Both the position numbers and the translations under genes were made by a program. A stretch of 64,000 nucleotides of DNA, taken from Muscardinus avellanarius. Its lineage: Eukaryota; Chordata; Mammalia; Rodentia; Gliridae. The notes beneath the pieces are model-generated. The model was not told the origin of the DNA. It did no database searches and worked only from the letters and a program-made list of their open reading frames with translations. The DNA lies in NCBI GenBank assembly GCA_963383645.1, contig OY726579.1, positions 2,349,778 through 2,413,777 of the forward strand. The letters run 5' to 3'. This document shows, one piece after another, positions 1 to 64,000 of this stretch. The first letter of the stretch is position 1. Each line of letters starts with the position of its first letter.

Positions 1-119
1 GTGGCCTCGCTTCTAAAGCTCTTTTCTTATGCCCTCATGAAAAATTAAAGCGCTTCAATTCGTGCTCCCAAAGCTCTGTGCACGCCTTCAGAGCTTCTTC
101 TCACCAGCTGTGACGCCTG

Positions 120-335
120 GTCCCGCCTAGAGGGAGCGCGACCAAACTCGTGCAGCGAGCCCACGCCCCCTCAGGCGTCTTCTGAGGCCGCGCAAACTAC
201 AACTCCCGTGAGGCCCCGCGGCCGCGGACTACAGCCCCCAGCATCCTCCGCGAGGCGCCCGCCTGTCGGGGAAGGAGGCACGGCACAGGGCGGCCCGGCG
301 TAGCGGAAGTTAAAGAGAGGAAGTGACCTTCTGGG
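120..335 (+). promoter_or_regulatory. CpG-island promoter with ZNF143-like and ETS sites
   Basis: The stretch is very GC- and CpG-rich. Two copies of a ZNF143/SBS-like element (ACTACAACTCCC at 196-207 and ACTACAGCCCCCAGCATCC at 228-246) lie 30-140 bases before the first ATG. A CGGAAG ETS core sits at 304-309. This is the usual make-up of a TATA-less, often bidirectional housekeeping promoter. No TATA box was seen. Direction is inferred from the exon that follows at 336. Confidence 0.6.
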
Positions 336-452
336 ATGGCCGCCTCTGAAGGGACATCTGCGGCTCAAATAGATCAGCTGGATATAGCGGGAGGCCTGGA
401 GAACTTGCCCGTGAGCGTGTGGCCGCCGGGGGCGGCGCCAGCGCCCTTCCAG
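336..452 (+). CDS. First coding exon of an unrecognised gene (39 codons)
   Basis: An ATG at 336 in GGGATGG context opens a 39-codon frame that reads into a good splice donor (CAG|GTAGGGG) at 452/453, in phase 0. The peptide begins MAASEGTSAAQIDQLD and ends in a Pro/Ala-rich stretch before PFQ. The position inside a CpG island and just after ETS/ZNF143-like sites supports a genuine first exon. I do not recognise the protein, and no further exon of it could be identified downstream, so the gene may be a broken duplicate like the others in this window. Confidence 0.45.
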
Positions 453-850
453 GTAGGGGCGTGGCTAGTCAGGGGGCGGGACTAGATGCCCCGGAAATGT
501 GCGTGCCACTCTCCCGAGTAGGGGCGTGGTTAGCCGGGGGGCGGAGCTAGATGCCCGAGACGTCCTCGTGCTGCCCTCCCCTGGGGGGCGGGGCTAACCA
601 GGGGGCGGGGCCAGGCGTCCAAGAGACCTGCGTGCTGCCCTCCCCGGGAGGGGCGTGCCTATCCAGAGAGGGGCGGAGCTAAATACTTGAGAGTGGCAAG
701 CAACCCCCGCAGGGCGGGGCTGGCATCCTCCTGGGTAGAGGCGGGGCTAGCCGGGTAGGGGCGTGGCTATGTGCCCTAGAGAGCTGCGTGCTCTCCCGGG
801 GACGGGGCTAGGCTCCAGGGGCGGGGCTAGGCGGCTGCTCTGGTAGGGGT
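453..850. repeat. Imperfect GC-box-rich tandem repeat in intron 1
   Basis: About six degenerate units of roughly 55-75 bases share 'GTAGGGGCGTGGCTAG..GGGGGCGGGGCTAG..TGCCC.GAGA..TGCGTGC'. Each unit has one or two GGGGCGG-type Sp1/KLF boxes. The units are diverged from each other but share order and spacing. They sit directly after the first-exon donor, where an intronic enhancer-like GC-box array would be expected. Confidence 0.6.
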
Positions 851-1364
851 GAGGCGTCCACAGGTGGGCATTTTTAAAATTCCTCCCACCTTTTATCTTA
901 GCGAGTTTCAGAGCTGTTGGCGCGTGGAAAGTTCTTAAAAGGCACAGGCTTAGGTCTTTATAAACCTGTCGTCGGACCTTCGCAAGGATTTTGCCCTCTG
1001 CAGTCTGTAGACTGGTGATTCCTTGATGTCAAGGATCCCTTTTTGTCCAACTTTTTGTTGACAACACCGTGAAGCATCCAGAGAAAATCATTTACCTCTC
1101 TGTTCTCCAAAGTCTTATACTTAAAATAAGGGTTAAGACCTATTAATGAGTCTGCCTGATGTTAAAAAATAAACAACGGCCTCTAAAAAGTCACTCTTGG
1201 CTGAGGCTGATGCCTTCCTCTTGCTTGGAATTCTTGGGCAAATCTAAATTAGCTTCTGCAAAGCCTTCAAACCCTCCAGGGTACAGTTTAAATCATAGCA
1301 GCTCTCTTCACACCTGCAGTTTGTAAAACTTTTGGCCTGATGTATGTATTTAAGTTAACTCACT
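851..1364. other. No gene seen
   Basis: This is ordinary AT-richer sequence without a coding frame, splice-flanked open segment or recognisable repeat. Confidence 0.5.
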
Positions 1365-1898
1365 TTAAACTGGACACCGTGGTCTAGGCCTCTAATTCTG
1401 GCTACTCAGGAATTAGGCAGGAGTTTCATTAATTGAGGCCAGTCTCAGCAACACAGCCAGACCCCATCTCCTAGCTCAAAAAACTAAAAATGGCTGGGCG
1501 TGGTGGCACATGCTTGTAATTCCAGCACTTAGGAGGCTGAGATCCAGGAGGATCGCAGTTCAGCCTCGGCTACTTAGTAAGGTCCTCTGTGACATGGTGA
1601 GACCCTGTTTCCAAATAGAGAATAAAAAATACGGCTAGGGGTGTAGCTCGGAGGTAGAATGCCCCTCGATTCCATCCCCAGTACCACAAAATGAAATAAA
1701 ATAACTCACTTTATTTTAAGGATGAAATTAACTCATTTAAGAATAAACGCCAGGCCTGGTGGCACACGCTGGTAATCCCCGCTCTTGGGAGGCAGAAACA
1801 GGAGGATCGTGCTGGTTCGGACTCACTGGCTTAAGAGACCCTGTTTCCAAATAAAAATATAAAAATAGGTCTGGGAATGTAGCCTGGAGGTAGAAGGG

Positions 1899-1947
<49 letters not shown>

Positions 1948-2095
1948 TAGGTCTGGGAGTATAGCCCTGAGGTAGAAAGCCCCTGGGTTCCACCCCCAGT
2001 ACCACCAAAAAAAAAAAAATAAAGAATAAAAAATAGGGCTGGGGGTGTCACTTGGAGCTAGAATACCCCTAGGATCCATCCCCAGTACCACAAAA
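1365..2095 (+). mobile_element. Cluster of plus-oriented B1/ID composite SINEs
   Basis: At least three elements follow each other: a diverged one at about 1365-1480, one at 1490-1710 and one at 1746-2095. Each starts with a B1-like 'GGCGTGGTGGCACA..CTTGTAATcCCAGCACTTaGGAGGCTGAG' and ends with an ID-like 'gtgtagctcggaggtagaa..ccatccccagtaccaca', followed by an A-rich tail. The last element contains the TA microsatellite and has two ID-like tails in series. Confidence 0.85.
1904..1939. repeat. (TA)n microsatellite
   Basis: A near-perfect run of TA dinucleotides lies inside a SINE. Confidence 0.95.
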
Positions 2096-2176
2096 AAGAG
2101 GAAGAAGAAGAAGAAGAAGAAGAAGAAGAAGAAGAAGAAGAAGAAGAAGAGGAGGAGGAGGAGGAGGAGGAGGAGG
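2096..2176. repeat. (GAA)n/(GAG)n purine microsatellite
   Basis: A pure-purine stretch changes from GAA triplets to GAG triplets after a SINE tail. It creates spurious Lys/Arg and Phe/Leu reading frames on the two strands. Confidence 0.95.
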
Positions 2177-2324
2177 CGTGTTGAACAAATCAGCAAGGTA
2201 GAAGGTGGTAGGAGTGTCAGTACTGTGGAAAACGCTACGTTCTGATCTCACAGCGCTGTTCTTTTAGAAGAAACAGTCTCCTTGTTTAAGCTGCCATTAT
2301 TGGGCTTTTGCACCAAATCCAGCC

Positions 2325-3020
2325 ATGATCCAAGAAAACCCTAGTACCGGGAGGCTGAGACAGGAGAATCGCAGGTTCAAGGCCAGCCTCAGCAACTTAG
2401 CAATGGCTCCGTAACTTAGTGAGACTCTGCTTCAAAATGAAAAATTCAAGCCAGGTGTGGTGGCACACACTCAGAATCCTAGCACTTAGGAGGCTGAGAC
2501 AGGAGGATGGCAATTTTGATTGATTGTGTATGTGTGTGTGTGGTACTGGGGGAGGAACCCAGGGGCTTTCTACTTCTGGACTATACTCCCAGACTTTGTG
2601 TGTATGTGTGTGTGTGGTACTGGGGTTCCTGGAAGCCCTTCCACCTCCCAGACCTATTTTATACTTTTTTAAAATTTGGAAACAGGGTCTCTTAAGCCAG
2701 CTTGGCTGGCTTCGAAGCTATGTGATCCTCCTGTCTCAGCCTCCTAAGCACGGGGATTACATGCGTGCGCCACCACGCCCAGCTTGTTTTTAATTTTTTT
2801 ATTGGTGCATTGTTGCAATGAGGGTTTTTTTTTTGGGGGGGGAGTACTGAGTTCCTGGAAACCCTTTTAACTACAGGCTATACTCCCTGACCTATTTTAT
2901 ACATTTTTTTTTTGAAACAGGGTCTCTTAAGCCAGCGAGGCTGGCTTCGAACCTGCGTGATCCTCCTTTCTCCGCCTCACAAGTGCACGGATTACAAACG
3001 TGCGCCACCATGCCCGGCTG
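2325..3020. mobile_element. SINE cluster, mixed orientation
   Basis: Two plus-oriented pieces (about 2325-2440 and 2445-2515) are followed by two minus-oriented elements (about 2540-2790, with TG dinucleotide runs, and 2830-3020). The minus elements read 'gtactggg..aacc', then '..ctcctgtctcagcctcc..', and end '..gcgccaccacgcccagc', the complement of the B1 head. Confidence 0.8.
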
Positions 3021-3023
3021 CAA

Positions 3024-3716
3024 TGAGTTTTGATCAATCAGAAAATAATCCCCAAAGAAAAGTATAATGCAATACATAAACCTCCACTAGAGGGCAGTCT
3101 CGTTCTCACTGAGATGATCCATAAAGTAAAAGTAAAATGCAATACTTTGACCTCACTAGAGGGCAGCCTCGTTCTCGCTGAGATGATCACAAGGAAAAGT
3201 AAAATGCAATATATTAACCTCCACTGCAGGGCAGTCTCGTTCTCGCTGACATGATCCAAAAGAAAAGTATAATGCAATACATGAACCTCCACTAGAGGGC
3301 AGTCTCGTCACTGAAATGATCCCCCCAAAAAGTATAATGCGATATAATAACCTCCACGAGAGGGCAGTCTCGTTGCTGAAATGATCCCCAAAGAACAGTA
3401 TAATGCAATACATTGATCTCCATTAGAGGGCAGTCTCATTCTCGCCGAAATGATCCCCAAAGAAAAGAACAATGCAAAACATTAACCTGCACTAGAGGGC
3501 AGTCTCGTTCATGCTGAGATGATCCCCAAAGAAAAGTAAAATGCTAAAGAGTGACCTCCACTAGAGGGCAGTGTTGTTCTTGCTGAGATGATCCCCCCCA
3601 AAAGTATAATGCAATACATGAACCTCCACTAGAGGGCAGTCTAATTCTCACTGAGTTGATCCCCAAAGAAAAGTATAATGCAATACATTAACCTCACTAG
3701 AGGGTAGTCTCGTAAT
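3024..3716 (+). repeat. 68-bp minisatellite, ten units, each with a CTCF-like core
   Basis: Ten direct units of 65-69 bases share 'agtataatgcaatac', then 'CCTCCACTAGAGGGCAGT', then 'ctcgttctc.ctgagatgat'. The motif starts at 3084, 3153, 3221, 3289, 3354, 3420, 3489, 3558, 3626 and 3694. Six of the ten (3084, 3289, 3354, 3420, 3558, 3626) match the vertebrate CTCF core CCANNAGRKGGCRSY at every position; the others have one or two mismatches. There is no coding potential. The flanks are SINE on the left and a CA repeat on the right. Confidence 0.85.
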
Positions 3717-3741
3717 CCTCAGAGAGCGATGATCCACGAGC

Positions 3742-3770
3742 TACACACACACACACACACACACACAAAT
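3742..3770. repeat. (CA)n microsatellite
   Basis: A run of CA dinucleotides starts a few bases after the last minisatellite unit. Confidence 0.95.
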
Positions 3771-4206
3771 ACACACAATCTTAAAGGGACGAAACTTGAA
3801 AACATGGAAGAAAAAGATGAAGAACATTCCCCAAAGACTGAAAATCCCTCCTCAGGATTAGAATGGAGGGAAATGCTTATGCCCCAGGCTCTATTGCTGG
3901 ACCAATTACATGCAAGGTATTGGGCAAGAGATGAGACCCAGTAACTACTCCAGACAACAAAGCTCATAAAGATAAAAATAACAATCAAAAACAAAATACA
4001 AAAAGTCCAAATGAAGTGCTTCAGACTGTCCACAGAGGACTCGATACCCGTGTCCCCAAAAGCAAGAAATCATTTCAAATCCAGAACAGAGCAAACCATC
4101 TCCCAAGGAGGGTCCTGAGGCAGAGGAGATGATCAGCAGACACAGGCCACCTGCACGGGAGATCTTGACGGTCCTCGGGAATTCCAGTGAGGCTCATGGA
4201 TCACCG
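3771..4206. other. No gene seen
   Basis: This is anonymous sequence between a CA repeat and a SINE/L1 junction. I found no domain-like open frame. Confidence 0.4.
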
Positions 4207-4256
4207 CTCCTGGAAGCCCTTCTACCTCCGGGCTACACTACCAGACCTATTTTATG
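4207..4256 (-). mobile_element. SINE fragment joined to L1
   Basis: About 50 bases match the ID-like tail of the local minus-oriented SINEs ('cctggaagcccttctacctccgggctaca..'). They stop abruptly at the L1 boundary. Confidence 0.7.
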
Positions 4257-5511
4257 CTTTTTTATTTTTGGAAAGGAGTGGTGATAGTGGGCATCCTTGT
4301 CTTGTTCCTGACTTTAGAGGAAATTCTTGCAGTTTTTTCCCCATTTAGTATAATGTTGGCTTTGGGTTTACAGTATATTGCCTTAATAATGTTGAAGTAC
4401 ATTCCTTCTATCCCAATTTTCTGCAGTGTTTTTAACATCAATGGGTGTTGGATTTTGTCGAATGCTTTTTCAGCATCTATTGCTATGATGATGTGGTTTT
4501 TGTTCTTGGTTCTATTTATGTGGTGAATAACATGTATTGATTTGCATATGTTGAGCCGGCCTTGTTTTTCTGAGATGAAACTGACTTGGTCATGATGTAT
4601 TATTCTCTTGATACAGTTTTGAATGCGTATAGCTAGTATTTTGTTTAGAATTTTTGCATCTATGTTCATTAAGGATATTGGTCTCTATAGTTTTCCTTTC
4701 TTGAAGTATCTTTATTTGGTTTGGGGATTAATGTGATACTGGCCTCATAGAAGGAATTTGGGAGAGTTCCATTTCTTTCAATTTCCCAGAACAAGTTATG
4801 AAGTATTGGTATTAGTTGTTCACTGAAGTTTTGTAGAATTCAGCTGGAAACCCATCTGGGCCTGGGCTTTTCTTTGGTGGAAGAATTTTTATTGCTGTTT
4901 CTATTTCTTTGGTTGCTATTGGTTGGTTTAGGCTTGCTATATCCTCTTGGCTGAGTGTAGGTAGGTTAACTGTGCTTAGAAATTATCAATTTCTTCCATG
5001 TTTTCAAGTCTATTGGAGTATAAATTTTTAAAGAAGTTTCTAATAATCTTTTGAATTTCTTCACTATCTGTGGTGATATCTCCTTTTTCATTTCTAATTT
5101 TGATGATTTGAGTTGATTCTCTTTTTCTTTTGGTTAGGTTGGCCATGAGTTTATCAATTCTATTAATCTTTTCAAAGAACCAACTTTTTGTTTTATTGAT
5201 TCTTTGAATTGTTTTTTTGTTCTCTATTTCATTTATTTCTGCTCTAATTTTTATAATTTCTTGCCTTCTGCTGGCTTTGGGAATAGACTGTTGCAGACTT
5301 TCTAGGTCCTTGAGTTGTTATTAGGTTCTTGGTAGTTCTCTGTCCTTCTTATGTGGGCACTCAATGCAATAAACTTTCCTCTTAATACTGCCTTCATGGT
5401 GTCCCATAGATTTTGGTAGTTTGTGTCTCTGTTTTCATTTGTTTCCAAAAATTTCTTTATTTCTAATTTCTGCTCTTACCCATTCATCATTCAATAGTGT
5501 ATCATTCTTTT
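4257..5511 (-). mobile_element. LINE-1 ORF2 fragment (reverse transcriptase region)
   Basis: The minus strand from 4669 to 4262 reads through a typical L1 ORF2 reverse transcriptase segment, including a [16 protein letters not shown] motif and the NGEK..RISS stretch. The same strand continues to about 5511 with L1-like but frameshifted sequence (the endonuclease-RT linker side). Both ends of the element are missing. The right end abuts the first Smok-like array unit, so the L1 piece either inserted there or marks a deletion breakpoint. Confidence 0.85.
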
Positions 5512-6440
5512 TTGCCGTTGGGCAGGGGAGTGGGAGGTGGGCTGTCTCTACCCTCCTGTAGCCTGCACAGGGGAATAGTAGGCAGGCTGTGTCTCCTGCC
5601 CCATTCTGCCCTGACTCTGTGCCCTCCGTGTCCAGGTAATGTCAGAGAGCAGGAACAGGGAGGCAGGAAGGGAATTCTCACTGGCTCTCCAATTTGAGAC
5701 AGTGCAGGCCGAAGTATGTGTGGCTATGGAGGTGGCCCAACCCCCTGATGCTCCCACCTAACCTGGAGTGCATCTCGGTCACCCCATTGGCAACATCTGG
5801 TAAGTAGCCGTTGTGAGGTCAAATATTCATTGGACACAGAGCCAGGTGTGACCCTCAAGATCCTGGGGTTCCGGTGTACAAAGCAGCTCATGAGAACTTG
5901 ATGAATACTCACCCTGGCTCAGCCACAGTTGAGCAGGATGGGTTTAGCTGATGACCTCTGGTTTGAGTCTACAGTGAACATCTGATAGATGTTGTTTTGT
6001 GCAAAGGTAAAGGCAAGTGGGCACCTTGTATCTCCCTGCAGGGCCTGCTCCTTCTGCTCCTTGGAATTTGTGAGCAAACAGTGGGAGAGGACACCCAGAA
6101 TCCAGATGTCCATCCCAGAGCCTTTGTTGGTCCTGGTAAAACTCAGGATACAAAGTGGAGAGCACCACAGGAGGACTGCAGCTGCTGCCCAGCGGTGATC
6201 TTGTGACTCAGCCCAAAGTCCATGAGTTGGAGAATCTCACTCTAGCTGCTATTTGTCGGAGTCCACTGTGGTCAAAGGTAGGGTCCAGGGAACTGAGAAA
6301 TAGGGTAATTAGAAGAAATTAGTCATCCCACAGTGACAGAGCTATCTAAACCATCACACAACAACCCAGAGAAGCATCCAATTGGGACTTATCATTGAAA
6401 GTGACATAATACAAGCATATATGAAAGAAAATACTAGAGT
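5512..6440 (-). pseudogene. Smok-like kinase pseudogene, array 1 unit 1 (3' end lost)
   Basis: Read on the minus strand, 6300-5930 matches the DFG-to-'HPWL' part of the kinase at 17.4-19.9 kb, and 5930-5512 matches its tail. The C-terminal end is missing because the L1 piece begins at 5511. Stops and frameshifts are frequent. The unit is very similar to 56,517-57,330 in array 2. Confidence 0.8.
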
Positions 6441-7250
6441 GCAGTACCTGCTTGGTGTCCATCTCAGCGTCCTGCTTTCACTGAGACACCTTGTAAGTAT
6501 GGAATACTTAATATTCAGCTCAGATGGGTTTGGCTGATGGCTTCTGGGTCTGGTCTACAGTGAACATGCGATCAGTGATGTTTTGTGCATTGGTGGAGAG
6601 GCGAGCGGGCACCCCATAGCTCCCTGCAGAGCCTGCTCCTTCAGCAGGGAGGGAGTTTGTGAGCAAACATTGGAGGAGGAAGCCCAGGCCCCAGGAGTCC
6701 ATCTTGGAGCCTTATGCTTGGTCCTGGTAGATCTCAGGGAGCAGAGTGGAGAGCCCCACACGAGGACTGCAGCTGCTGCCCAGCCGTGATCTTGCAGCTC
6801 AGCCCAAAGCGATGTGTTGGAGCTTCTCGTTCTGGCTGGTATCTTTCAAGTCCACTGTAGTCAAAGTCAGGGCCCAAGAAGCTGAGAGATATGATAAGAT
6901 GTTAGTCATCCCACAGTGTACAGATTTAGTAGACTATCACACTAAAGCCCAGAAATGCATAAAATTATGCTTTATATTTTGTGTGTGTGTGGTGGTACTG
7001 GGGGTGGAACCCAGGGGCCTTCTACCTCCGGGCTACACTCCCAGACCTATTTTTATATTTTATTTGGAAACATGGTCTCACTAAGTTGTTAAGTGCCTCA
7101 CTAAGTAGCTGAGGCTGGCTTCAAACCTCCAAGATCCTCCTGTCTCAGCCTCCCAAATGCAGGGATTACAAGCGTGCGCCACCATGCCCAGCTATGCTTT
7201 ATCATTTGAAAGTGATATAATTACATGTATAATATGATGCTGGAGTGCAC
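6441..7250 (-). pseudogene. Smok-like kinase pseudogene, array 1 unit 2 (internal deletion)
   Basis: The C-terminal end (6441-6515) is joined directly to the kinase C-lobe region (6516-6905), so the whole tail is deleted. The same fused structure occurs at 57,336-57,800. A minus-oriented SINE sits in the spacer. Confidence 0.75.
6979..7196 (-). mobile_element. B1/ID SINE inside the array
   Basis: This is a complete minus-oriented composite SINE, from 'gtggtactgggggtggaaccc' to 'gcgccaccatgcccagc'. It is absent from the corresponding place in array 2. Confidence 0.85.
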
Positions 7251-8775
7251 TACCTCTTGGTGTCCATCTCAGCAGCTTCTTTCCCTGGAGACTCCTTATA
7301 AGTATATAAGATAAGGCACTTCTGTTTCCTTTATACTGGATCTACTTGGATGGATCCAGGGAAAATCTTTGGGGCCAGCAGGTAACAGCAACAGATCCTT
7401 ATGATCTGGGTCACAATTCTCCAGGTTACCTGCTTCCAGCCCTGATTGTTGTCCATGGTGGTGGCCACAGGTGCACAACAGGATTGCCTGGTGGTTGGGA
7501 AATCTTTTTTACCAATAACTCCCAGGAAGACAAGTGGCCTGGGGGTCTAAAGGCCATGCTGGAGGGCCAAGTTCGGAGTGGGGTTGCTCTAATTGGGACC
7601 TCACAGAGGAATAGCTGGCAGGCTCTGTCTATTCTTCTCCAAGCTGTGCAGGAGAATGACAGACAAGCTCTCTGTAGTCTCCTCTGGATGGGGCTGGAGA
7701 AAGGAGGCGACTGGCTGTGTATTTGCTCCCCAAATTCTCCACTTGAAAACAACAGGCAGGTTCTCTCCTTTCTCCTTTTTGTGTCACACATACTGCTAGG
7801 CAGTGAGTCTCCTCCAGCCTGGGCAGTGAAGTGACAGGCGAGCTGTGGCTGCCTTCCTCAACTGTACAGAGAAGGGGCAGGCAGGCTGTGTCTCCTGTCC
7901 CATTTATCCCTGATTCTGTGTCCTCTTTGGGCAGTGAATACTCAGAGAGCAAGAATGGGGAGGCAAGAAGGGAATGCTCACTGGATCTGTGCACTAGGGA
8001 GAGAGAGAAGGAAGAAGTATCTGTGGGGATGGAGGCGGCCCAATGCCTTGATGCTCCTGCCTAACCTGCAGTGCACCCTGGCTCACCCCATTTGCACTAT
8101 CTGCTATGTGACCATTGGGTAATCAATCATCTTTTGGACATAGGTAGCACTTCTGCTGTGGGCTGTACACTAGGCAACACATGGCCCTCAAGATCTGAGG
8201 TTCAGGTGTTTGGGGAGCAGCTCATGATGAATCGGTGGATACTCACACAGACTAAGCCAGGGATGCCCAGATAAGTTTAGCCAATGGCCTCTGGATCTGG
8301 TCTCCATGAACATCTGATCAATGAGGTTTTCTGCATCAGTAGAAAGGTGAGCGGGCACTTTGTAGCTCCCTGCCGGGCCTGCTCCTTCAGCTCCTTCAGG
8401 AGAGAGAGTTTGTGAGCAAATGGTAGGGGAGGACACCCAGGCCCCAGATGTCCATCTTGGAGCTTTATGCTTGGTCCTGGGAGAACTCAGGGTGCAGAGT
8501 GGAGCGCGCCACACGAGGACTGCGGCTGCTGCCCAGCGGTGATCGTGTAGCTCTGCCCATAGTCATGAGTTGGAGCTTCTCACTCTAGCTGCTCTCTGAG
8601 TCCAAGTCCATTGTGGTCAAAGTCAGGGCTCAGGGAGCTGAGAAATATGATAACTAGGAGAAGTTAGTCCTCCCACAGTGCACAGAGTTATCTAGCCATC
8701 ACAAACCCACAGATGCATCCAATTGAGATTTATCAATTGAAACAACATAATACAGACATGAATGAAAGAAAATGC
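7251..8775 (-). pseudogene. Smok-like kinase pseudogene, array 1 unit 3
   Basis: A full-length array unit in minus orientation. The C-terminal landmark (complement of 'ggatccaggg.aaatctttggggccagcagg') is near 7350, the tail at 7600-8030, the UBA-side segment near 8060, and the kinase C-lobe to DFG region at 8260-8640. Frameshifts and stops are present throughout, and no N-lobe is present. This unit has no one-to-one partner in array 2. Confidence 0.8.
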
Positions 8776-10245
8776 TGGAGTGCATTACCTGTTGGTGTCC
8801 ATCTCAGGGGCCTGCTTTTGCTGGAGATAACTTGTATGTATAAAATACAGGGCACTTCTGTTTCCTTTTTAATGGATCTACTTGGGTGGATCTAAGGCAA
8901 ATCTTTGGGGCCAGCAGGTCCTTATGATCTGGGTCAAATTCTCCGAGTTTCCTGCTTCCATACCTGATTGTTGTCCATGGTGGTGGCCACAGGTGCACAA
9001 CAGGGTTGCCTGGTGGAGGGAAAATGTTTTTGTGCCAATAGCACCCGGAAGGACAAGCTGGATTTGGGACTCAAGGCCATGCTTATAGTGGGGTGCGCTC
9101 ACTGGGGCCTCACAGAGGAACAGATGCAGGCTCTGTCTACTCTCCAGGAGAATGACAGGCAGGTTCTCTGCAGTCTCCTCTGGGTAGGGCTGGAGGAAAA
9201 GTGGGGCCTGGATGTATCTTTGTTCTCAAAGTCTCTCCTGGGGAACAGCAGGCAGGTTCTCTGTACTCTACTTTAGGGTTGGTAAGGTAGTGGCAGGAAG
9301 GCTGTCTCTACCCTCCTACAGACTGTCCAGGGAAATGGAAGGCAGGCTGTGTCCTCTGTCCCCCTTCTTCCCTGATTCTGTGACCTCCTTGGTAGGGGAA
9401 TGGTCAGAGAGAAGGAATGGGATTCAAGAAGGGAGTGCTCACTGGCTCTCCACATTGGAGGGAGAGTGAAGGCAGAAGTATCTGTGGGGATGGAGATGGC
9501 CAGATGCCAGGATGCTCCTGTCTAACCTGCAGTGCACCCTGGCTCACCAGGTTTCACACTCTGTTAAGTGGCCAGTGGGTAGCCACTCATTCTTTTGGAC
9601 ATAGGTAGCCATTCTGGTGTGGCTTGTACCCCAGGCAATGCATGACCCTCAATATCCTGAGGTTCATATGTTTAGGGAGTGGCTCATGAAGAATTGGAGA
9701 ATACTCAGGCTAAGCCAGGGATGCCCCAGGTGGGTTTGGACGATGGCCTCTGAATCTAGTCTACAATGAACATTTGATCAATGAAGTTTTCTGCATCAGT
9801 GGAAAGGTGAGCTGACACCTAGTAGCTCCCTGCAGGGCCTGATCCTTCAGCTCCTCAGAGGTGGTATCTTGAGGAGAGGGAGGGAGCAAATAGTGGAGGA
9901 GGATGCTCAGGTCCTCGATGTCCACATCGGAGCTTTATGCTTGGTCCTGGTAGAACTCAGGGTGCAGAGTGGAGAGCGCCACAGGAGGACGGCAGCTGCT
10001 GCCCAGCGGTGATCATGTAGCTCAGCCCAGTCATGAGCTGGCGCAGCTCACTCTAGCTGCTGTCTGTCAGAGTCCACTGTGGTCAAAGTCAGGGTCCAAG
10101 GAGCTGAAAGACATGTTGGTTTGGAGAAGTTAGTCATCCCACAGTGTATAGAGTTATCTAGCCATGACACTACAAGATGCATCCAATTGTGATTATTTGA
10201 AAATGACATAATACAAGCATAATATGAAGAAAATGCTGGAGTGTG
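8776..10245 (-). pseudogene. Smok-like kinase pseudogene, array 1 unit 4
   Basis: Landmarks match unit 3, with the C-terminal end near 8880 and the kinase segment at 9720-10,100. It is nearly the same as 57,935-59,250 in array 2. The kinase part starts at about the DFG motif, so glycine loop, catalytic Lys and HRD are missing. Confidence 0.8.
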
Positions 10246-11720
10246 TTACCTGCTTGCTGTGTGTATCTCAGCAGCCTATTTTGGCTGGAGACACCTTATA
10301 AGTATATAACACAGGGCACTTCTGGTCCCCTTGCACTCCAGCTACTTGGATGGATCCAGGGTGAATCCCTAGGGCCAGCAGGCAACAGTGACAGATTCTT
10401 ATAATCGGGGTCACAATTCTGTGAGTTACCTACTTCCAGCCCCGATCATTGTCCATGGTCGTGGCCACAGGTGCACAATAGGGTTGCCTGTACAGGGGGA
10501 GTCTTTTTTTTAACATAAGCTCTTGGGAGGACAAGCTGAACTTGAGGCCTGAGGCCATGCTGCAGGATCGGGCTGGGAGTGGCGTCTCTCACTGGAGCTT
10601 AACAGAAAAACTGCAGGCAGGCTCTGTCTACTCTCCTCATAACTGCGCAGGAGAATGACAATCAGGCTCTCTGCAGTCTCCTCTGGGAGGGGCTGGAGAA
10701 AGAGTCTTTGCTCCCAAAGTCTCCACTGCGAACAGCAGGCAGGTTCTCTGTATTCTATCCCAGGCTTGGTAGGGGAGTGGCAGGTGGGCTGTCTCTACCC
10801 TCCTGCAGACTGCACAGGGGAGTGGCAGGCAGGCTGGGTTTCCTGACCCCTTCTCCCCTGATTCTGTGCCCTCCTGGCCAGGGAATGCTCAGAGAAGAAA
10901 GGGGAGGCAGGAAGGGAATGCTCACTGGCTCTCCACTTTGAGGGGAGAGTGAAGGCAGAAGTATCTGTGGAGTTGGAGGAAGTCCAATGCTCTGATGCGC
11001 CTGCCTAACCTGGAGTGCACCCCAACTCACACAGTTTTCAATCTCTGGTAGGTTGCCAGGGTGTTGGACATAGGTAGCCATTCTGGTATGGCTTGTAGCC
11101 CTGACCATGCATGACCGTCAACATCCTGAGGTTCAGGTGTTTGGGGAGTGGCTCAAGAAGAATCGGTGGATACTCAGCCAGGCTCAGCTAGGCTTGCCCC
11201 AGATGGGTCTGCCCAACAGCCTCTAGGTCTGGTATACAGGGAAACTTGGATCAATGATGTTTTGTGCATCAGAGGAAAGGCGAGTGAGCACCTTGTAGCT
11301 CCCTGCAGGGCCAGCTCCTCAGCTCCTCAAAATGGTGTCTTGAGGAGAGGGGGTTTGTAAACAAATAGTAGGGGAAGACTCCCAGGCCCCAGATGTCCAT
11401 CTTGGAGTGTATGGTTGGTCCTGGTAGAACTCAGGGAGCAGAGTGGAGAGCGCCACAGGAGGACGGCAGCTGCTGCCCAGCGACGATCTTGTGGCTCAGC
11501 CCAGTCATGAGTCGGAGCTTTTCACTCTAGCTGCTGTCTGAGTCCACTGTGGTCAAAGTCAGGGCCAGGGAGCTGAGAGATATCAGTAGGAGAAGTGAGT
11601 CATTCCACATTGTAGAGAGTTATCTAACCATCACACTACAACCCACAGATGCATCCACCGTGAGTTATCAATTGAGAGCAACACAAGACAGGCATACATG
11701 AAAGAAAACTCTGGAGTCTG
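10246..11720 (-). pseudogene. Smok-like kinase pseudogene, array 1 unit 5
   Basis: The C-terminal landmark is near 10,350 and the kinase segment at 11,190-11,570, where a segment resembling LSSDAQNIID (kinase C-lobe) can still be read. It pairs with 60,770-62,245 at a constant offset of about 50,528 bases with very few mismatches. Confidence 0.8.
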
Positions 11721-13205
11721 TTACCTGGTGGTGTCTATTTCAGTGGCCTGCTTTTGCTGAAGACACCTTGTAAGTATATAAAACAGGGCAATTCTGCTTT
11801 CTTTTTACTGGATCTACTTGGATGGATCCAGGTCGAATCTTTGGGGCCAGCAGGCAATAGCAACCGGCCCTTATGATCTAGGTCACAATTCTCCGGGTTA
11901 CCTTCTTCCAGCCCTGATTGATGTCCATGGTGGCAGCCACAGGTGCATGACATGGTTGCGTGGTGGAGGTTGAGTCTTTTTCTGTCAATGTCTCCTCAGA
12001 GGACAAGCTGGTCTGGGGACCTCAAGGCCATGTTGGTGGGCCATGCTGAGAGTGGAGGTGTTCTCACTGGGGCCTCCTAGAGGAACAGCAGACAGGCTCT
12101 GTCTACTCAGGGGAATGCCAGGCAGGCTCTCTGTAGTCTCCTTTGAGTGGGGCTAGAGAAAGGATGGGGCCTGGCTGTGGCTTTGCTCCCAAAGTCTCCT
12201 CTGGAGAACAGCAGATGGGTTCTCTCTACTCTTCTCCAGGCTGGGCTGGGGGTGGCAGGCAGGCTCTCTTTACCTGCCTGCAGACTGCACAGGGGAATGG
12301 CAGGCAGGCTGTGTCTTCTGCCCCCTTTTTCCCTGTGTGGTCTTTTGACCAGTTAATGCTCAGAGAGCAAGACTGGGAGAAGAAAAGAGAACCCTTAGAT
12401 GGTCTCCACATAGGGGAAGAATAAATGCAGAAGGATCTGCTGGGGATGGAGATGGCCTGATGGTTCCCCTAAACTGGAGTGCACCCAGGCTCACAAAGTT
12501 TGCACTATCTGGCAGGCGTGGCCTAATAGTCTGAGTGTCCTGATATTCTGGTGGACACAGACAGCCAGGTTCTATGTGTGATATACCCCAAGCAAGGTGT
12601 GACTCTCATCATCGTGGGGTTTGGTTCTTGGGGAGCGGCTCTGAGGAATTCATGAATGCTCACCTGGGTTCGTCCCCTCAGGAGCCTCAGGACTGGTTTG
12701 TCTGATGACTTCTGTGTCCTGTAGATGATGGCTTTCACATCTGCAGAAGGTCGAGTGGGCACCTCACAGCTACCTGCAGGGCCTGCTCCTTCAGCTCCTC
12801 CCAGCTGGTATCTTGAGGAGACAGTGTTTTTTAGCAAAAGTGGGGGAGGACCCCAGACCCTCCATGTCCATCTCGGAGCCTTATGCTTGGTCCTGGTAGA
12901 GTTCAGGGTGCAGAGTGGGGAGCGCCACAGGAGGACGGCAGCTGCTGCCCAGCGGTGATCTTGCAGCTCAGCTCAAAGTCATGAGTTAGAGCGTCTCACT
13001 CTAGCTGCTGCTGTCAGAGTCCTCTGTGGTCAAAGTCAGGGTCCAGGGAGCTGAGAAATATGTTAATTAGAAGAAGTTAGCTATCTTACAGTGTGCAGAG
13101 TTATCTAATCATCACACTATAGCCCATAAATGCATCCGTTTGTGATTTATCAATTGGAAGCAAAAAAAAAAAAAAGCAGGCATCATAAAATAAAACTCTG
13201 GAGTG
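11721..13205 (-). pseudogene. Smok-like kinase pseudogene, array 1 unit 6
   Basis: The C-terminal landmark is near 11,825 and the kinase segment at 12,690-13,060. It pairs with 62,246-63,730 in array 2. Frames are broken on the minus strand; the short plus-strand frames here are shadows. Confidence 0.8.
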
Positions 13206-14650
13206 AATTACCTGTTGGTGTCTATTTCAGTGGCCTGCTTTTGCTGAAGATACCTGGTAAGTATATAAAACAGGGCACTTCTTTTTCCTTTTTACTGGAT
13301 CTACTTGGGGGGATCCAGGTCGAATCTTTGGGGCCAGAAAGCAACAGCAACCAGATCATGAGGACCATTCTCCAGGTTACCTGCTTGCAGCCCTGATTGT
13401 TGTCCGTGGTGGTGGCCACAGGTGCACGATATGGTTGCCTGGTGGAAGGTGAGTCTTTTTCTGCAATTTCTCCTCAGAGGCCTCAAGGTCATGCTGGAGG
13501 GCCATGCGAGGATTGCGGTGCTCTCACTGGGGCCTCACAGAGGAACAGCAGGCAGGCTCTGTCTACTTGCTCGATGCGTTGGAGCTGCACAGGAGAATGA
13601 CAGGCAGGCTCTCTGCAGTCTCCTCTGGGTCAGGCTGGAAAAATAGGGAGCCTGACTGTGTCTTTGTTCCCGAGGTCTCCACTGGGGAACAGTAAACAGG
13701 TTCTACTTTCCTCCAGGCTGGGCAGGAGAGTAGCCGATGGGCACTGTCTACTGTTCCCCTTTAGCCCTGATTCTGTGTCCACCCTGACCAGGGAATGCTC
13801 AGAGAGCAAAGAGGAGGCGGGAAGTGAATGCTCACTGGCTCTCCACTTTGGGGGAGAGAGAAGGCAGAGATATCTATGGGCATGGAGGTTGCTCGACGCC
13901 TTGATGCTCCTGCCTCACCTGGACTGCACCCTGGCTCACCCTGTTGTACTCTCTGGTAGGTGGCCATTGTGAGGTCAGATATTCTGGTGGACACAGCCAG
14001 GTGGGGTTTGGGTCATACTCTAGGCGACACATGACTCTCATGATCAAGGGGTTTGGTTTTGGGGAGTGGCATATGAGAAATTGGTGAATACTCACGCTGG
14101 CTCAACCACGGGTGACCCAGGATTGGTTGGGCTGACGGCCTCTGGGTTGCGTCTACAGTGAACATGTGGTGGGTGATGTTTTGCACATCTGTGGAAAGGT
14201 GAAGGGGCATCTCATAGCTCCCTGCAGGGCCTGCTCCTTCAGCTCCTCAAGGTGGTGTCTTGAGGAGAGGGAGCTCATGAGCAAAGAGTGGAAGATGATG
14301 CCCAGGTCCCGATGTCTGTCTCAGAGCCATATCATGGTCCTGGGAGAAGTCAGGGTGCAGAGATGGAGAACGTCACGGGAGGACTGCAGCCGCTGCCTGG
14401 TAGAGATCTTGCTGCTCAGCCCAACATCAATGAGTTGGAGCATCTCACTGCAGCTGCTGTCTGTCAGGGTCCACTGTGGTCCAAGTCAGGGTTCATGAGC
14501 TGAGAGATATGTTATGTTAATCATGATGAGTTAGTCATCTGTAACACTAACACTCTTGTCTAACCAGCACACTAAACCCCACAAATGCATATAATTGTAA
14601 TTTACTAATGAAAATGACAAAATACAAACATAAGCAAAAGAAAACGCTGT
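13206..14650 (-). pseudogene. Smok-like kinase pseudogene, array 1 unit 7
   Basis: The C-terminal landmark is near 13,305 and the kinase segment at 14,110-14,500. Frames are broken. Its first part pairs with 63,731-64,000; the rest of the partner lies beyond the window. Confidence 0.8.
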
Positions 14651-15250
14651 AGTGTGCCACCTCCTTGTTGGGGTCCATCGCAGCAGCTGCTTTCACTGGA
14701 GACACCTCGTAAGTCTATACTACAGGGCCCTTCTGCTCCCCTTTGGCTAGATCTACTTGGGTGGACTCAGGGCAAATCTTTGGGGCCAGCAGGCAACCGC
14801 AACATGTCCTTGTGATCTGGGTCACTATGCTCTGGGTTACCTGTTTCCAGCTGTGACTGTTGTCCATGGTGGTGGCCACAGGTTCCCAACAGGGTTGCTG
14901 CATGCAGTGGATGTCTTGTTCTGTCAGTCCCTCCTGAGAGGACAAGCCGGCTTGGTGGACCTCAAGGCCATGGTGCTGGGAGTGGGGTGCTCTCACTGGG
15001 GCCTCACAGAGGAACAGCAGGCAGGCTGTGTCTCCTCTCCTCTGAGCTTTGAGGAAGAATGGCAGGCCTGTTCTCTACGTCTCCTCTGGGTGGGGCGGGG
15101 ACAGCAGGAACCTGGCTGTGTCTTTGCTCCCAGAGTCCCTCCCCTCCTCCCGGCTTGGCTGGGGAGGGGCAGATGGGCTGCCCAGGGGAATGGCAAGCAG
15201 CCTGTGCCCCCTGCCCCCTTCTGCCCTGACTCTATGCCCTACACGCTTGG
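14651..15250 (-). pseudogene. Smok-like kinase pseudogene, array 1 unit 8 (tail only)
   Basis: The C-terminal landmark is near 14,760 and is followed by tail sequence. The kinase part is missing: at about 15,250 the sequence jumps to another C-terminal end. Confidence 0.7.
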
Positions 15251-15585
15251 TGGTTTCCACCTGCTTTCGCTGGAGACACCTTATTACCAAGCAGTCCAGG
15301 GCACTTCTGCTCGCCTTTCTCTTCAGCTCCTTGGGTGCATCCAGGGTGGACCTTTGGGCCATCAGGAAACTGCAGAGGCTCTCGTGATCCTGGTCCCAAT
15401 TCTGCAGCTCACTCACCGCACGTGTGGTGAGAGGTGGTGGCTGCAGACTCAACAGGGTTGCCAGGTTGGGGCAGAGTCAGCCTCTGCCAATAATTCCTGG
15501 GAGCACAAGCTGGGCTGGGGCAGCTCAAGTCTGTGTTGGGTGCCATGATGGGATTAGGCATCCTCTCACTGGGTCTGAACAGAGG
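15251..15585 (-). pseudogene. Smok-like C-terminal remnant, array 1 unit 9
   Basis: A further C-terminal landmark ('gctggagacacctt', then 'gcatccagggtggacctttgggcca') is present. The unit leads straight into the 60-bp minisatellite, which looks like an amplified piece of this tail. Confidence 0.65.
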
Positions 15586-17100
15586 AACAGCTTCTGGACT
15601 CTGTCCACTCTGCTGCACGGGGCTTAGGTTAATCAACACACAGAGGAACAGCAGCCGGGCTCTGTCCACTCTGCTGCAGGGGGCTCAGGTAAATCACCGC
15701 ACAGAGGAACAGCAGCCGGGCTCTGTCCACTCTGCTGGTGGGGGCACAGGTAAATCAACACACAGAGGAACAGCAGCCGGGCTCTGTCTACTCTGCTGTA
15801 GGTATGCAAGTAAAGCACCAGAGGAACAGCAACCGGGCTCTGTCCACTCTGCTGAAGGGTGCACAGGTAAATCACCGCACAGAGGAACAGCAGCCAGGCT
15901 CTGTCCATTCTGCTGCAGGTATGCAAGTAAACACCGCACAGAGGAACAGCAGCCAGGCTCTGTCCACTCTGCTGGTGGGGGCACAGGTAAATCAACACAC
16001 AGAGGAACAGCAGCCGGGCTCTGTCTACTCTGCTGTAGGTATGCAAGTAAAGCACCAGAGGAACAGCAGCCGGGCTCTGTCCACTCTGCTGGTGGGGGCT
16101 CAGGCAAATCACCGCACAGAGGAACAGCAGCTGGGCTCTGTCCACTCTGCTGTGGGTATGCAAGTAAAGCACCAGAGGAACAGCAGCCGGGCTCTGTCCA
16201 CTCTGCTGCAGGGTGCACAGGTAAATCACCGCACAGAGGAATAGCAGCCAGGCTCTGTCCACTCTGCTGTGGGGGACTCAGGTAAATCACCACAGAGAAG
16301 AACAGTGGCCGGGCTCTGTCCACTCTGCTGCAGGGGCCTCAGGTAAATCACCACACAGAGGAACAGCAGCCGGGCTCTGTCCACTCTGCTGCGGGCACGC
16401 AAGTAAAGCACCAGAGGAACAGCAGCCAGGCTCTGTCCACTCTGCCTGGGGGGTGGGGGGGCCACAGGTAAATCACTGCACAGAGGAACAGCAGACCGGC
16501 TCTGTCCACTCTGCTTGGGGGGGTTCAGGTAAGTCACCACAAAGAGGAAGAGCAGCCGGGCTCTGTCCACTCTGCTTGGGGGAACACAGGTAAATCACCA
16601 CACAGAGGAACAGCAGCGGGGCTCTGTCCACTCTGCTGTGGGGTGAGTAGGTAAATCACTGCACAGAGGAACAGCAGCCGGGCTCTGTCCACTCTGCTGG
16701 GTGGGGTGGGGGCTCAGGTAAGTCACCACACAGAGGAACAGCAGCCGGGCTCTGTCCACTCTGCTGGGTGGGGTGGGGGGGCTCAGGTAAGTCACCACAC
16801 AGAGGAAAAGCAGCCAGGCTCTGTCTACTCTGCTGTGGGGTGTGTAGGTAAATCACCACACAGAGGAACAGCAGCTGGGCTCTGTGCACTCTGCTGTGGG
16901 GTGCGCAGGTAAATCACCACAGAGGAACAGCAGCCGGGCTCTGTCCACTCTCCTGCGGATATGTAAGTAAAGCACCAGAGAAACAGCAGCCGGGCTCTGT
17001 CCACTCTGCTGGGGGGGGGGGTCACAGGTAAATCACCACACAGAGGAACAGCAGCCGGGCTCTGTCAACTCTACTGAGGGGCACGCAGGTAAATCACCAG
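15586..17100. repeat. 60-bp minisatellite, about 25 copies
   Basis: Each unit contains 'cacagaggaacagcagccgg', 'gctctgtccactctgctg' and a variable linker such as 'caggggctcaggtaaatcacc'. Spacing between copies is 55-70 bases. The same 'cagaggaacagcaggcaggctctgtctactct' text (split here by variation) occurs once in most array units, so this is probably a local expansion of that segment. A higher-order pattern of four units (about 239 bases) is visible between 15,719 and 16,080. Long open frames on both strands come from the repeat periodicity. Confidence 0.85.
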
Positions 17101-17204
17101 CAGGTTCTTCACACTCTTCTCTGCGATGGTCGGCAGAAGGGGGACAAGGCTGTGTCTTTGCTCCCTATGTCTGATGTGGGCCAGCAGGTGGGCTTTGCTG
17201 GACA

Positions 17205-17345
17205 AGCTCTCACTGGGCAGGCTCTTGCTTGGCTGGTGTTGCTGGGCAGCTCTTGCTGGGCAGGCTCTGGCTGGGCAGGCTCTTGTTGGGCAGGCTCTCG
17301 CTGGGCATGGTGTTGCTGGGCTGGTGTTGCTGGGCCTGCTGTTGG
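17205..17345. repeat. Short 15-bp tandem repeat
   Basis: The block has repeated 'ctcttgctgggcagg' and 'tggtgttgctgggc' words, directly downstream (in gene sense) of the intact kinase stop codon. Confidence 0.75.
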
Positions 17346-17439
17346 ACTCTCCTCCACGCTGGGCAGTGGGGTGGCAGGTGGGCTGTAATACTCAGGGGAA
17401 CGGCTGGCCAGCTGTGTCTTCTGCACCCCTAGATGTTGT

Positions 17440-19866
17440 TCACTGGCCTGCTTTAGATGGAGACACCTTAGTTCTGATTCTCTTAGGGCACCTCTTTGCT
17501 TCTTGGCTGGATCCAGGGCGAATCTTCTTGGCCACCAGGCAGCAGCAGCAGGCTCTCATGATGCTGCCCAGAAATCTCTTGCCAGCCTGCCTCCAGCCCC
17601 GGGTGACGTCAGGGGCTGCAGCCTCAAGGTCATGCGGGGTTGCCATGCTGGGAGCAGGAGTCTTCTCACTGGAGCTGCACTGGCTCTGGTCACTCTGCTC
17701 AGGGGTGCGCACCTCAGGCACTGGCACGTTCTCTCCCTCTGCGATGGTCGGCAGAGAGGGGCTTTGCAGGCTCTGTTCACTCTGCTCAGTTTTGCAGACC
17801 TCAGGCACTGGCACGTCCTCCTCTCTCTCTGCGATGGTCGGCAGAGAGGGACTGGGCAGGCTCTGGTCACTCTGCTCAGGGATGCAGACCTCAGGCACTG
17901 GCACGTCCTCCTCTCCCTCTGTGATGGTTGGCAGAGAGGGGCTTTGCAGGCTCTGGTCACTCTGCTCAGGGGTGCGCACCTCAGGCACTTGCACGTCTTC
18001 CACTCTCTCTGCGATGGTTGGCAGAGAGGGGCTGGGCAGGCTCTGTTCACTCTGCTCAGGTGTGCGCACCTCAGGCACTGGCACGTCCTCCTCTCCCTCT
18101 GCGATGGTTGGCAGAGAGGGACTGGGCAGGCTCTGGTCACTCTGCTCAGGGGTGCGCACCTCAGGCACTGGCACATCCTCCTCTCTCTCTGCGATGGTTG
18201 GCAGAGAGGGACTGGGCAGGCTCTGGTCACTCTGCTCAGGGATGCGCACCTCAGGCACTGGCACGTCCTCCTCTCTCTCTGCGATGGTTGGCAGAGAGGG
18301 ACTGGGCAGGCTCTGGTCACTCTGCTCAGGTGTGCGCACCTCAGGCACTGGCACGTCCTCTCTCTCTGTGATGGTCTGCAGAGAGGGGCTGGGCAGGCTC
18401 TGTTCACTCTGCTCAGGGGTGCGCACCTCAGGCACTGGCACGTCCTCCTCTCTCTCTGCGATGGTTGGCAGAGAGGGGGCCCAGCTGTCTTTTACTTCTT
18501 TCAGGTGCCTGTGCCGAATTCTAAAGAGCTTGTGACTTTTCTTCAGGCTCAGCAGGTGAACGTTGAACAGACTTTCTGTGCGCAGTATCTCTCCTCTCCC
18601 CTCCGGGCTGAGCTGGCTTTCGCTGGGCAAGTTGTTGGCACTGTCCATCGGGATGGCACTACTCCCTCCCACGCTGCCCAGGGCAATGTGTGGCAGGCTG
18701 TGTCCTCTGTCCCCCTTCTGCCCTGACTGTGAATCCTCCTGGTCCAGGGAATGCCCAGAGAGCAATGGGCTGCTGGGACGGGCTGGCTCGCTAGCTCTCA
18801 GTACTGGCGGGAGAGTAGAAGGGTGTGCTGGTGTTGGAGGCGGCGCCCTGCTGTGATGTTTCTGCCTCACCTGGACTGCACCCTGGCTCATCCTCCATTG
18901 TACCATGAGGTAGGTGGCACTGAGATGGTCAAATCGTCTGTCTGACACAGACATCCAGGTGAGGTTTGGGTCATAACCCAGGCAATGCATCACCCTTAAA
19001 ACCAAGGCATTGGGCTCCTTGGGGAGAGGCTTGGGAGGAGGTGGTATATCTTCGCCCTGGACCAGCCACGGGTGCCCTAGAATCTCAGCAGCTGTCGGCC
19101 TCTGGGCTGGGTCTACCGTCAGCAGCTGCCTGATGATATCCCGAGCCTCGGGTGAAAGGTGAGTGGGCTCCTTGTATTGTCCCCGCACGACCCGCTCTCT
19201 CATCTCCTTAAAGCTGGTACTTTGGAAGGGGAGAGTCTCGGTTAAAATAAAGTGGAGGAGGATCCCCAGGCCCCAGATGTCTACCTCGGGGCCGTACGGC
19301 TGCTGCTTGTACATCTCAGGAGCGCAGAATGCGAGAGTGCCACAAAACGCTGTCAGCTGCTGCCCAGACTTGATTTTGCGGCTCAGCCCGAAATCAATGA
19401 GCTTCACGTTCCCCTCCCGGTCCAGCAGGATGTTGCTTGGCTTCAGGTCCCTGTGGACGATGCCTTCTTGATGGCAATAGCGCACCGCCCACAGGATCTG
19501 CCTGAACAGCCTCCGGGCCTCCTCCTCCCCCAGGCCGATGGGCAGCTGGCCCCCGCTCACCAACTCCATGATGATAAAGAGTGAGTTCGGTGTCTCCACA
19601 ATCTCAAAGAGCTGGACCACATGTTGATGTTCGGCCGTCCTCATGATCTCTACCTCCATCATGAAGGGGAGCCCATGCCTTGATTTGTCTCTAACTTTTA
19701 TCACCACCTCTGTCCCAGTGAGGATATGGCGGGCCAGGTGGATGCTGCCAAAGGCGCCCCTGTCGATTTCCCTCACGATGGTGTACTGGCCCTTGAGGTC
19801 CTCCTCCCAGGGATTGTTGGTGGAGACGCCTGGACTCGCCTCCCTCCTTTCTTCCTTACCAGCCAT
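17440..19866 (-). CDS. Smok-like (sperm motility kinase/MARK-related) Ser/Thr protein kinase, 808 aa
   Basis: A single uninterrupted minus-strand frame encodes a kinase domain at about residues 28-268, a UBA-like segment at about 285-325 and a long repeat tail. The VVIK lysine (57), HRD (138-140) with K142 and N145, DFG (158-160), APE (182-184) and DIWGLG (196-201) are all present, so it should be catalytically competent. The glycine loop reads IDRGAFG, with Asp at the first Gly position. The activation loop has Ala where MARK kinases have the LKB1-target Thr before FCG. The tail carries nine 30-aa repeats and ends in a Cys- and basic-rich segment. I chose the ATG at 19,866 (MAGKEERREA) because the broken copy at 22-24 kb starts with the same MAG and the 37 upstream codons are leader repeat sequence. 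The lack of introns and UBA-like segment are typical of Smok kinases, which act in sperm flagellar signalling; the role here is inferred. Confidence 0.85.
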   Translation of the reverse strand: MAGKEERREASPGVSTNNPWEEDLKGQYTIVREIDRGAFGSIHLARHILTGTEVVIKVRDKSRHGLPFMMEVEIMRTAEHQHVVQLFEIVETPNSLFIIMELVSGGQLPIGLGEEEARRLFRQILWAVRYCHQEGIVHRDLKPSNILLDREGNVKLIDFGLSRKIKSGQQLTAFCGTLAFCAPEMYKQQPYGPEVDIWGLGILLHFILTETLPFQSTSFKEMRERVVRGQYKEPTHLSPEARDIIRQLLTVDPAQRPTAAEILGHPWLVQGEDIPPPPKPLPKEPNALVLRVMHCLGYDPNLTWMSVSDRRFDHLSATYLMVQWRMSQGAVQVRQKHHSRAPPPTPAHPSTLPPVLRASEPARPSSPLLSGHSLDQEDSQSGQKGDRGHSLPHIALGSVGGSSAIPMDSANNLPSESQLSPEGRGEILRTESLFNVHLLSLKKSHKLFRIRHRHLKEVKDSWAPSLPTIAEREEDVPVPEVRTPEQSEQSLPSPSLQTITEREDVPVPEVRTPEQSDQSLPSPSLPTIAEREEDVPVPEVRIPEQSDQSLPSPSLPTIAEREEDVPVPEVRTPEQSDQSLPSPSLPTIAEGEEDVPVPEVRTPEQSEQSLPSPSLPTIAERVEDVQVPEVRTPEQSDQSLQSPSLPTITEGEEDVPVPEVCIPEQSDQSLPSPSLPTIAEREEDVPVPEVCKTEQSEQSLQSPSLPTIAEGENVPVPEVRTPEQSDQSQCSSSEKTPAPSMATPHDLEAAAPDVTRGWRQAGKRFLGSIMRACCCCLVAKKIRPGSSQEAKRCPKRIRTKVSPSKAGQ
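17690..18480 (-). repeat. 90-bp coding minisatellite (nine 30-aa repeats)
   Basis: The unit, read in the gene frame, is VPVPEVRTPEQSDQS followed by LPSPSLPTIAEREED. Units are 90 bases, with two shortened ones, and differ by a few substitutions such as R/C, T/I, D/E and R/G. All length changes keep the frame. The repeats are acidic, Pro/Ser-rich and contain TP and SP sites. Confidence 0.95.
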
Positions 19867-19990
19867 AGTAAAGACAAAGCCAAAGTCCGAAGTCCAAAGT
19901 CCTGAGTCTAAATTCAATCCTAAAGTCAAAAGTCCAAAGTCAAAGAGAAGCTGAATCCAAATCCACACAAGCACCAAGACGCAGTCCTAC
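19867..19990 (-). other. Leader with AAAGTCC-type repeats (5' UTR)
   Basis: Between the start codon and the promoter the plus strand reads repeated 'aaagtccaaagtc' words. The equivalent leader of the broken copy (23,930-24,040) has a longer, differently arranged version. Confidence 0.6.
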
Positions 19991-20165
19991 AGGTCACCAC
20001 ACACGAGCTACCTGTATCAACGGACAAATGCCCAGTAACTGCCAGGCCCTTATATAGCCTGTGCCTGACGCCTCACAGAGGCTCTTTGTGATGTCACGGC
20101 TAGCATGGGCCAATCAGGGCGAGGCACGGCCTGCGTGACCTGTCTTACCTTTGGCCTCCAAGACC
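19991..20165 (-). promoter_or_regulatory. Promoter of the Smok-like kinase gene
   Basis: On the minus strand there is a TATATAAG box (complement at 20,049-20,056). About 40-50 bases farther out lies a CRE-like TGACATCA (near 20,089-20,097), with a CCAAT-type element at 20,110-20,114. A TATA box with a CRE-like site near the start is common in genes driven by CREM in spermatids. The same block, with the TATA altered, lies upstream of the broken copy at 24.1 kb. Confidence 0.6.
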
Positions 20166-20575
20166 ATTCCCTTTTTAATATAGACTGGTGATTGGAGTCT
20201 TTTCTACATTAGTCTCCTAAATCTTGTAGAAACAAAAGTCGCACTAACTTTTCTGTCATGAAATTGGCTTTATCAGAGCTTTTTCTGTATTCACCCAGCT
20301 AGGAGTTCCTATCTAACGTCCTGCAGTTCCACCTGAAGGACTTCCCTCACTCAGGACAGGTCTAGTGAATCAACTCCCTCGGCTCTTGCTTATCTGCTGC
20401 TGTGTTTTGAGTGTGTGTGTCCCCGGCATTCCAGTTGAGGACTCAACCCCGGTGCACCAGTGTTGAGAGGGGCCTTCAGGGGGGGGGGGGGGTTAGGCTA
20501 TGAAGATCCATTTCCAGGACAGGAGGTGTATGTTTAGAAAAGAGTGAGCGTGTGCAAGGCCCTGGGTTGAACCCC
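20166..20575. other. Intergenic, no gene seen; poly-G tract
   Basis: This is anonymous sequence with a G homopolymer near 20,480-20,493. Confidence 0.4.
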
Positions 20576-20577
20576 AG

Positions 20578-20655
20578 GATCACACACACACACACACACA
20601 CACGCACGCACGCACATACACACACACACACACACACGCACACACTCACACTTAT
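20578..20655. repeat. (CA)n microsatellite with CG/TA variants
   Basis: A long CA run has interspersed CACG and CATA steps and lies next to a degraded SINE piece (20,664-20,745). Confidence 0.9.
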
Positions 20656-20799
20656 TTATTAAACTGGCATGGTGACACAAACCTGTCATCCAAGCTAGTC
20701 AGGAGGTTGCAAGTTTGAGGCTCATTGGAAGGATGGGTAGAATCCCAATTACTGCCAAAAAAGAAAAAGAAAATAGAAAGAAAGGAAAAGAAAGGGCTT

Positions 20800-21500
20800 G
20801 ATGTAGTGAGTTCAAACCACCTACTCTCTCCAATGTGGAATGTTCTTGGACTTACCTCTGGAGCTTCAAGAAATCGACTTTTGTTTTTAATCAGTTACCC
20901 AGCCTATGGTATTTTGTTACAGTGGCATGAGGAATACCTCTGTTCCTCTTTGTATGGGAAAAATGCTTTAGCTGGTCAAAGGATTTATCATTTTAAATAT
21001 ATCAACCTGCCAGGCATGGTGGCGCACGCTCGTAATCCCAGCAAGCTTTCAGATTCCAGATGGTGTTACAGACAGACCCTGACAAGATCATGTATCGGAG
21101 TCCTCTGGATGGTCATAGATACACACCGCATGGACCCATCTGATCTCCCATGCCAATTACACACATATGTACCCTAAGCTGGGGGCCCCCTTACATCTCC
21201 CCTGTTCAGCTCGAAGCAGCTCGATGAGTCATCGCCCTGATTCCTTTGCTATGGGTACATGTATGTATGTAAAAATGGGGTGACAATGATGGGAAATTAG
21301 CTCATGTTACATGTCTGTACACTTGTAAAAGTCAAATTGTATTTTCTGGACTTACCTTTGGCCTGACAGGTGTCAGGAAGTTACTAGACAGAGGGGGGAA
21401 TGTACCAGTATTGGGAACGGCCTAGTCACCCCCCTCCCATGCCATTTTGGCATGAGGCTGTATTTCTATTTTCTGTATTTCTATCTTTCTAATAAACTTC
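20800..21500 (+). mobile_element. LTR-like remnants (MaLR/ERV type)
   Basis: An LTR-end-like 'acccagcctatggtattttg' occurs at about 20,897. A block with an AATAAA signal near 21,490 follows, and a short SINE piece sits at 21,010-21,055. The family assignment is tentative and no reading frame is retained. Confidence 0.4.
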
Positions 21501-22265
21501 TTTAAATCTTCAGCAACTGTCCAAGCTATGCATATTCATTCTTAGCTTAGGACAAGAACCCACAGTAATTTTCTGGTTTTGGTCATTTTGGCTTTTGTTT
21601 GGGGTTGGGGGAAAGTGTGTCCAGGACCCTAGCAGGGGTCCCCGGGGAACAGTTTCACCACAACCATACTCTTTCCAAACGGCTACATGATTATTAATAT
21701 ATTTCAAAAGAAAATAATTGATATATTTCAAAAGTAGTTGTGTCAAAATAGCGGCTGACATGGGTAAAGAAAGGACTTGATTTCTGCCTAAAACAGGCAG
21801 CTATTCCAATGTAAATTGACCTAGCTCAAAATAATTAACAAGTCAATAGAGGAGAGCTAGGACTTGTGCTTTCTAAAGACAGATCTACAAGATGATCTAG
21901 GGAGGATGGGGCAGGGTTTGACCTTGCCCTTCAGGAAAGGAGCTGCCTTGCCACACCTGGTTGGGAGGTACCTTACAGGGACAGTTACTACATCAGGATT
22001 ACGTGAACAAGACGGAGGTCTTGGGTGTAAAAAAGGCTGAGTCCATGTGTAATTCCTTTGGTGTACTCACTCGAGTCATCCCTCCGTGCCAGTCTAATAT
22101 GAAGCTGTTCCTATTCTCTGTATTTCTATCTTTTAATAAACTTTAAATCTTCAGCAAGAGTTCAGGCTAATGTGTATTTATACTTAGCTCAGAACAAGAA
22201 TCCGTGGTTTTTCTCTGTTTTCCTGTTTGTGTGGTTGTGGTGGGGGAATTACTTCTCCCCTCACA
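21330..22265 (+). repeat. Two related LTR-3'-end-like copies
   Basis: Two segments (about 21,450-21,620 and 22,100-22,260) share 'tctgtatttctatctttt', 'aataaactt..ttaaatcttc', 'agcaa.agtt/tgtcc' and a following 'agaacaagaa.cc', about 640 bases apart. They look like related LTR copies or an internal duplication. The second abuts the C-terminal breakpoint of the kinase copy at about 22,270. Confidence 0.5.
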
Positions 22266-22269
22266 CACC

Positions 22270-23904
22270 AAACACATTTCAACTGCAACAGGTCATACCC
22301 CAGGCAACGCATGACCCTTAAAATCAAGGCGTTGGGCTCTTTGGGGAGAGGCTCGGGAGGAGGTGGTATGTGTTCGCCCTGGACCAGCCATGGGTGCCCT
22401 AGAATCTCTTCAGCTGTTGGTCTCTGGGCCTGGTCTAGTATGAGCAGCTGCCTGATGATATTCTGAGCCTTGGTGGAAAGGTGAGTGGGCACACTATATC
22501 CTCCCAGTATGATCTGCTCTTTCAGCTCCTCATGTAGGGGTGCCGGAAAGCAGGCTGGAAGAAGCGCTTTCCCCCCCCAGTATGAGAAGTTAACTAGAGA
22601 AGTCTTCTTCCATATTAGGATTAGAAATAAGGTATTAAAATATAGTTAAGATAGAAGTAAGGTAGGATTGGAAATAGAATCAAGATCCATAAGCCCAGCT
22701 GCCCAGGTTGCAGGATTCAAGGACAAGGGCAGGGGACCCACAAGGTCAAAGCCTCTAATCTCCAGCTTGCCGGCCAAGGTCTTTGTAAATGGGACCCCAT
22801 CCCCATATCTCTGAGCTAGCTCAGCAAACAAGGCCAGGCTAATCTGCTCTCCAGGCAGATTCTTCAGTGCAGAGATAAGCCTGGCCCAGCCAAGGTGGGT
22901 GGGAAAGGCAGAGCAGGCTCTGACGTGTGTGGATGCATGTTTTAAAATTATTGGATGTACTTGTTTGTCCTTGTATCTGATTGGTTGTATTCTAAGGTTG
23001 GTGGGCTCGAACTTTTGGCGAGCTCTGACGTGTGTGTGTAACCACTCCCTCGTGTGTAACCACTCCCTCCTAGGGTTATATAATTCAGAGTGTGGAGTGG
23101 GGAGGGGTCGAACCTCGGCCATAATGTCTTGGTCTCGACCCCTGGCTAGCCGGGACAGAGTTACTTCAGTACAATAAACCTCGCTTGCATTTTTACATCT
23201 CTTGTGAGTCCTTCGATATTTGGGTTGGTGAGCGATTCTTGGACCCTTCACTCATAGGTATTCCTTTTAAAGGGGAGAGTCTTTGTCAACAATAGGTACA
23301 GAAGAACGCCCAGGGCCCAGATGTCCACCTCAGGGCCATATGGTAGGTTCTCACAGGACTCAGGGGCACAGAATTGGAGAGTGCCAAGAAAAGATGTGAG
23401 CTGCTGCCCAGCCGTGATTACGACTTATCCCGAAATCGATTATCTTACCATTCCCCTCACGGTTCAGAGGAATGTTATCTGGCTTCTGGTCCCTGTGAAT
23501 GATGCCTTCATGGTGGAAATAGCGCACTGCCCACAGGATCTGTCTGAACAACCGCTGGGCCTCCTCCTCCCTTAGGCCGATGGGCAGCTGACCCCCACTC
23601 ACGGACTCCATGACTAAAAATATTGTGTTCGGTGTCTCCACAATCTCAAAAAGCTGGACCATGTGTTGATGGTCCACTGTCCTCATTATCTCCACCTCTG
23701 GCATAAGAAGAGGGAGTTGACGCCTTTATTTGTCTATAATTTTAATAGGCACCTCTGTCCCAGTGAGGTTTGGCAGGCCAGGTGGATTCGGTGAAAGGTG
23801 CCCTTGCTTATTTCCCCCTTGATTGTATGTTGGCCTTTGGGGGCATCCTCCCGGGGAGTGGCAACACCTGGTGTTGCCTCAAAACTCTGTATTGTACCAG
23901 CCAT
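22270..23904 (-). pseudogene. Second Smok-like kinase copy, broken and split by a solo LTR
   Basis: The minus strand starts with an ATG at 23,904 in the same context as the intact gene (MAG..). It continues through a diverged N-lobe, then HRD (with Gln in place of the next Leu) and DFG, and after the LTR resumes with the C-lobe up to 'ILGHPWLVQGE' and the start of the UBA-like segment. It ends at about 22,285; the repeat tail is missing. There are several frameshifts and stops in the N-lobe and activation segment. It is a separate duplicate from the arrays because it retains the N-lobe and promoter. Confidence 0.85.
22533..23250 (+). mobile_element. Solo LTR, ERV1-like, with 4-bp target duplication
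   Basis: A 718-base insert starts TGTAGGGG, ends CCCTTCA and is flanked by CTCA on both sides (22,529-22,532 and 23,251-23,254). It carries a TATATAA-type box near 23,077 and AATAAA at 23,173-23,178 in plus orientation. TG..CA ends with a 4-base duplication fit a gammaretrovirus-like (class I) element. There is no internal region, so it arose by LTR-LTR recombination. Confidence 0.8.
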
Positions 23905-24200
23905 TAAGTCCCCAGAACTTGAAGATAAAGCCTAATGTTCCAAAATCCAAAGTCCAAAAATCGAAGCCAAAGTCCAAAATCCAAAGGTCCAATGGCAAAA
24001 TGCAAAATCCAGAGGTCCAAATCCAGAAGAAAAAGCCAATCTGAATTCAAAACCACACAAGCACCAAGACACAGTCCTACAGGTCACCACACAATAGCTC
24101 CCTGTACACACGGACAAAGGCCCAGCCACGGCCAGGTCCTTATAGAGCTCTTTGTGAAGTCACGGCTAGACATGGCCCCTGCTGGGGCTGCCTTACCTTT
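23905..24200 (-). promoter_or_regulatory. Relict promoter and leader of the broken Smok-like copy
   Basis: The leader repeat (23,930-24,040) and the block 'acacaagcaccaagacacag' through 'tttgtgaagtcacggctaga' match the intact gene. The TATA box has become CTCTATAAGG and the CRE-like element is altered. Confidence 0.6.
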
Positions 24201-24379
24201 GGGCCTCCAAGACCTATCCCACATTAATAAGAATGAGAAAAAGTCTAGAAGTTTCTTTGCTTCCATAAGTTATGGGGACTAACATATGTGGAAATTAAAT
24301 TGTATAGGAAGCGCCAATGGCTTTCTTAATTTAAGTAAAAACAATGTGTAAGTTTGGGCTTTTAAAGACTTCATCATAA

Positions 24380-25045
24380 GCTGGGCATGGTGGCTCACAC
24401 CTGCATCTTAGTACTTGAGAGGCTGAAACAGGAGGATCACAGGTTGGACGACGGTCTCAGCAAATAGACTTTCATCTACCTGTTTGTAGATGAAAATTAA
24501 AAAATAGGACTGGGGCCGGGCGTGGTGGCGCACGCTTGTAATCCCCACGCTTGGGAGGCAGAGACAGGAGGATCACGCAGGTTCAAAGCCAGTCGAGACA
24601 CTGTTTCCAAATAAAAATGTAAAAATAGGTCTGGGAGTGTAGCCCGGAGATAGAAGGGCTTCCAGGAACCCCAGTACCACAAAAAAAGAAATAAATAAAT
24701 AGGATTGGGGGTGTAGCTCAGAGGTAGAATGCCCTGGATTCAATCCCCGGGAACACACCACACACTAGCATTTGGGAGGCTGAATCAGGAGGATCGCAGT
24801 TCACTGACAGCATCAGCTACTTAGTGAGGCCTTCTGCAACTTAGTGAGACCCTGTTTCAAAATAAAGAATAAAAAATAGGGCAGGGCGTGTAGCTAGAAG
24901 GTGGAATTCCCCTGGGTTCCATCCCACGACCTGGGGGGGGGGGCCCAGTTCCAAAAAAAAATAAAATAAAATAGGCCCGGGGGTGTATCTTAGAGATAGA
25001 ATACCCTTGAATTCAATTCCCAGCACCCAAAAAGAAAAATCCCTC
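24380..25045 (+). mobile_element. Cluster of plus-oriented SINEs and ID-like pieces
   Basis: B1/ID elements lie at about 24,380-24,470, 24,513-24,680 and 24,770-24,940, and ID-like tails at 24,700-24,760 and 24,965-25,035. Some appear nested or end-to-end. Confidence 0.8.
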
Positions 25046-25114
25046 CTGCAATTTAGACCCCTATAGAGACGATGGTTGTGAATGAATAAACGCCACTAAA
25101 CTATGCTTTAGAAG

Positions 25115-25410
25115 GTTTACTTTTTTTTTTTTTTTTTAGCGGTAATGGAGATGCAACCCCGGGGCATTGTACCTCTGAGCCTCACCCCCAGCCCTATTTT
25201 TCAATCTTTTTATTCTTGAAACTAGTCTTTTATTCTTGCAATACTGAGTTGCAGAGGGCTTCGCTAAATAGCTGGGGCTGTCTGCGAACCGCAATCCTCC
25301 AGTCTCAGCCTAACGAATGCTGCGATTACAAGCGTGCGCCGCACGCCCATCTTGTTACAGGGTTTGTTTGTTTGTTTGTTTGTTTGTTTGTTTGTTTGTT
25401 TGTTTGTTAA
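25115..25410 (-). mobile_element. Minus-oriented SINE with (TTTG)n repeat
   Basis: A composite SINE in minus orientation (25,120-25,355) is followed by a TTTG tetranucleotide run at 25,362-25,406, next to the CpG island. Confidence 0.8.
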
Positions 25411-25419
25411 GGGTCAAGC

Positions 25420-25739
25420 ATGGTTTGGTTAGCCATCGCCCTCACCCCAATTGGTCTGAGGGGCGGGCCTGCAGTGCGCTCATCCCACCACCAGAGGCCG
25501 CTGCAGCGCCACCCCGCTCCACTCGCCGGCGCGCGCCGTCCTGGGCGTCTTGAAAGCGCGTGCGCGGAGGGGCGGGGCTGGGCGGAAACTGCGTGCGTCA
25601 TCGCCGCGCGCCGGAGCTGCCGGGTCTCCCCTGACAACCGGGCGCCCCAGGCTGTCTCGCTCGGGCCGCTCCCCAGCCCCTTGCCCCGCGGCCGTCCCAG
25701 GCCCTGCCCCTCCGGGTCCTGTGTCCCGAGCCGCGGCCC
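25420..25739 (+). promoter_or_regulatory. CpG-island promoter of the TAMM41-like copy
   Basis: A dense CpG island with GGGGCGGGG boxes (25,570 region) leads into the TAMM41-like first exon. It is the second CpG island of the window. Minus- and plus-strand frames across it are GC-driven shadows. Confidence 0.6.
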
Positions 25740-25873
25740 TTGGCGCTGCAGGCGCTGCAGAGCTCGGGGGTGGCCTTCCGCAGGATCCTGTCTCGCTTCC
25801 CCCAGGAGCTGAGCCTGGTCTTCGCCTACGGCTCCGGGGTGTTCCGCCAGGCGGGCCCCAACGCGGAGAGAAG
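25740..25873 (+). pseudogene. TAMM41: TAMM41-like exon 1 (start codon lost)
   Basis: The sequence encodes LALQALQSSGVAFRRILSRF followed by PQELSLVFAYGSGVFRQAGP. This matches the start of TAMM41, the mitochondrial matrix CDP-diacylglycerol synthase needed for cardiolipin, including its YGSGV nucleotidyltransferase-type loop. The codon at the normal ATG position is TTG (25,740-25,742), and no in-frame upstream ATG was seen. The exon is 134 bases to the donor AAG|GTGAGC, where the family has 135, so a base appears lost near the 3' end. The intron shows it is not a processed copy. Confidence 0.8.
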
Positions 25874-27899
25874 GTGAGCGGGACCTGGAGAGGCCCTCTG
25901 CCTTCCTCCTGCGGAGCCCGAGGGGCCAGTCCGCCCTGCGCACTCCAGGCGCCGGCCAGCGGAATGCAGGTCGTGCGGAAGGGCTCCAGGAGCAGGGCGC
26001 GAGCTGAACTGTGAAAAGTGGGCGTCCCCTTCAGTCTGCGGGCAGGAGCTGCAGTTAGGCCCGGGGAAAGCTGTCGCATAGGCAAGCGGGAAGAAGGGAA
26101 AGAAATAGTTAAGTACCAGGTCGGTGTTTTCAGCCTTGACTGAGCTTTGGAATGTTCTAGGGAATCTCAAAAAAACTAAACAACAACATCCCGGACGTGG
26201 TGGCGCACGCTTGTAATCCCGGCACTTGGGAGGCTGAGACAGGAGGATCTCAGGTTCAAAGCCAGCCTCAGCTACTTAGGGAGGCTCTCAGCAACTTAGC
26301 GAGACCCGGTTTCCAAAGAATGTATAAAATTGGTCTGGGAGTATAGCCCAGAGATAGAAAGCCCCTGGGTTCCATCCACAGTACCAGACACACACACACA
26401 CAGAAAGCAACAACTTGGTTTCCACCTCAAGAGATTCTGATTTAATTGGTTCATGATGAGACTTGGACTTAAGGGATTTCGAGACACCCTAGGTGATTCT
26501 AATGCGGAGCCAAGTTGAGAGTCCCTTCTGTTGCTGTAGGAAAAAAGTGCAAAAGAGTTCTCTGAGTCCAGGACGCTGATAAATTGACCGTAGGCCCAGG
26601 GCGGGTGCTTTGAAGGTAAAGGCAGCTGCTAGTGGGCGCCAGTATATTTACTCTTGCTTAGCACATTTAACAAGAGTCTACTTGGGACTCAACATTTTTA
26701 TTCTTCAGAATTAGCTGGGTACAGCAGCTGTGAAGTTCTCGCTGGTTTGCAGAATCCAGTGGGCAGGTTGCCATAGGGCCTCACTAAGCAGCTGCGGCTG
26801 GCCAGGAACCTGCAAGCCTCCTGTCACAACACCCCAAGTCCTGGGGTCACAAGTGTGCGCCACCACGCCTGGCCCTGCAGGAAAGTTTTTCTAGCATGGC
26901 TTACAGCCTGCTTGTCTTGTCTCCTCTCCCACCACATAAATATGTCCTGTTCTAGTGGTATGCTGCAGGTCCCAGAACTGCCTGGCTCTCCTGTCTATAA
27001 GAGCAGCTTCCTCTAACACGACTCCCTACCCTTCTCCACACTCCCCCAAGCCCTTCTGTCTCCTCCGTGTCCATCTCATACATTCCTCAAGACTCATACT
27101 TCTCACCTCTAGGAAAAGTTATACTTCCTGAGGCTAACCTTGAACCTGTGCTCTTCCTGTCTTGGCCTCCCAATTACTGAGATTACAGGCATGCGCCAGC
27201 CAGCGCTCCTGGCTTGCTTTCTGTTTTATTGATCTGACCCCCACTATTGAGTGAAGCATTCATCCCCCTATGGAGTCAATTTAGTGAAAACTTGTCTGTT
27301 ATCTCAGTAGACTGAGCTCTTCTTCCCTAGTACCTATCAGAACTCATCATAGGTACTTCAGGAAGAATGGGCGAATAACGCATTTCCCTTTACGTACCAC
27401 TGTGTAGAGTTTATTCATGTGATGTTAGTTTGATCCGGAAGAAAAGTGGATATTTACATTTAGCTATTTTTAGTTGAAAGGCAATAGAGCACAGCTCAGC
27501 ACACAGAATCTGGTAGCACTGCTCAGGTGTGTGCCCGTTAGCTCTGCCCTTGTGCACAGCGCTCTCTGGGCCTCAGTTTCCTTCCTCATAAAATTGGGAG
27601 AGTGGCACCCCTGCCATGTGAGATTGTTTTGAAGATAAAATGTGTTACTGTGTGTGATATCTCTAAAGCATTCAGAAGACTGCTGGCACAACACATGTGA
27701 AATGTGTGTTTGGCTGCCTCTTTTGTACAGATGAAAATGAATCTCACCTTGTTTCCAGAGACTTGCTTAAGTATCTGATGATAACCATAGATCTTCTGAC
27801 TATTGATCGTGATAGCATAGTATTTGAGGCCTTTCCACTCCCTCTAGCTGCTTTTCTAGGGATTGAAACTAAACCCACTCTCTCTTCTTGGCTTTCCAG
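25874..27899 (+). other. Intron between TAMM41-like exons, with SINEs
   Basis: GT..AG boundaries are present (GTGAGC at 25,874; TTTCCAG at 27,899). A plus SINE lies at 26,190-26,400 and degraded minus pieces at 26,730-26,880 and 27,120-27,210. No other coding segment was seen. Confidence 0.6.
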
Positions 27900-28081
27900 A
27901 ATGCCATGCTGGACTTTGTGTTCCAGTAGATGACCCTGTTGCGTGGCATTCAGAAAACCCGAAGAAGAATTGGAGCCACTACTCTTTTCTAAAGGTTTTA
28001 GGGCCCAAGACCATCACATCTGTTCAGAATCATTACGGCGCTGGAGTTTACTACAACCCGTTGGTCATGTGTGACGGCAGG
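27900..28081 (+). pseudogene. TAMM41: TAMM41-like exon 2 (frameshifted)
   Basis: The exon opens with NAMLDFVF and, after a one-base loss at about 27,924 that creates an immediate TAG, continues in another frame with DDPVAWHSENPKKNWSHYSF, LKVLGPKTITS and GAGVYYNPLVMCDGR. It ends at a donor (AGG|GTAAGT). This is the catalytic VDDP..WH..N..KNWSHYS region of TAMM41. Later TAMM41 exons were not found before the RBSN-like exons begin. Confidence 0.85.
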
Positions 28082-28330
28082 GTAAGTGACTTCGGCCCTT
28101 GTCTTCGCTGGGTGCTTCTTCCTTGGAACACCTGTGAGATATGTGTGTTCTTGTGGTCAGGAAAGGGTTACACGCCTGCTGGATGTCGTGAGGCCAGAGA
28201 TGGAGCAGAAACTGGACTCCTCATCTCCCCATGACCGTGACTGCAGTGTGAAAGGGCTAGATGTCATTGATTTGAGTTTTTGGTCTTTGGCCTGGTGATT
28301 CTTAGGTTTTAATCTGTTGGACACAGAGAT
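28082..28330. other. Intronic sequence after TAMM41-like exon 2
   Basis: No coding segment was recognised. The breakpoint between TAMM41-like and RBSN-like DNA lies somewhere between here and 32,713. Confidence 0.4.
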
Positions 28331-29575
28331 TGTGGGGATCCATCCCCAGAGTTTCTGCTCCAGTAGGTCTGAGGTGAAGCTGGAGGATTTGCTTTTCTCA
28401 CAGACTCGCTAAGTTGCTGAGGCTGGCCTTGAGCCTGTGATCCTCCTGGTTCAGCTTGCCAAGTCCTTGGATTATAGGCACGCTCCACCACACCTAGCTC
28501 GTTGTTTTGATTCTGAGGGTTTCTCTATGTTGTTCAGGCTGGCCTTGGACCCCTGGGCTCAAGCAGCCCTCCTGCCTCAGCCTCCCTAATAGCTGGGAGT
28601 ACAAGCACATGCTACCGTGCCTGCTGTTGGGCATGTCATTTACTCTGATGGGCCTCCATTTCTTATTCCTCGAATAAGGAACACTAATTACATAATCATT
28701 TCTTTAAAATAAAAAGAGCTGGAGGTGTGGCTCAGTGGTAGACCACTCCTCGGTTCCATTCCTAGTACTTCAAGAAAAAAGAAAGACTATCTCGAAAAAT
28801 TGAAAATAAGTTGGGAGTGGTGATTTACGGGTGAGGCCTGTAATCCTAGTACTTGGGAGATTTAAATAGAAAAATTGTAGGCTCGATTCTAGACTCAGCA
28901 ACCTATTTAAAAATTTTTAAAAAAAAAGGGCTGGAGGTGTAGCTTGTAGGTAGACTGCCTCTAGGTTCAATCCTCAGTATCACCATAAAAATTTTTTTGA
29001 AAATGATAAATGAGCTGGGCGTGGTGGCGCACGCTTGTAATCTCTGCGCTTGGGAGGCTGAGACAGGAGGATCGCACAGGTTCGAAGCCAGCCTCAGCTA
29101 CTGAGTGAGGCTCTCTGCAACTGAATGAGACCCTGTTTCCAAATACCATATAAAATAGGTCTGGGAGTATAGCCCAGAGGTAGGAAAGCCCCTGGGCTCC
29201 ACCCCAGGACCACCAAAAATCAAAGAAAATGATAAATGAGTGCTGTGATGCTCCTTCCCTATCCTGTCCCCGTTTCCCTTTCCTGTGGAAATCGCTGTCA
29301 ACCAGATTTCTTGATGATACGTTTTAAATGATTTCTTACCTCTAGATGTCAGTATATATTAGTTAAACCAGAAAATCTGATAAAAAGAAAGATGGTAGTA
29401 TTTTCAACAAGAAAATTGGTAAAAATCTTAAAGAATTATGACAATATAAATATGAATTCTTTGTTTTCATTTTTTATTTTTATTTATTTATTTATTTATT
29501 TATTTATTTGGTGGTACCGGGGTTCCTAGAAACCCTTCTACCTCCGGGCTACACTCCCAGACCCCTATTTTATAC
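28331..29575. mobile_element. SINE cluster
   Basis: Minus pieces lie at about 28,331-28,500 and 28,515-28,625, an ID-like tail at 28,710-28,770, plus elements at 28,800-28,990 and 29,012-29,220, and a minus fragment at 29,508-29,575 preceded by a (TTTA)n run. 29,230-29,500 is anonymous AT-rich sequence. Confidence 0.75.
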
Positions 29576-32165
29576 TAATACTTTAGTAGACTCTGGCCAA
29601 AAAAAGCCTAAGTAGAATGGCCACCAGGTGTCCCAAAGAGGCCGGTACCAAGTCATGGGAGGCACAGCACTCCTGGCGGCTTTCCACGCTGAGGGACTGT
29701 CGACTGTATTGAAGTTGCGCAGCCATGACGCTCGCTTGTGTATCCTGTTAGTGTTGTTCCCGGGTATCCCTGGTGTGTTCATGGAGGTGCAGTAGGTTTT
29801 GTTTAAGGTTGCACATACACCACCTCTGTCTGCAAGCAGATAATCAGTAGCCATTCAGTTGTCAGATGCGACTCCTACTAAAGGTGCATGTTCCATTTGA
29901 GACCTTGTAAGGCGTCGCCAGTGCTGACCATGAAGTTTTCAAGGGGACGGGTTAGATTTGTAATCGTGGCCTCCTGATAGGCAAACCTTCCCCGAGAGGC
30001 CAGTCGTCCAGCGCTAATGTGCCCTGCCATTAGGAGCCACACGGTGGCGCCCTTGCTGTTGCCTATATTGTTATCTCATAAAAATGGCAGGTGACCTGAC
30101 CAGAGGACAGTGTCCTCAGAAAGATTTGTTGTTGATGCAGGAATATGTCAAGGCTGTGGAGGGGACTGGAAAGAGCCTGCTGGAGAATCAGAGTCAGGGA
30201 GTTCTTTCTGTGGGTGGCCACACAGGATGAGATATCTGGTAGGGCGTACAGGCTTGTTGGCAGGTAGAACTATCAAACTTCTGATAACAGTTACTGAGCC
30301 AGAGGGGTTGTTGGTACAATTGGGGGACAACAACCCCCTCTGGAACTGTGGTCCAGTCTTTCCTGTATAGGAGTAGTTATCGCAATGGCATGAACCAGCG
30401 AGGTATTTCTGTTCCCATCCCCCTTTCCTAGAGGTCCTGCCCATATACTGCGGTGTGACGTAGGAGTAGGCCTTAGGACCAAATGAGTTTGATTAGCTCA
30501 GCGATGCCCCAGTGGGTCCAGCAGAGGACCCTCAGCGAGACGGTGAAAGCAGGTGCATCAGTTGTGCCCATTTGGACAGGGACAGCAAGGAATGTTGCTA
30601 GGACAGTAGTACTCCCCCACTGTAATATGATTCTGCAGAGGTTTGCTTGTGGCATCAAATCAAAACGGGTTAGATTTGAAGTGTTGTCATTAGTTAGGAA
30701 GACAAGCCGAGGATGGCTCAGATCCAAGGAATCTTTGTTTAAGTAGACAGGCTCAGAAGGGTCTACAGTGCGCCCCTGTGGTTTAGCTTTGACACTTACC
30801 TCTGGGGAATACACAGGCCTCGTGCCAGGTCACAGTGACCCTCCCCACAAGATCGGACAGACACTTGTTAGGTCTGTGCAGGTGGCAGCCTCTCGGGCTG
30901 CCCTGTTGGCCAGGTAATTACCCTGACAAGGTCTGTTCCCTTTTGATCCTCCCTGCAGTGAACTACAGCTACTTGTTTTGGTTGCAGGACAGCTGTGAAT
31001 AAGCCCGTAATCTGGGACTTGTGCTAATAGAGGATCCAGATGAAGTAAAAAGCCCCCTTTCCTTCCATGTAGCCCCATGGGCATGAATGACCAGGACGGC
31101 ATATTTGGAATGTGTATAGCTATCAACCATTTTTCCAGCAGCCCTATTAAGGGCCTTGGTAGCACTATTGCTTGGCTAATTGGGCACTAGTGGTGGGTGG
31201 CAGTGGCCCTGCCTCTCACTTCAAAAGGTGTCGTGATGGCATAACCAGCACATCGTAGTCCCTCCTTCACAAAGGAGCTGCCATCAGTGAATAAGTAGTT
31301 GTCAGAGTTCAGCAGAGACTGATCTGTCGGGTCTTGTTGGGGCATCTGAAGGTGTGTTAATGTCTCTCTGCATGAATGGATGGGCCTTCAGTGTCTCCAG
31401 GCAGGAAGGTGGATGGGTTGAGGACCGTACATTTCTTGAAGGATATATCAGACTCATCCATAAAGATGGCCTGATATTAAGGATGCAGCTGTCTGAGAGC
31501 CACAGGTGTCCTTTTGATTCTTTATTTTTTAATTTTGTTTGTGGTACTGTGGGGTGGAACCCAGGGCCTTTCTACCTCTGGGCTATACTCCCAGCTCTGT
31601 TTTATACTTTATTTGGAAACAGGGTCTCACTAAGTTGCTGAGAGCCTCACTAAGTAGCTGAGGCTGGCTTTGAACCTGCGCCATCCTCCTGTCTCAGCCT
31701 CCCAAGCTCTGGGATTACAAGTGTGTGTCACCACGCCCAGCATACAGATGTCCTTTTGATTCTAATGGGCTCCAGAGACCATGGGGAGTTTGTTTTATAA
31801 GACGTCTCCCTATTGTTTTTGGGCCTCGGGGATTAGGGTGCCCACTGCAGCCATTGCCCGCAGGAGGCTGGCCAGCCATGAGCAACAGGCTGGAGTTCTT
31901 TGCAGAGATCAGCTACTGGCTGCAGAGTCTGTCCCTTATCTTGTGTCAGCTCTCCCAACCCTACCCCGCTTTTCAGAGGTACATCCATTGAAGTCTTCGT
32001 GTGTCAGCCATCCAAGGTCCCTGCCTCGGTCGGGCCTGTTTTAACCTTTCGAATGCCTTTGCTTGCTCGTGGAGGGGAGGATAGGGCACTCTGGAAGTTA
32101 AGGGCACTCTTGGCATTCTTTAAGGAATCTGTACAAGGGGCTCTCTCAGCATAAGCCAGGAGCCA
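29576..32165 (-). mobile_element. Endogenous retrovirus fragment, pol then env on the minus strand
   Basis: Going down the minus strand, 32,160-31,745 resembles the reverse transcriptase/RNase H connection of a gammaretrovirus-like pol. After a SINE, 31,500-30,830 holds an RNase H end-like segment (31,165-30,830). Below it, 30,814-30,150 resembles an env surface-protein remnant and 29,854-29,570 a transmembrane-subunit remnant with the conserved immunosuppressive-like and Cys-rich region. All frames are broken by stops and shifts, and no LTR was recognised at either end, so this is an old, inactive piece. Confidence 0.75.
31525..31742 (-). mobile_element. SINE inserted in the ERV pol remnant
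   Basis: A complete minus-oriented B1/ID composite is flanked by similar short words ('cctttgattcta'/'ccttttgattct') on the two sides, probably the target duplication. Confidence 0.8.
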
Positions 32166-32282
32166 TATGCAGCAGTGACCTGCAGCTCCACGCTGCCTCC
32201 TCCTCAGACACCCTGGTTATTGCTGAAATGGGTCACTGACAATGAGGAGATTGAAAGTGGCTCACAGAAAGGGGGGTTCCTG

Positions 32283-32480
32283 CCGGGCACGCTGGTGCAC
32301 GCTTGCCATCCTTGTACTTGGGAGGCTGAAACAGGAGGATCTTGGGTTCACGGCCAGCCCCAGCTACTCAGTGAGACCCTGTTTCAAATTAAAGAATAAA
32401 AAATAGGGCTGGGGGTGTAGGTCAGAGGTAGAATGCCCTGGGTTGCATCCCCATTACCACACAAAAAAAAGATAGAAAGA
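32283..32480 (+). mobile_element. Plus-oriented B1/ID SINE
   Basis: This is a composite SINE with an A-rich tail, immediately upstream of the first RBSN-like exon. Confidence 0.8.
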
Positions 32481-32713
32481 AAGTACCACACACACAAAAG
32501 AAAGAACAAAAGAAAGGGCAGTGCCTTCTGGATGTGAAACTGATACTGTTTCCCTTGTGGAATTGTTTCTGACTTTGTGGGGCTGTTGATGACCTGTGGG
32601 ACTGGAGAAATGGTTAAGTGTGAATTCCTGCTTGACACTTGAGTAGTGCAAAGTGTGGGGAGAGTGCGTCCATCGCCGGGCTAACTCATTTGGCTCTGTT
32701 TTCTCCTGGTTAG

Positions 32714-32759
32714 CTCACGGCATTCGACAGAATCAACACCGAGTCTGCCAAGATTCGAG
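32714..32759 (+). pseudogene. RBSN: RBSN-like exon segment 1
   Basis: It encodes LTAFDRINTESAKIR between TTAG and GTAACT and is intact. It lies just upstream of the FYVE domain in RBSN. Confidence 0.85.
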
Positions 32760-32880
32760 GTAACTAGAACTTTGTTCACGTTCTTTCTGTTCTTACCTTT
32801 CTCCTTAACCAAATCTCTTTTAAAATGGTTTGTTCTTTTTTTTGTTTTTTGTTTTGTTTTTTGCATTGTTCCTCCCAAAG

Positions 32881-32990
32881 CAATAGAAAAGTCTGTGGTG
32901 CCTTGGGTCAACGACCAGGATGTCCCTTTCTGTCCAGATTGTGGAAATAAGTTTGGCCTCCGTAACCGCGGCCACCACTGCCGCCTTTGT
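32881..32990 (+). pseudogene. RBSN: RBSN-like exon segment 2 (first half of FYVE)
   Basis: AIEKSVVPWVNDQDVPFCPD, then CGNKFGLRNRGHHCRLC. The WxxD and the first two Cys pairs are kept. The RRHHCR phosphoinositide motif reads RGHHCR. The family's next stretch, with the CKKC pair, is not recognisable in 32,991-33,246, where a frame resembles it only weakly. Confidence 0.85.
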
Positions 32991-33246
32991 GTGCAGGCTG
33001 TGTCCGGGGCTAGGGCATGCGGGCGGAGGGAGGGCCCTGCCAGCCGTGAGGACAGCGAGCTGCGTCGTTGGGATCTCGCTCGCTTGATGGCAGTATGACT
33101 CCCCTCCCACCTCAGAGGCTAACCAGGAAGGCAGAGGGCTGTGCGCTGATCCCAAGTCAAACACCTGTGGGCTGACACGCGCGGGGATGGGCAGAGGGAT
33201 GAGATGGCCGCGAGGATCATCAGTGCTTGTCTGTGGCGGTTTACAG

Positions 33247-33493
33247 ACAAGCTCACCAGCGCCAGCGAGGACTCCCTGAGCGCCCACACCAGCCCCAGCC
33301 AGTCTCCCAGCAGCGTCCACGGCTCCCGCCGGGGCAGCAGCAGCAGCGTGAGCAGCGTGAGCTCTGTCCTGGACAAGAAGGACGATGACCGCATCCGCTG
33401 CTGCACACACTGCAAGGCCACACTGTGCAAGCGGGAGCAGCAGATGGACAAGAACGGGCACACGCCCCACGTCGTGGCGCTCTGCTCTACGAG
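33247..33493 (+). pseudogene. RBSN: RBSN-like exon segment 3
   Basis: It encodes KLTSASEDSLSAHTSPSQSP through SVLDKKDDDRIRCCTHC, the last FYVE Cys pair, and KREQQMDKNGHTP. Near the donor an extra CTCTG (about 33,480) shifts the frame before the LYE codons. Confidence 0.85.
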
Positions 33494-34395
33494 GTGACGA
33501 GGCGTGAGGCTCTAGGGCGCAGCACGGGCAGGCCGGCTGCAGTGCGTGTGTCTGCGGACTCGGGGCAGGCCGGCTGCAGTGCTCATGCCTGCAGACTCTA
33601 CCGGCCGCTTGGGGAGTGGCTCCCTTGAGGCCTTTGAGTTCCTGCTGAAGGGCCAGGGTTTCCCAGTCAGGGCCGGGCTGAGCCACAGGCAGCTAGGGCG
33701 TGGGGCAGACTCGCTCCCCGACATTTCTCAGCCCATTCAAAAGCAGGAGCAAGGAGGAAGGGCAGATGCTTGCAGGGTGGACAGGTTCTGCGGGAAGGCA
33801 GAAGCTGGAGATGTCGTCAACAGTGGGTCAGAAGAGTCCGGGGAGACTCTTTTGGGGAGGTTCAGACTTCACAGGTTCGAGGACGCGTTGCAGGGTTTCA
33901 GGCTTTACACACTCACTGCCCATGGCCGAGAGCCTCCCATCCTAAGTCTCAGCTCAAGTGCCTCCGCTCTGGTTACCTCCAGCGACCCCAGAGCACTCTT
34001 AAGTGGCCCACAGAGAGGCCAGTGTGTGCAAAGGACTCCTGGGAGGGAGAGTGCTCGGTGTCTGCGTGGCCCTGGAGGCCTGTGGGCCAGGGGCTAGGCA
34101 GTGGGGCTCAGCAGGGAGGTGGAGGGGCGGGAGCAGCTCAGCCTAGAGGGCAGCCGCGCGTGCGGCACTGAGCCGAGGCCGGGCGTTTAGTCCAGTGACT
34201 GCCGAAGGGCCCTGTTGGCAGTTCTGCAGGGACCATTCTGGATCCGCCGTGTAAATGTGACTGGCAGGCGGATTCCTTACACCGGGTACTGAGCTATGGG
34301 GTTCTTCTTCCTGTCATCCTGTGTGTGCAGTTCGTGGGCCGGTATCTTTTTAGTAAATAACCACTGTGCTTGTGTGTGTGTTCATGTGTGTCTGT
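33494..34395. other. Intronic sequence, GC-rich, no gene seen
   Basis: The segment contains a short direct duplication of 'gggcaggccggctgcagtg' (about 33,527 and 33,565). No exon-like segment was recognised. Confidence 0.4.
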
Positions 34396-34399
34396 CTCT

Positions 34400-34846
34400 T
34401 TTTGGTACTGGGAATTGAGCAAGGGGCGTTCTCTTTGTGAGCTATACCCCCAGCTATCTTTTGTATGTTTTTATGTTTTTATTTATTTTTTCATGGTACT
34501 GAGGGTAGAACCCAGGGGCTTTTCTACCACTGGGCTACACTTCCAGACCCATTTTATACTTTATTTGGAAACAGTGTCTCACTAAGTTACTGAGAGCCTC
34601 ACTAAGTATCTGAAGCTGGTTTCGAACCTGTGCCTCCTGTCTCAGCCTCCCAAGAGCTGGGATTACAAGCCTGTGCCACCACGCCCAGCTTGTTTTTTGG
34701 GGGTTTTTTTTGTTTGTTTGTTTGTTTGTTTGTTTTGAAACAGGCTTTCACTAAGTTTCTGAGGTTGGCTGTGAACCCATGATCTTGCCTCACTTTCCCA
34801 AGTACTGGAATTATAGGTGTGCCTCACCATAACCCAGCTGCTTTTG

Positions 34847-34926
<80 letters not shown>

Positions 34927-35510
34927 CAGACAGAGACAGACAGAGGCAGACAGAGACAGAGGCAGACTAGGGATTGAGCCCAGAAACAGAGTCTCACTAA
35001 GTTGCTGAAGCTAGCTTTGAACCTGCATTCCTCCTGTCTCAGCCTCTCAAATACGGGATTCACAGGTGTGCACTGTCACGCCCAGCTTTCCTCCTTCTGT
35101 CTTGAGGCGAGCCTGGCCATGCCACATGCCGGTGTCTTGCTATTGCCTGGCAGTGCTCCGCACAGAAAATGCACCATCTGCTTCCTCTTCCTCCTTCTCT
35201 TGTCTTGCTACACACATTGCATGTGTCCTGGAAGGCCTTCTCTCAGAAACATCCAATTGACCTCCATGCTCACTTTCTTTCCTTCCTGCAGAATTTTCTG
35301 CTTGGAAAGTAGGTCTGTAAGCTTGATGTGGTTGTGCATACCTGTAATCTCAGTACTTGTGAGGCTGAGACAGGAGGATCGCAGGTTCAAGGCTTAGCCT
35401 CAGCGATTTAATAAGATCCAGTTTCAAAATAAATCATAGAAAAAGGGCTGGTGGTGTAGGTTGGAGGTAGAATGTCCCTGGGTTCAAGCCCCAGTAGCCT
35501 TCCTCACCCC
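34400..35510. mobile_element. SINE cluster with TG/GA microsatellite
   Basis: Minus elements lie at about 34,400-34,470, 34,495-34,690, 34,735-34,840 and 34,965-35,090. A (TG)n-(GA)n-(GACA)n microsatellite lies at 34,850-34,965 and a plus element at 35,315-35,510. Confidence 0.8.
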
Positions 35511-35689
35511 TCAAGAAACACAGCAACAAAAAAGAAAATAGATCTATAAATTAGGAAATTGATAACCATAAGGGAAAAAAACCCAATTTTGAAAAATGAG
35601 CGTTTTACATCCATCTTCCTGTCACCTGGCTTTTCTGTGTTGGCATTTCTGTATCTGGAGAGAAGCACTCACTTCTTGTTTGTTCTTAG

Positions 35690-35760
35690 AAATTACGACT
35701 TTGCATGGAAAAAGTTGACCAGAAAGCACCTGAATCCATCAAGATGGCCGCGTCCCTGAA
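35690..35760 (+). pseudogene. RBSN: RBSN-like exon segment 4
   Basis: KLRLCMEKVDQKAPESIKMA then ASLN, between TTCTTAG and GTAAGC. It is intact. Confidence 0.85.
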
Positions 35761-35854
35761 GTAAGCCATTCCTCTCTGTGTTTCTTGTTCGGTGGTAACT
35801 GTCTTCTGGAAGCTTAAGTCAGCTCTTCAGGAGCTGAAATAGAAATCTTTTTCT

Positions 35855-37192
35855 TGTATTTTTGGGTTTTTGGTGCTGGGGATTGAGCCCAGGGCTTCAC
35901 GTACGCCAAGCACCCACTCTACCACTGAACCATCCCCCAGCCCCTAAAAGTGAAGTCTGCAGCTCTTCTGACAGGCAGCTCCGTGCCCAGGCCTGGCTGG
36001 ATGCCTCTTGACAGTGGCCGGGCCGTGACAGGGCTTCACGCTGAAGTTTCCTTTTGAGCAGGGGTTGGCAAGCTTCAGCCCAGCAGCCAAAAGAAGCCTG
36101 CCATCTGTTCTGTTGTGTTTTGTTGTTGTTGTGGGTTTTTTTTTTTTTTTTGGTTTTTTGTTTGTTTGTTTTTTTAGCGGTACTGGAGATAGAACCCAGG
36201 GGCATTCTACCTCCAAGCTACAACCCAGCCCTGTTTTTTATTCTTTATTTTGAAATAGGGTCTCACTGAGTTGCAAAGGGCCTCGCTCAGTAGCTGAGGA
36301 TTCTTCACGATCCTCCTGTCTCAGCCTCCCAAGTGCTGGGATTACAAGCGTGCATCACCACGACCACGCATGGCTTTTTGTTTATTATTTATTTTATTGC
36401 AGGACACAGCAGTATTTTTCCAGCTAAAACTGCTGGCAGGTAGTAAGCTAGGTAAAGGCAGCAGTCATTTCTGCTTGCTTGCTTACTTATTTATTTATTT
36501 TTAAATCTTTTATTTTTGGTGGTACTGGGGTTCCTGGAAACCCTTCTACCACCGGGCTACACTTCCAGACCTATTTTTTTATATTTTTATTTGGAAACAG
36601 GGTCTCTTAAGCCAGGGAGGCTGGCTTGGAACCTGCGCGATCCTGTCTCTGCCTCCCAAGCATGGGGATTACAAGTGTGCGCCACCACGCCCGGCCTTTC
36701 TGCTTATTTAATTAGATCGCTGCTGCCTCCTGTGGAAGGTTCATAAGCCATTGCTAAGGCTCAGTCAGCAGCAAAGAGTTTCTGAACTGTTGCCTCTAGC
36801 CCAAGGGTCATCCCTAAGCCTGCGGAGGTGAAAAGTCGGAACCCTCACACCAGGATTCAGCAGTGCAGGGAGGGAGGGAAGGCTTGTGAATGAGCAACCA
36901 TAACTGTCTTCCATACTGCTGCCTCCCAAGAGGAGGCAGGCCACTCTGGCCTTTGCTGATTCTCCACTCCATCCCGGCATCTTGAGTCATAGTGCTTTCA
37001 GAGCCGGGCGTGGTGGCACACCCTTGTAATCCCAGTCCTTGGGAGGCTGAGACAGGAGGGTCACAGGTTCACAGCCAGCCTCAGCAACTTATGTGCTCCA
37101 CAACTTAGGGAGACCCTGTTTCAAAATAAAAAATAAAATAGAGCTGGGGGTGTAGTTCAGAAGTAGAATGCCCCTGAGTTCAATCCCCAATA

Positions 37193-37225
<33 letters not shown>

Positions 37226-37411
37226 AGAACAACAAAAAAAGAGTGCTCACCCAAAAGCAAGGGCCATTGGTGTGTGCCTATGAGGGTTCCTTAGTCAGTT
37301 CCCCAGTGGCTCCTTCTTTCCCTGGACAGTGTTTGAGTGGGAAAAGCCGAGGGAAGAGCTTTCTACTCCAATGTAGTATGACCAGTTCATTTAGTAAACC
37401 ATTCACAAGTT

Positions 37412-37446
<35 letters not shown>

Positions 37447-37640
37447 TGTTGTGCTGAGCATGGAGCCCCAGAGTATCCTACCTCTGAACTACAGCCCTAG
37501 CCCTATTTTACTCTTTTTTATTTTGGGGTCTCACTGAGTTGCAGAGGGCCTAAGTTGCTGAAGCTGGCCTTGAACCTGTTATCCTCTTGTCTCAGCCTCC
37601 CAAGGACTGAGATCATACGTGTGCACCACCACGCCTGGCT
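35855..37640. mobile_element. SINE cluster in an RBSN-like intron
   Basis: Minus elements lie at 35,860-35,945 (ID-like only), 36,175-36,370, 36,515-36,700 and 37,448-37,640. A plus element is at 37,005-37,195 with a (CA)n tail to 37,226, and a (TTTA)n run at 37,412-37,447. The spaces between are anonymous. Confidence 0.8.
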
Positions 37641-37939
37641 CCACTTCACACATTTTATTAGATGGAGTACAATTGCTCAGGAAAAGTGAGCAGGAGTGCA
37701 TTCAGTGGCATTTGTTCCAGCGATGCATGTAAGAGCGAGTCCTCAGAGGCCCAGCACCTGTGCTCTCTGCACAAGGAATAGCAGCTTCCGGCTGATTAGT
37801 GCAGGCCAAGCACTGAACACGCATTTCTCCATGAGTCTGAAGTGTCCTTTTGAAAAAATTGACCACGTCTGTCTCTGTGAGGCCTTACACCTTGAGAGTC
37901 ACTCTCTCATCTGCACGATGATACATTGATCAAATGTTT

Positions 37940-39660
37940 TGTGATGAGCCGGGTGTGGTGCTGCATGTTTGTAATCCCAGGACTTGCGGGTTCATGGGTA
38001 GCCTCAGCTACTTAGTGAGGCCCCTGCAACTTAGTGAGGCCCTGCTTCAAAATGAAGAATAAAAAATAGCCGGGCGTAGTGGCACACACTTGTAATCCCA
38101 GCGCTTAGGAGACTGAAACAGGAGGATCGCATAGGTTCGAAGCCAGCCTCAGCTACTTAGTCAGGTTCTCAGCAACTTATTGAGACCCTGTTTCCAAATA
38201 AAATAGGTCAAGGACGTAGCCTGGAGGTAGAGACCCCTGGGTTTTGTCCCCAAGACCAAATATAAAATAAAATAAAATAAAATAAAATAAAATAAAATAA
38301 AATATAGGGCTGAGGGTGGAGTTCGGAGGTAGAATGGCCCCGGGTTCAATCCCTAGTACTTCCCCCCCAAAAAAAATGTTCTTTGATTTCTCCTTAGTGC
38401 CGGGGAGACAACCTACAGTCTGGAACAGGCCCAGGACCTGCGAGTAGAGGTGCAGAAAGTGTATGAGCTCATAGACGCTTTAAGGTAAGGTCCGTTAGGT
38501 GATGTCCTGCTGGCTGAATGTCAAGGAGACTGGAGTTGTTATTATTTGGGGGGGGGGGGCTGGGGATTGAACGCAGGGGCATTCTACTTCCGAGTTACAC
38601 CCTCAGCCTCATTTTTTATTCTTTATTTTGAAACAGGGTCTCACTAAGTTGTGGAGGGCCATGCTAAGTTGCCTACCTGGCTGTGAGCTTCTTCTCCTCC
38701 TGTCTCAACCTCCCAAGTATTGGGGTTTCTGGTGTGGTGGCTTTTGCACTCATATACGTGGATCTTGTGCATACATCTCAGTACATGTGTCTTGGAGGTA
38801 GATGACCCCTAGGTTCGATTCCCAGCTCCAGAAAAGGAAAAGAAATAGGAGTTGGTGTTCCTCCCCGCTGTGTGCCCGTCCCTGGCTGGTCCTCGTGGAG
38901 CAGCTATTCACTGTACCCAAGTTTCCCTGTGGGGCCAAGAGCAGCACCCCCATATGTTTGGTGAGGAAACGTGCCGCAGCTAAGAGCAGCTGTGACAAAA
39001 GCCAGGCTCTGTTTTTACATCTGTGCTCGCTCCTCAAATCTCGAGCTGCAGTCTGTCTGTCTGTCTGTCTGTCTATTTATTGCAGTACTAGGGATTGAAC
39101 CCAGGAACATTCTCAGCTCTACCCCTAGTCTTTTTTTTTTATGTTGTTTTGAAACAGTCTCACTAGGTCGCTGGGAGTCTCACTACGTGCTCAGGCTGGC
39201 CTCAAACCTGTGACTTTCCTGTCTCAGTCTTCCAAGTGCTGGGATTACAAGCATGACTTCCATGCCTGACCTGCAGCTGCATTTTAACCATGAACAGGCT
39301 CTTGGGCTGAAATCAGCCCTTAGGGTAGAGGAAGTACAGGGACCCATGGGCACCAGTGAGATGAGGAGTCATTGTCCATCCAACATACAGGACTTACCAC
39401 ATAACTCATGGGACCTGATGTAGAATGAAAATGCTGTCCCTTGCTAAAACATTCATAAAGATTTTAAGAGCGTGGTGCGGTGATACATGCCTGTAATCCT
39501 AGTACATGGAAGGCTGAAACGGGAGGCTCACAGGTTTGCGACCAGCCTCAGCATCCTTATGAGACCCTCAGCGAGACTCTGTTTCAAAATAAAAAATAAA
39601 ATAGGGCTGGGGATATCCCTCAGGGGCCCCTGGATCCACACACACACAAAAATAATAATA
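37940..39660. mobile_element. SINE cluster around RBSN-like exon 5
   Basis: Plus elements lie at 37,945-38,065, 38,068-38,250 and 38,305-38,375, with an (AAAAT)n run at 38,262-38,305. Minus elements are at 38,550-38,745 and 39,085-39,270 (preceded by TCTG repeats), and a plus element is at 39,470-39,660. Confidence 0.8.
38398..38484 (+). pseudogene. RBSN: RBSN-like exon segment 5
   Basis: AGETTYSLEQAQDLRVEVQK then VYELIDAL, between CCTTAG and GTAAGG. It is intact and the splice phases match its neighbours. Confidence 0.85.
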
Positions 39661-39947
39661 AAAGAATTTTAAGATGGCGACAGTAGGCAGACCCGCAGTT
39701 GCACAGGCTGTGCCCTGAGAAGCTCGTTCTACCTACGCGGTCAGTCTCTCAGTGACTGAGCGTTTACCTTGTACGTGCGCCATGTTGGGAGCCTGGGCTA
39801 TGACCAGAGGATAGCAAAGGGGACTTGAGTAGAGTGGCTCACTGGGCTCCTCGTACCTGCCGACAAGAGAGCCTGGCCGCTCCAGACATGCCCCCTTGTT
39901 TCTGAGGCTGCCGCGCCTGTTATGTTGGTGTGTTTGTGCTCATTCAG

Positions 39948-40050
39948 TAAGAAGATCTTAACCTTGGGCGTGAACCAGGACCCTCCTCCACATCCAGACT
40001 CTTTGCGGCTGCAGAGGATGATCAGATGCTCGGCCACGCTTTTTGTGCAG
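39948..40050 (+). pseudogene. RBSN: RBSN-like exon segment 6
   Basis: KKILTLGVNQDPPPHPDSLR then LQRMIRCSATLFVQ, between TTCAG and GTAAAG. It is intact. Confidence 0.85.
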
Positions 40051-40781
40051 GTAAAGCCTTCCTGGGCGGCGGGCGGCGAGCTCGGCCCGTCCTGCTCTTC
40101 TCAAAAGGCAGATCTCTGCCAGCAGCAGGTCGATTGTGTTTATACATTTGCCATTTCTAAAGAGCATGAATGCGTTTTGCCACGTTTTGAGAGAAGTATG
40201 GATTTCAGAGAGAAGCAAAACATTTGTCATCCTTTATCACTTATTCTGGTGTGCACTTTTCCTGTTTGCACGTTTTATGGATGGGAGTGCATATTTGCAT
40301 CCTGTTTTAATCACTGCATATGTCCTGAGCTTTTTTACATAGTGATTAAACAGCTATCATTCGAATAGCTACAGAATAATGGTTTGACTGTATATGCCAT
40401 GCTTTATTTAACCCTTCCACTTGAGAATGGCCAGTACCAAAAAATAGATATAAATACGTGCAATAAAAAATGGTGTGTTAGGGTGAACGGTGCCATGGAG
40501 AGACCTGAGGGTGGTCTCAGGAGGTGGTCAAGAGGACCCGAGGGCGCAACGCCACGGCAGGCAGGGTGTGAGGGCAAAGCGTGGAGCTGGCTGGGCGAGC
40601 CTCGGCTCTGGTGTGCCCTTTCCTAAGGAGAAGGCAGGCTGTGTGGCAGTGCTTCCTTTCCTGCTGCTCAGGGACTGTCACTCCCCAGGGGTGGAGTGGC
40701 TTAGCTTCAGCAGACAGAGCTAAGGCTTTTTCTTTTTTTTTTTGAATGGGCTTACACGTAAAATTCCGTGACTCCCTACAG

Positions 40782-40886
40782 GAAAAGTTGCTGGGTTTGA
40801 TGTCACTGCCGACCACGGAACAGTTTGAGGAACTGAAAAAGAAAAGGAAGCAGGACATGGAGAGGAAGAGGACCATGGAGAGGCAG
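40782..40886 (+). pseudogene. RBSN: RBSN-like exon segment 7
   Basis: EKLLGLMSLPTTEQFEELKK then KRKQDMERKRTMERQ, between CTACAG and GTGTGT. It is intact and forms a coiled-coil-rich region. Confidence 0.85.
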
Positions 40887-41194
40887 GTGTGTGAGCCCAG
40901 GCCCTGCGGCCGCAGCCTCCTGTCACCACCTGGCGCCCAGGACACCCACGAAGCCGCGTTGCCTCGCGGCCACTCACTGGCTCGAGTCTGTGTGTCTTCC
41001 GGCCTGTTCTGGCTCCTTGCTCCTCTGTGGAGACCAGCACAGTCTTTGTGTTTCTTGCCAGGCCATGGTTTCCTTTAAGAAGTTCTGTTGATTCTTTCAT
41101 GCCTAGACCATCCAAGAGATTGGCGGCTCTTCTTCCAGTAGGGCTTCCAGGGCCGAGACACTAGGAAGTTCCCACGCATTGGAATGGGCACAAT

Positions 41195-41658
41195 TTGTGG
41201 TACTTAGGATTGAACCCCAGGGCATTCTATCTCTGAGCTAAACCCCAGCCCTTTTTATTTTCAAACAGGGTCTTGCTAAGTTGCTGAGGCTGGCCTCAAA
41301 CCTGTGGTTTTCCTTTGTGAGCCTCCCAAGTATTGGGATTAGAAGTGTGCACCACCACACCCAGTTTAAAATATGTTCTTTTTTAATTTTTTTTTTTTTT
41401 TTTGGTACTGGGTTGGAACCCAGGGCCATTGCACCTCCAAGTAACACGCCCAGCCCTGTTTTTTATTCTTTATTTTTTGAAACAGGGTCTCACTGAGTTG
41501 CAAAGGGCCTCACCAAGTAGCTGAGGCTGGCTTCGAACCTGCGTGATCCTCCTGTCTCATCCTCCCAAATGCTGGGATTCCAAGCATGTGCCACCACACC
41601 TGGCTCTTTTTTAAATTTTTTATTTATTTGACCGTGCCACTTCAGATGAGCTAGTACA

Positions 41659-41705
<47 letters not shown>

Positions 41706-43130
41706 TACTGAGGATAGCCTTGAGCCTGAAATCCTCCTGTCTCATCCTTCCAAGTATAGGGATTACAGGGGTGTGCCACCACTCTTGGCAGAATGTACAT
41801 TATTAGAATAGAAAATAGCTGGGCACAGTGGTGACACCTGGTCTCATAGCTATTCATGAGACTGAGGCAGGAAGATCATAACTTTGGGGTCATTCTGGTT
41901 CAGTTAGTGACATCCTGTCTGAAAAATCAACATGAAAGGGGCTGGGGATATTTAAGTGTATCTAGAGCTCTTGATCAGCATGTTCAAGACTCAGGATTCC
42001 ACCTCCAGCACTGCAAAAAACAAAAACTGAGCATGGTGGCACACACCTGTAATCCCAGTACTTGGGAGGCTAAGACAGAGGATTGCAGGTTCAAAGCCAG
42101 CCTCAGCAACTTCATGAGATCCTGTTACCAAGCAAAAAATTAAAGTAGGGCTGAGGATGTAGCTTGGAGGTAGGATGCCTCTGGGTTCGATTCCCACTAC
42201 CACAAAAACAAAACCAAACAAAGCCAGGCACGGTGGGCCATGCCTGTGATCCCAGTACTTAGGAGGCTGAGACGGGAAGATTGCATATTGAGGACCGCCT
42301 CGGCAATGTAGTGAGACTCAGCAACCTAGTGAGACCCTGTTTCAAAACACAAAAATAAAAAGGTCTTGAGCCGGGCATGGTGGCGCACACTTGTAATCCC
42401 AGTATTTGGGAGGCTGAGACAGGAGGATCGCGTAGGTTCGAATGTGTTCAGATAAAATGTAAAATAGGTCTCGGAGCGTAGCCTGGTAGAAGGACCCTGA
42501 GTTTCATCCCCAGTACCACTAAAAAAGTTAAAAAATATATAAAAAGGGCTGGGGGTAGCCAGCCTCCATAACTTAGTGAGGCCCTCTGCAACTTAGAACC
42601 TGTTTCCAAATAAGAAATAAAATTGGGCTGGAGGTATAGCTCAAGGGAGAACATCTCTGTGTTCAGTCCCCAGTGCCAAACACAAAAAAGAAAGGGCTGG
42701 GGTGTAGCTTAGTGATACAGTGCCTCTCGGTCCAATCCCCAGTATCAAAAAACAACAACAAAAAATAATATGTCTACTTGACATTGTGTGGGATTCTCCT
42801 ATTGTATAGGTGTGGGCGGCAGACCTGGGTGGCTTAAGAAGAGCGTACAGCAATGAGGCTAAGACTGAGATCTTACTCCTTCACTTATTACTCGTTAACT
42901 TTTTTGTAATTCAAAGTTTGCCTCCCCTTAACCGGGCGTGGTGGCGCACGGTTGTAATCCCAGTACCTGGAGGATGAGACAGGAGGATTGCAGGTTTGTG
43001 GCCAGCTTCAGTAGTGAAGCCCTCCACAACTTACTGAGACCCTGTTTCAAAATAAAGAAAAAATAAGTCTGGGGGTGTAGCTCCGAGGTAGAATGCCAGT
43101 GGGTTCAATACCCTGTACCACAAAAACACC
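41195..43130. mobile_element. Dense SINE cluster before the last RBSN-like exon
   Basis: Minus elements lie at 41,200-41,365, 41,400-41,605 and 41,705-41,790, with (CA)n at 41,658-41,704. Plus elements are at about 41,815-41,935, 42,020-42,220, 42,225-42,360, 42,370-42,520, 42,545-42,690, 42,690-42,770 (ID-like) and 42,930-43,125. Confidence 0.8.
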
Positions 43131-43269
43131 CAGGGGTGCTTCCCTGCCCCACTGTCCTCTTGATTTGAGAGTTGGATATCTTAGTCCGGAGGAGGGGGAT
43201 TGGATTCCTAGGGGTAACTGACACTGTGAGCTGCTGTTGGCCGCTGACCTGTGCTTTGGTGTCCCCCAG

Positions 43270-44413
43270 GCCGCCCTGGAGTCCCAGCGAAGGCTTGAGG
43301 AGAGGCAGAGTGGCTTGGGGTCTCGTGCGGCCCGCGGGGAGGTGGCGTCTGTGCGCAGGGGCCCTGCCCCCTTGAGGAAGGCTGAGGGCTGACTCCCGCT
43401 GTCAGAAGGCCAGGGACAGGGGGAAGACCCCGACCCCTTCTCCAGCAGATCCACAACATCACGTCATTCATCAGACAGGCCGAGGCCGCGGGCCGCGGGG
43501 ATGAGGTGCGCACGCTGCAGGAGAACCTGCGGCAGCTGCAGGATGAGTACGACCAGCAGCAGACGGAGAAGGCCGTCGAGCTGTCCCGGAAGCAGGCTGA
43601 GGAGGAGGGCCTGCAGCGGGAGCAGCTGCGGATGCTGTGTGAGCGGGAGTGGGAGCGGGAACAGGAGCAGTTCCGGGTGGCCTCCCTGCACACGCGGACT
43701 CGGTCCCTGGACTTCCGAGAAATCGCGCCCTTCCAGCTGGAGCCCGGCCACGGAGCACACAGCCACCCTGCTTATGCTCTGGATCTGGGTTCCTCCCCGG
43801 TACACAGCAGCACAGCTCCTGAGACTCCTTCACCGGCTCAGCTCCAGCCCCTGTCCAGGGATGGTCTGGGCCCATGGCCCTTGACCAGGAAATCCTCCCC
43901 CAGAGCACCATGTCACAGCAGAATGACGTGGCCTCCCTAAACCCCTTTGAGGAGGAGGACCTCTCCAGCCCCATGGAGGAGTGTGCTGTCAGCCCTGCCG
44001 CTGCACAGGCTCCCCTTGGCACTTTGACCCTCCCCAAGGAATACAACCCCTTTGCGGAGGATGAGGAAGAGGAAGCCACGGCAGGAAATCCCTTCACCGA
44101 CCCAGACAGTCCAGCGCCCAACCCCTTTGACGAGGAAGATGAGCAGCCCCACCCAAGGCCCTCGAGCCCTGCTGCCCCTGGAAACCCCTTCGAGGAGCCC
44201 ACCTGCACCAAGCCCTTTGAGGTGGACGGTGACGGTGGCCCGGAGGCAGCAGAGCCCATCGAGGAGGAGCTGCTGCTCCAGCAGATCGACAACATCAAGG
44301 ACTACGTCTTCGATGCCAAGCAGTGTGGCCGCCTGGATGAGGTGGAGGTGCTGACGGAGAACCTGCGGGAGCTGAAGTGCACCCTGGCCAAGCAGAAGGG
44401 CGGCCTCGACTGC
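43270..44413 (+). pseudogene. RBSN: RBSN-like last exon
   Basis: It begins AALESQRRLEERQSGL. The coiled-coil region (TLQENLRQLQDEYDQQQTEK) and then four or more NPF motifs, which bind EH-domain proteins, can be read. The second Rab-binding helical hairpin (EELLLQQIDNIKDYVFDAKQ then CGRLDEVEVL) is also visible. Three lesions break it: TGA at 43,390, a shift near 43,437 and a shift near 43,860. The usual stop after KQKGG.D has become TGC, and the frame would run to 44,542. Confidence 0.9.
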
Positions 44414-44958
44414 GCCGTGGTGGGCAGGGGCCGGGAGGAGGGCTGGGGGCGTGGTCACGGGCGAGGGGCGGGCCTGCTAGTCCATGTCGTGCGCTTTGAG
44501 GTCTGTCCACTACAGTTGGATACACAATGGGAACCAGAATAGGAAGAGCCAGCATCCACTTGTTGGTTTCTTGCCTTTTTAAGTTGGGAGCTTTCCCCTC
44601 TCGCAAGGTCTTTATATTTTTACTACTGAGGTATAACTCAGTGCAGCTCTGTTGGCCAGAGCGGAAGTGGCTGCCATGACCACCTTGGTCCCCGTGCTCC
44701 TGTCCGCTCTCGGTCATGACGCAGGCTGTAGAGCAGCCTTGTGCAGGGCCCTCCCTTCAGCCAACACAGGACGGATTCCGCTGGGCTGTCCTCTGCCCTC
44801 ACAGAAGGCTGTCCCCATTAGGCTGTGGTTCCCCCTTCACCTGCGGCTTCCTGTGCCCTGCCCAGAGCCTCCTGCCCCTGCGCTGGAGGGGAGCCCAGTG
44901 CCACCTTTGATGGAGAGGTGGCAGGGGATGTTTTGCCTGTATCTTCTTCCTTCACAGT
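44414..44958 (+). other. Former 3' UTR and flank of the RBSN-like copy
   Basis: The sequence follows the lost stop. The frame stays open to 44,542. No clear AATAAA with a downstream GU-rich element was identified. Confidence 0.4.
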
Positions 44959-45233
44959 TTAACCCATTTAGTCCCATTTTATGTTATATACAGAATTCCT
45001 ATAAGAACCTATTCCATTTTATAGAAGAGGGCTGGACACGGAGGTGCATTCCTAATCACAGTACTTGGGTGGTTGAGACAGGAGGGTTGCAGGTTCCAGG
45101 CCAGCTTCAGCAACTTAGTGAGACCCTGTTTCAGCATAAAAAATAAAAAGGGCCGGGGTGTAGAACACCTATAAATTGCTCTTTACGTTTTTATAGGTGT
45201 CCTATATTAGGACAATGGGACATATTGGGTTAA
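44959..45233. mobile_element. piggyBac-like MITE with TTAA ends and a nested SINE
   Basis: Both ends carry TTAA (44,959-44,962 and 45,230-45,233). They are followed by inverted-repeat arms: left TTAACCCATTTAGTCCCATT, right (complement) TTAACCCAATATGTCCCATT, and both continue with a 'CCTATAA.AAC'-like stretch. TTAACCC ends with TTAA target sites are typical of piggyBac-type DNA transposons. A plus-oriented B1/ID SINE (about 45,030-45,164) lies inside, leaving an original element of about 140 bases. Confidence 0.65.
45166..45202. repeat. Perfect 11-bp hairpin inside the MITE
   Basis: ACACCTATAAA and its exact complement TTTATAGGTGT are separated by about 15 bases, just inside the right arm. 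Confidence 0.8.
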
Positions 45234-45514
45234 GGAAGTAAAACTCCCAATGCTGAGATGCATTGATGAGGATGGTCCCTAGGGAGACCTCCTTCTGGAG
45301 CCTTGGGGAGTTACTCTGATGTGGGCTCAGTGTATAATTCAGGAATTAGTCTGGAACCTTCTGTGGAACATCGTCAGAAGAAGGGAAGGTTTTCTAAGAG
45401 GAGAAGTTAAAGTAACTTCCAAGGATTTTTGACCAGCCTCCTCCCTTTTGATTCATCTTGCCCTGGGGGCTCTAGTGAGATAATTTCTTACCAATTTTAG
45501 CATTAAGACATTGA

Positions 45515-45713
45515 AATGAACCGGGTGTGGTGCACACACCTGTAATCCCAGTACTTGAGAGGCTGAGACAAGAGAATTGCAAGTTTGATGCTAGCCTCAG
45601 CAGCTGAGTGAGGCTTACATTATAGCAAGACCCTGTTTCCAAATAAAAATAAAAGAGGGCTGGGGTATAGCTCGGAGGTTTTGAAACCAGTGTCCCTAGT
45701 TTCAATCCCCAGC

Positions 45714-45744
<31 letters not shown>

Positions 45745-45780
45745 CACACCACACCACACCACACCACACCACACACACAC
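45515..45780 (+). mobile_element. Plus-oriented SINE with (CA)n/(CCACA)n tail
   Basis: A composite SINE (45,520-45,717) runs into a CA repeat and then a pentanucleotide CCACA repeat. Confidence 0.85.
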
Positions 45781-46875
45781 TTGAAATGTTTAAAGAGGCA
45801 CAGCCTAGGATCATTCCAGTATCACCATGGTAATTGAACTCTTCATTGAGGGTAGATAGGGAATTTCATTTCGCTCTGGTGCTTGATTACAGGGACATTA
45901 TCCTTGAACGACATCAGCATCATGCTATCTAAGTGTACTCAGCTCTATGTAGAGTTTCTGCCATTATGCTCGCTAATTGATGAACATTAACTGACCACTA
46001 GTCACTTTATATCCTTCACTAACACTTTCATTACCACACTCCCATTGCTTACTGAAATAGACGGAAGCCCCTCCTTACATTCTGGTGAAGACCCCTCTCC
46101 TTAGTGGGAGTGGCTGAGCTTTTGAGAGGTGTGAAGATCTGCATATTGAACTTACTCACATTTCCTTAGCACCTGCTGAACGCAAAGTCCTGTAGAGGGA
46201 GTGGGAGTGGGACGCGAGCAAGAGGACCGCCCTGCGCATCTGGACTGCGCTCACAGTGTCAGCCAGTCACCTGCCCTGCACATCACGGCTGTGTGGGAGG
46301 TGGGCTGCTGGCATGGAAGATGCTGTCTGCTGCAGGCCTCTTTTCTTCCCCAGGCCTCGACCTTGATGCTGTTATCGTGGGACTTCAGAGATGGCCAGCC
46401 ACTCCCCTGCTTCACCTGTCATTTCTCTGTTTTCCTTATGCGAACGTTCTCTTAATTAGCTGATTATTCAGGTAAAACTGATTCACTCAGTGTACTCCTT
46501 CCCTGAAATCAACCCACGGAGCAGTCTGTAAGTTATAAGAGCATCAAGAAACCCATGAGAAATGTTCCTAAAGACTTTCAAAGCCCTACTAAATATACTA
46601 CACCAAACTCAAGTCAGATCCTTCAGGTTGCACTGGATTCTCCCATTGGCTGTATTCTTCCATTCAATTCTCCCACGGTCATCTTCTGTAAAAGAGAGAT
46701 GACAGGAGATAGAACTCCACCCTCTCAGCTTGGCCATCTTCCAGGACCTAAGGTTGGATTTCAGAGACAGGTTGACGGCAGAGAAAAGTTGGACCATGAA
46801 TTATAACCACCACTCAAGTTCTTACCTCACGTGAGTACGCCTTTCCCACAGTCCTTGAAGGCAAAAGCTCCGGCT
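45781..46875. other. Anonymous sequence, no gene assigned
   Basis: No domain or repeat was recognised. A modest plus-strand open frame at 46,555-46,806 has no supporting features. Confidence 0.35.
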
Positions 46876-46878
46876 CAC

Positions 46879-47012
46879 CCGTGAACCAGCAAGCTCTTGA
46901 TGTGGTGCTGGTGGATCTCCCAGCGCAGGTCATGATTGTATGTGTAGGAGATGCTGGAGACTGGCGCATCAAAGGGAGCTGGCTTCCCCCATGCCTGTGT
47001 GTTTCCCAGTCT
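46879..47012 (-). other. Exon-like open segment, unknown gene
   Basis: On the minus strand a clean frame reads WGKPAPFDAPVSSISYTYNH then DLRWEIHQHHIKSLLVH and runs into a donor (CACGG|GTGAGC). The composition is protein-like. I do not recognise the protein. Upstream, frame breaks suggest either an acceptor near 47,018 or decay. Confidence 0.4.
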
Positions 47013-47394
47013 AACACACTAAGGACACTCTCGTACTTGCCGCTCAACGTGTCTTTGCTGTTCAGACACTAACACATACCTCTGAGTCACCATGAGCCGT
47101 GGAGTAGGCTGGACATTGGCAGTTGTGTGCTGAGACTCCAAGTGAGAGGCTGGTCGCTTTACCAGATCACAGGCTGGAGTAGCAAGTTTTGCTTTGTCAT
47201 ATGATGAATTCCAGTTCGAGGGTCATTGATGTGCATGCGCTACTCTGGGTCTTGTATCAGAAAAAAAAATTTTTTTTAAATAAAATGTTATCCATTGGTG
47301 TGAATATGTATGTGCATGGGAACCCCAAGTGAAAATCATAACAGAACATCCCTCTCTCTTTCTTGACAATGACCATCTGATCTTCACAAGATAG

Positions 47395-47610
47395 TCCTGG
47401 CGCCAGCGGCCCTGATGTTAAAAAGTCCTCCAAAGTCAAGGTCACTGGGTCCTACACAGTGGGTAAATACGGCGCTGGTTCGACCTTATCCCATTATCCC
47501 TGCAATGTTGGGGCCATTGTGCACAAAAACGGAAACCCTCCACAGTCATCCCTGCACCATTCGGGGAGAGACAGGCTCAGCCTGTGGCTGCCGTTTGTGT
47601 TAGGCACTGT
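47395..47610 (+). other. Open segment of unknown identity
   Basis: A plus frame includes KVKVTGSYTVGKYGAGSTLS and remains open for about 200 bases. There is no clear splice context and no known family. It may be an exon remnant or chance. Confidence 0.25.
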
Positions 47611-48179
47611 GCTACACCTCCACCCTTCCTCGGTTGGCCTTGCCAGAGGCCTGTGGTGTTGATATGCCAAAGGAACCCATTACGAGTGGTTACCTGACTC
47701 AGTCACAGCCAGCTCATGGTGGGAATAAAGTTGAAACTCAGAGCTCCCTGGCTCACTGTGCCCTCAGTCAAGAAGTGATTGAGCTGGCTCAGATAGGGTT
47801 GGTGGGGGAATGCTCATACTGTGTCCAGCTCAAAACAGAAATGGGTAGTGGGGAGAGAGGTTGGGTATAGCTGAGCAGGTTCCTGATGGTGGCTTGGCTT
47901 GGGTGGGCCTTGAAGCCGAAACCTTCTGGGACTGATGGGCCACATGAACCCTGAGCGTCACACCTGGACCTCCTCACTCCATCTTCCTGACCACCCCAAT
48001 TAGCAGAGGAATAAGTGAATGCTGAGGTTAAACATGGCCAGGGTCACACCACTGGGATTCCAGCCCAGTCTAACTCCAAAGCCCAAGCTGCCTGCGCCTG
48101 CTTCATACAGGCACACTCAGGTCTCTTCATGTGAGATCAAGTGTTTAATCCATTGTAAAAGCCTCGTGTGGACTTTATG
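47611..48179. other. No gene seen
   Basis: This is anonymous sequence. Confidence 0.35.
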
Positions 48180-48382
48180 TCTTTGTGGTGCTGGGATTGA
48201 GCCTAAGCACCTTGTACATGCCAGGTGCTTAAACGCTCTACTAAATAGCCCACATCCTCGATCTTTTTTATTTGTTGAGACAGAGTCTCAGTAACTTGCC
48301 AAGGCTGGTCATGAACTCTGGATCCTCATACCTCAGTCTCCCAAGGAGTTGGCATTTCCACGAGTGTGCCGCTATGCCCAGC
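48180..48382 (-). mobile_element. Minus-oriented, diverged SINE
   Basis: The element ends at the complement of the B1 head ('gtgccgctatgcccagc') exactly where the exon-like segment begins. Confidence 0.7.
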
Positions 48383-48560
48383 TTGAAGAAGAGATATTTG
48401 AAGTGGCCAAGTACTTTCCAAAATTAGCGATAGACATCAAACCTCAGAGAATACCAAGCAGGACAAATGCCAAAAATCGACACGTCTGGATGTCATGGAA
48501 AATAGAAACCAAAGACGAAATCTTGAAGCCAGAGAGTGGGAAATATCGCACCTATAAATG
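48383..48560 (+). other. Exon-like open segment with splice donor, unknown gene
   Basis: A plus frame begins LEEEIFEVAKYFPKLAIDIK and later reads NRHVWMSWKIETKDEILKPE. It ends at AATG|GTAAGAA, a strong donor. Charge and hydrophobic patterning look protein-like. Its left side is a SINE, which may have cut the original exon or intron. I do not recognise the family. Confidence 0.4.
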
Positions 48561-48699
48561 GTAAGAATTACAGTTGACTACTTTTTACAAGCCATGTAAG
48601 CAAGTGTGGAATTAAGTATTTTCCAATATTTATTATTAAAAGAAAGAAGCACCCCAACCTAGAATTCTATGTCTGGTTTGCCATAGAATAGTAATAAGA

Positions 48700-49395
48700 C
48701 ATATGCTGGAATTACAAGTGTGCACTTTAAAATGGGGTCTCACTGAGTTGCAAAGGGCCTCACTAAGCAGAGGCTGTCTACAAACCCAGATCCTCCTGTC
48801 TCAACCTCCCAAAAGCTGATATTACAGTGTGCACCACCATGCCTGGCTTACAATTATTTCAAAATAATTTTTTTTTTGTAGTACTGGTGATTGAACCTAG
48901 GGGCACTCTACCTCTGAGCTGCACTCCCAGCCCCATTTTTTTTTATTATTATCTTTTAGTTTGAAGCAGGGTCTCACTAAGTTGCAGAGGGCCTCACTAA
49001 GTTACTGAGGCTGCCTGTGAACCTGAGATCCTCCTGTCTCAGCCTACCCACTACTAGGATCACAAGTGTGTGCCACCATGCCCAGCTGAAAATAACTTTT
49101 CAAATTACTTTTTGTCACTGGGCATGGTGACTCATGCCTATAATCCTAGTTCTTGGGAGGCTTAGACAGGAGGCTCACAAGTACAAGACCAGCCACAGCA
49201 CCTTAGCAAGGCCCTGTTTCCAAATTTAAAAAAAAAAAAATAGGACTGGAGTATAGCTCAGAAGTAGAACATCCCTGGGTTAAATCCCTAGTACCATAAT
49301 AAGTAAATGAATTAATCAATTAATTAGTAAGGATGGGGTCTTCCCTCAGGGGTAAAATGCCCTTGGGTTCAATCCCTAGTACCACACAAAAAGTT
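48700..49395. mobile_element. SINE cluster
   Basis: Minus elements lie at about 48,700-48,850 and 48,870-49,087, a plus element at 49,110-49,300 and an ID-like tail at 49,335-49,390. Confidence 0.8.
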
Positions 49396-50540
49396 CTTTT
49401 CAGTCTGGCATTGGTTGGATTTGTGAGTGGAGAGTCCACGCATAGTGAAGGCCAACTGGACCGCTATGTTCTAATGTCAAGCAGAAAATAAGACTTTGAT
49501 TTTAGGATAATATACAAGTGCCTCGGGCTTTGGGGTTGGGCCCCTCTGCCCAGGGTTATTTCCTTCCCCCTTTGCCAGCTCCTCTCCTTCTTACCCCGTT
49601 GGGCTGAGCATCACTCTTGAGGGGGTTGCTCTCTGACCTCCGGAACTGGCCGCCCCTGCACACCACATCTCTTTCCATTCCTACCGACCACTGCAGGGCT
49701 TGCGCAGTCAATTGTGATGATTTCACCAGTGTCTCTCCCCCTTCAACCAGGCTATAAATTCTATGGTGACCAAGGCCACTTTGGCTTCTGCCCACAGTAG
49801 CGATGGCCACTTAGAGATGAGGTCGAGACCACTGTGCTAAGACGTGTTGGCCAAATTTGAGGGAAATGGCTGGTACTTGGCTTCCTAAGGGATCAGAAAG
49901 AACACGTCCATAGACACACTTGGCTGGAGTCGGCTCCGCATCCAGAGCGGGTCTGTGTCTAGTCAGAGGTCAACACACATTTCCCAAGGATGACATTGAG
50001 CCCAGACGTCAGGAGTTGGAGTCTGGTCTCTAAAACACCAGGCTCAGCACCCTGTACAGGAGGCAGCTGTACACTAGGATGAGGGCAGCTCCAGAGGTCA
50101 GCTTCAGCAGGCCCAACCTCCACTTACCACACATTTGCCAAGACGCCTCCCAGCACATGCACAAAACTGCTGACATACAAAAGTGTGCATCATGGCCCAA
50201 CTCCCAGGATAATCAAATCTCACATGAGAGCCACTGTTCATGGCCGCATAACACGGCACGCGTTAGGCATCATCAAATATGCACCATGGTCCTTTTCCCT
50301 CTCTGTGTAATTTGACTCTTATAACGTGGGGTAACTTTCCCTGCTTCAGAATCTCTGCATCCCAAGGTCCCTGTTGCTTCTGCACCCAAAAGAAAAACAG
50401 GTGCAGAATCAGCAACGGCCGCAAGGTAGCGCTGGGTAACACCTCTGATTTCAGGGTGGGTTTTTGTTTTCAGTTTATTTTTTGTTTCATTTTTTAGTAT
50501 TGGGGTCTGAGTCAAACCCTTCAGCCCATTTTTGAAAAAA
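49396..50540. other. Anonymous sequence, no gene seen
   Basis: There is no recognisable domain, exon pair or repeat family. Confidence 0.35.
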
Positions 50541-51108
50541 AAATTGTATTTGTTTTTGGTACTGGGGATTGAACCCAGAGGTCTTCTATTTCCAAGCTAG
50601 GCCCAGGCCTGACATTATTTCTTTATTTGGGAACAGGGTCTCACTAGGTTTCTGAGAGCCTTTCTATATGTTGCTTCTAAACGGCTGAAGGCCTCGCCAA
50701 GTTGCTCATGCTGGCCTTGAACATTTGGGATGGAAAAATAAACCACCTGAGGGACTCTGAGAAGCCCACCAAGCCACGACATGACAGGGACACAGCCCTG
50801 TGAGAGACTGAACCAGTGGACTCAGAGAAGCCAGGCGCAGGTCCTGACCACAGACACTGTGGATAATATTTGCTGTTTCAAACTGCTAAGTTTGTGTTTG
50901 TTTATTCGTGGTACTGGGGGTTGACCAGGGGCATTCTACCTGTGAGCTACATCCCCAGCCCTATTATATATATTTTTTGTTTTGAAACAGTCTCAATAGG
51001 TTGTTGAGAGACTCACTACTTGTTAAGCCTGTCCTCAAACCTATGGTCCTCCTTTCTCCACCTCCCAAATATTGGGATTATAGGCATGCACCACCATGCC
51101 TGGCTTCA
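50541..51108 (-). mobile_element. Two minus-oriented SINEs
   Basis: Elements lie at about 50,545-50,740 (diverged head) and 50,900-51,105. Confidence 0.75.
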
Positions 51109-51464
51109 AGCTGCTAAATTTTAAGGTAATTTTTTACACAGTAACACAAATAAACTTGTGTCATATGTAGTATTATATCTACCACAGCCTGAAAACAGCT
51201 GTTACCTGAACAAAGGGCTTCATCAGTTCTTTTCTTCAAATGGGAAGAACCTTCCCCACCTCGCAGTGAATCTGCAATGTCTCTAAGCAGGTATCTGTTC
51301 ACAAGGAAAAATGACCTTGCTTTGAACTCAACCCAGAAAATATTAACAGATGCAAACTGATGTACCAAGATCTTGAAAGAGGAATTTCCATGAAATTTCT
51401 CATAACTTTAAATTTTCCTTACATCGAGTGCATTTCAAACTTGTAAAAACAAAAGACACATTCA

Positions 51465-52545
51465 AATCAGGTAGAAATCACACATTTTTATTGAGAACTT
51501 CATTCACACCGTTTCCTCTCTTGGCTGCTGCTCTGGCAATGCAGGTTGCAACCTCTGGAGAACATGACATTGGACCAGACATGAGAGCCAGAGTGAACGC
51601 GGCCCCAAACCTGGGCTTTCAGAATTCCTACACCTGCCAGGAACTGGACAGTCCAGTCTCCACCTTCTCAGTGTAGACAACCTGGAGCCCAGTTAGAACC
51701 TGGGAACAAGATGCACCAGAATGGGCTACGGTGCCCCTCTTCTGCGCAGGGCAAGATGGCCTCGGCAAACCCAGATCTGACCACTGGCCTCCTCTGTTAG
51801 GAATGGCCCCACACCAGCGCTTCAGAAGGAAGAGGCTTTGCTTCTGTTTACCAAAGAGGAATCAAGTCTGCTAAAAGGGACACAATGGATCAGAATAAAT
51901 CATCTCACTCACAAGAAACATTTCTGGATGATTTCTGGTTGCTGAGAATATCCAGCACATTGTGTCAAAGTGGCAAAATTCCAGACAATCTAATAAAAGA
52001 AAATTCACAGGTGGCAGCTGCGTTCACTGGTAGGTTCATGTAGGACATGATTCCTACCAACCCCCATTTTTTCAGTGTATATGGAAAGGGCCAAGACCCC
52101 GATCATCAGAATAAGTTATTTGGTACATTACAGTGCACAGAATGATAGAAGGATAGACACTTTCTGGAAGGTGATTTAAAGGCTCTCTACCAAAGGTCCA
52201 CATCACTCTGGAAGGACTGCAGCCCAGGGCGCAGGCCCTCATCAGCTCGGCCTCTCCTCCTCTTTGGTGATGGTGCCCTCTGCATCACGTGGGCACGGCT
52301 TCCTCTGCATGTTCTGCTGGCTTCTTCTCCTCGTCCTGCTCATCTTCTTGGGGATAGAGGTCCAGGTATTTCTGCATGCATTCCTGCATGGCCCAGAACT
52401 GGTCGACACAGTCTGAGCCCTTGATTTCCTCTGCGCTATAGTGGAAGCAGGAAAAGGCCAACTTGAATTGTTCCCCACAGGGGCTGCTGGCCATCGCCAA
52501 GGCACGGGCAGTTCTAGTTTATGTCTCCATTTGGCAGGACCAACC
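51465..52545 (-). pseudogene. CHCHD4: CHCHD4 (MIA40)-like last exon, broken, with 3' UTR
   Basis: On the minus strand, an acceptor (TTCCTGTTCCAG) at 52,546 is followed by LVLPNGDIN, a TAG in place of the Trp (52,516-52,514), and NCPCLG with the redox CPC motif. After a loss of about two bases come [11 protein letters not shown] and [11 protein letters not shown], the twin CX9C motifs of MIA40. An acidic tail ends at a frameshift that gives an early TGA after EEAVPT; in the other frame TKEEE can be read. A polyadenylation signal (complement at 51,487-51,492) closes a long 3' UTR. MIA40 is the intermembrane-space oxidoreductase that imports Cys-rich proteins. The intron-side acceptor argues for a genomic fragment rather than a processed copy. 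Confidence 0.8.
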
Positions 52546-52584
52546 CTGGAACAGGAAGATGTGCAAGGGAATGGAAGAGAGGTT

Positions 52585-52640
52585 TTCTAAACCCGGTGTG
52601 GTGGCACAGGCCCGTCATCCTAGTCCTCAGAACATGGGGA
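52585..52640 (+). mobile_element. SINE head fragment
   Basis: A short B1-like piece ('cccggtgtggtggcacaggc') lies in the former CHCHD4 intron. Confidence 0.55.
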
Positions 52641-52689
52641 AACAGTCCAGTTCCCACAGAGCCTGGCAAGTCCTCCCCCATGGACTTAC

Positions 52690-52794
52690 CTCTGGATCTG
52701 GATCCAGATCAGGCTCAAACACTTGGTACACAGGCAGCATTCCTTGGCCCAGCTGGATAGAAGTAGCCATTGGCATTCTTCTCCATGGGGTACA
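52690..52794 (-). other. Exon-like segment upstream of the CHCHD4-like exon
   Basis: The minus strand reads PMEKNANGYFYPAGPRNAAC in one frame and FEPDLDPDPE in another, ending at a good donor (CAGAG|GTAAGT). It does not match CHCHD4 exon 2 as I know it. It could be an unrelated exon remnant. Confidence 0.3.
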
Positions 52795-52989
52795 CTAATA
52801 TATATTGTAAGCCACCTTGGAACCACAAAAATAAAATAAAATAAATGCCATTCACATCATACATGGTCCTTCACTCCAAGCCTGACACTCTATGCTGGTA
52901 TCTAAAGCCCTCGGCTGAATTCCTCTTAATTCCAGTGTAGAAAACTTCACTAATCCACAATCTTCTGTTTCTACCCTCATTTACTTTCT

Positions 52990-54700
52990 ATTTGTTTTTA
53001 TTTTTGTGGTACTAGAGACTGAATCCAGGGGCATTCTAACTCCTAGTTACACCCCTAACCCTATTTTTAAACTTTTATTTTGAAACAGAGTCTTACTAGG
53101 TTGCTGAGAGTCCCATTACTTGCTGAAGCTGTCCTTGACCTGCGATCCTTCTGTCTCAGCCTTGGATGTACTGAGATTTCAGGCATGCATCAACACACTG
53201 AGCTGCTGACCTGGCATTTTAAAAATGAAATACAGAGGAGTGTTGGCAGCTCACCACCAACACCTTCAACGGCTGCAGGGCAAGCTCTTATGCATTCAGT
53301 TTCACCTGGGACTTGAGAAATCCTTTTTTTTTTTCTTTTTGTGGTATCAGAGATTAAACCCAGGGGCATTTTATCTGCAAGATACACCACCAGCTCTGGT
53401 TTTATTTATTTATTTTTATTTTAAAACAGGGTATCACTAAGATTTGGAGGGCCTCACCAAGTAGCTAAGGCTGGCCACAAACCTGGGATCCTCTTGTCTC
53501 AGCCTCCCAAGTATGAGAAATCCTTTTACAGGATTAGGCTTCATGGCCTAACTCCATGATGCATGCAATTTCTGGGCTTCATGGGGTCCAGGTCAGGCTC
53601 CCAGCCAGGACCCACAGATTCCCAGAGCCCAAGCCCTTTCCCCACTTCTCACTGCATCTCCCTCTTCCAGTGCTGCCCAAGGAAGTCTGCCAACAGTCCT
53701 GAGCAAACAGTTGTCCAAGGAAACACTGCTGCCATGTGAAGATCATAACTCAGTCTGCAGAAGTTCTTGAGAGCTGGGAGGAGAAAGTGCTGACAGGGGT
53801 GGTACCAATTAGCATCTCAGGGACACAATGTAAATCAACAAAGATGGTAGTTTCAGCAGTTCAATTAATGTACACAGAAGTACATTTTGTTTGTTTGTTT
53901 GTAGTACTAGAGATCGACCAAAGGGGAATTCTCCCTCTGAGCTGCAACCCCAGCTCTACTTATTTTGAAAGTTGCGGAAGACTGGCTTCAAACCTATGAT
54001 CCTCTGTCTCAGCCTCCCAAGTACTAGGATTTCAGGTGTGTACCACTATGCACAGCTAGATGTAAAAATATTTATTTATTGATTTATTGATTGATTGTCT
54101 TGGAATTGAATCCAGGGGCATTCTACCTCTGAGGTAGACCTCAAGTCCTATTTTATTTTTTATTTTGAAACAGTCACATTAAGTTTTAAAGGACCCTGCT
54201 AAGTTACTGAGAATGTTTCTGAACCTGTGATCCTCTTGTGTCTGCCTCCCATGTACTTGGGGTTATGAGCACCACTGTGCCCAGCTGGAATATATAGTGT
54301 TTGAAAATTTCTAAGCATGAAGAAGACTTCACTCCAGTGGCAGCTACTTCAAGCTCTTCTACCATATTTATGACCAATTTGTACCCAAAATCTTGTCAGT
54401 TATCATCATGGGCATTGGAAGTGGGTTTTGACAGTAATCCCAGTACCTTGGAGGCTGAGAAAGGAGGATCATGGGTTTGCAGCCAGCCTCAGCTACAGAG
54501 TGAGGCTCTCCACAACTTAATGAGACCCTATTTCAAAATAAAGAATAAAAAATAGGGCTGGGGGTATATAGCTCAGAGGTAGAATGTCCCTGAGTTTAAT
54601 CCCTAGTACCGCAAAAGAAGGGGGGGGGAGGCTTGGGGTGTAGCTTGAGGAATAATGGCCCTGGGTTCAGTCCACAGTACAAAAAAGTTTTTGATTGATG
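52990..54700. mobile_element. SINE cluster
   Basis: Minus elements lie at about 53,000-53,210, 53,340-53,510, 53,895-54,058 and 54,095-54,285, a plus element at 54,430-54,610 and an ID-like tail at 54,630-54,690. 53,520-53,890 is anonymous. Confidence 0.75.
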
Positions 54701-55734
54701 AACTGAGTGTCTGCTGACTCTAGCAGTCTCTAGAGTGACATCTTAGGCTCAAGTGATCATCGCTCTACTGGGCTGTGAACCAACAAGTGTGCAACAGTTT
54801 TGACTAAGTGAGCGGAATCCTGCTGCTAAGAAAACAGCCTGTGTTGAGTTTCCTTTTGGTGCCAGGTGATTGTAGAGTCAGCGCCTCATAGGACAATCCA
54901 CATGACGGCGCCTGTGCCTCCCTGCTGGAGACCTTGTAGATGCTGCAGGATTCAGTCTCATAACCTGACTGAGCAGACGCATCCCTGTCGCCCTAACCTA
55001 CCTGTAACTTCCGGAGGCCACCGCATCCACCCTTCACACTTCATCATTGTGAAGCATCCAGCTGCTTAGGTCAGTGCAGAAACTCAGGAGAGAAGAGGCA
55101 GGAGGGTTTCAGTAGGAGGAAACTGCCCTGCCCTAAGGCTCAGCACAGCCTCAATACTTTGGAAGAAATGATACTCAGCACATACAGAGTGGGCCATACA
55201 GAGTGGACCTTCAGTCCACACAGCTGAAGCAGTAAATGGTCTTCCAGGAGCAGAAGATGTCCTGTGGGAAAGGCCCTGGCCACCTGCCCCTGAGAGGCTG
55301 TCACCCAGCCTCCTGAGAATGCCCCTGGGCTGAGACCCCTCTAGGACTCTTGGCCAGGAGGAGGAAGGCCCATGGCAGTGGGAGACACTACAACATCTCC
55401 CGAGGACCTGGGGCATTTCCAACCTGTGCAATGTTGGAAGGCAAGGGAGGTTTTCCCTAAAGGCTGATGTTTTTACCTTTGGTCAGCAGCACCCAGAGTC
55501 AGGGCCTGATCCCCGCACTCAGCCCTCCAGAGAAACAGATGCCAGAGCCAGATGCACTGTATACTAGAGGCTTCTCCTGAGGAAAGGCTGAGTGAGCACA
55601 GAAAAGGGAGTCAACACTGACCAGATCTGGGTGGGGACATCCAATGTCTGGTACCATTTCTAACTTACATTGATGAAATAAAGTACAGCATTATTATCAC
55701 CCTAATGGAGTAAAGCAAAGCCCAGAGTGGTTAC
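54701..55734. other. Anonymous sequence, no gene seen
   Basis: There is no recognisable coding segment or repeat. It separates the SINE cluster from the second Smok-like array. Confidence 0.35.
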
Positions 55735-56009
55735 TCAAGATCAGGCAGACCCGGATCACGATCAATATCCAGCAGAGGGGTCCTGGTGTCCAGGAGGCTT
55801 CAGATGGCCTTGTGTGTCTCTCCAATATCTGTTGGAGTCCACTGTGGTCAAAGCCAGGGTCCAGGGAACTGAGAGACATGTTAGTTAGGAAGAGTTAATA
55901 ATCTCACAGTCTAGAGACTTAGCTAACCATCACACTAAACCTCAAAACAGCCATAATTGTGATTTATCAACTGAAAATGATAAAGTCAACCATATATATA
56001 AGAAAACAC
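55735..56009 (-). pseudogene. Smok-like array 2, edge remnant
   Basis: The 'gagtccactgtggtcaaagc' block and the following spacer ('ctgagagacatgtt', then 'gtgatttatcaa') match the ends of array units. The rest of the unit is missing. Confidence 0.65.
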
Positions 56010-57335
56010 TGCAGTGTGTTACCTGTTGGTGTTTTCACGCTCAGCAGCCTGTGTTCACAGGAGACACCTTCTAAGCAAATAGTAAAAAAAAACTTCTGCT
56101 CCCCTTTCACTGGAGCTACGTGGGTAGATCCAAGTTGAATCTTTGGGGCCAGCAGGATCAGCAAGAGGTCCTTATGATCTGGGTGGATTTCTCCAGGTGA
56201 CCTGCTTCCAGCCCTGATTGTTGTTGATGGTGGTGGCCACAGGTTCACAACAGGGTTTCCTGGTGGAGAGAGAGCCTTTTGTGCCACTAGCTCTTGGGAA
56301 GACAACTGGCTTTCAGGCCCCAAGGCCATACTGGGGCCTCACAGAGGAACAGCAGGCAGGCTCTGTCTACTCTATTTGGAGCTGCCCAGGAGAATGACAG
56401 ACTTTCTGCAGTCTCCTCTGGGTGGGGCTGGAGAGAGGAGGGGCCTGGCTGTGTCTTTGCTCCCAAAGTCTCCCATCTGGAATAATAGTCAGGTTCTCTC
56501 TACTGTTCTCCAGGCTGGGCAGGGGAGTGGGAGGTGGGCTGTCTCTACCCTCCTGCAGACTGCACAGGGGGATATTAGGCAGGCTGTGTCTCCTGCCCCA
56601 TTCTGCCCTGACTCTGTGCCCTCCATGGCCAGGGAATGTCAGAGAGCAGGAACAGGGAGGCAGCAAGGGAATTCTCACTGGCTCTCCAATTTGAGACAGT
56701 GCAGGCCGAAGTATGTGTGACTATGGAGGTGGCCCAACCCCTGATGCTCCCACCTAACCTGGAGTGCATCTCGGTCACCCCATTGGCAACATCTGGTAAG
56801 TAGCCTTTGTGAGGTCAAATATTCATTGGACACAGAGTAGGTCCAACGTGGGTTATGTATGACCCTCAAGATCCTGTGGGTTATGTATGACCCTCAAGAT
56901 CCTGGGGTTCAGGTGTATCAAAGCAGCTCATGAGAACTTGATGAATACTCACCCTGGCTCAGCCACAGGTGAGAAGGATGGGTTTAGCTGATGGCCTCTG
57001 GTTTGAGTGTACAGTGAACATCTGTAGATGATGTTTAGTGCAAAGGGAAATGCGAGTGGGCACCTTGTATCTCCCTGCAGGGCCTGTTCCTTCAGCGCCT
57101 TGGAATTTGTGAGCAAACAGTGGAGAGTCCCAGAATCCAGATGTCCATCCCAGAGCCTTTGTTGGTCTTGGTAGAACTCAGGTTACAAAGTGGAGAGCAC
57201 CACAGGAGGACTGCAGCTGCTGCCCAGCGGTGATCTTGTGACTCAGCCCAAAGTCCATGAGCTGGAGAATCTCACTCTAGCTGCTATTTGTCGGAGTCCA
57301 CTGTGGTCAAAGGTAGGGTCCAGGGAACTGAGAAA
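56010..57335 (-). pseudogene. Smok-like kinase pseudogene, array 2 unit 1
   Basis: The C-terminal landmark is near 56,130, the tail at 56,330-56,700 and the kinase segment at 56,960-57,310. It matches array 1 unit 1 from 56,517 on, and it keeps the C-terminal part that the L1 junction removed in array 1. A small local duplication ('ttatgtatgaccctcaagat' twice) lies at 56,850-56,905. Confidence 0.8.
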
Positions 57336-57934
57336 TTTAATGTTGGAGTGCATTACCTGCTTGGTGTCCATCTCAGCGGCCTGCTTTCACTGAGACACCT
57401 TGTAAGTATGGAATACTTAATATTCAGCTCAGATGGGTTTGGCTGATGGCTTCTGGGTCTGGTCTACAGTGAACGTGCGATCAGTGATGTTTTGTGCATT
57501 GGTGGAGAGGCGAGAGAGCACCCCATAGCTCCCTGCAGAGCCTGCTCCTTCAGCAGGGAGGGATTTTGTGAGCAAACATTGGAGGAGGAAGCCCAGGCCC
57601 CAGGAGTCCATCTTGGAGCATTATGCTTGGTCCTGGTAGAACTCATGGAGCACAGTGGAGAGCGCCACATGAGGACTGCAGCTGCTGCCCAGCCGTGATC
57701 TTGCAGCTCAGGCCAAAGTGATGTGTTGGAGATTCTCACTCTAGCTGGTATCTATCAAGTCCACTGTAGTCAAAGTTAGGGCCCAAGGAGCTGAGAGATA
57801 TGATAATTAGGAGAAGTTAGTCATCCCACAGTGTACAAAGTTATCTATCCATCACAAACCCACAGATGCATCCAATTGTGATTTATCAATTGAAACAACA
57901 TAATACAGACATGAATGAAAGAAAATGCTGCAGT
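57336..57934 (-). pseudogene. Smok-like kinase pseudogene, array 2 unit 2 (internal deletion)
   Basis: It has the same fusion of C-terminal end to kinase segment as array 1 unit 2. Past about 57,800 it resembles the spacer of array 1 unit 3, not unit 2, and it lacks the SINE. Confidence 0.75.
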
Positions 57935-59340
57935 GCATTAACTGTTGGTGTCCATCTCAGTGGCCTGCTTTTGCTGGAGATAACTTGTATGTATAAAATA
58001 CAGGGCACTTCTGTTTCCTTTTCAATGGATCCAAGGCAAATCTTTAGGGCCAGCACGTAACATCAGGTCCCTATGATCTGGGTCACAATGCTCCGAGTTT
58101 CCTGCTTCCAACCCTGAATGTTGTCCATTGTGGTGGCCACAGGTGCACAACAGGGTTGCCTGGTGGAGGGGAAATCTTTATGTGCCAATAGCACCTGGAA
58201 GGACAAGCTGGATTTGGGACTCATGGCCATGCTGATAATGGGGTGCTCTCACTAGGGCCTCACAGAGGAACAGAGGCAGGCTCTGTCTACTTTCCTCAGA
58301 ACTCTGCAGGAGAGGCAGTCAGGCTCTCTGCAGTCTCCTCTGGGTAGGGCTGGAGGAAAAGGGGGGCCTGGATGTATCTTTGTTCTCAAAGTCTCTCCTG
58401 GGGAACAGCAGGCAGGTTCTCTGTACTCTACTTCAGGGTTGGTAAGGTAGTGGCAGGCAGGCTGTCTCTACCCTCCTACAGACTGTTCAGGGAATGGAAG
58501 GCAGGCTGTGTCCTCTGTCCCCCTTCTTCCCTGATTCTTTGACCTCCTTGGTAGGGGAATGGTCAGAGAGCAGGAATGGGATTCAAGAAGGGAGTGCTCA
58601 CTGGCTCTCCACATTGGAGGGAGAGTGAAGGCAGAAGTATCTGTGGGGATGGAGATGGCCAGATGCCAGGATGCTCCTGTCTAACCTGCAGTGCACCCTG
58701 GCTCACCGGGTTTCACACTCTGGTAGGTGGCCAGTGGGTAGTCACTCATTCTTTTGGACATAGGTAGCCATTGTGGTGTGGCTTGTACCCCAGGCAATGC
58801 ATGACCCTCAATATCCTGAGGTTCATATGTTTAGGGAGTGGCTCATGAAGAATTAGAGTATACTCACTCAGGCTAAGCCAGGGATGCCCCAGGTGGGTTT
58901 GGACGATGGCCTCTGAATCTAGTCTACAATGAACATTTGATCAATGAAGTTTTCTGCATCAGTGGAAAGGTGAGCTGACACCTTGTAGCTCCCTGCAGGG
59001 CCTGATCCTTCAGCTCCTCAGAGGTGGTATCTTGAGGAGAGGGAGGGAGCAAATAGTGGAGGAGGATGCTCAGGTCCTCGATGTCCACATCGGAGCTTTA
59101 TGCTTGGTCCTGGTAGAACTCAGGGTGCAGAGTGGAGAGCGCCACAGGAGGACGGCAGCTGCTGCCCAGCGGTGATCATGTAGCTCAGCCCAGTCATGAG
59201 CTGGCGCAGCTCACTCTAGCTGCTGTCTGTCAGAGTCCACTGTGGTCAATATCAGGGCCCAGGGAGCTGAGAGATAAGATAATTAGGAGAAGTTAAGTCA
59301 TCCTACAGAGTACAAAGTTAAATAATCATCAGACGTGAAT
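57935..59340 (-). pseudogene. Smok-like kinase pseudogene, array 2 unit 3
   Basis: It pairs with array 1 unit 4 (8776 onward) with few differences. Frames are broken and the kinase part is C-lobe only. Confidence 0.8.
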
Positions 59341-60769
59341 GAAAGAAAATGCTGGAGTGCATTACCTGTTGTTGTCCATCTCAACAGACTGCTTTCACTG
59401 CAGACACCTTGTAAGCATATAAAACAGGAACTTCTGTTTCCTTTTACTAGATGTACTTGGATGGATCCATGGAAAATCTTTGGGGCCAGCAGGCAACACA
59501 ATAGGTCCTTATGATCTGGATCACAATTCTCTGCATCACCTGCTTCTAGCCCTGACTGCTGTCCATGTTGGTGGCCACAGGTGCACCATAGGGTTGCCTG
59601 GTAGAGGAAGAGTCTTTTTGTTAAAATTGCTCCTGAGAAGACAACTATCTTGCTGGGCATAAATGCCATATGAAGGGTATGTTGGGAGTGGAGGTGCTCT
59701 AATTGTGGCGTCACAGGGGAACAGCAGGCAGGCTCTGTCTACTCTCCTCAGATCTGTGCAGGAGAATGGCAGTCAAGCTCTTTGCAGTCTCCTCTGGGTG
59801 GGGCTGGAGGAAGGAGGGGCCTGGCTGTGTCTTTGTTCCCAAAGTCTCCCCTGGGGAACAGCAGGCAGGTTCTCTCTCCTCTCCTCCAGCCTGGACAGGA
59901 CTGTCTGTGGAGTGGCAGGCGGGCAGGGTCTTCTGACCCCCTTCTGCTCCAATTCTCTATTTTCCTAGGAAAGAAAATGTTCAGAGAGCAAGAAGGGGAA
60001 GGTGGAATGCTCACTGGCTTTCTACATTGTGGGGAGAGTGAAGGCAGAAGTCTCTGTGGGGATGGAGGTGACCCCTAAACTGGAGTGCCTCTGGGCTCAC
60101 TACATTTGCACTATCTGGTTGGGAGCCACTGTGTGTCCTAATATTCTCTCAGACACAGACAGCCATAATCAGCGTGTGACGAATCCCAAGCAACACTCTT
60201 ACCATCATGGGGTTCAGTTACTGGGGAACCGCTCATGAGGAATTTGTGAATACTCACCCTGGCTCAGCCTCGGGCACCTCAGGATTGGTTGGTTCACAAC
60301 CTCTGGGTTGTGTCTATAGTCAACATGTGATGAATGATGTTTTGCACATTTGTGGATAGGTGAGCTGCTACCTTGTAGCTCCCTGTAGGGCCTGCTCCTT
60401 CCATTGTTTGTGAGCAAATAGTGGAGGAGGAAGCACAGACCCTAGATGTCCATCTCAGAGCCTTATGCTTGGTCCTGGTAGAACTCAGGGTGCAGAGTGG
60501 AGAGTGCCACAGGAGGACGGCAGCTGCTGCCCAGCAGTGATCTTGTAGCTCAGCCCAGTCATGAGCTGGCGCATCTCACTCTAGCTGCTGCTGTCAGAGT
60601 CCACTGTGGTCAAAGTCAGGGTCCAAGGAGCTGAAAGACATGTTGGTTTGGAGAAGTTAGTCATCCCACAGTGTATAGAGTTATCTAGCCATGACACTAC
60701 AAGATGCATCCAATTGTGATTATTTGAAAATGACATAATACCAACATAATATGAAGAAAATGCTGGAGT
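59341..60769 (-). pseudogene. Smok-like kinase pseudogene, array 2 unit 4 (extra unit)
   Basis: A whole unit without a partner at the same place in array 1. Its last part (60,600-60,769) again matches the end of array 1 unit 4, as expected for insertion by unequal exchange. Confidence 0.8.
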
Positions 60770-62245
60770 GTGTTACCTGCTTGCTGTGTGTATCTCAGCA
60801 GCCTATTTTGGCTGGAGACACCTTATAAGTATATAACACAGGGCACTTCTGGTCCCCTTGCACTCCAGCTACTTGGATGGATCCAGGGTGAATCCCCAGG
60901 GCCAGCAGGCAACAGTGGCAGATTCTTATAATCGGGGTCACAATTCTGTGAGTTACCTACTTCCAGCCCTGATCATTGTCCATGGTCGTGGCCACAGGTG
61001 CACAATAGGGTTGCCTGTACAGGGGGAGTCTTTTTTTTTAACATAAGCTCTTGGGAGGACAAGCTAAACTTGAGGCCTGAGGCCATGCTGCAGGGGCGTG
61101 CTGGGAGTGGCGTCTCTCACTGGAGCTTAACAGAAAAACTGCAGGCAGGCTCTGTCTACTCTCCTCATAACTGCGCAGGAGAATGACAATCCGGCTCTCT
61201 GCAGTCTCCTCTGGGAGGGGCTGGAGAAAGAGTCTTTGCTCCCAAAGTCTCCACTGGGAACAGCAGGCAGGTTCTCTGTATTCTATCCCAGTCTGGGCAG
61301 GGGAGTGGCAGGTGGGCTGTCTCTACCCTCCTGCAGACTGCACAGGGGAGTGGCAGGCAGGCTGGGTTTCCTGACACCTTCTCCCCTGATTCTTTGCCCT
61401 CCTGGCCAGGGAATGCTCAGAGAAGAAAGGGGAGGCAGGAAGGGAATGCTCACTGGCTCTCCACTTTGAGGGGAGAGTGAAGGCAGAAGTATCTGTGGAG
61501 TTGGAGGAAGTCCAATGCTCTGATGCGCCTGCCTAACCTGGAGTGCACCCCAACTCACACAGTTTTCAATCTCTGGTAGGTTGCCAGGGTGTTGGACATA
61601 GGTAGTCATTCTGGTATGGCTTTTAGCCCTGACCATGCATGACCGTCAACATCCTGAGGTTCAGGTGTTTGGGGAGTGGCTCAAGAAGAATCGGTGGATA
61701 CTCAGCCAGGCTCAGCTAGGCTTGCCCCAGATGGGTCTGCCCAACAGCCTCTAGGTCTGGTATACAGGGAAACTTGGATCAATTATGTTTTGTGCATCAG
61801 AGGAAAGGCGAGTGAGCACCTTGTAGCTCCCTGCAGGGCCAGCTCCTCAGCTCCTCAAAATGGTGTCTCGAGGAGAGGGAGTTTGTAAACAAATAGTAGG
61901 GGAAGACTCCCAGGCCCCAGATGTCCATCTTGGAGCGTTATGGTTGGTCCTGGTAGAACTCAGGGAGCAGAGTGGAGAGCGCCACAGGAGGACGGCAGCT
62001 GCTGCCCAGCGACGATCTTGTGGCTCAGCCCAGTCATGAGTCGCAGCTTCTCACTCTAGCTGCTGTCTGAGTCCACTGTGGTCAAAGTCAGGGCCAGGGA
62101 GCTGAGAGATATCAGTAGGAGAAGTGAGTCATTCCACATTGTAGAGAGTTATCTAACCATCACACTACAACCCACAGATGCATCCACCGTGAGTTATCAA
62201 TTGAGAGCAACACAAGACAGGCATACATGAAAGAAAACTCTGGAG
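60770..62245 (-). pseudogene. Smok-like kinase pseudogene, array 2 unit 5
   Basis: It pairs with 10,246-11,720 at an offset of about 50,528 with only scattered substitutions and indels. Confidence 0.8.
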
Positions 62246-63730
62246 TCTGTTACCTGGTGGTGTCTATTTCAGTGGCCTGCTTTTGCTGAAGACACCTTGT
62301 AAGTATATAAAACAGGGCAATTCTGCTTTCTTTTTACTGGATCTACTTGGATGGATCCAGGTCGAATCTTTGGGGCCAGCAGGCAATAGCAACCGGCCCT
62401 TATGATCTAGGTCACAATTCTCCGGGTTACCTTCTTCCAGCCCTGATTGATGTCCATGGTGGCAGCCACAGGTGCATGACATGGTTGCGTGGTGGAGGTT
62501 GAGTCTTTTTCTGTCAATGTCTCCTCAGAGGACAAGCTGGTCTGGGGACCTCAAGGCCATGTTGGTGGGCCATGCTGAGAGTGGAGGTGTTCTCACTGGG
62601 GCCTCCTAGAGGAACAGCGGACAGGCTCTGTCTACTCAGGGGAATGACAGGCAGGCTCTCTGTAGTCTCCTTTGAGTGGGGCTGGAGAAAGGATGGGGCC
62701 TGGCTGTGGCTTTGCTCCCAAAGTCTCCTCTCGAGAACAGCAGATGGGTTCTCTCTACTCTTCTCCAGGCTGGGCTGGGGGTGGCAGGCAGGCTCTCTTT
62801 ACCTGCCTGCAGACTGCAGAGGGGAATGGCAGGCAGGCTGTGTCTTCTGCCCCCTTTTTCCCTGTGTGGTCTTTTGACCAGTTAATGCTCAGAGAGCAAG
62901 ACTGGGAGAAGAAAAGAGAACCCTTAGATGGTCTCCACATAGGGGAAGAATAAATGCAGAAGGATCTGCTGGGGATGGAGATGGCCTGATGGTTCCCCTA
63001 AACTGGAGTGCACCCAGGCTCACGAAGTTTGCACTATCTGGCAGGCGTGGCCTAATAGTCTGCGTGTCCTGATATTCTGGTGGACACAGACAGCCAGGTT
63101 CTATGCGTGATGTACCCAAGCAAGGTGTGACTCTCATCATCGTGGGGTTTGGTTCTTGGGGAGCAGCTCTGAGGAATTCATGAATGCTCACCTGGGTTCG
63201 TCTCCTCAGGGTCCTCAGGACTGGTTTGTCTGATGACTTCTGTGTTGTGTAGATGATGGCTTTCACATCTGCAGAAGGTCGAGCGGGCACCTCACAGCTA
63301 CCTGCAGGGCCTGCTCCTTCAGCTCCTCACAGGTGGTGTCTTGAGGAGACAGTGTTTTTGAGCAAAAGTGGGGGAGGACCTCAGACCCTCCATGTCCATC
63401 TCAGAGCCTTATGCTTGATCCTGGTAGAGTTCAGGGTGCAGAGTGGGGAGCGCTACAGGAAGACGGCAGCTGCGGCCCAGAGGTGATCTTGTGGCTCAGC
63501 TCAAAGTCATGATTTGGAGCATCTCACTCTAGCTGCTGCTGTCAGAGTCCTCTGTGGTCAAAGTCAGGGTCCAGGGAGCTGAGAAATATGTTAATTAGAA
63601 GAAGTTAGCTATCTTACAGTGTACAGAGTTATCTAATCATCACACTACAGCCCATAAATGCACCCATTTGTGATTTATCAATTGAAAGCAAATAAACATA
63701 GGCATCATGAAAGAAAACTCTGGAGTGCAT
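62246..63730 (-). pseudogene. Smok-like kinase pseudogene, array 2 unit 6
   Basis: It pairs with 11,721-13,205 at the same offset. Confidence 0.8.
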
Positions 63731-64000
63731 TACCTGTTGGTGTCTATTTCAGCAGCCTGCTTTCGCTGAAGACACCTGGTAAATATTGGAAACAGGGCAC
63801 TTCTTTTTCCTTTTTACTGGATCTACTTGGGTGGATCCAGGTCGAATCTTTGGGGCCAGAAGGCAACAGCAACCGGTCCTTATGATCTGGTCACCATTCT
63901 CGGGTTACCTGCTTCCAGCCCTGATTGTTGTCCATGGTGGTGGCCACAGGTGCACGATATGGTTGCCTGGTGGAAGGTGAGTCTTTTTCTGCAATTTCTC
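63731..64000 (-). pseudogene. Smok-like kinase pseudogene, array 2 unit 7 (cut by window edge)
   Basis: The C-terminal landmark of the next unit is near 63,835. It pairs with 13,206-13,480 and continues beyond the window. Confidence 0.75.

Follow-up and report, generated by a model that had tools for sequence, protein, structure and literature searches.

A SETMAR-linked family of minisatellite arrays with same-facing CTCF-like cores in the genome of Muscardinus avellanarius

Several tandem repeats are already known to be bound by CTCF, among them DXZ4, FIRRE and ICCE (PMC6985041). DXZ4/Dxz4, with an estimated 10–100 copies in human and 14 in mouse, carries CTCF motifs that all point one way, and inversion of Dxz4 redirects its long-range contacts (PMC5899087). 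DXPas34, the minisatellite at Tsix, contains in mouse one CTCF site in each 34-bp unit (PMC3149622). Double CTCF sites (2xCTS), which are bound by CTCF and BORIS, consist of motifs that lie close together and, in the set shown in the source, face the same way (PMC4562119), and the 1q23.3 tRNA VNTR and D4Z4 are CTCF-associated tandem repeats of human chromosomes 1 and 4 (PMC4041453). Finally, an array of CTCF sites, STITCH, has been put to use as a topological insulator (PMC7200164).

Here we describe a family of arrays with CTCF-like cores, one of which lies in a 64,000-nucleotide stretch of the Muscardinus avellanarius genome (C22:2349778-2413777; the window, in which positions are counted from its first letter). 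The family is similar to DXZ4/Dxz4 in its tandem arrangement and in the single orientation of its CTCF motifs, and to DXPas34 in being a rodent minisatellite with one CTCF site per unit. However, DXZ4/Dxz4 is X-linked, with kilobase-long units and a role particular to the sex chromosome, whereas the units described here, known from sequence alone, are 65–69 bp long, number 261 and 603 in the largest arrays, occur on the contig that carries SUMF1 and are linked to SETMAR. DXPas34 is a single X locus with a unit half as long as here, and its description in the parts of the source available to us mentions no gene-linked amplification (PMC3149622). The 2xCTS comprise two motifs, as opposed to tens to hundreds in tandem; the 1q23.3 tRNA VNTR and D4Z4 are GC-rich, and the 1q23.3 unit spans 7.3 kb and holds tRNA genes; STITCH is man-made, whereas the present arrays are natural. 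Among the open-access papers listed by our searches, no description of a SETMAR-linked family of CTCF-like arrays was found, and we judge that what sets the family apart from the known CTCF repeats is its unit, its origin in the 3' flank of a gene, its spread with that gene, its probably autosomal setting and its scale.

In the window, Tandem Repeats Finder reports a repeat at positions 3048-3713 (period 69, 9.8 copies, 81% matches), and matches to a profile of the unit cover 3048..3717 on the + strand, corresponding to ten units of 65–70 bp; a lone profile match at 54311 was set apart from the array counts. When the array is split at GATC, the units measure 65–69 bp, with a unit-to-unit spacing of 65–70, the first and the last being frayed. 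A recognizable core is present on the + strand in all ten units, and six of them (1, 4, 5, 6, 8 and 9) fit CCANNAGRKGGCRSY, so that the ten-unit array, the six consensus-fitting cores and their common orientation, all proposed in the original prediction, are confirmed. The unit split combined with a CTCF matrix places the exact word CCACTAGAGGGCAGT in units 1 (3084..3098), 4 (3289..3303), 8 (3558..3572) and 9 (3626..3640), the variant CCACGAGAGGGCAGT in unit 5 (3354..3368) and the remaining consensus core in unit 6 (3420..3434), all on the + strand, as are the four degraded cores. One C has been lost from units 2 (3153..3167; score 10.8) and 10 (3694..3708; score 7.7), the latter also having a C to T change; the core of unit 3 (3221..3235; score 1.9) is broken by a change of AG to GC, and that of unit 7 (3489..3503) has its first C replaced by G.

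A CTCF matrix scan had been suggested as a check on the prediction. Using a hand-entered version of JASPAR MA0139.1, the five best matches on both strands of the entire 64 kb are units 8, 9, 4, 1 and 5 of the array, with scores of 16.0–19.3 (the highest, 19.3, in unit 8) and single-position p values of 1.8e-7 to 1.9e-6, and seven of the ten units have p < 1e-5. The ten core matches represent one founding event followed by copying. By our own estimate, the probability that a consensus site of this kind is present in a random 69-mer is ~7e-5, which makes a chance case thinkable over a whole genome of minisatellites. The published 15-bp core of CTCF sites is CCACCAG(G/A)GGGGGCC, in which CCA is the part contacted by zinc finger 7 (PMC12885311); the likeness of the units to this core is certain and CTCF binding of the array units is likely. 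Known insulator sites typically carry, in addition, an upstream motif, which was required in the Sox2 screen (PMC12885311). When an IUPAC rendering of both motifs given in that paper was sought 2–7 bp before the core, the best agreement with the upstream motif (ZF9-11) was 6 of 10 positions, which 1376 of 10000 shuffles reached; TGCAATAC, which initially looked promising as an upstream motif, was rejected as support for this reason.

Alignment with contig C19 identifies window positions 142-3712 as a relic of SETMAR that retains the promoter and exon 1 together with intron sequence, the 3' flank and the array and has no exon 2. The promoter, exon 1 and the 5' part of intron 1 (142..1900, + strand) are 91.9% identical over 1771 columns to a C19 locus (stretches L028 and L018). 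Exon 1 (336..452, + strand), with 39 codons followed by GT, matches SETMAR in PDB 3bo5 (E 2.4e-9); the C19 stretches L019 and L028 carry the same exon, and the end of L027 cuts it. Homology stops at 1900 and restarts at 1936 (junction 1900..1936, + strand), within a TA run and SINE-like sequence, and at this junction the L028+L018 locus has 2.23 kb of extra sequence, including the SET-domain exon 2, for which tblastn gave no match within the window. Beyond the junction, positions 1936-3696 are 86.0% identical to the same locus, and the 3' flank (1936..3041, + strand) runs into the array within alignments to C19 loci, at 84–87%, that likewise continue into the array; past the right end of the array, a 67-bp repeat piece is the only remaining match to the C19 SETMAR locus. 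Since the C19 alignments flank the missing 2.23 kb with exon 2, the window copy is regarded as a relic. The neighbor on the 3' side of the cores is a protein kinase gene with an 845-codon frame (17443..19977, − strand; Pfam Pkinase E 7e-67), which we take to be a sperm-specific sperm motility kinase.

A genome search with the SET exon found at least 27 copies of SETMAR exon 2, all of them within 1.07 Mb of C19 (15.20-16.27 Mb), 21 of which are open, matching the entire query with no stop; away from this cluster, nothing better than 64% over a short piece was obtained, and no exon 2 was found at the C22 locus. Promoter/exon-1 copies on C19 number 21, at 89–92% identity to the window, with six partial. 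A search with the array DNA gave 75 matches, comprising the window copy and C19 arrays, at 81–88% identity and in both orientations. For 25 of the 27 exon-2 copies, a same-strand array follows downstream; the remaining two lack one among the 40 listed C19 arrays, of which 15 in turn are present without exon 2; in copies on the + strand, the array starts 1.7–2.3 kb past exon 2, and for those on the − strand the far end of the array is at most 3.5 kb away. A further search added three arrays, bringing the C19 total to at least 43, and all these counts are lower bounds, the DNA search masking common words and missing among its matches the first of the giant arrays discussed below. In the 18 C19 stretches that were read, unit matches with E > 0.5 were dropped. 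All 223 unit matches, from the window together with 19 C19 arrays that were read, face the same way, eight weak single-site matches having been set apart; the + orientation of these C19 arrays is uninformative because the stretches were chosen from + strand places.

The eight full exon-2 copies that were read close their frame with TAG following LYCP; among eight copies, pS averages 0.017 and pN 0.007, and in the alignment to PDB 3bo5 residues such as NHSC are retained. The C19 proteins are ~71–73% identical to SETMAR of marmot, squirrel and beaver and, in a phylogenetic tree, form a long branch beside Sciurus carolinensis with a support of 0.86; the placement of opossum next to them is a sign of long-branch trouble. 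The gene thus matches the known SETMAR structure in both exon 1 and the SET exon, but it is represented here by the C19 copies, with none found at the ancestral locus, and this shift from a single-copy SETMAR to a clustered one constitutes a second, separate finding. Frames for C2H2 zinc fingers and KRAB domains occur among the SETMAR copies in several of the stretches read. As the two exon types adjoin on C19, PRDM9-like genes formed by joining a SET exon to zinc-finger exons were considered, an idea for which there was no evidence. The C19 stretches also contain recurrent Env-like frames, presumably relics of old retroviruses (L010 8719-9999, L012, L023 and L024).

A search for the FGE-sulfatase family located exons at C22:2498118-2533827 and on C10 at 88.29-88.30 Mb. 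Of the three C22 pieces, the two that were compared with the PDB are SUMF1 (1.1e-25 and 2.1e-31), and the one of three C10 pieces that was compared corresponds to SUMF2 (6.6e-30). In human, SETMAR is located inside an intron of SUMF1 (PMC8994322); because SUMF1 lies on C22, this contig is probably where SETMAR originally resided, C19 being its later location. The presence of SUMF1 also indicates that the arrays on C22 are probably autosomal, and an Xist/Tsix neighborhood is absent, the neighbors found being SETMAR exon 1, the kinase gene, RBSN and SUMF1.

A second SETMAR intron fragment on C22 led to a much larger array, giant 1, that starts 22 kb past the end of the window. Reading of the array and the unit profile define it as an unbroken series of 261 units over 17,045 bp (C22:2435895-2452939, + strand), with 193 consensus cores, 171 of them CCACGAGAGGGCAGT, none reversed, and with scores of at least 13.2 in 192 units. 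Giant 2, reached through a further search and delimited in the same way, is an unbroken series of 603 units over 39,736 bp (C22:5626487-5666222, − strand), with 508 consensus cores, none on the other strand, and scores of at least 13.2 in 516 units; in both cases, matches of 15 bits and less were dropped from the unit counts. A search with a sub-variant revealed two further arrays at ~5.188-5.195 Mb (− strand; 10 consensus cores in a 1-kb sample, all −) and ~6.786-6.798 Mb (+ strand; 12 consensus cores in a 1-kb sample, all +) of C22. Giants 1 and 2 face each other at a distance of 3.17 Mb, as do giant 1 and the array at 5.19 Mb, and the + array at 6.79 Mb faces away; both this array and the near coin-toss odds of two arrays facing each other speak against the roadblock and loop reading given below. 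Unit 5 of the window (3318..3382, + strand), of the CCACGAG type, is the only one of the ten that is clearly nearer to the giant 1 consensus (alignment score 55 versus 46), and four of the C19 units read are nearer to it by a point or less. A macrosatellite of 1.47-kb units that also occurs in the window is found left of giant 2 (C22:5617-5624 kb, L042), here inverted and 68–87% identical; since the order of array and macrosatellite, read from the other strand, equals that of the window, the giant 2 region is perhaps an old inverted duplicate of the window region.

These results alter the original prediction in part. The CpG-rich promoter beside which it placed the one-way cores is there, upstream of them, and, judging from the exon 1 match and the C19 alignment, is that of SETMAR. 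The array did not arise between this promoter and the kinases, being a component of a SETMAR duplicon with its many occurrences on C19; the arrays read contain 4, 8, 10, 14, 17, 261 and 603 units, and that with ten is a minor copy of its family. The comparison with DXZ4 and Firre fits and is strengthened, because the 261- and 603-unit sister arrays share the contig of the window; unbroken tandem repetition, a CTCF motif in most units and a single orientation, the sequence features of the DXZ4 class, are all present.

Genome-wide, the exact 15-mer CCACTAGAGGGCAGT occurs 367 times versus once for a reversed-letter control, and CCACGAGAGGGCAGT 1023 times (534 + 489) versus 1 + 0. The two core words together have approximately 1,390 exact copies, at least 744 of which could be assigned to arrays on C19 and C22. 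For the CCACGAG word, about 360 of 534 forward and 4 of 489 reverse sites are unplaced, and some of these are in the array at C22:6.79 Mb. Among 100 listed matches of CCACTAGAGGGCAGT, 35 are scattered single sites on contigs C1-C17. In the first eight of these, compared with 250 bp on each side, likeness extends over at most 20–30 bp around the core, in two pairs, and the flanks are otherwise unrelated. A dispersed transposon as the origin was therefore rejected, on account of this short likeness and of the confinement of the arrays found to C19 and C22. As a single site, CCACGAGAGGGCAGT is rare (3 places on C1-C21 among 100 listed matches, which extend into giant 1), and the CCACGAG word shows no single-site enrichment on these contigs; this main variant of the giant arrays has a disfavored base and scores 16.0 versus 18.8. 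Both points speak against the roadblock reading given below.

On balance, we consider the best explanation, with a probability of about 0.47, to be that this is a SETMAR-linked minisatellite family whose arrays act as clustered, one-way roadblocks for cohesin formed by CTCF, or by CTCF and BORIS in testis. From the observed sequence, homology, copy numbers and orientation, we infer binding, roadblock and loop along the following lines. The 65–69-bp unit of the family carries one CTCF-type core and is present in ten units at the apparent ancestral SETMAR/SUMF1 locus; the SETMAR copies whose SET exon is open, the majority of them followed by an array ~2 kb beyond the stop codon, would have been amplified on C19, and on C22 the unit itself would have grown into arrays of hundreds. 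Many molecules of CTCF, joined by BORIS in testis, would bind side by side in one orientation, and the bound array would halt cohesin coming from the 3' side of the cores, acting as both roadblock and insulator. CTCF is reported to halt cohesin at its amino-terminal side, which corresponds to the 3' side of the core (PMC12885311), and thus the kinase side would be the stopping side in the window: loops would be kept there, and the SETMAR promoter relic would be left behind the roadblock, shut off. The facing giant arrays could anchor a 3.2-Mb loop. In the Sox2 screen, insulation needed two to four tandem CTCF sites and orientation was less important (PMC12885311), and BORIS joins CTCF at clustered sites in male germ cells (PMC4562119). 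A bolder version, which we consider rather unlikely, would have a CTCF site of a gene turned into a satellite that spread with a chromatin-modifier gene among zinc-finger genes, the facing 261- and 603-unit arrays being a probably autosomal counterpart of the DXZ4-FIRRE superloop.

The serious rival, to which we assign substantial though less than even odds, is a neutral satellite in which the motif is a mere passenger: a CTCF-type site in the 3' flank of SETMAR, there by chance or functional in the past, would have been multiplied by unequal exchange and segmental duplication, without effect of binding, and most arrays would be methylated and silent. The tree-based tests of the core speak for such an origin and against the roadblock reading. 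On a tree of 122 unique units from the window and C19 (101 of the 223 excluded as duplicates or for more than 14 gaps), Fitch changes are not significantly fewer in the core than in the rest of the unit (p 0.79); outside CpG, the core has 4.6 versus 4.3 changes, which ranks 34th of 69 shifts, and within the same set matrix information is unrelated to the amount of change (rho 0.01, p 0.97). By parsimony, the core has 2.5 versus 2.6 changes in giant 1 (p 0.44) and 1.3 versus 2.1 in giant 2 (p 0.48), duplicates and units shorter than 58 bp having been excluded from the latter tree. When columns were permuted within base classes in 2000 runs, the observed fraction of good sites was reached by 29 and the observed mean score by 360. 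A first null, in which 2 of 200 draws reached the observed mean and none the observed fraction, had pointed to constraint and was dropped because it broke up the column patterns. Selection for CTCF binding on the core is therefore unproven, three of three tree-based tests being negative and one permutation mixed.

Other features also speak for a neutral satellite. Giant 2, in which only 99 of 600 units are unique, shows a higher-order periodicity of 8,238 bp (~125 units), which points to recent copying; other tandem repeats abound in the window, in addition to the 1.47-kb macrosatellite; the upstream CTCF motif was not found beyond chance; and the SETMAR copies are situated among KRAB zinc-finger frames, in the kind of region in which duplication is common. 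Against this stands the retention of the consensus core in 6 of 10 units in the window, 116 of 223 in the window and C19 units read, 193 of 261 in giant 1 and 508 of 603 in giant 2, that is, from about half of the units on C19 to over four fifths in giant 2. Furthermore, the 15-mer of the window occurs as scattered single sites far above the control, and a randomly chosen unit would rarely hold a top-scoring site.

Since the neighboring kinase is presumably sperm-specific, an involvement of BORIS is retained as a rival or an addition to the roadblock reading. As a rival, it would make the arrays a germline promoter platform, with BORIS-bound clustered sites serving not as boundaries but as alternative transcription starts of genes such as SETMAR, the zinc-finger genes or the kinases. 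BORIS is reported to turn clustered sites into start sites (PMC10832218), and the 65–69-bp spacing is close to that of double CTCF sites, with 20-bp motifs and a 30–40-bp linker (PMC4562119), but on C19 the array is 3' of SETMAR, and we regard this function as improbable. Less probable still is that the arrays are in fact bound by another zinc-finger protein, such as one from the C19 cluster or PRDM9, and resemble CTCF sites by coincidence, for despite the zinc-finger and KRAB frames near arrays in the C19 stretches read and the finding that a CTCF-site array can be disabled via KRAB (PMC7200164), most units match the well-defined 15-bp CTCF core with a high score.

If the sites are bound, as the roadblock reading supposes, the arrays would rank with the densest natural clusters of CTCF that we know of, probably outside the X, and would offer a new test case for chromosome folding by arrays of same-facing sites. 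The graded series of nearly one unit would then make it possible to test, within one genome, how barrier strength depends on the number, spacing and direction of CTCF sites. If they are unbound, the family would be a natural test of what excludes CTCF from good motifs, be it methylation or KRAB silencing.

The window contains additional repeats and gene fragments. Within the kinase coding frame, a 90-bp minisatellite of 8.9 copies (17682-18477) gives rise to a repeated tail, and a 61-bp minisatellite of 25 copies (15579-17099) lies directly 3' of the gene. A second, diverged partial kinase copy links 18969-19656 and 22291-23698 at 82–84% identity, and the segment 20037-22348 is found again at C22:2421500-2423798, 97.5% identical. 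A 3' exon of RBSN (rabenosyn) is located at 43506-44539, and the closest SUMF1 exon that was located is ~104 kb away; the two human genes, on 3p, are farther apart. The macrosatellite of ~1.47-kb units forms two blocks, 5519-14955 and 56516-63594, which are ~50 kb apart and share many segments that are 92–100% identical.
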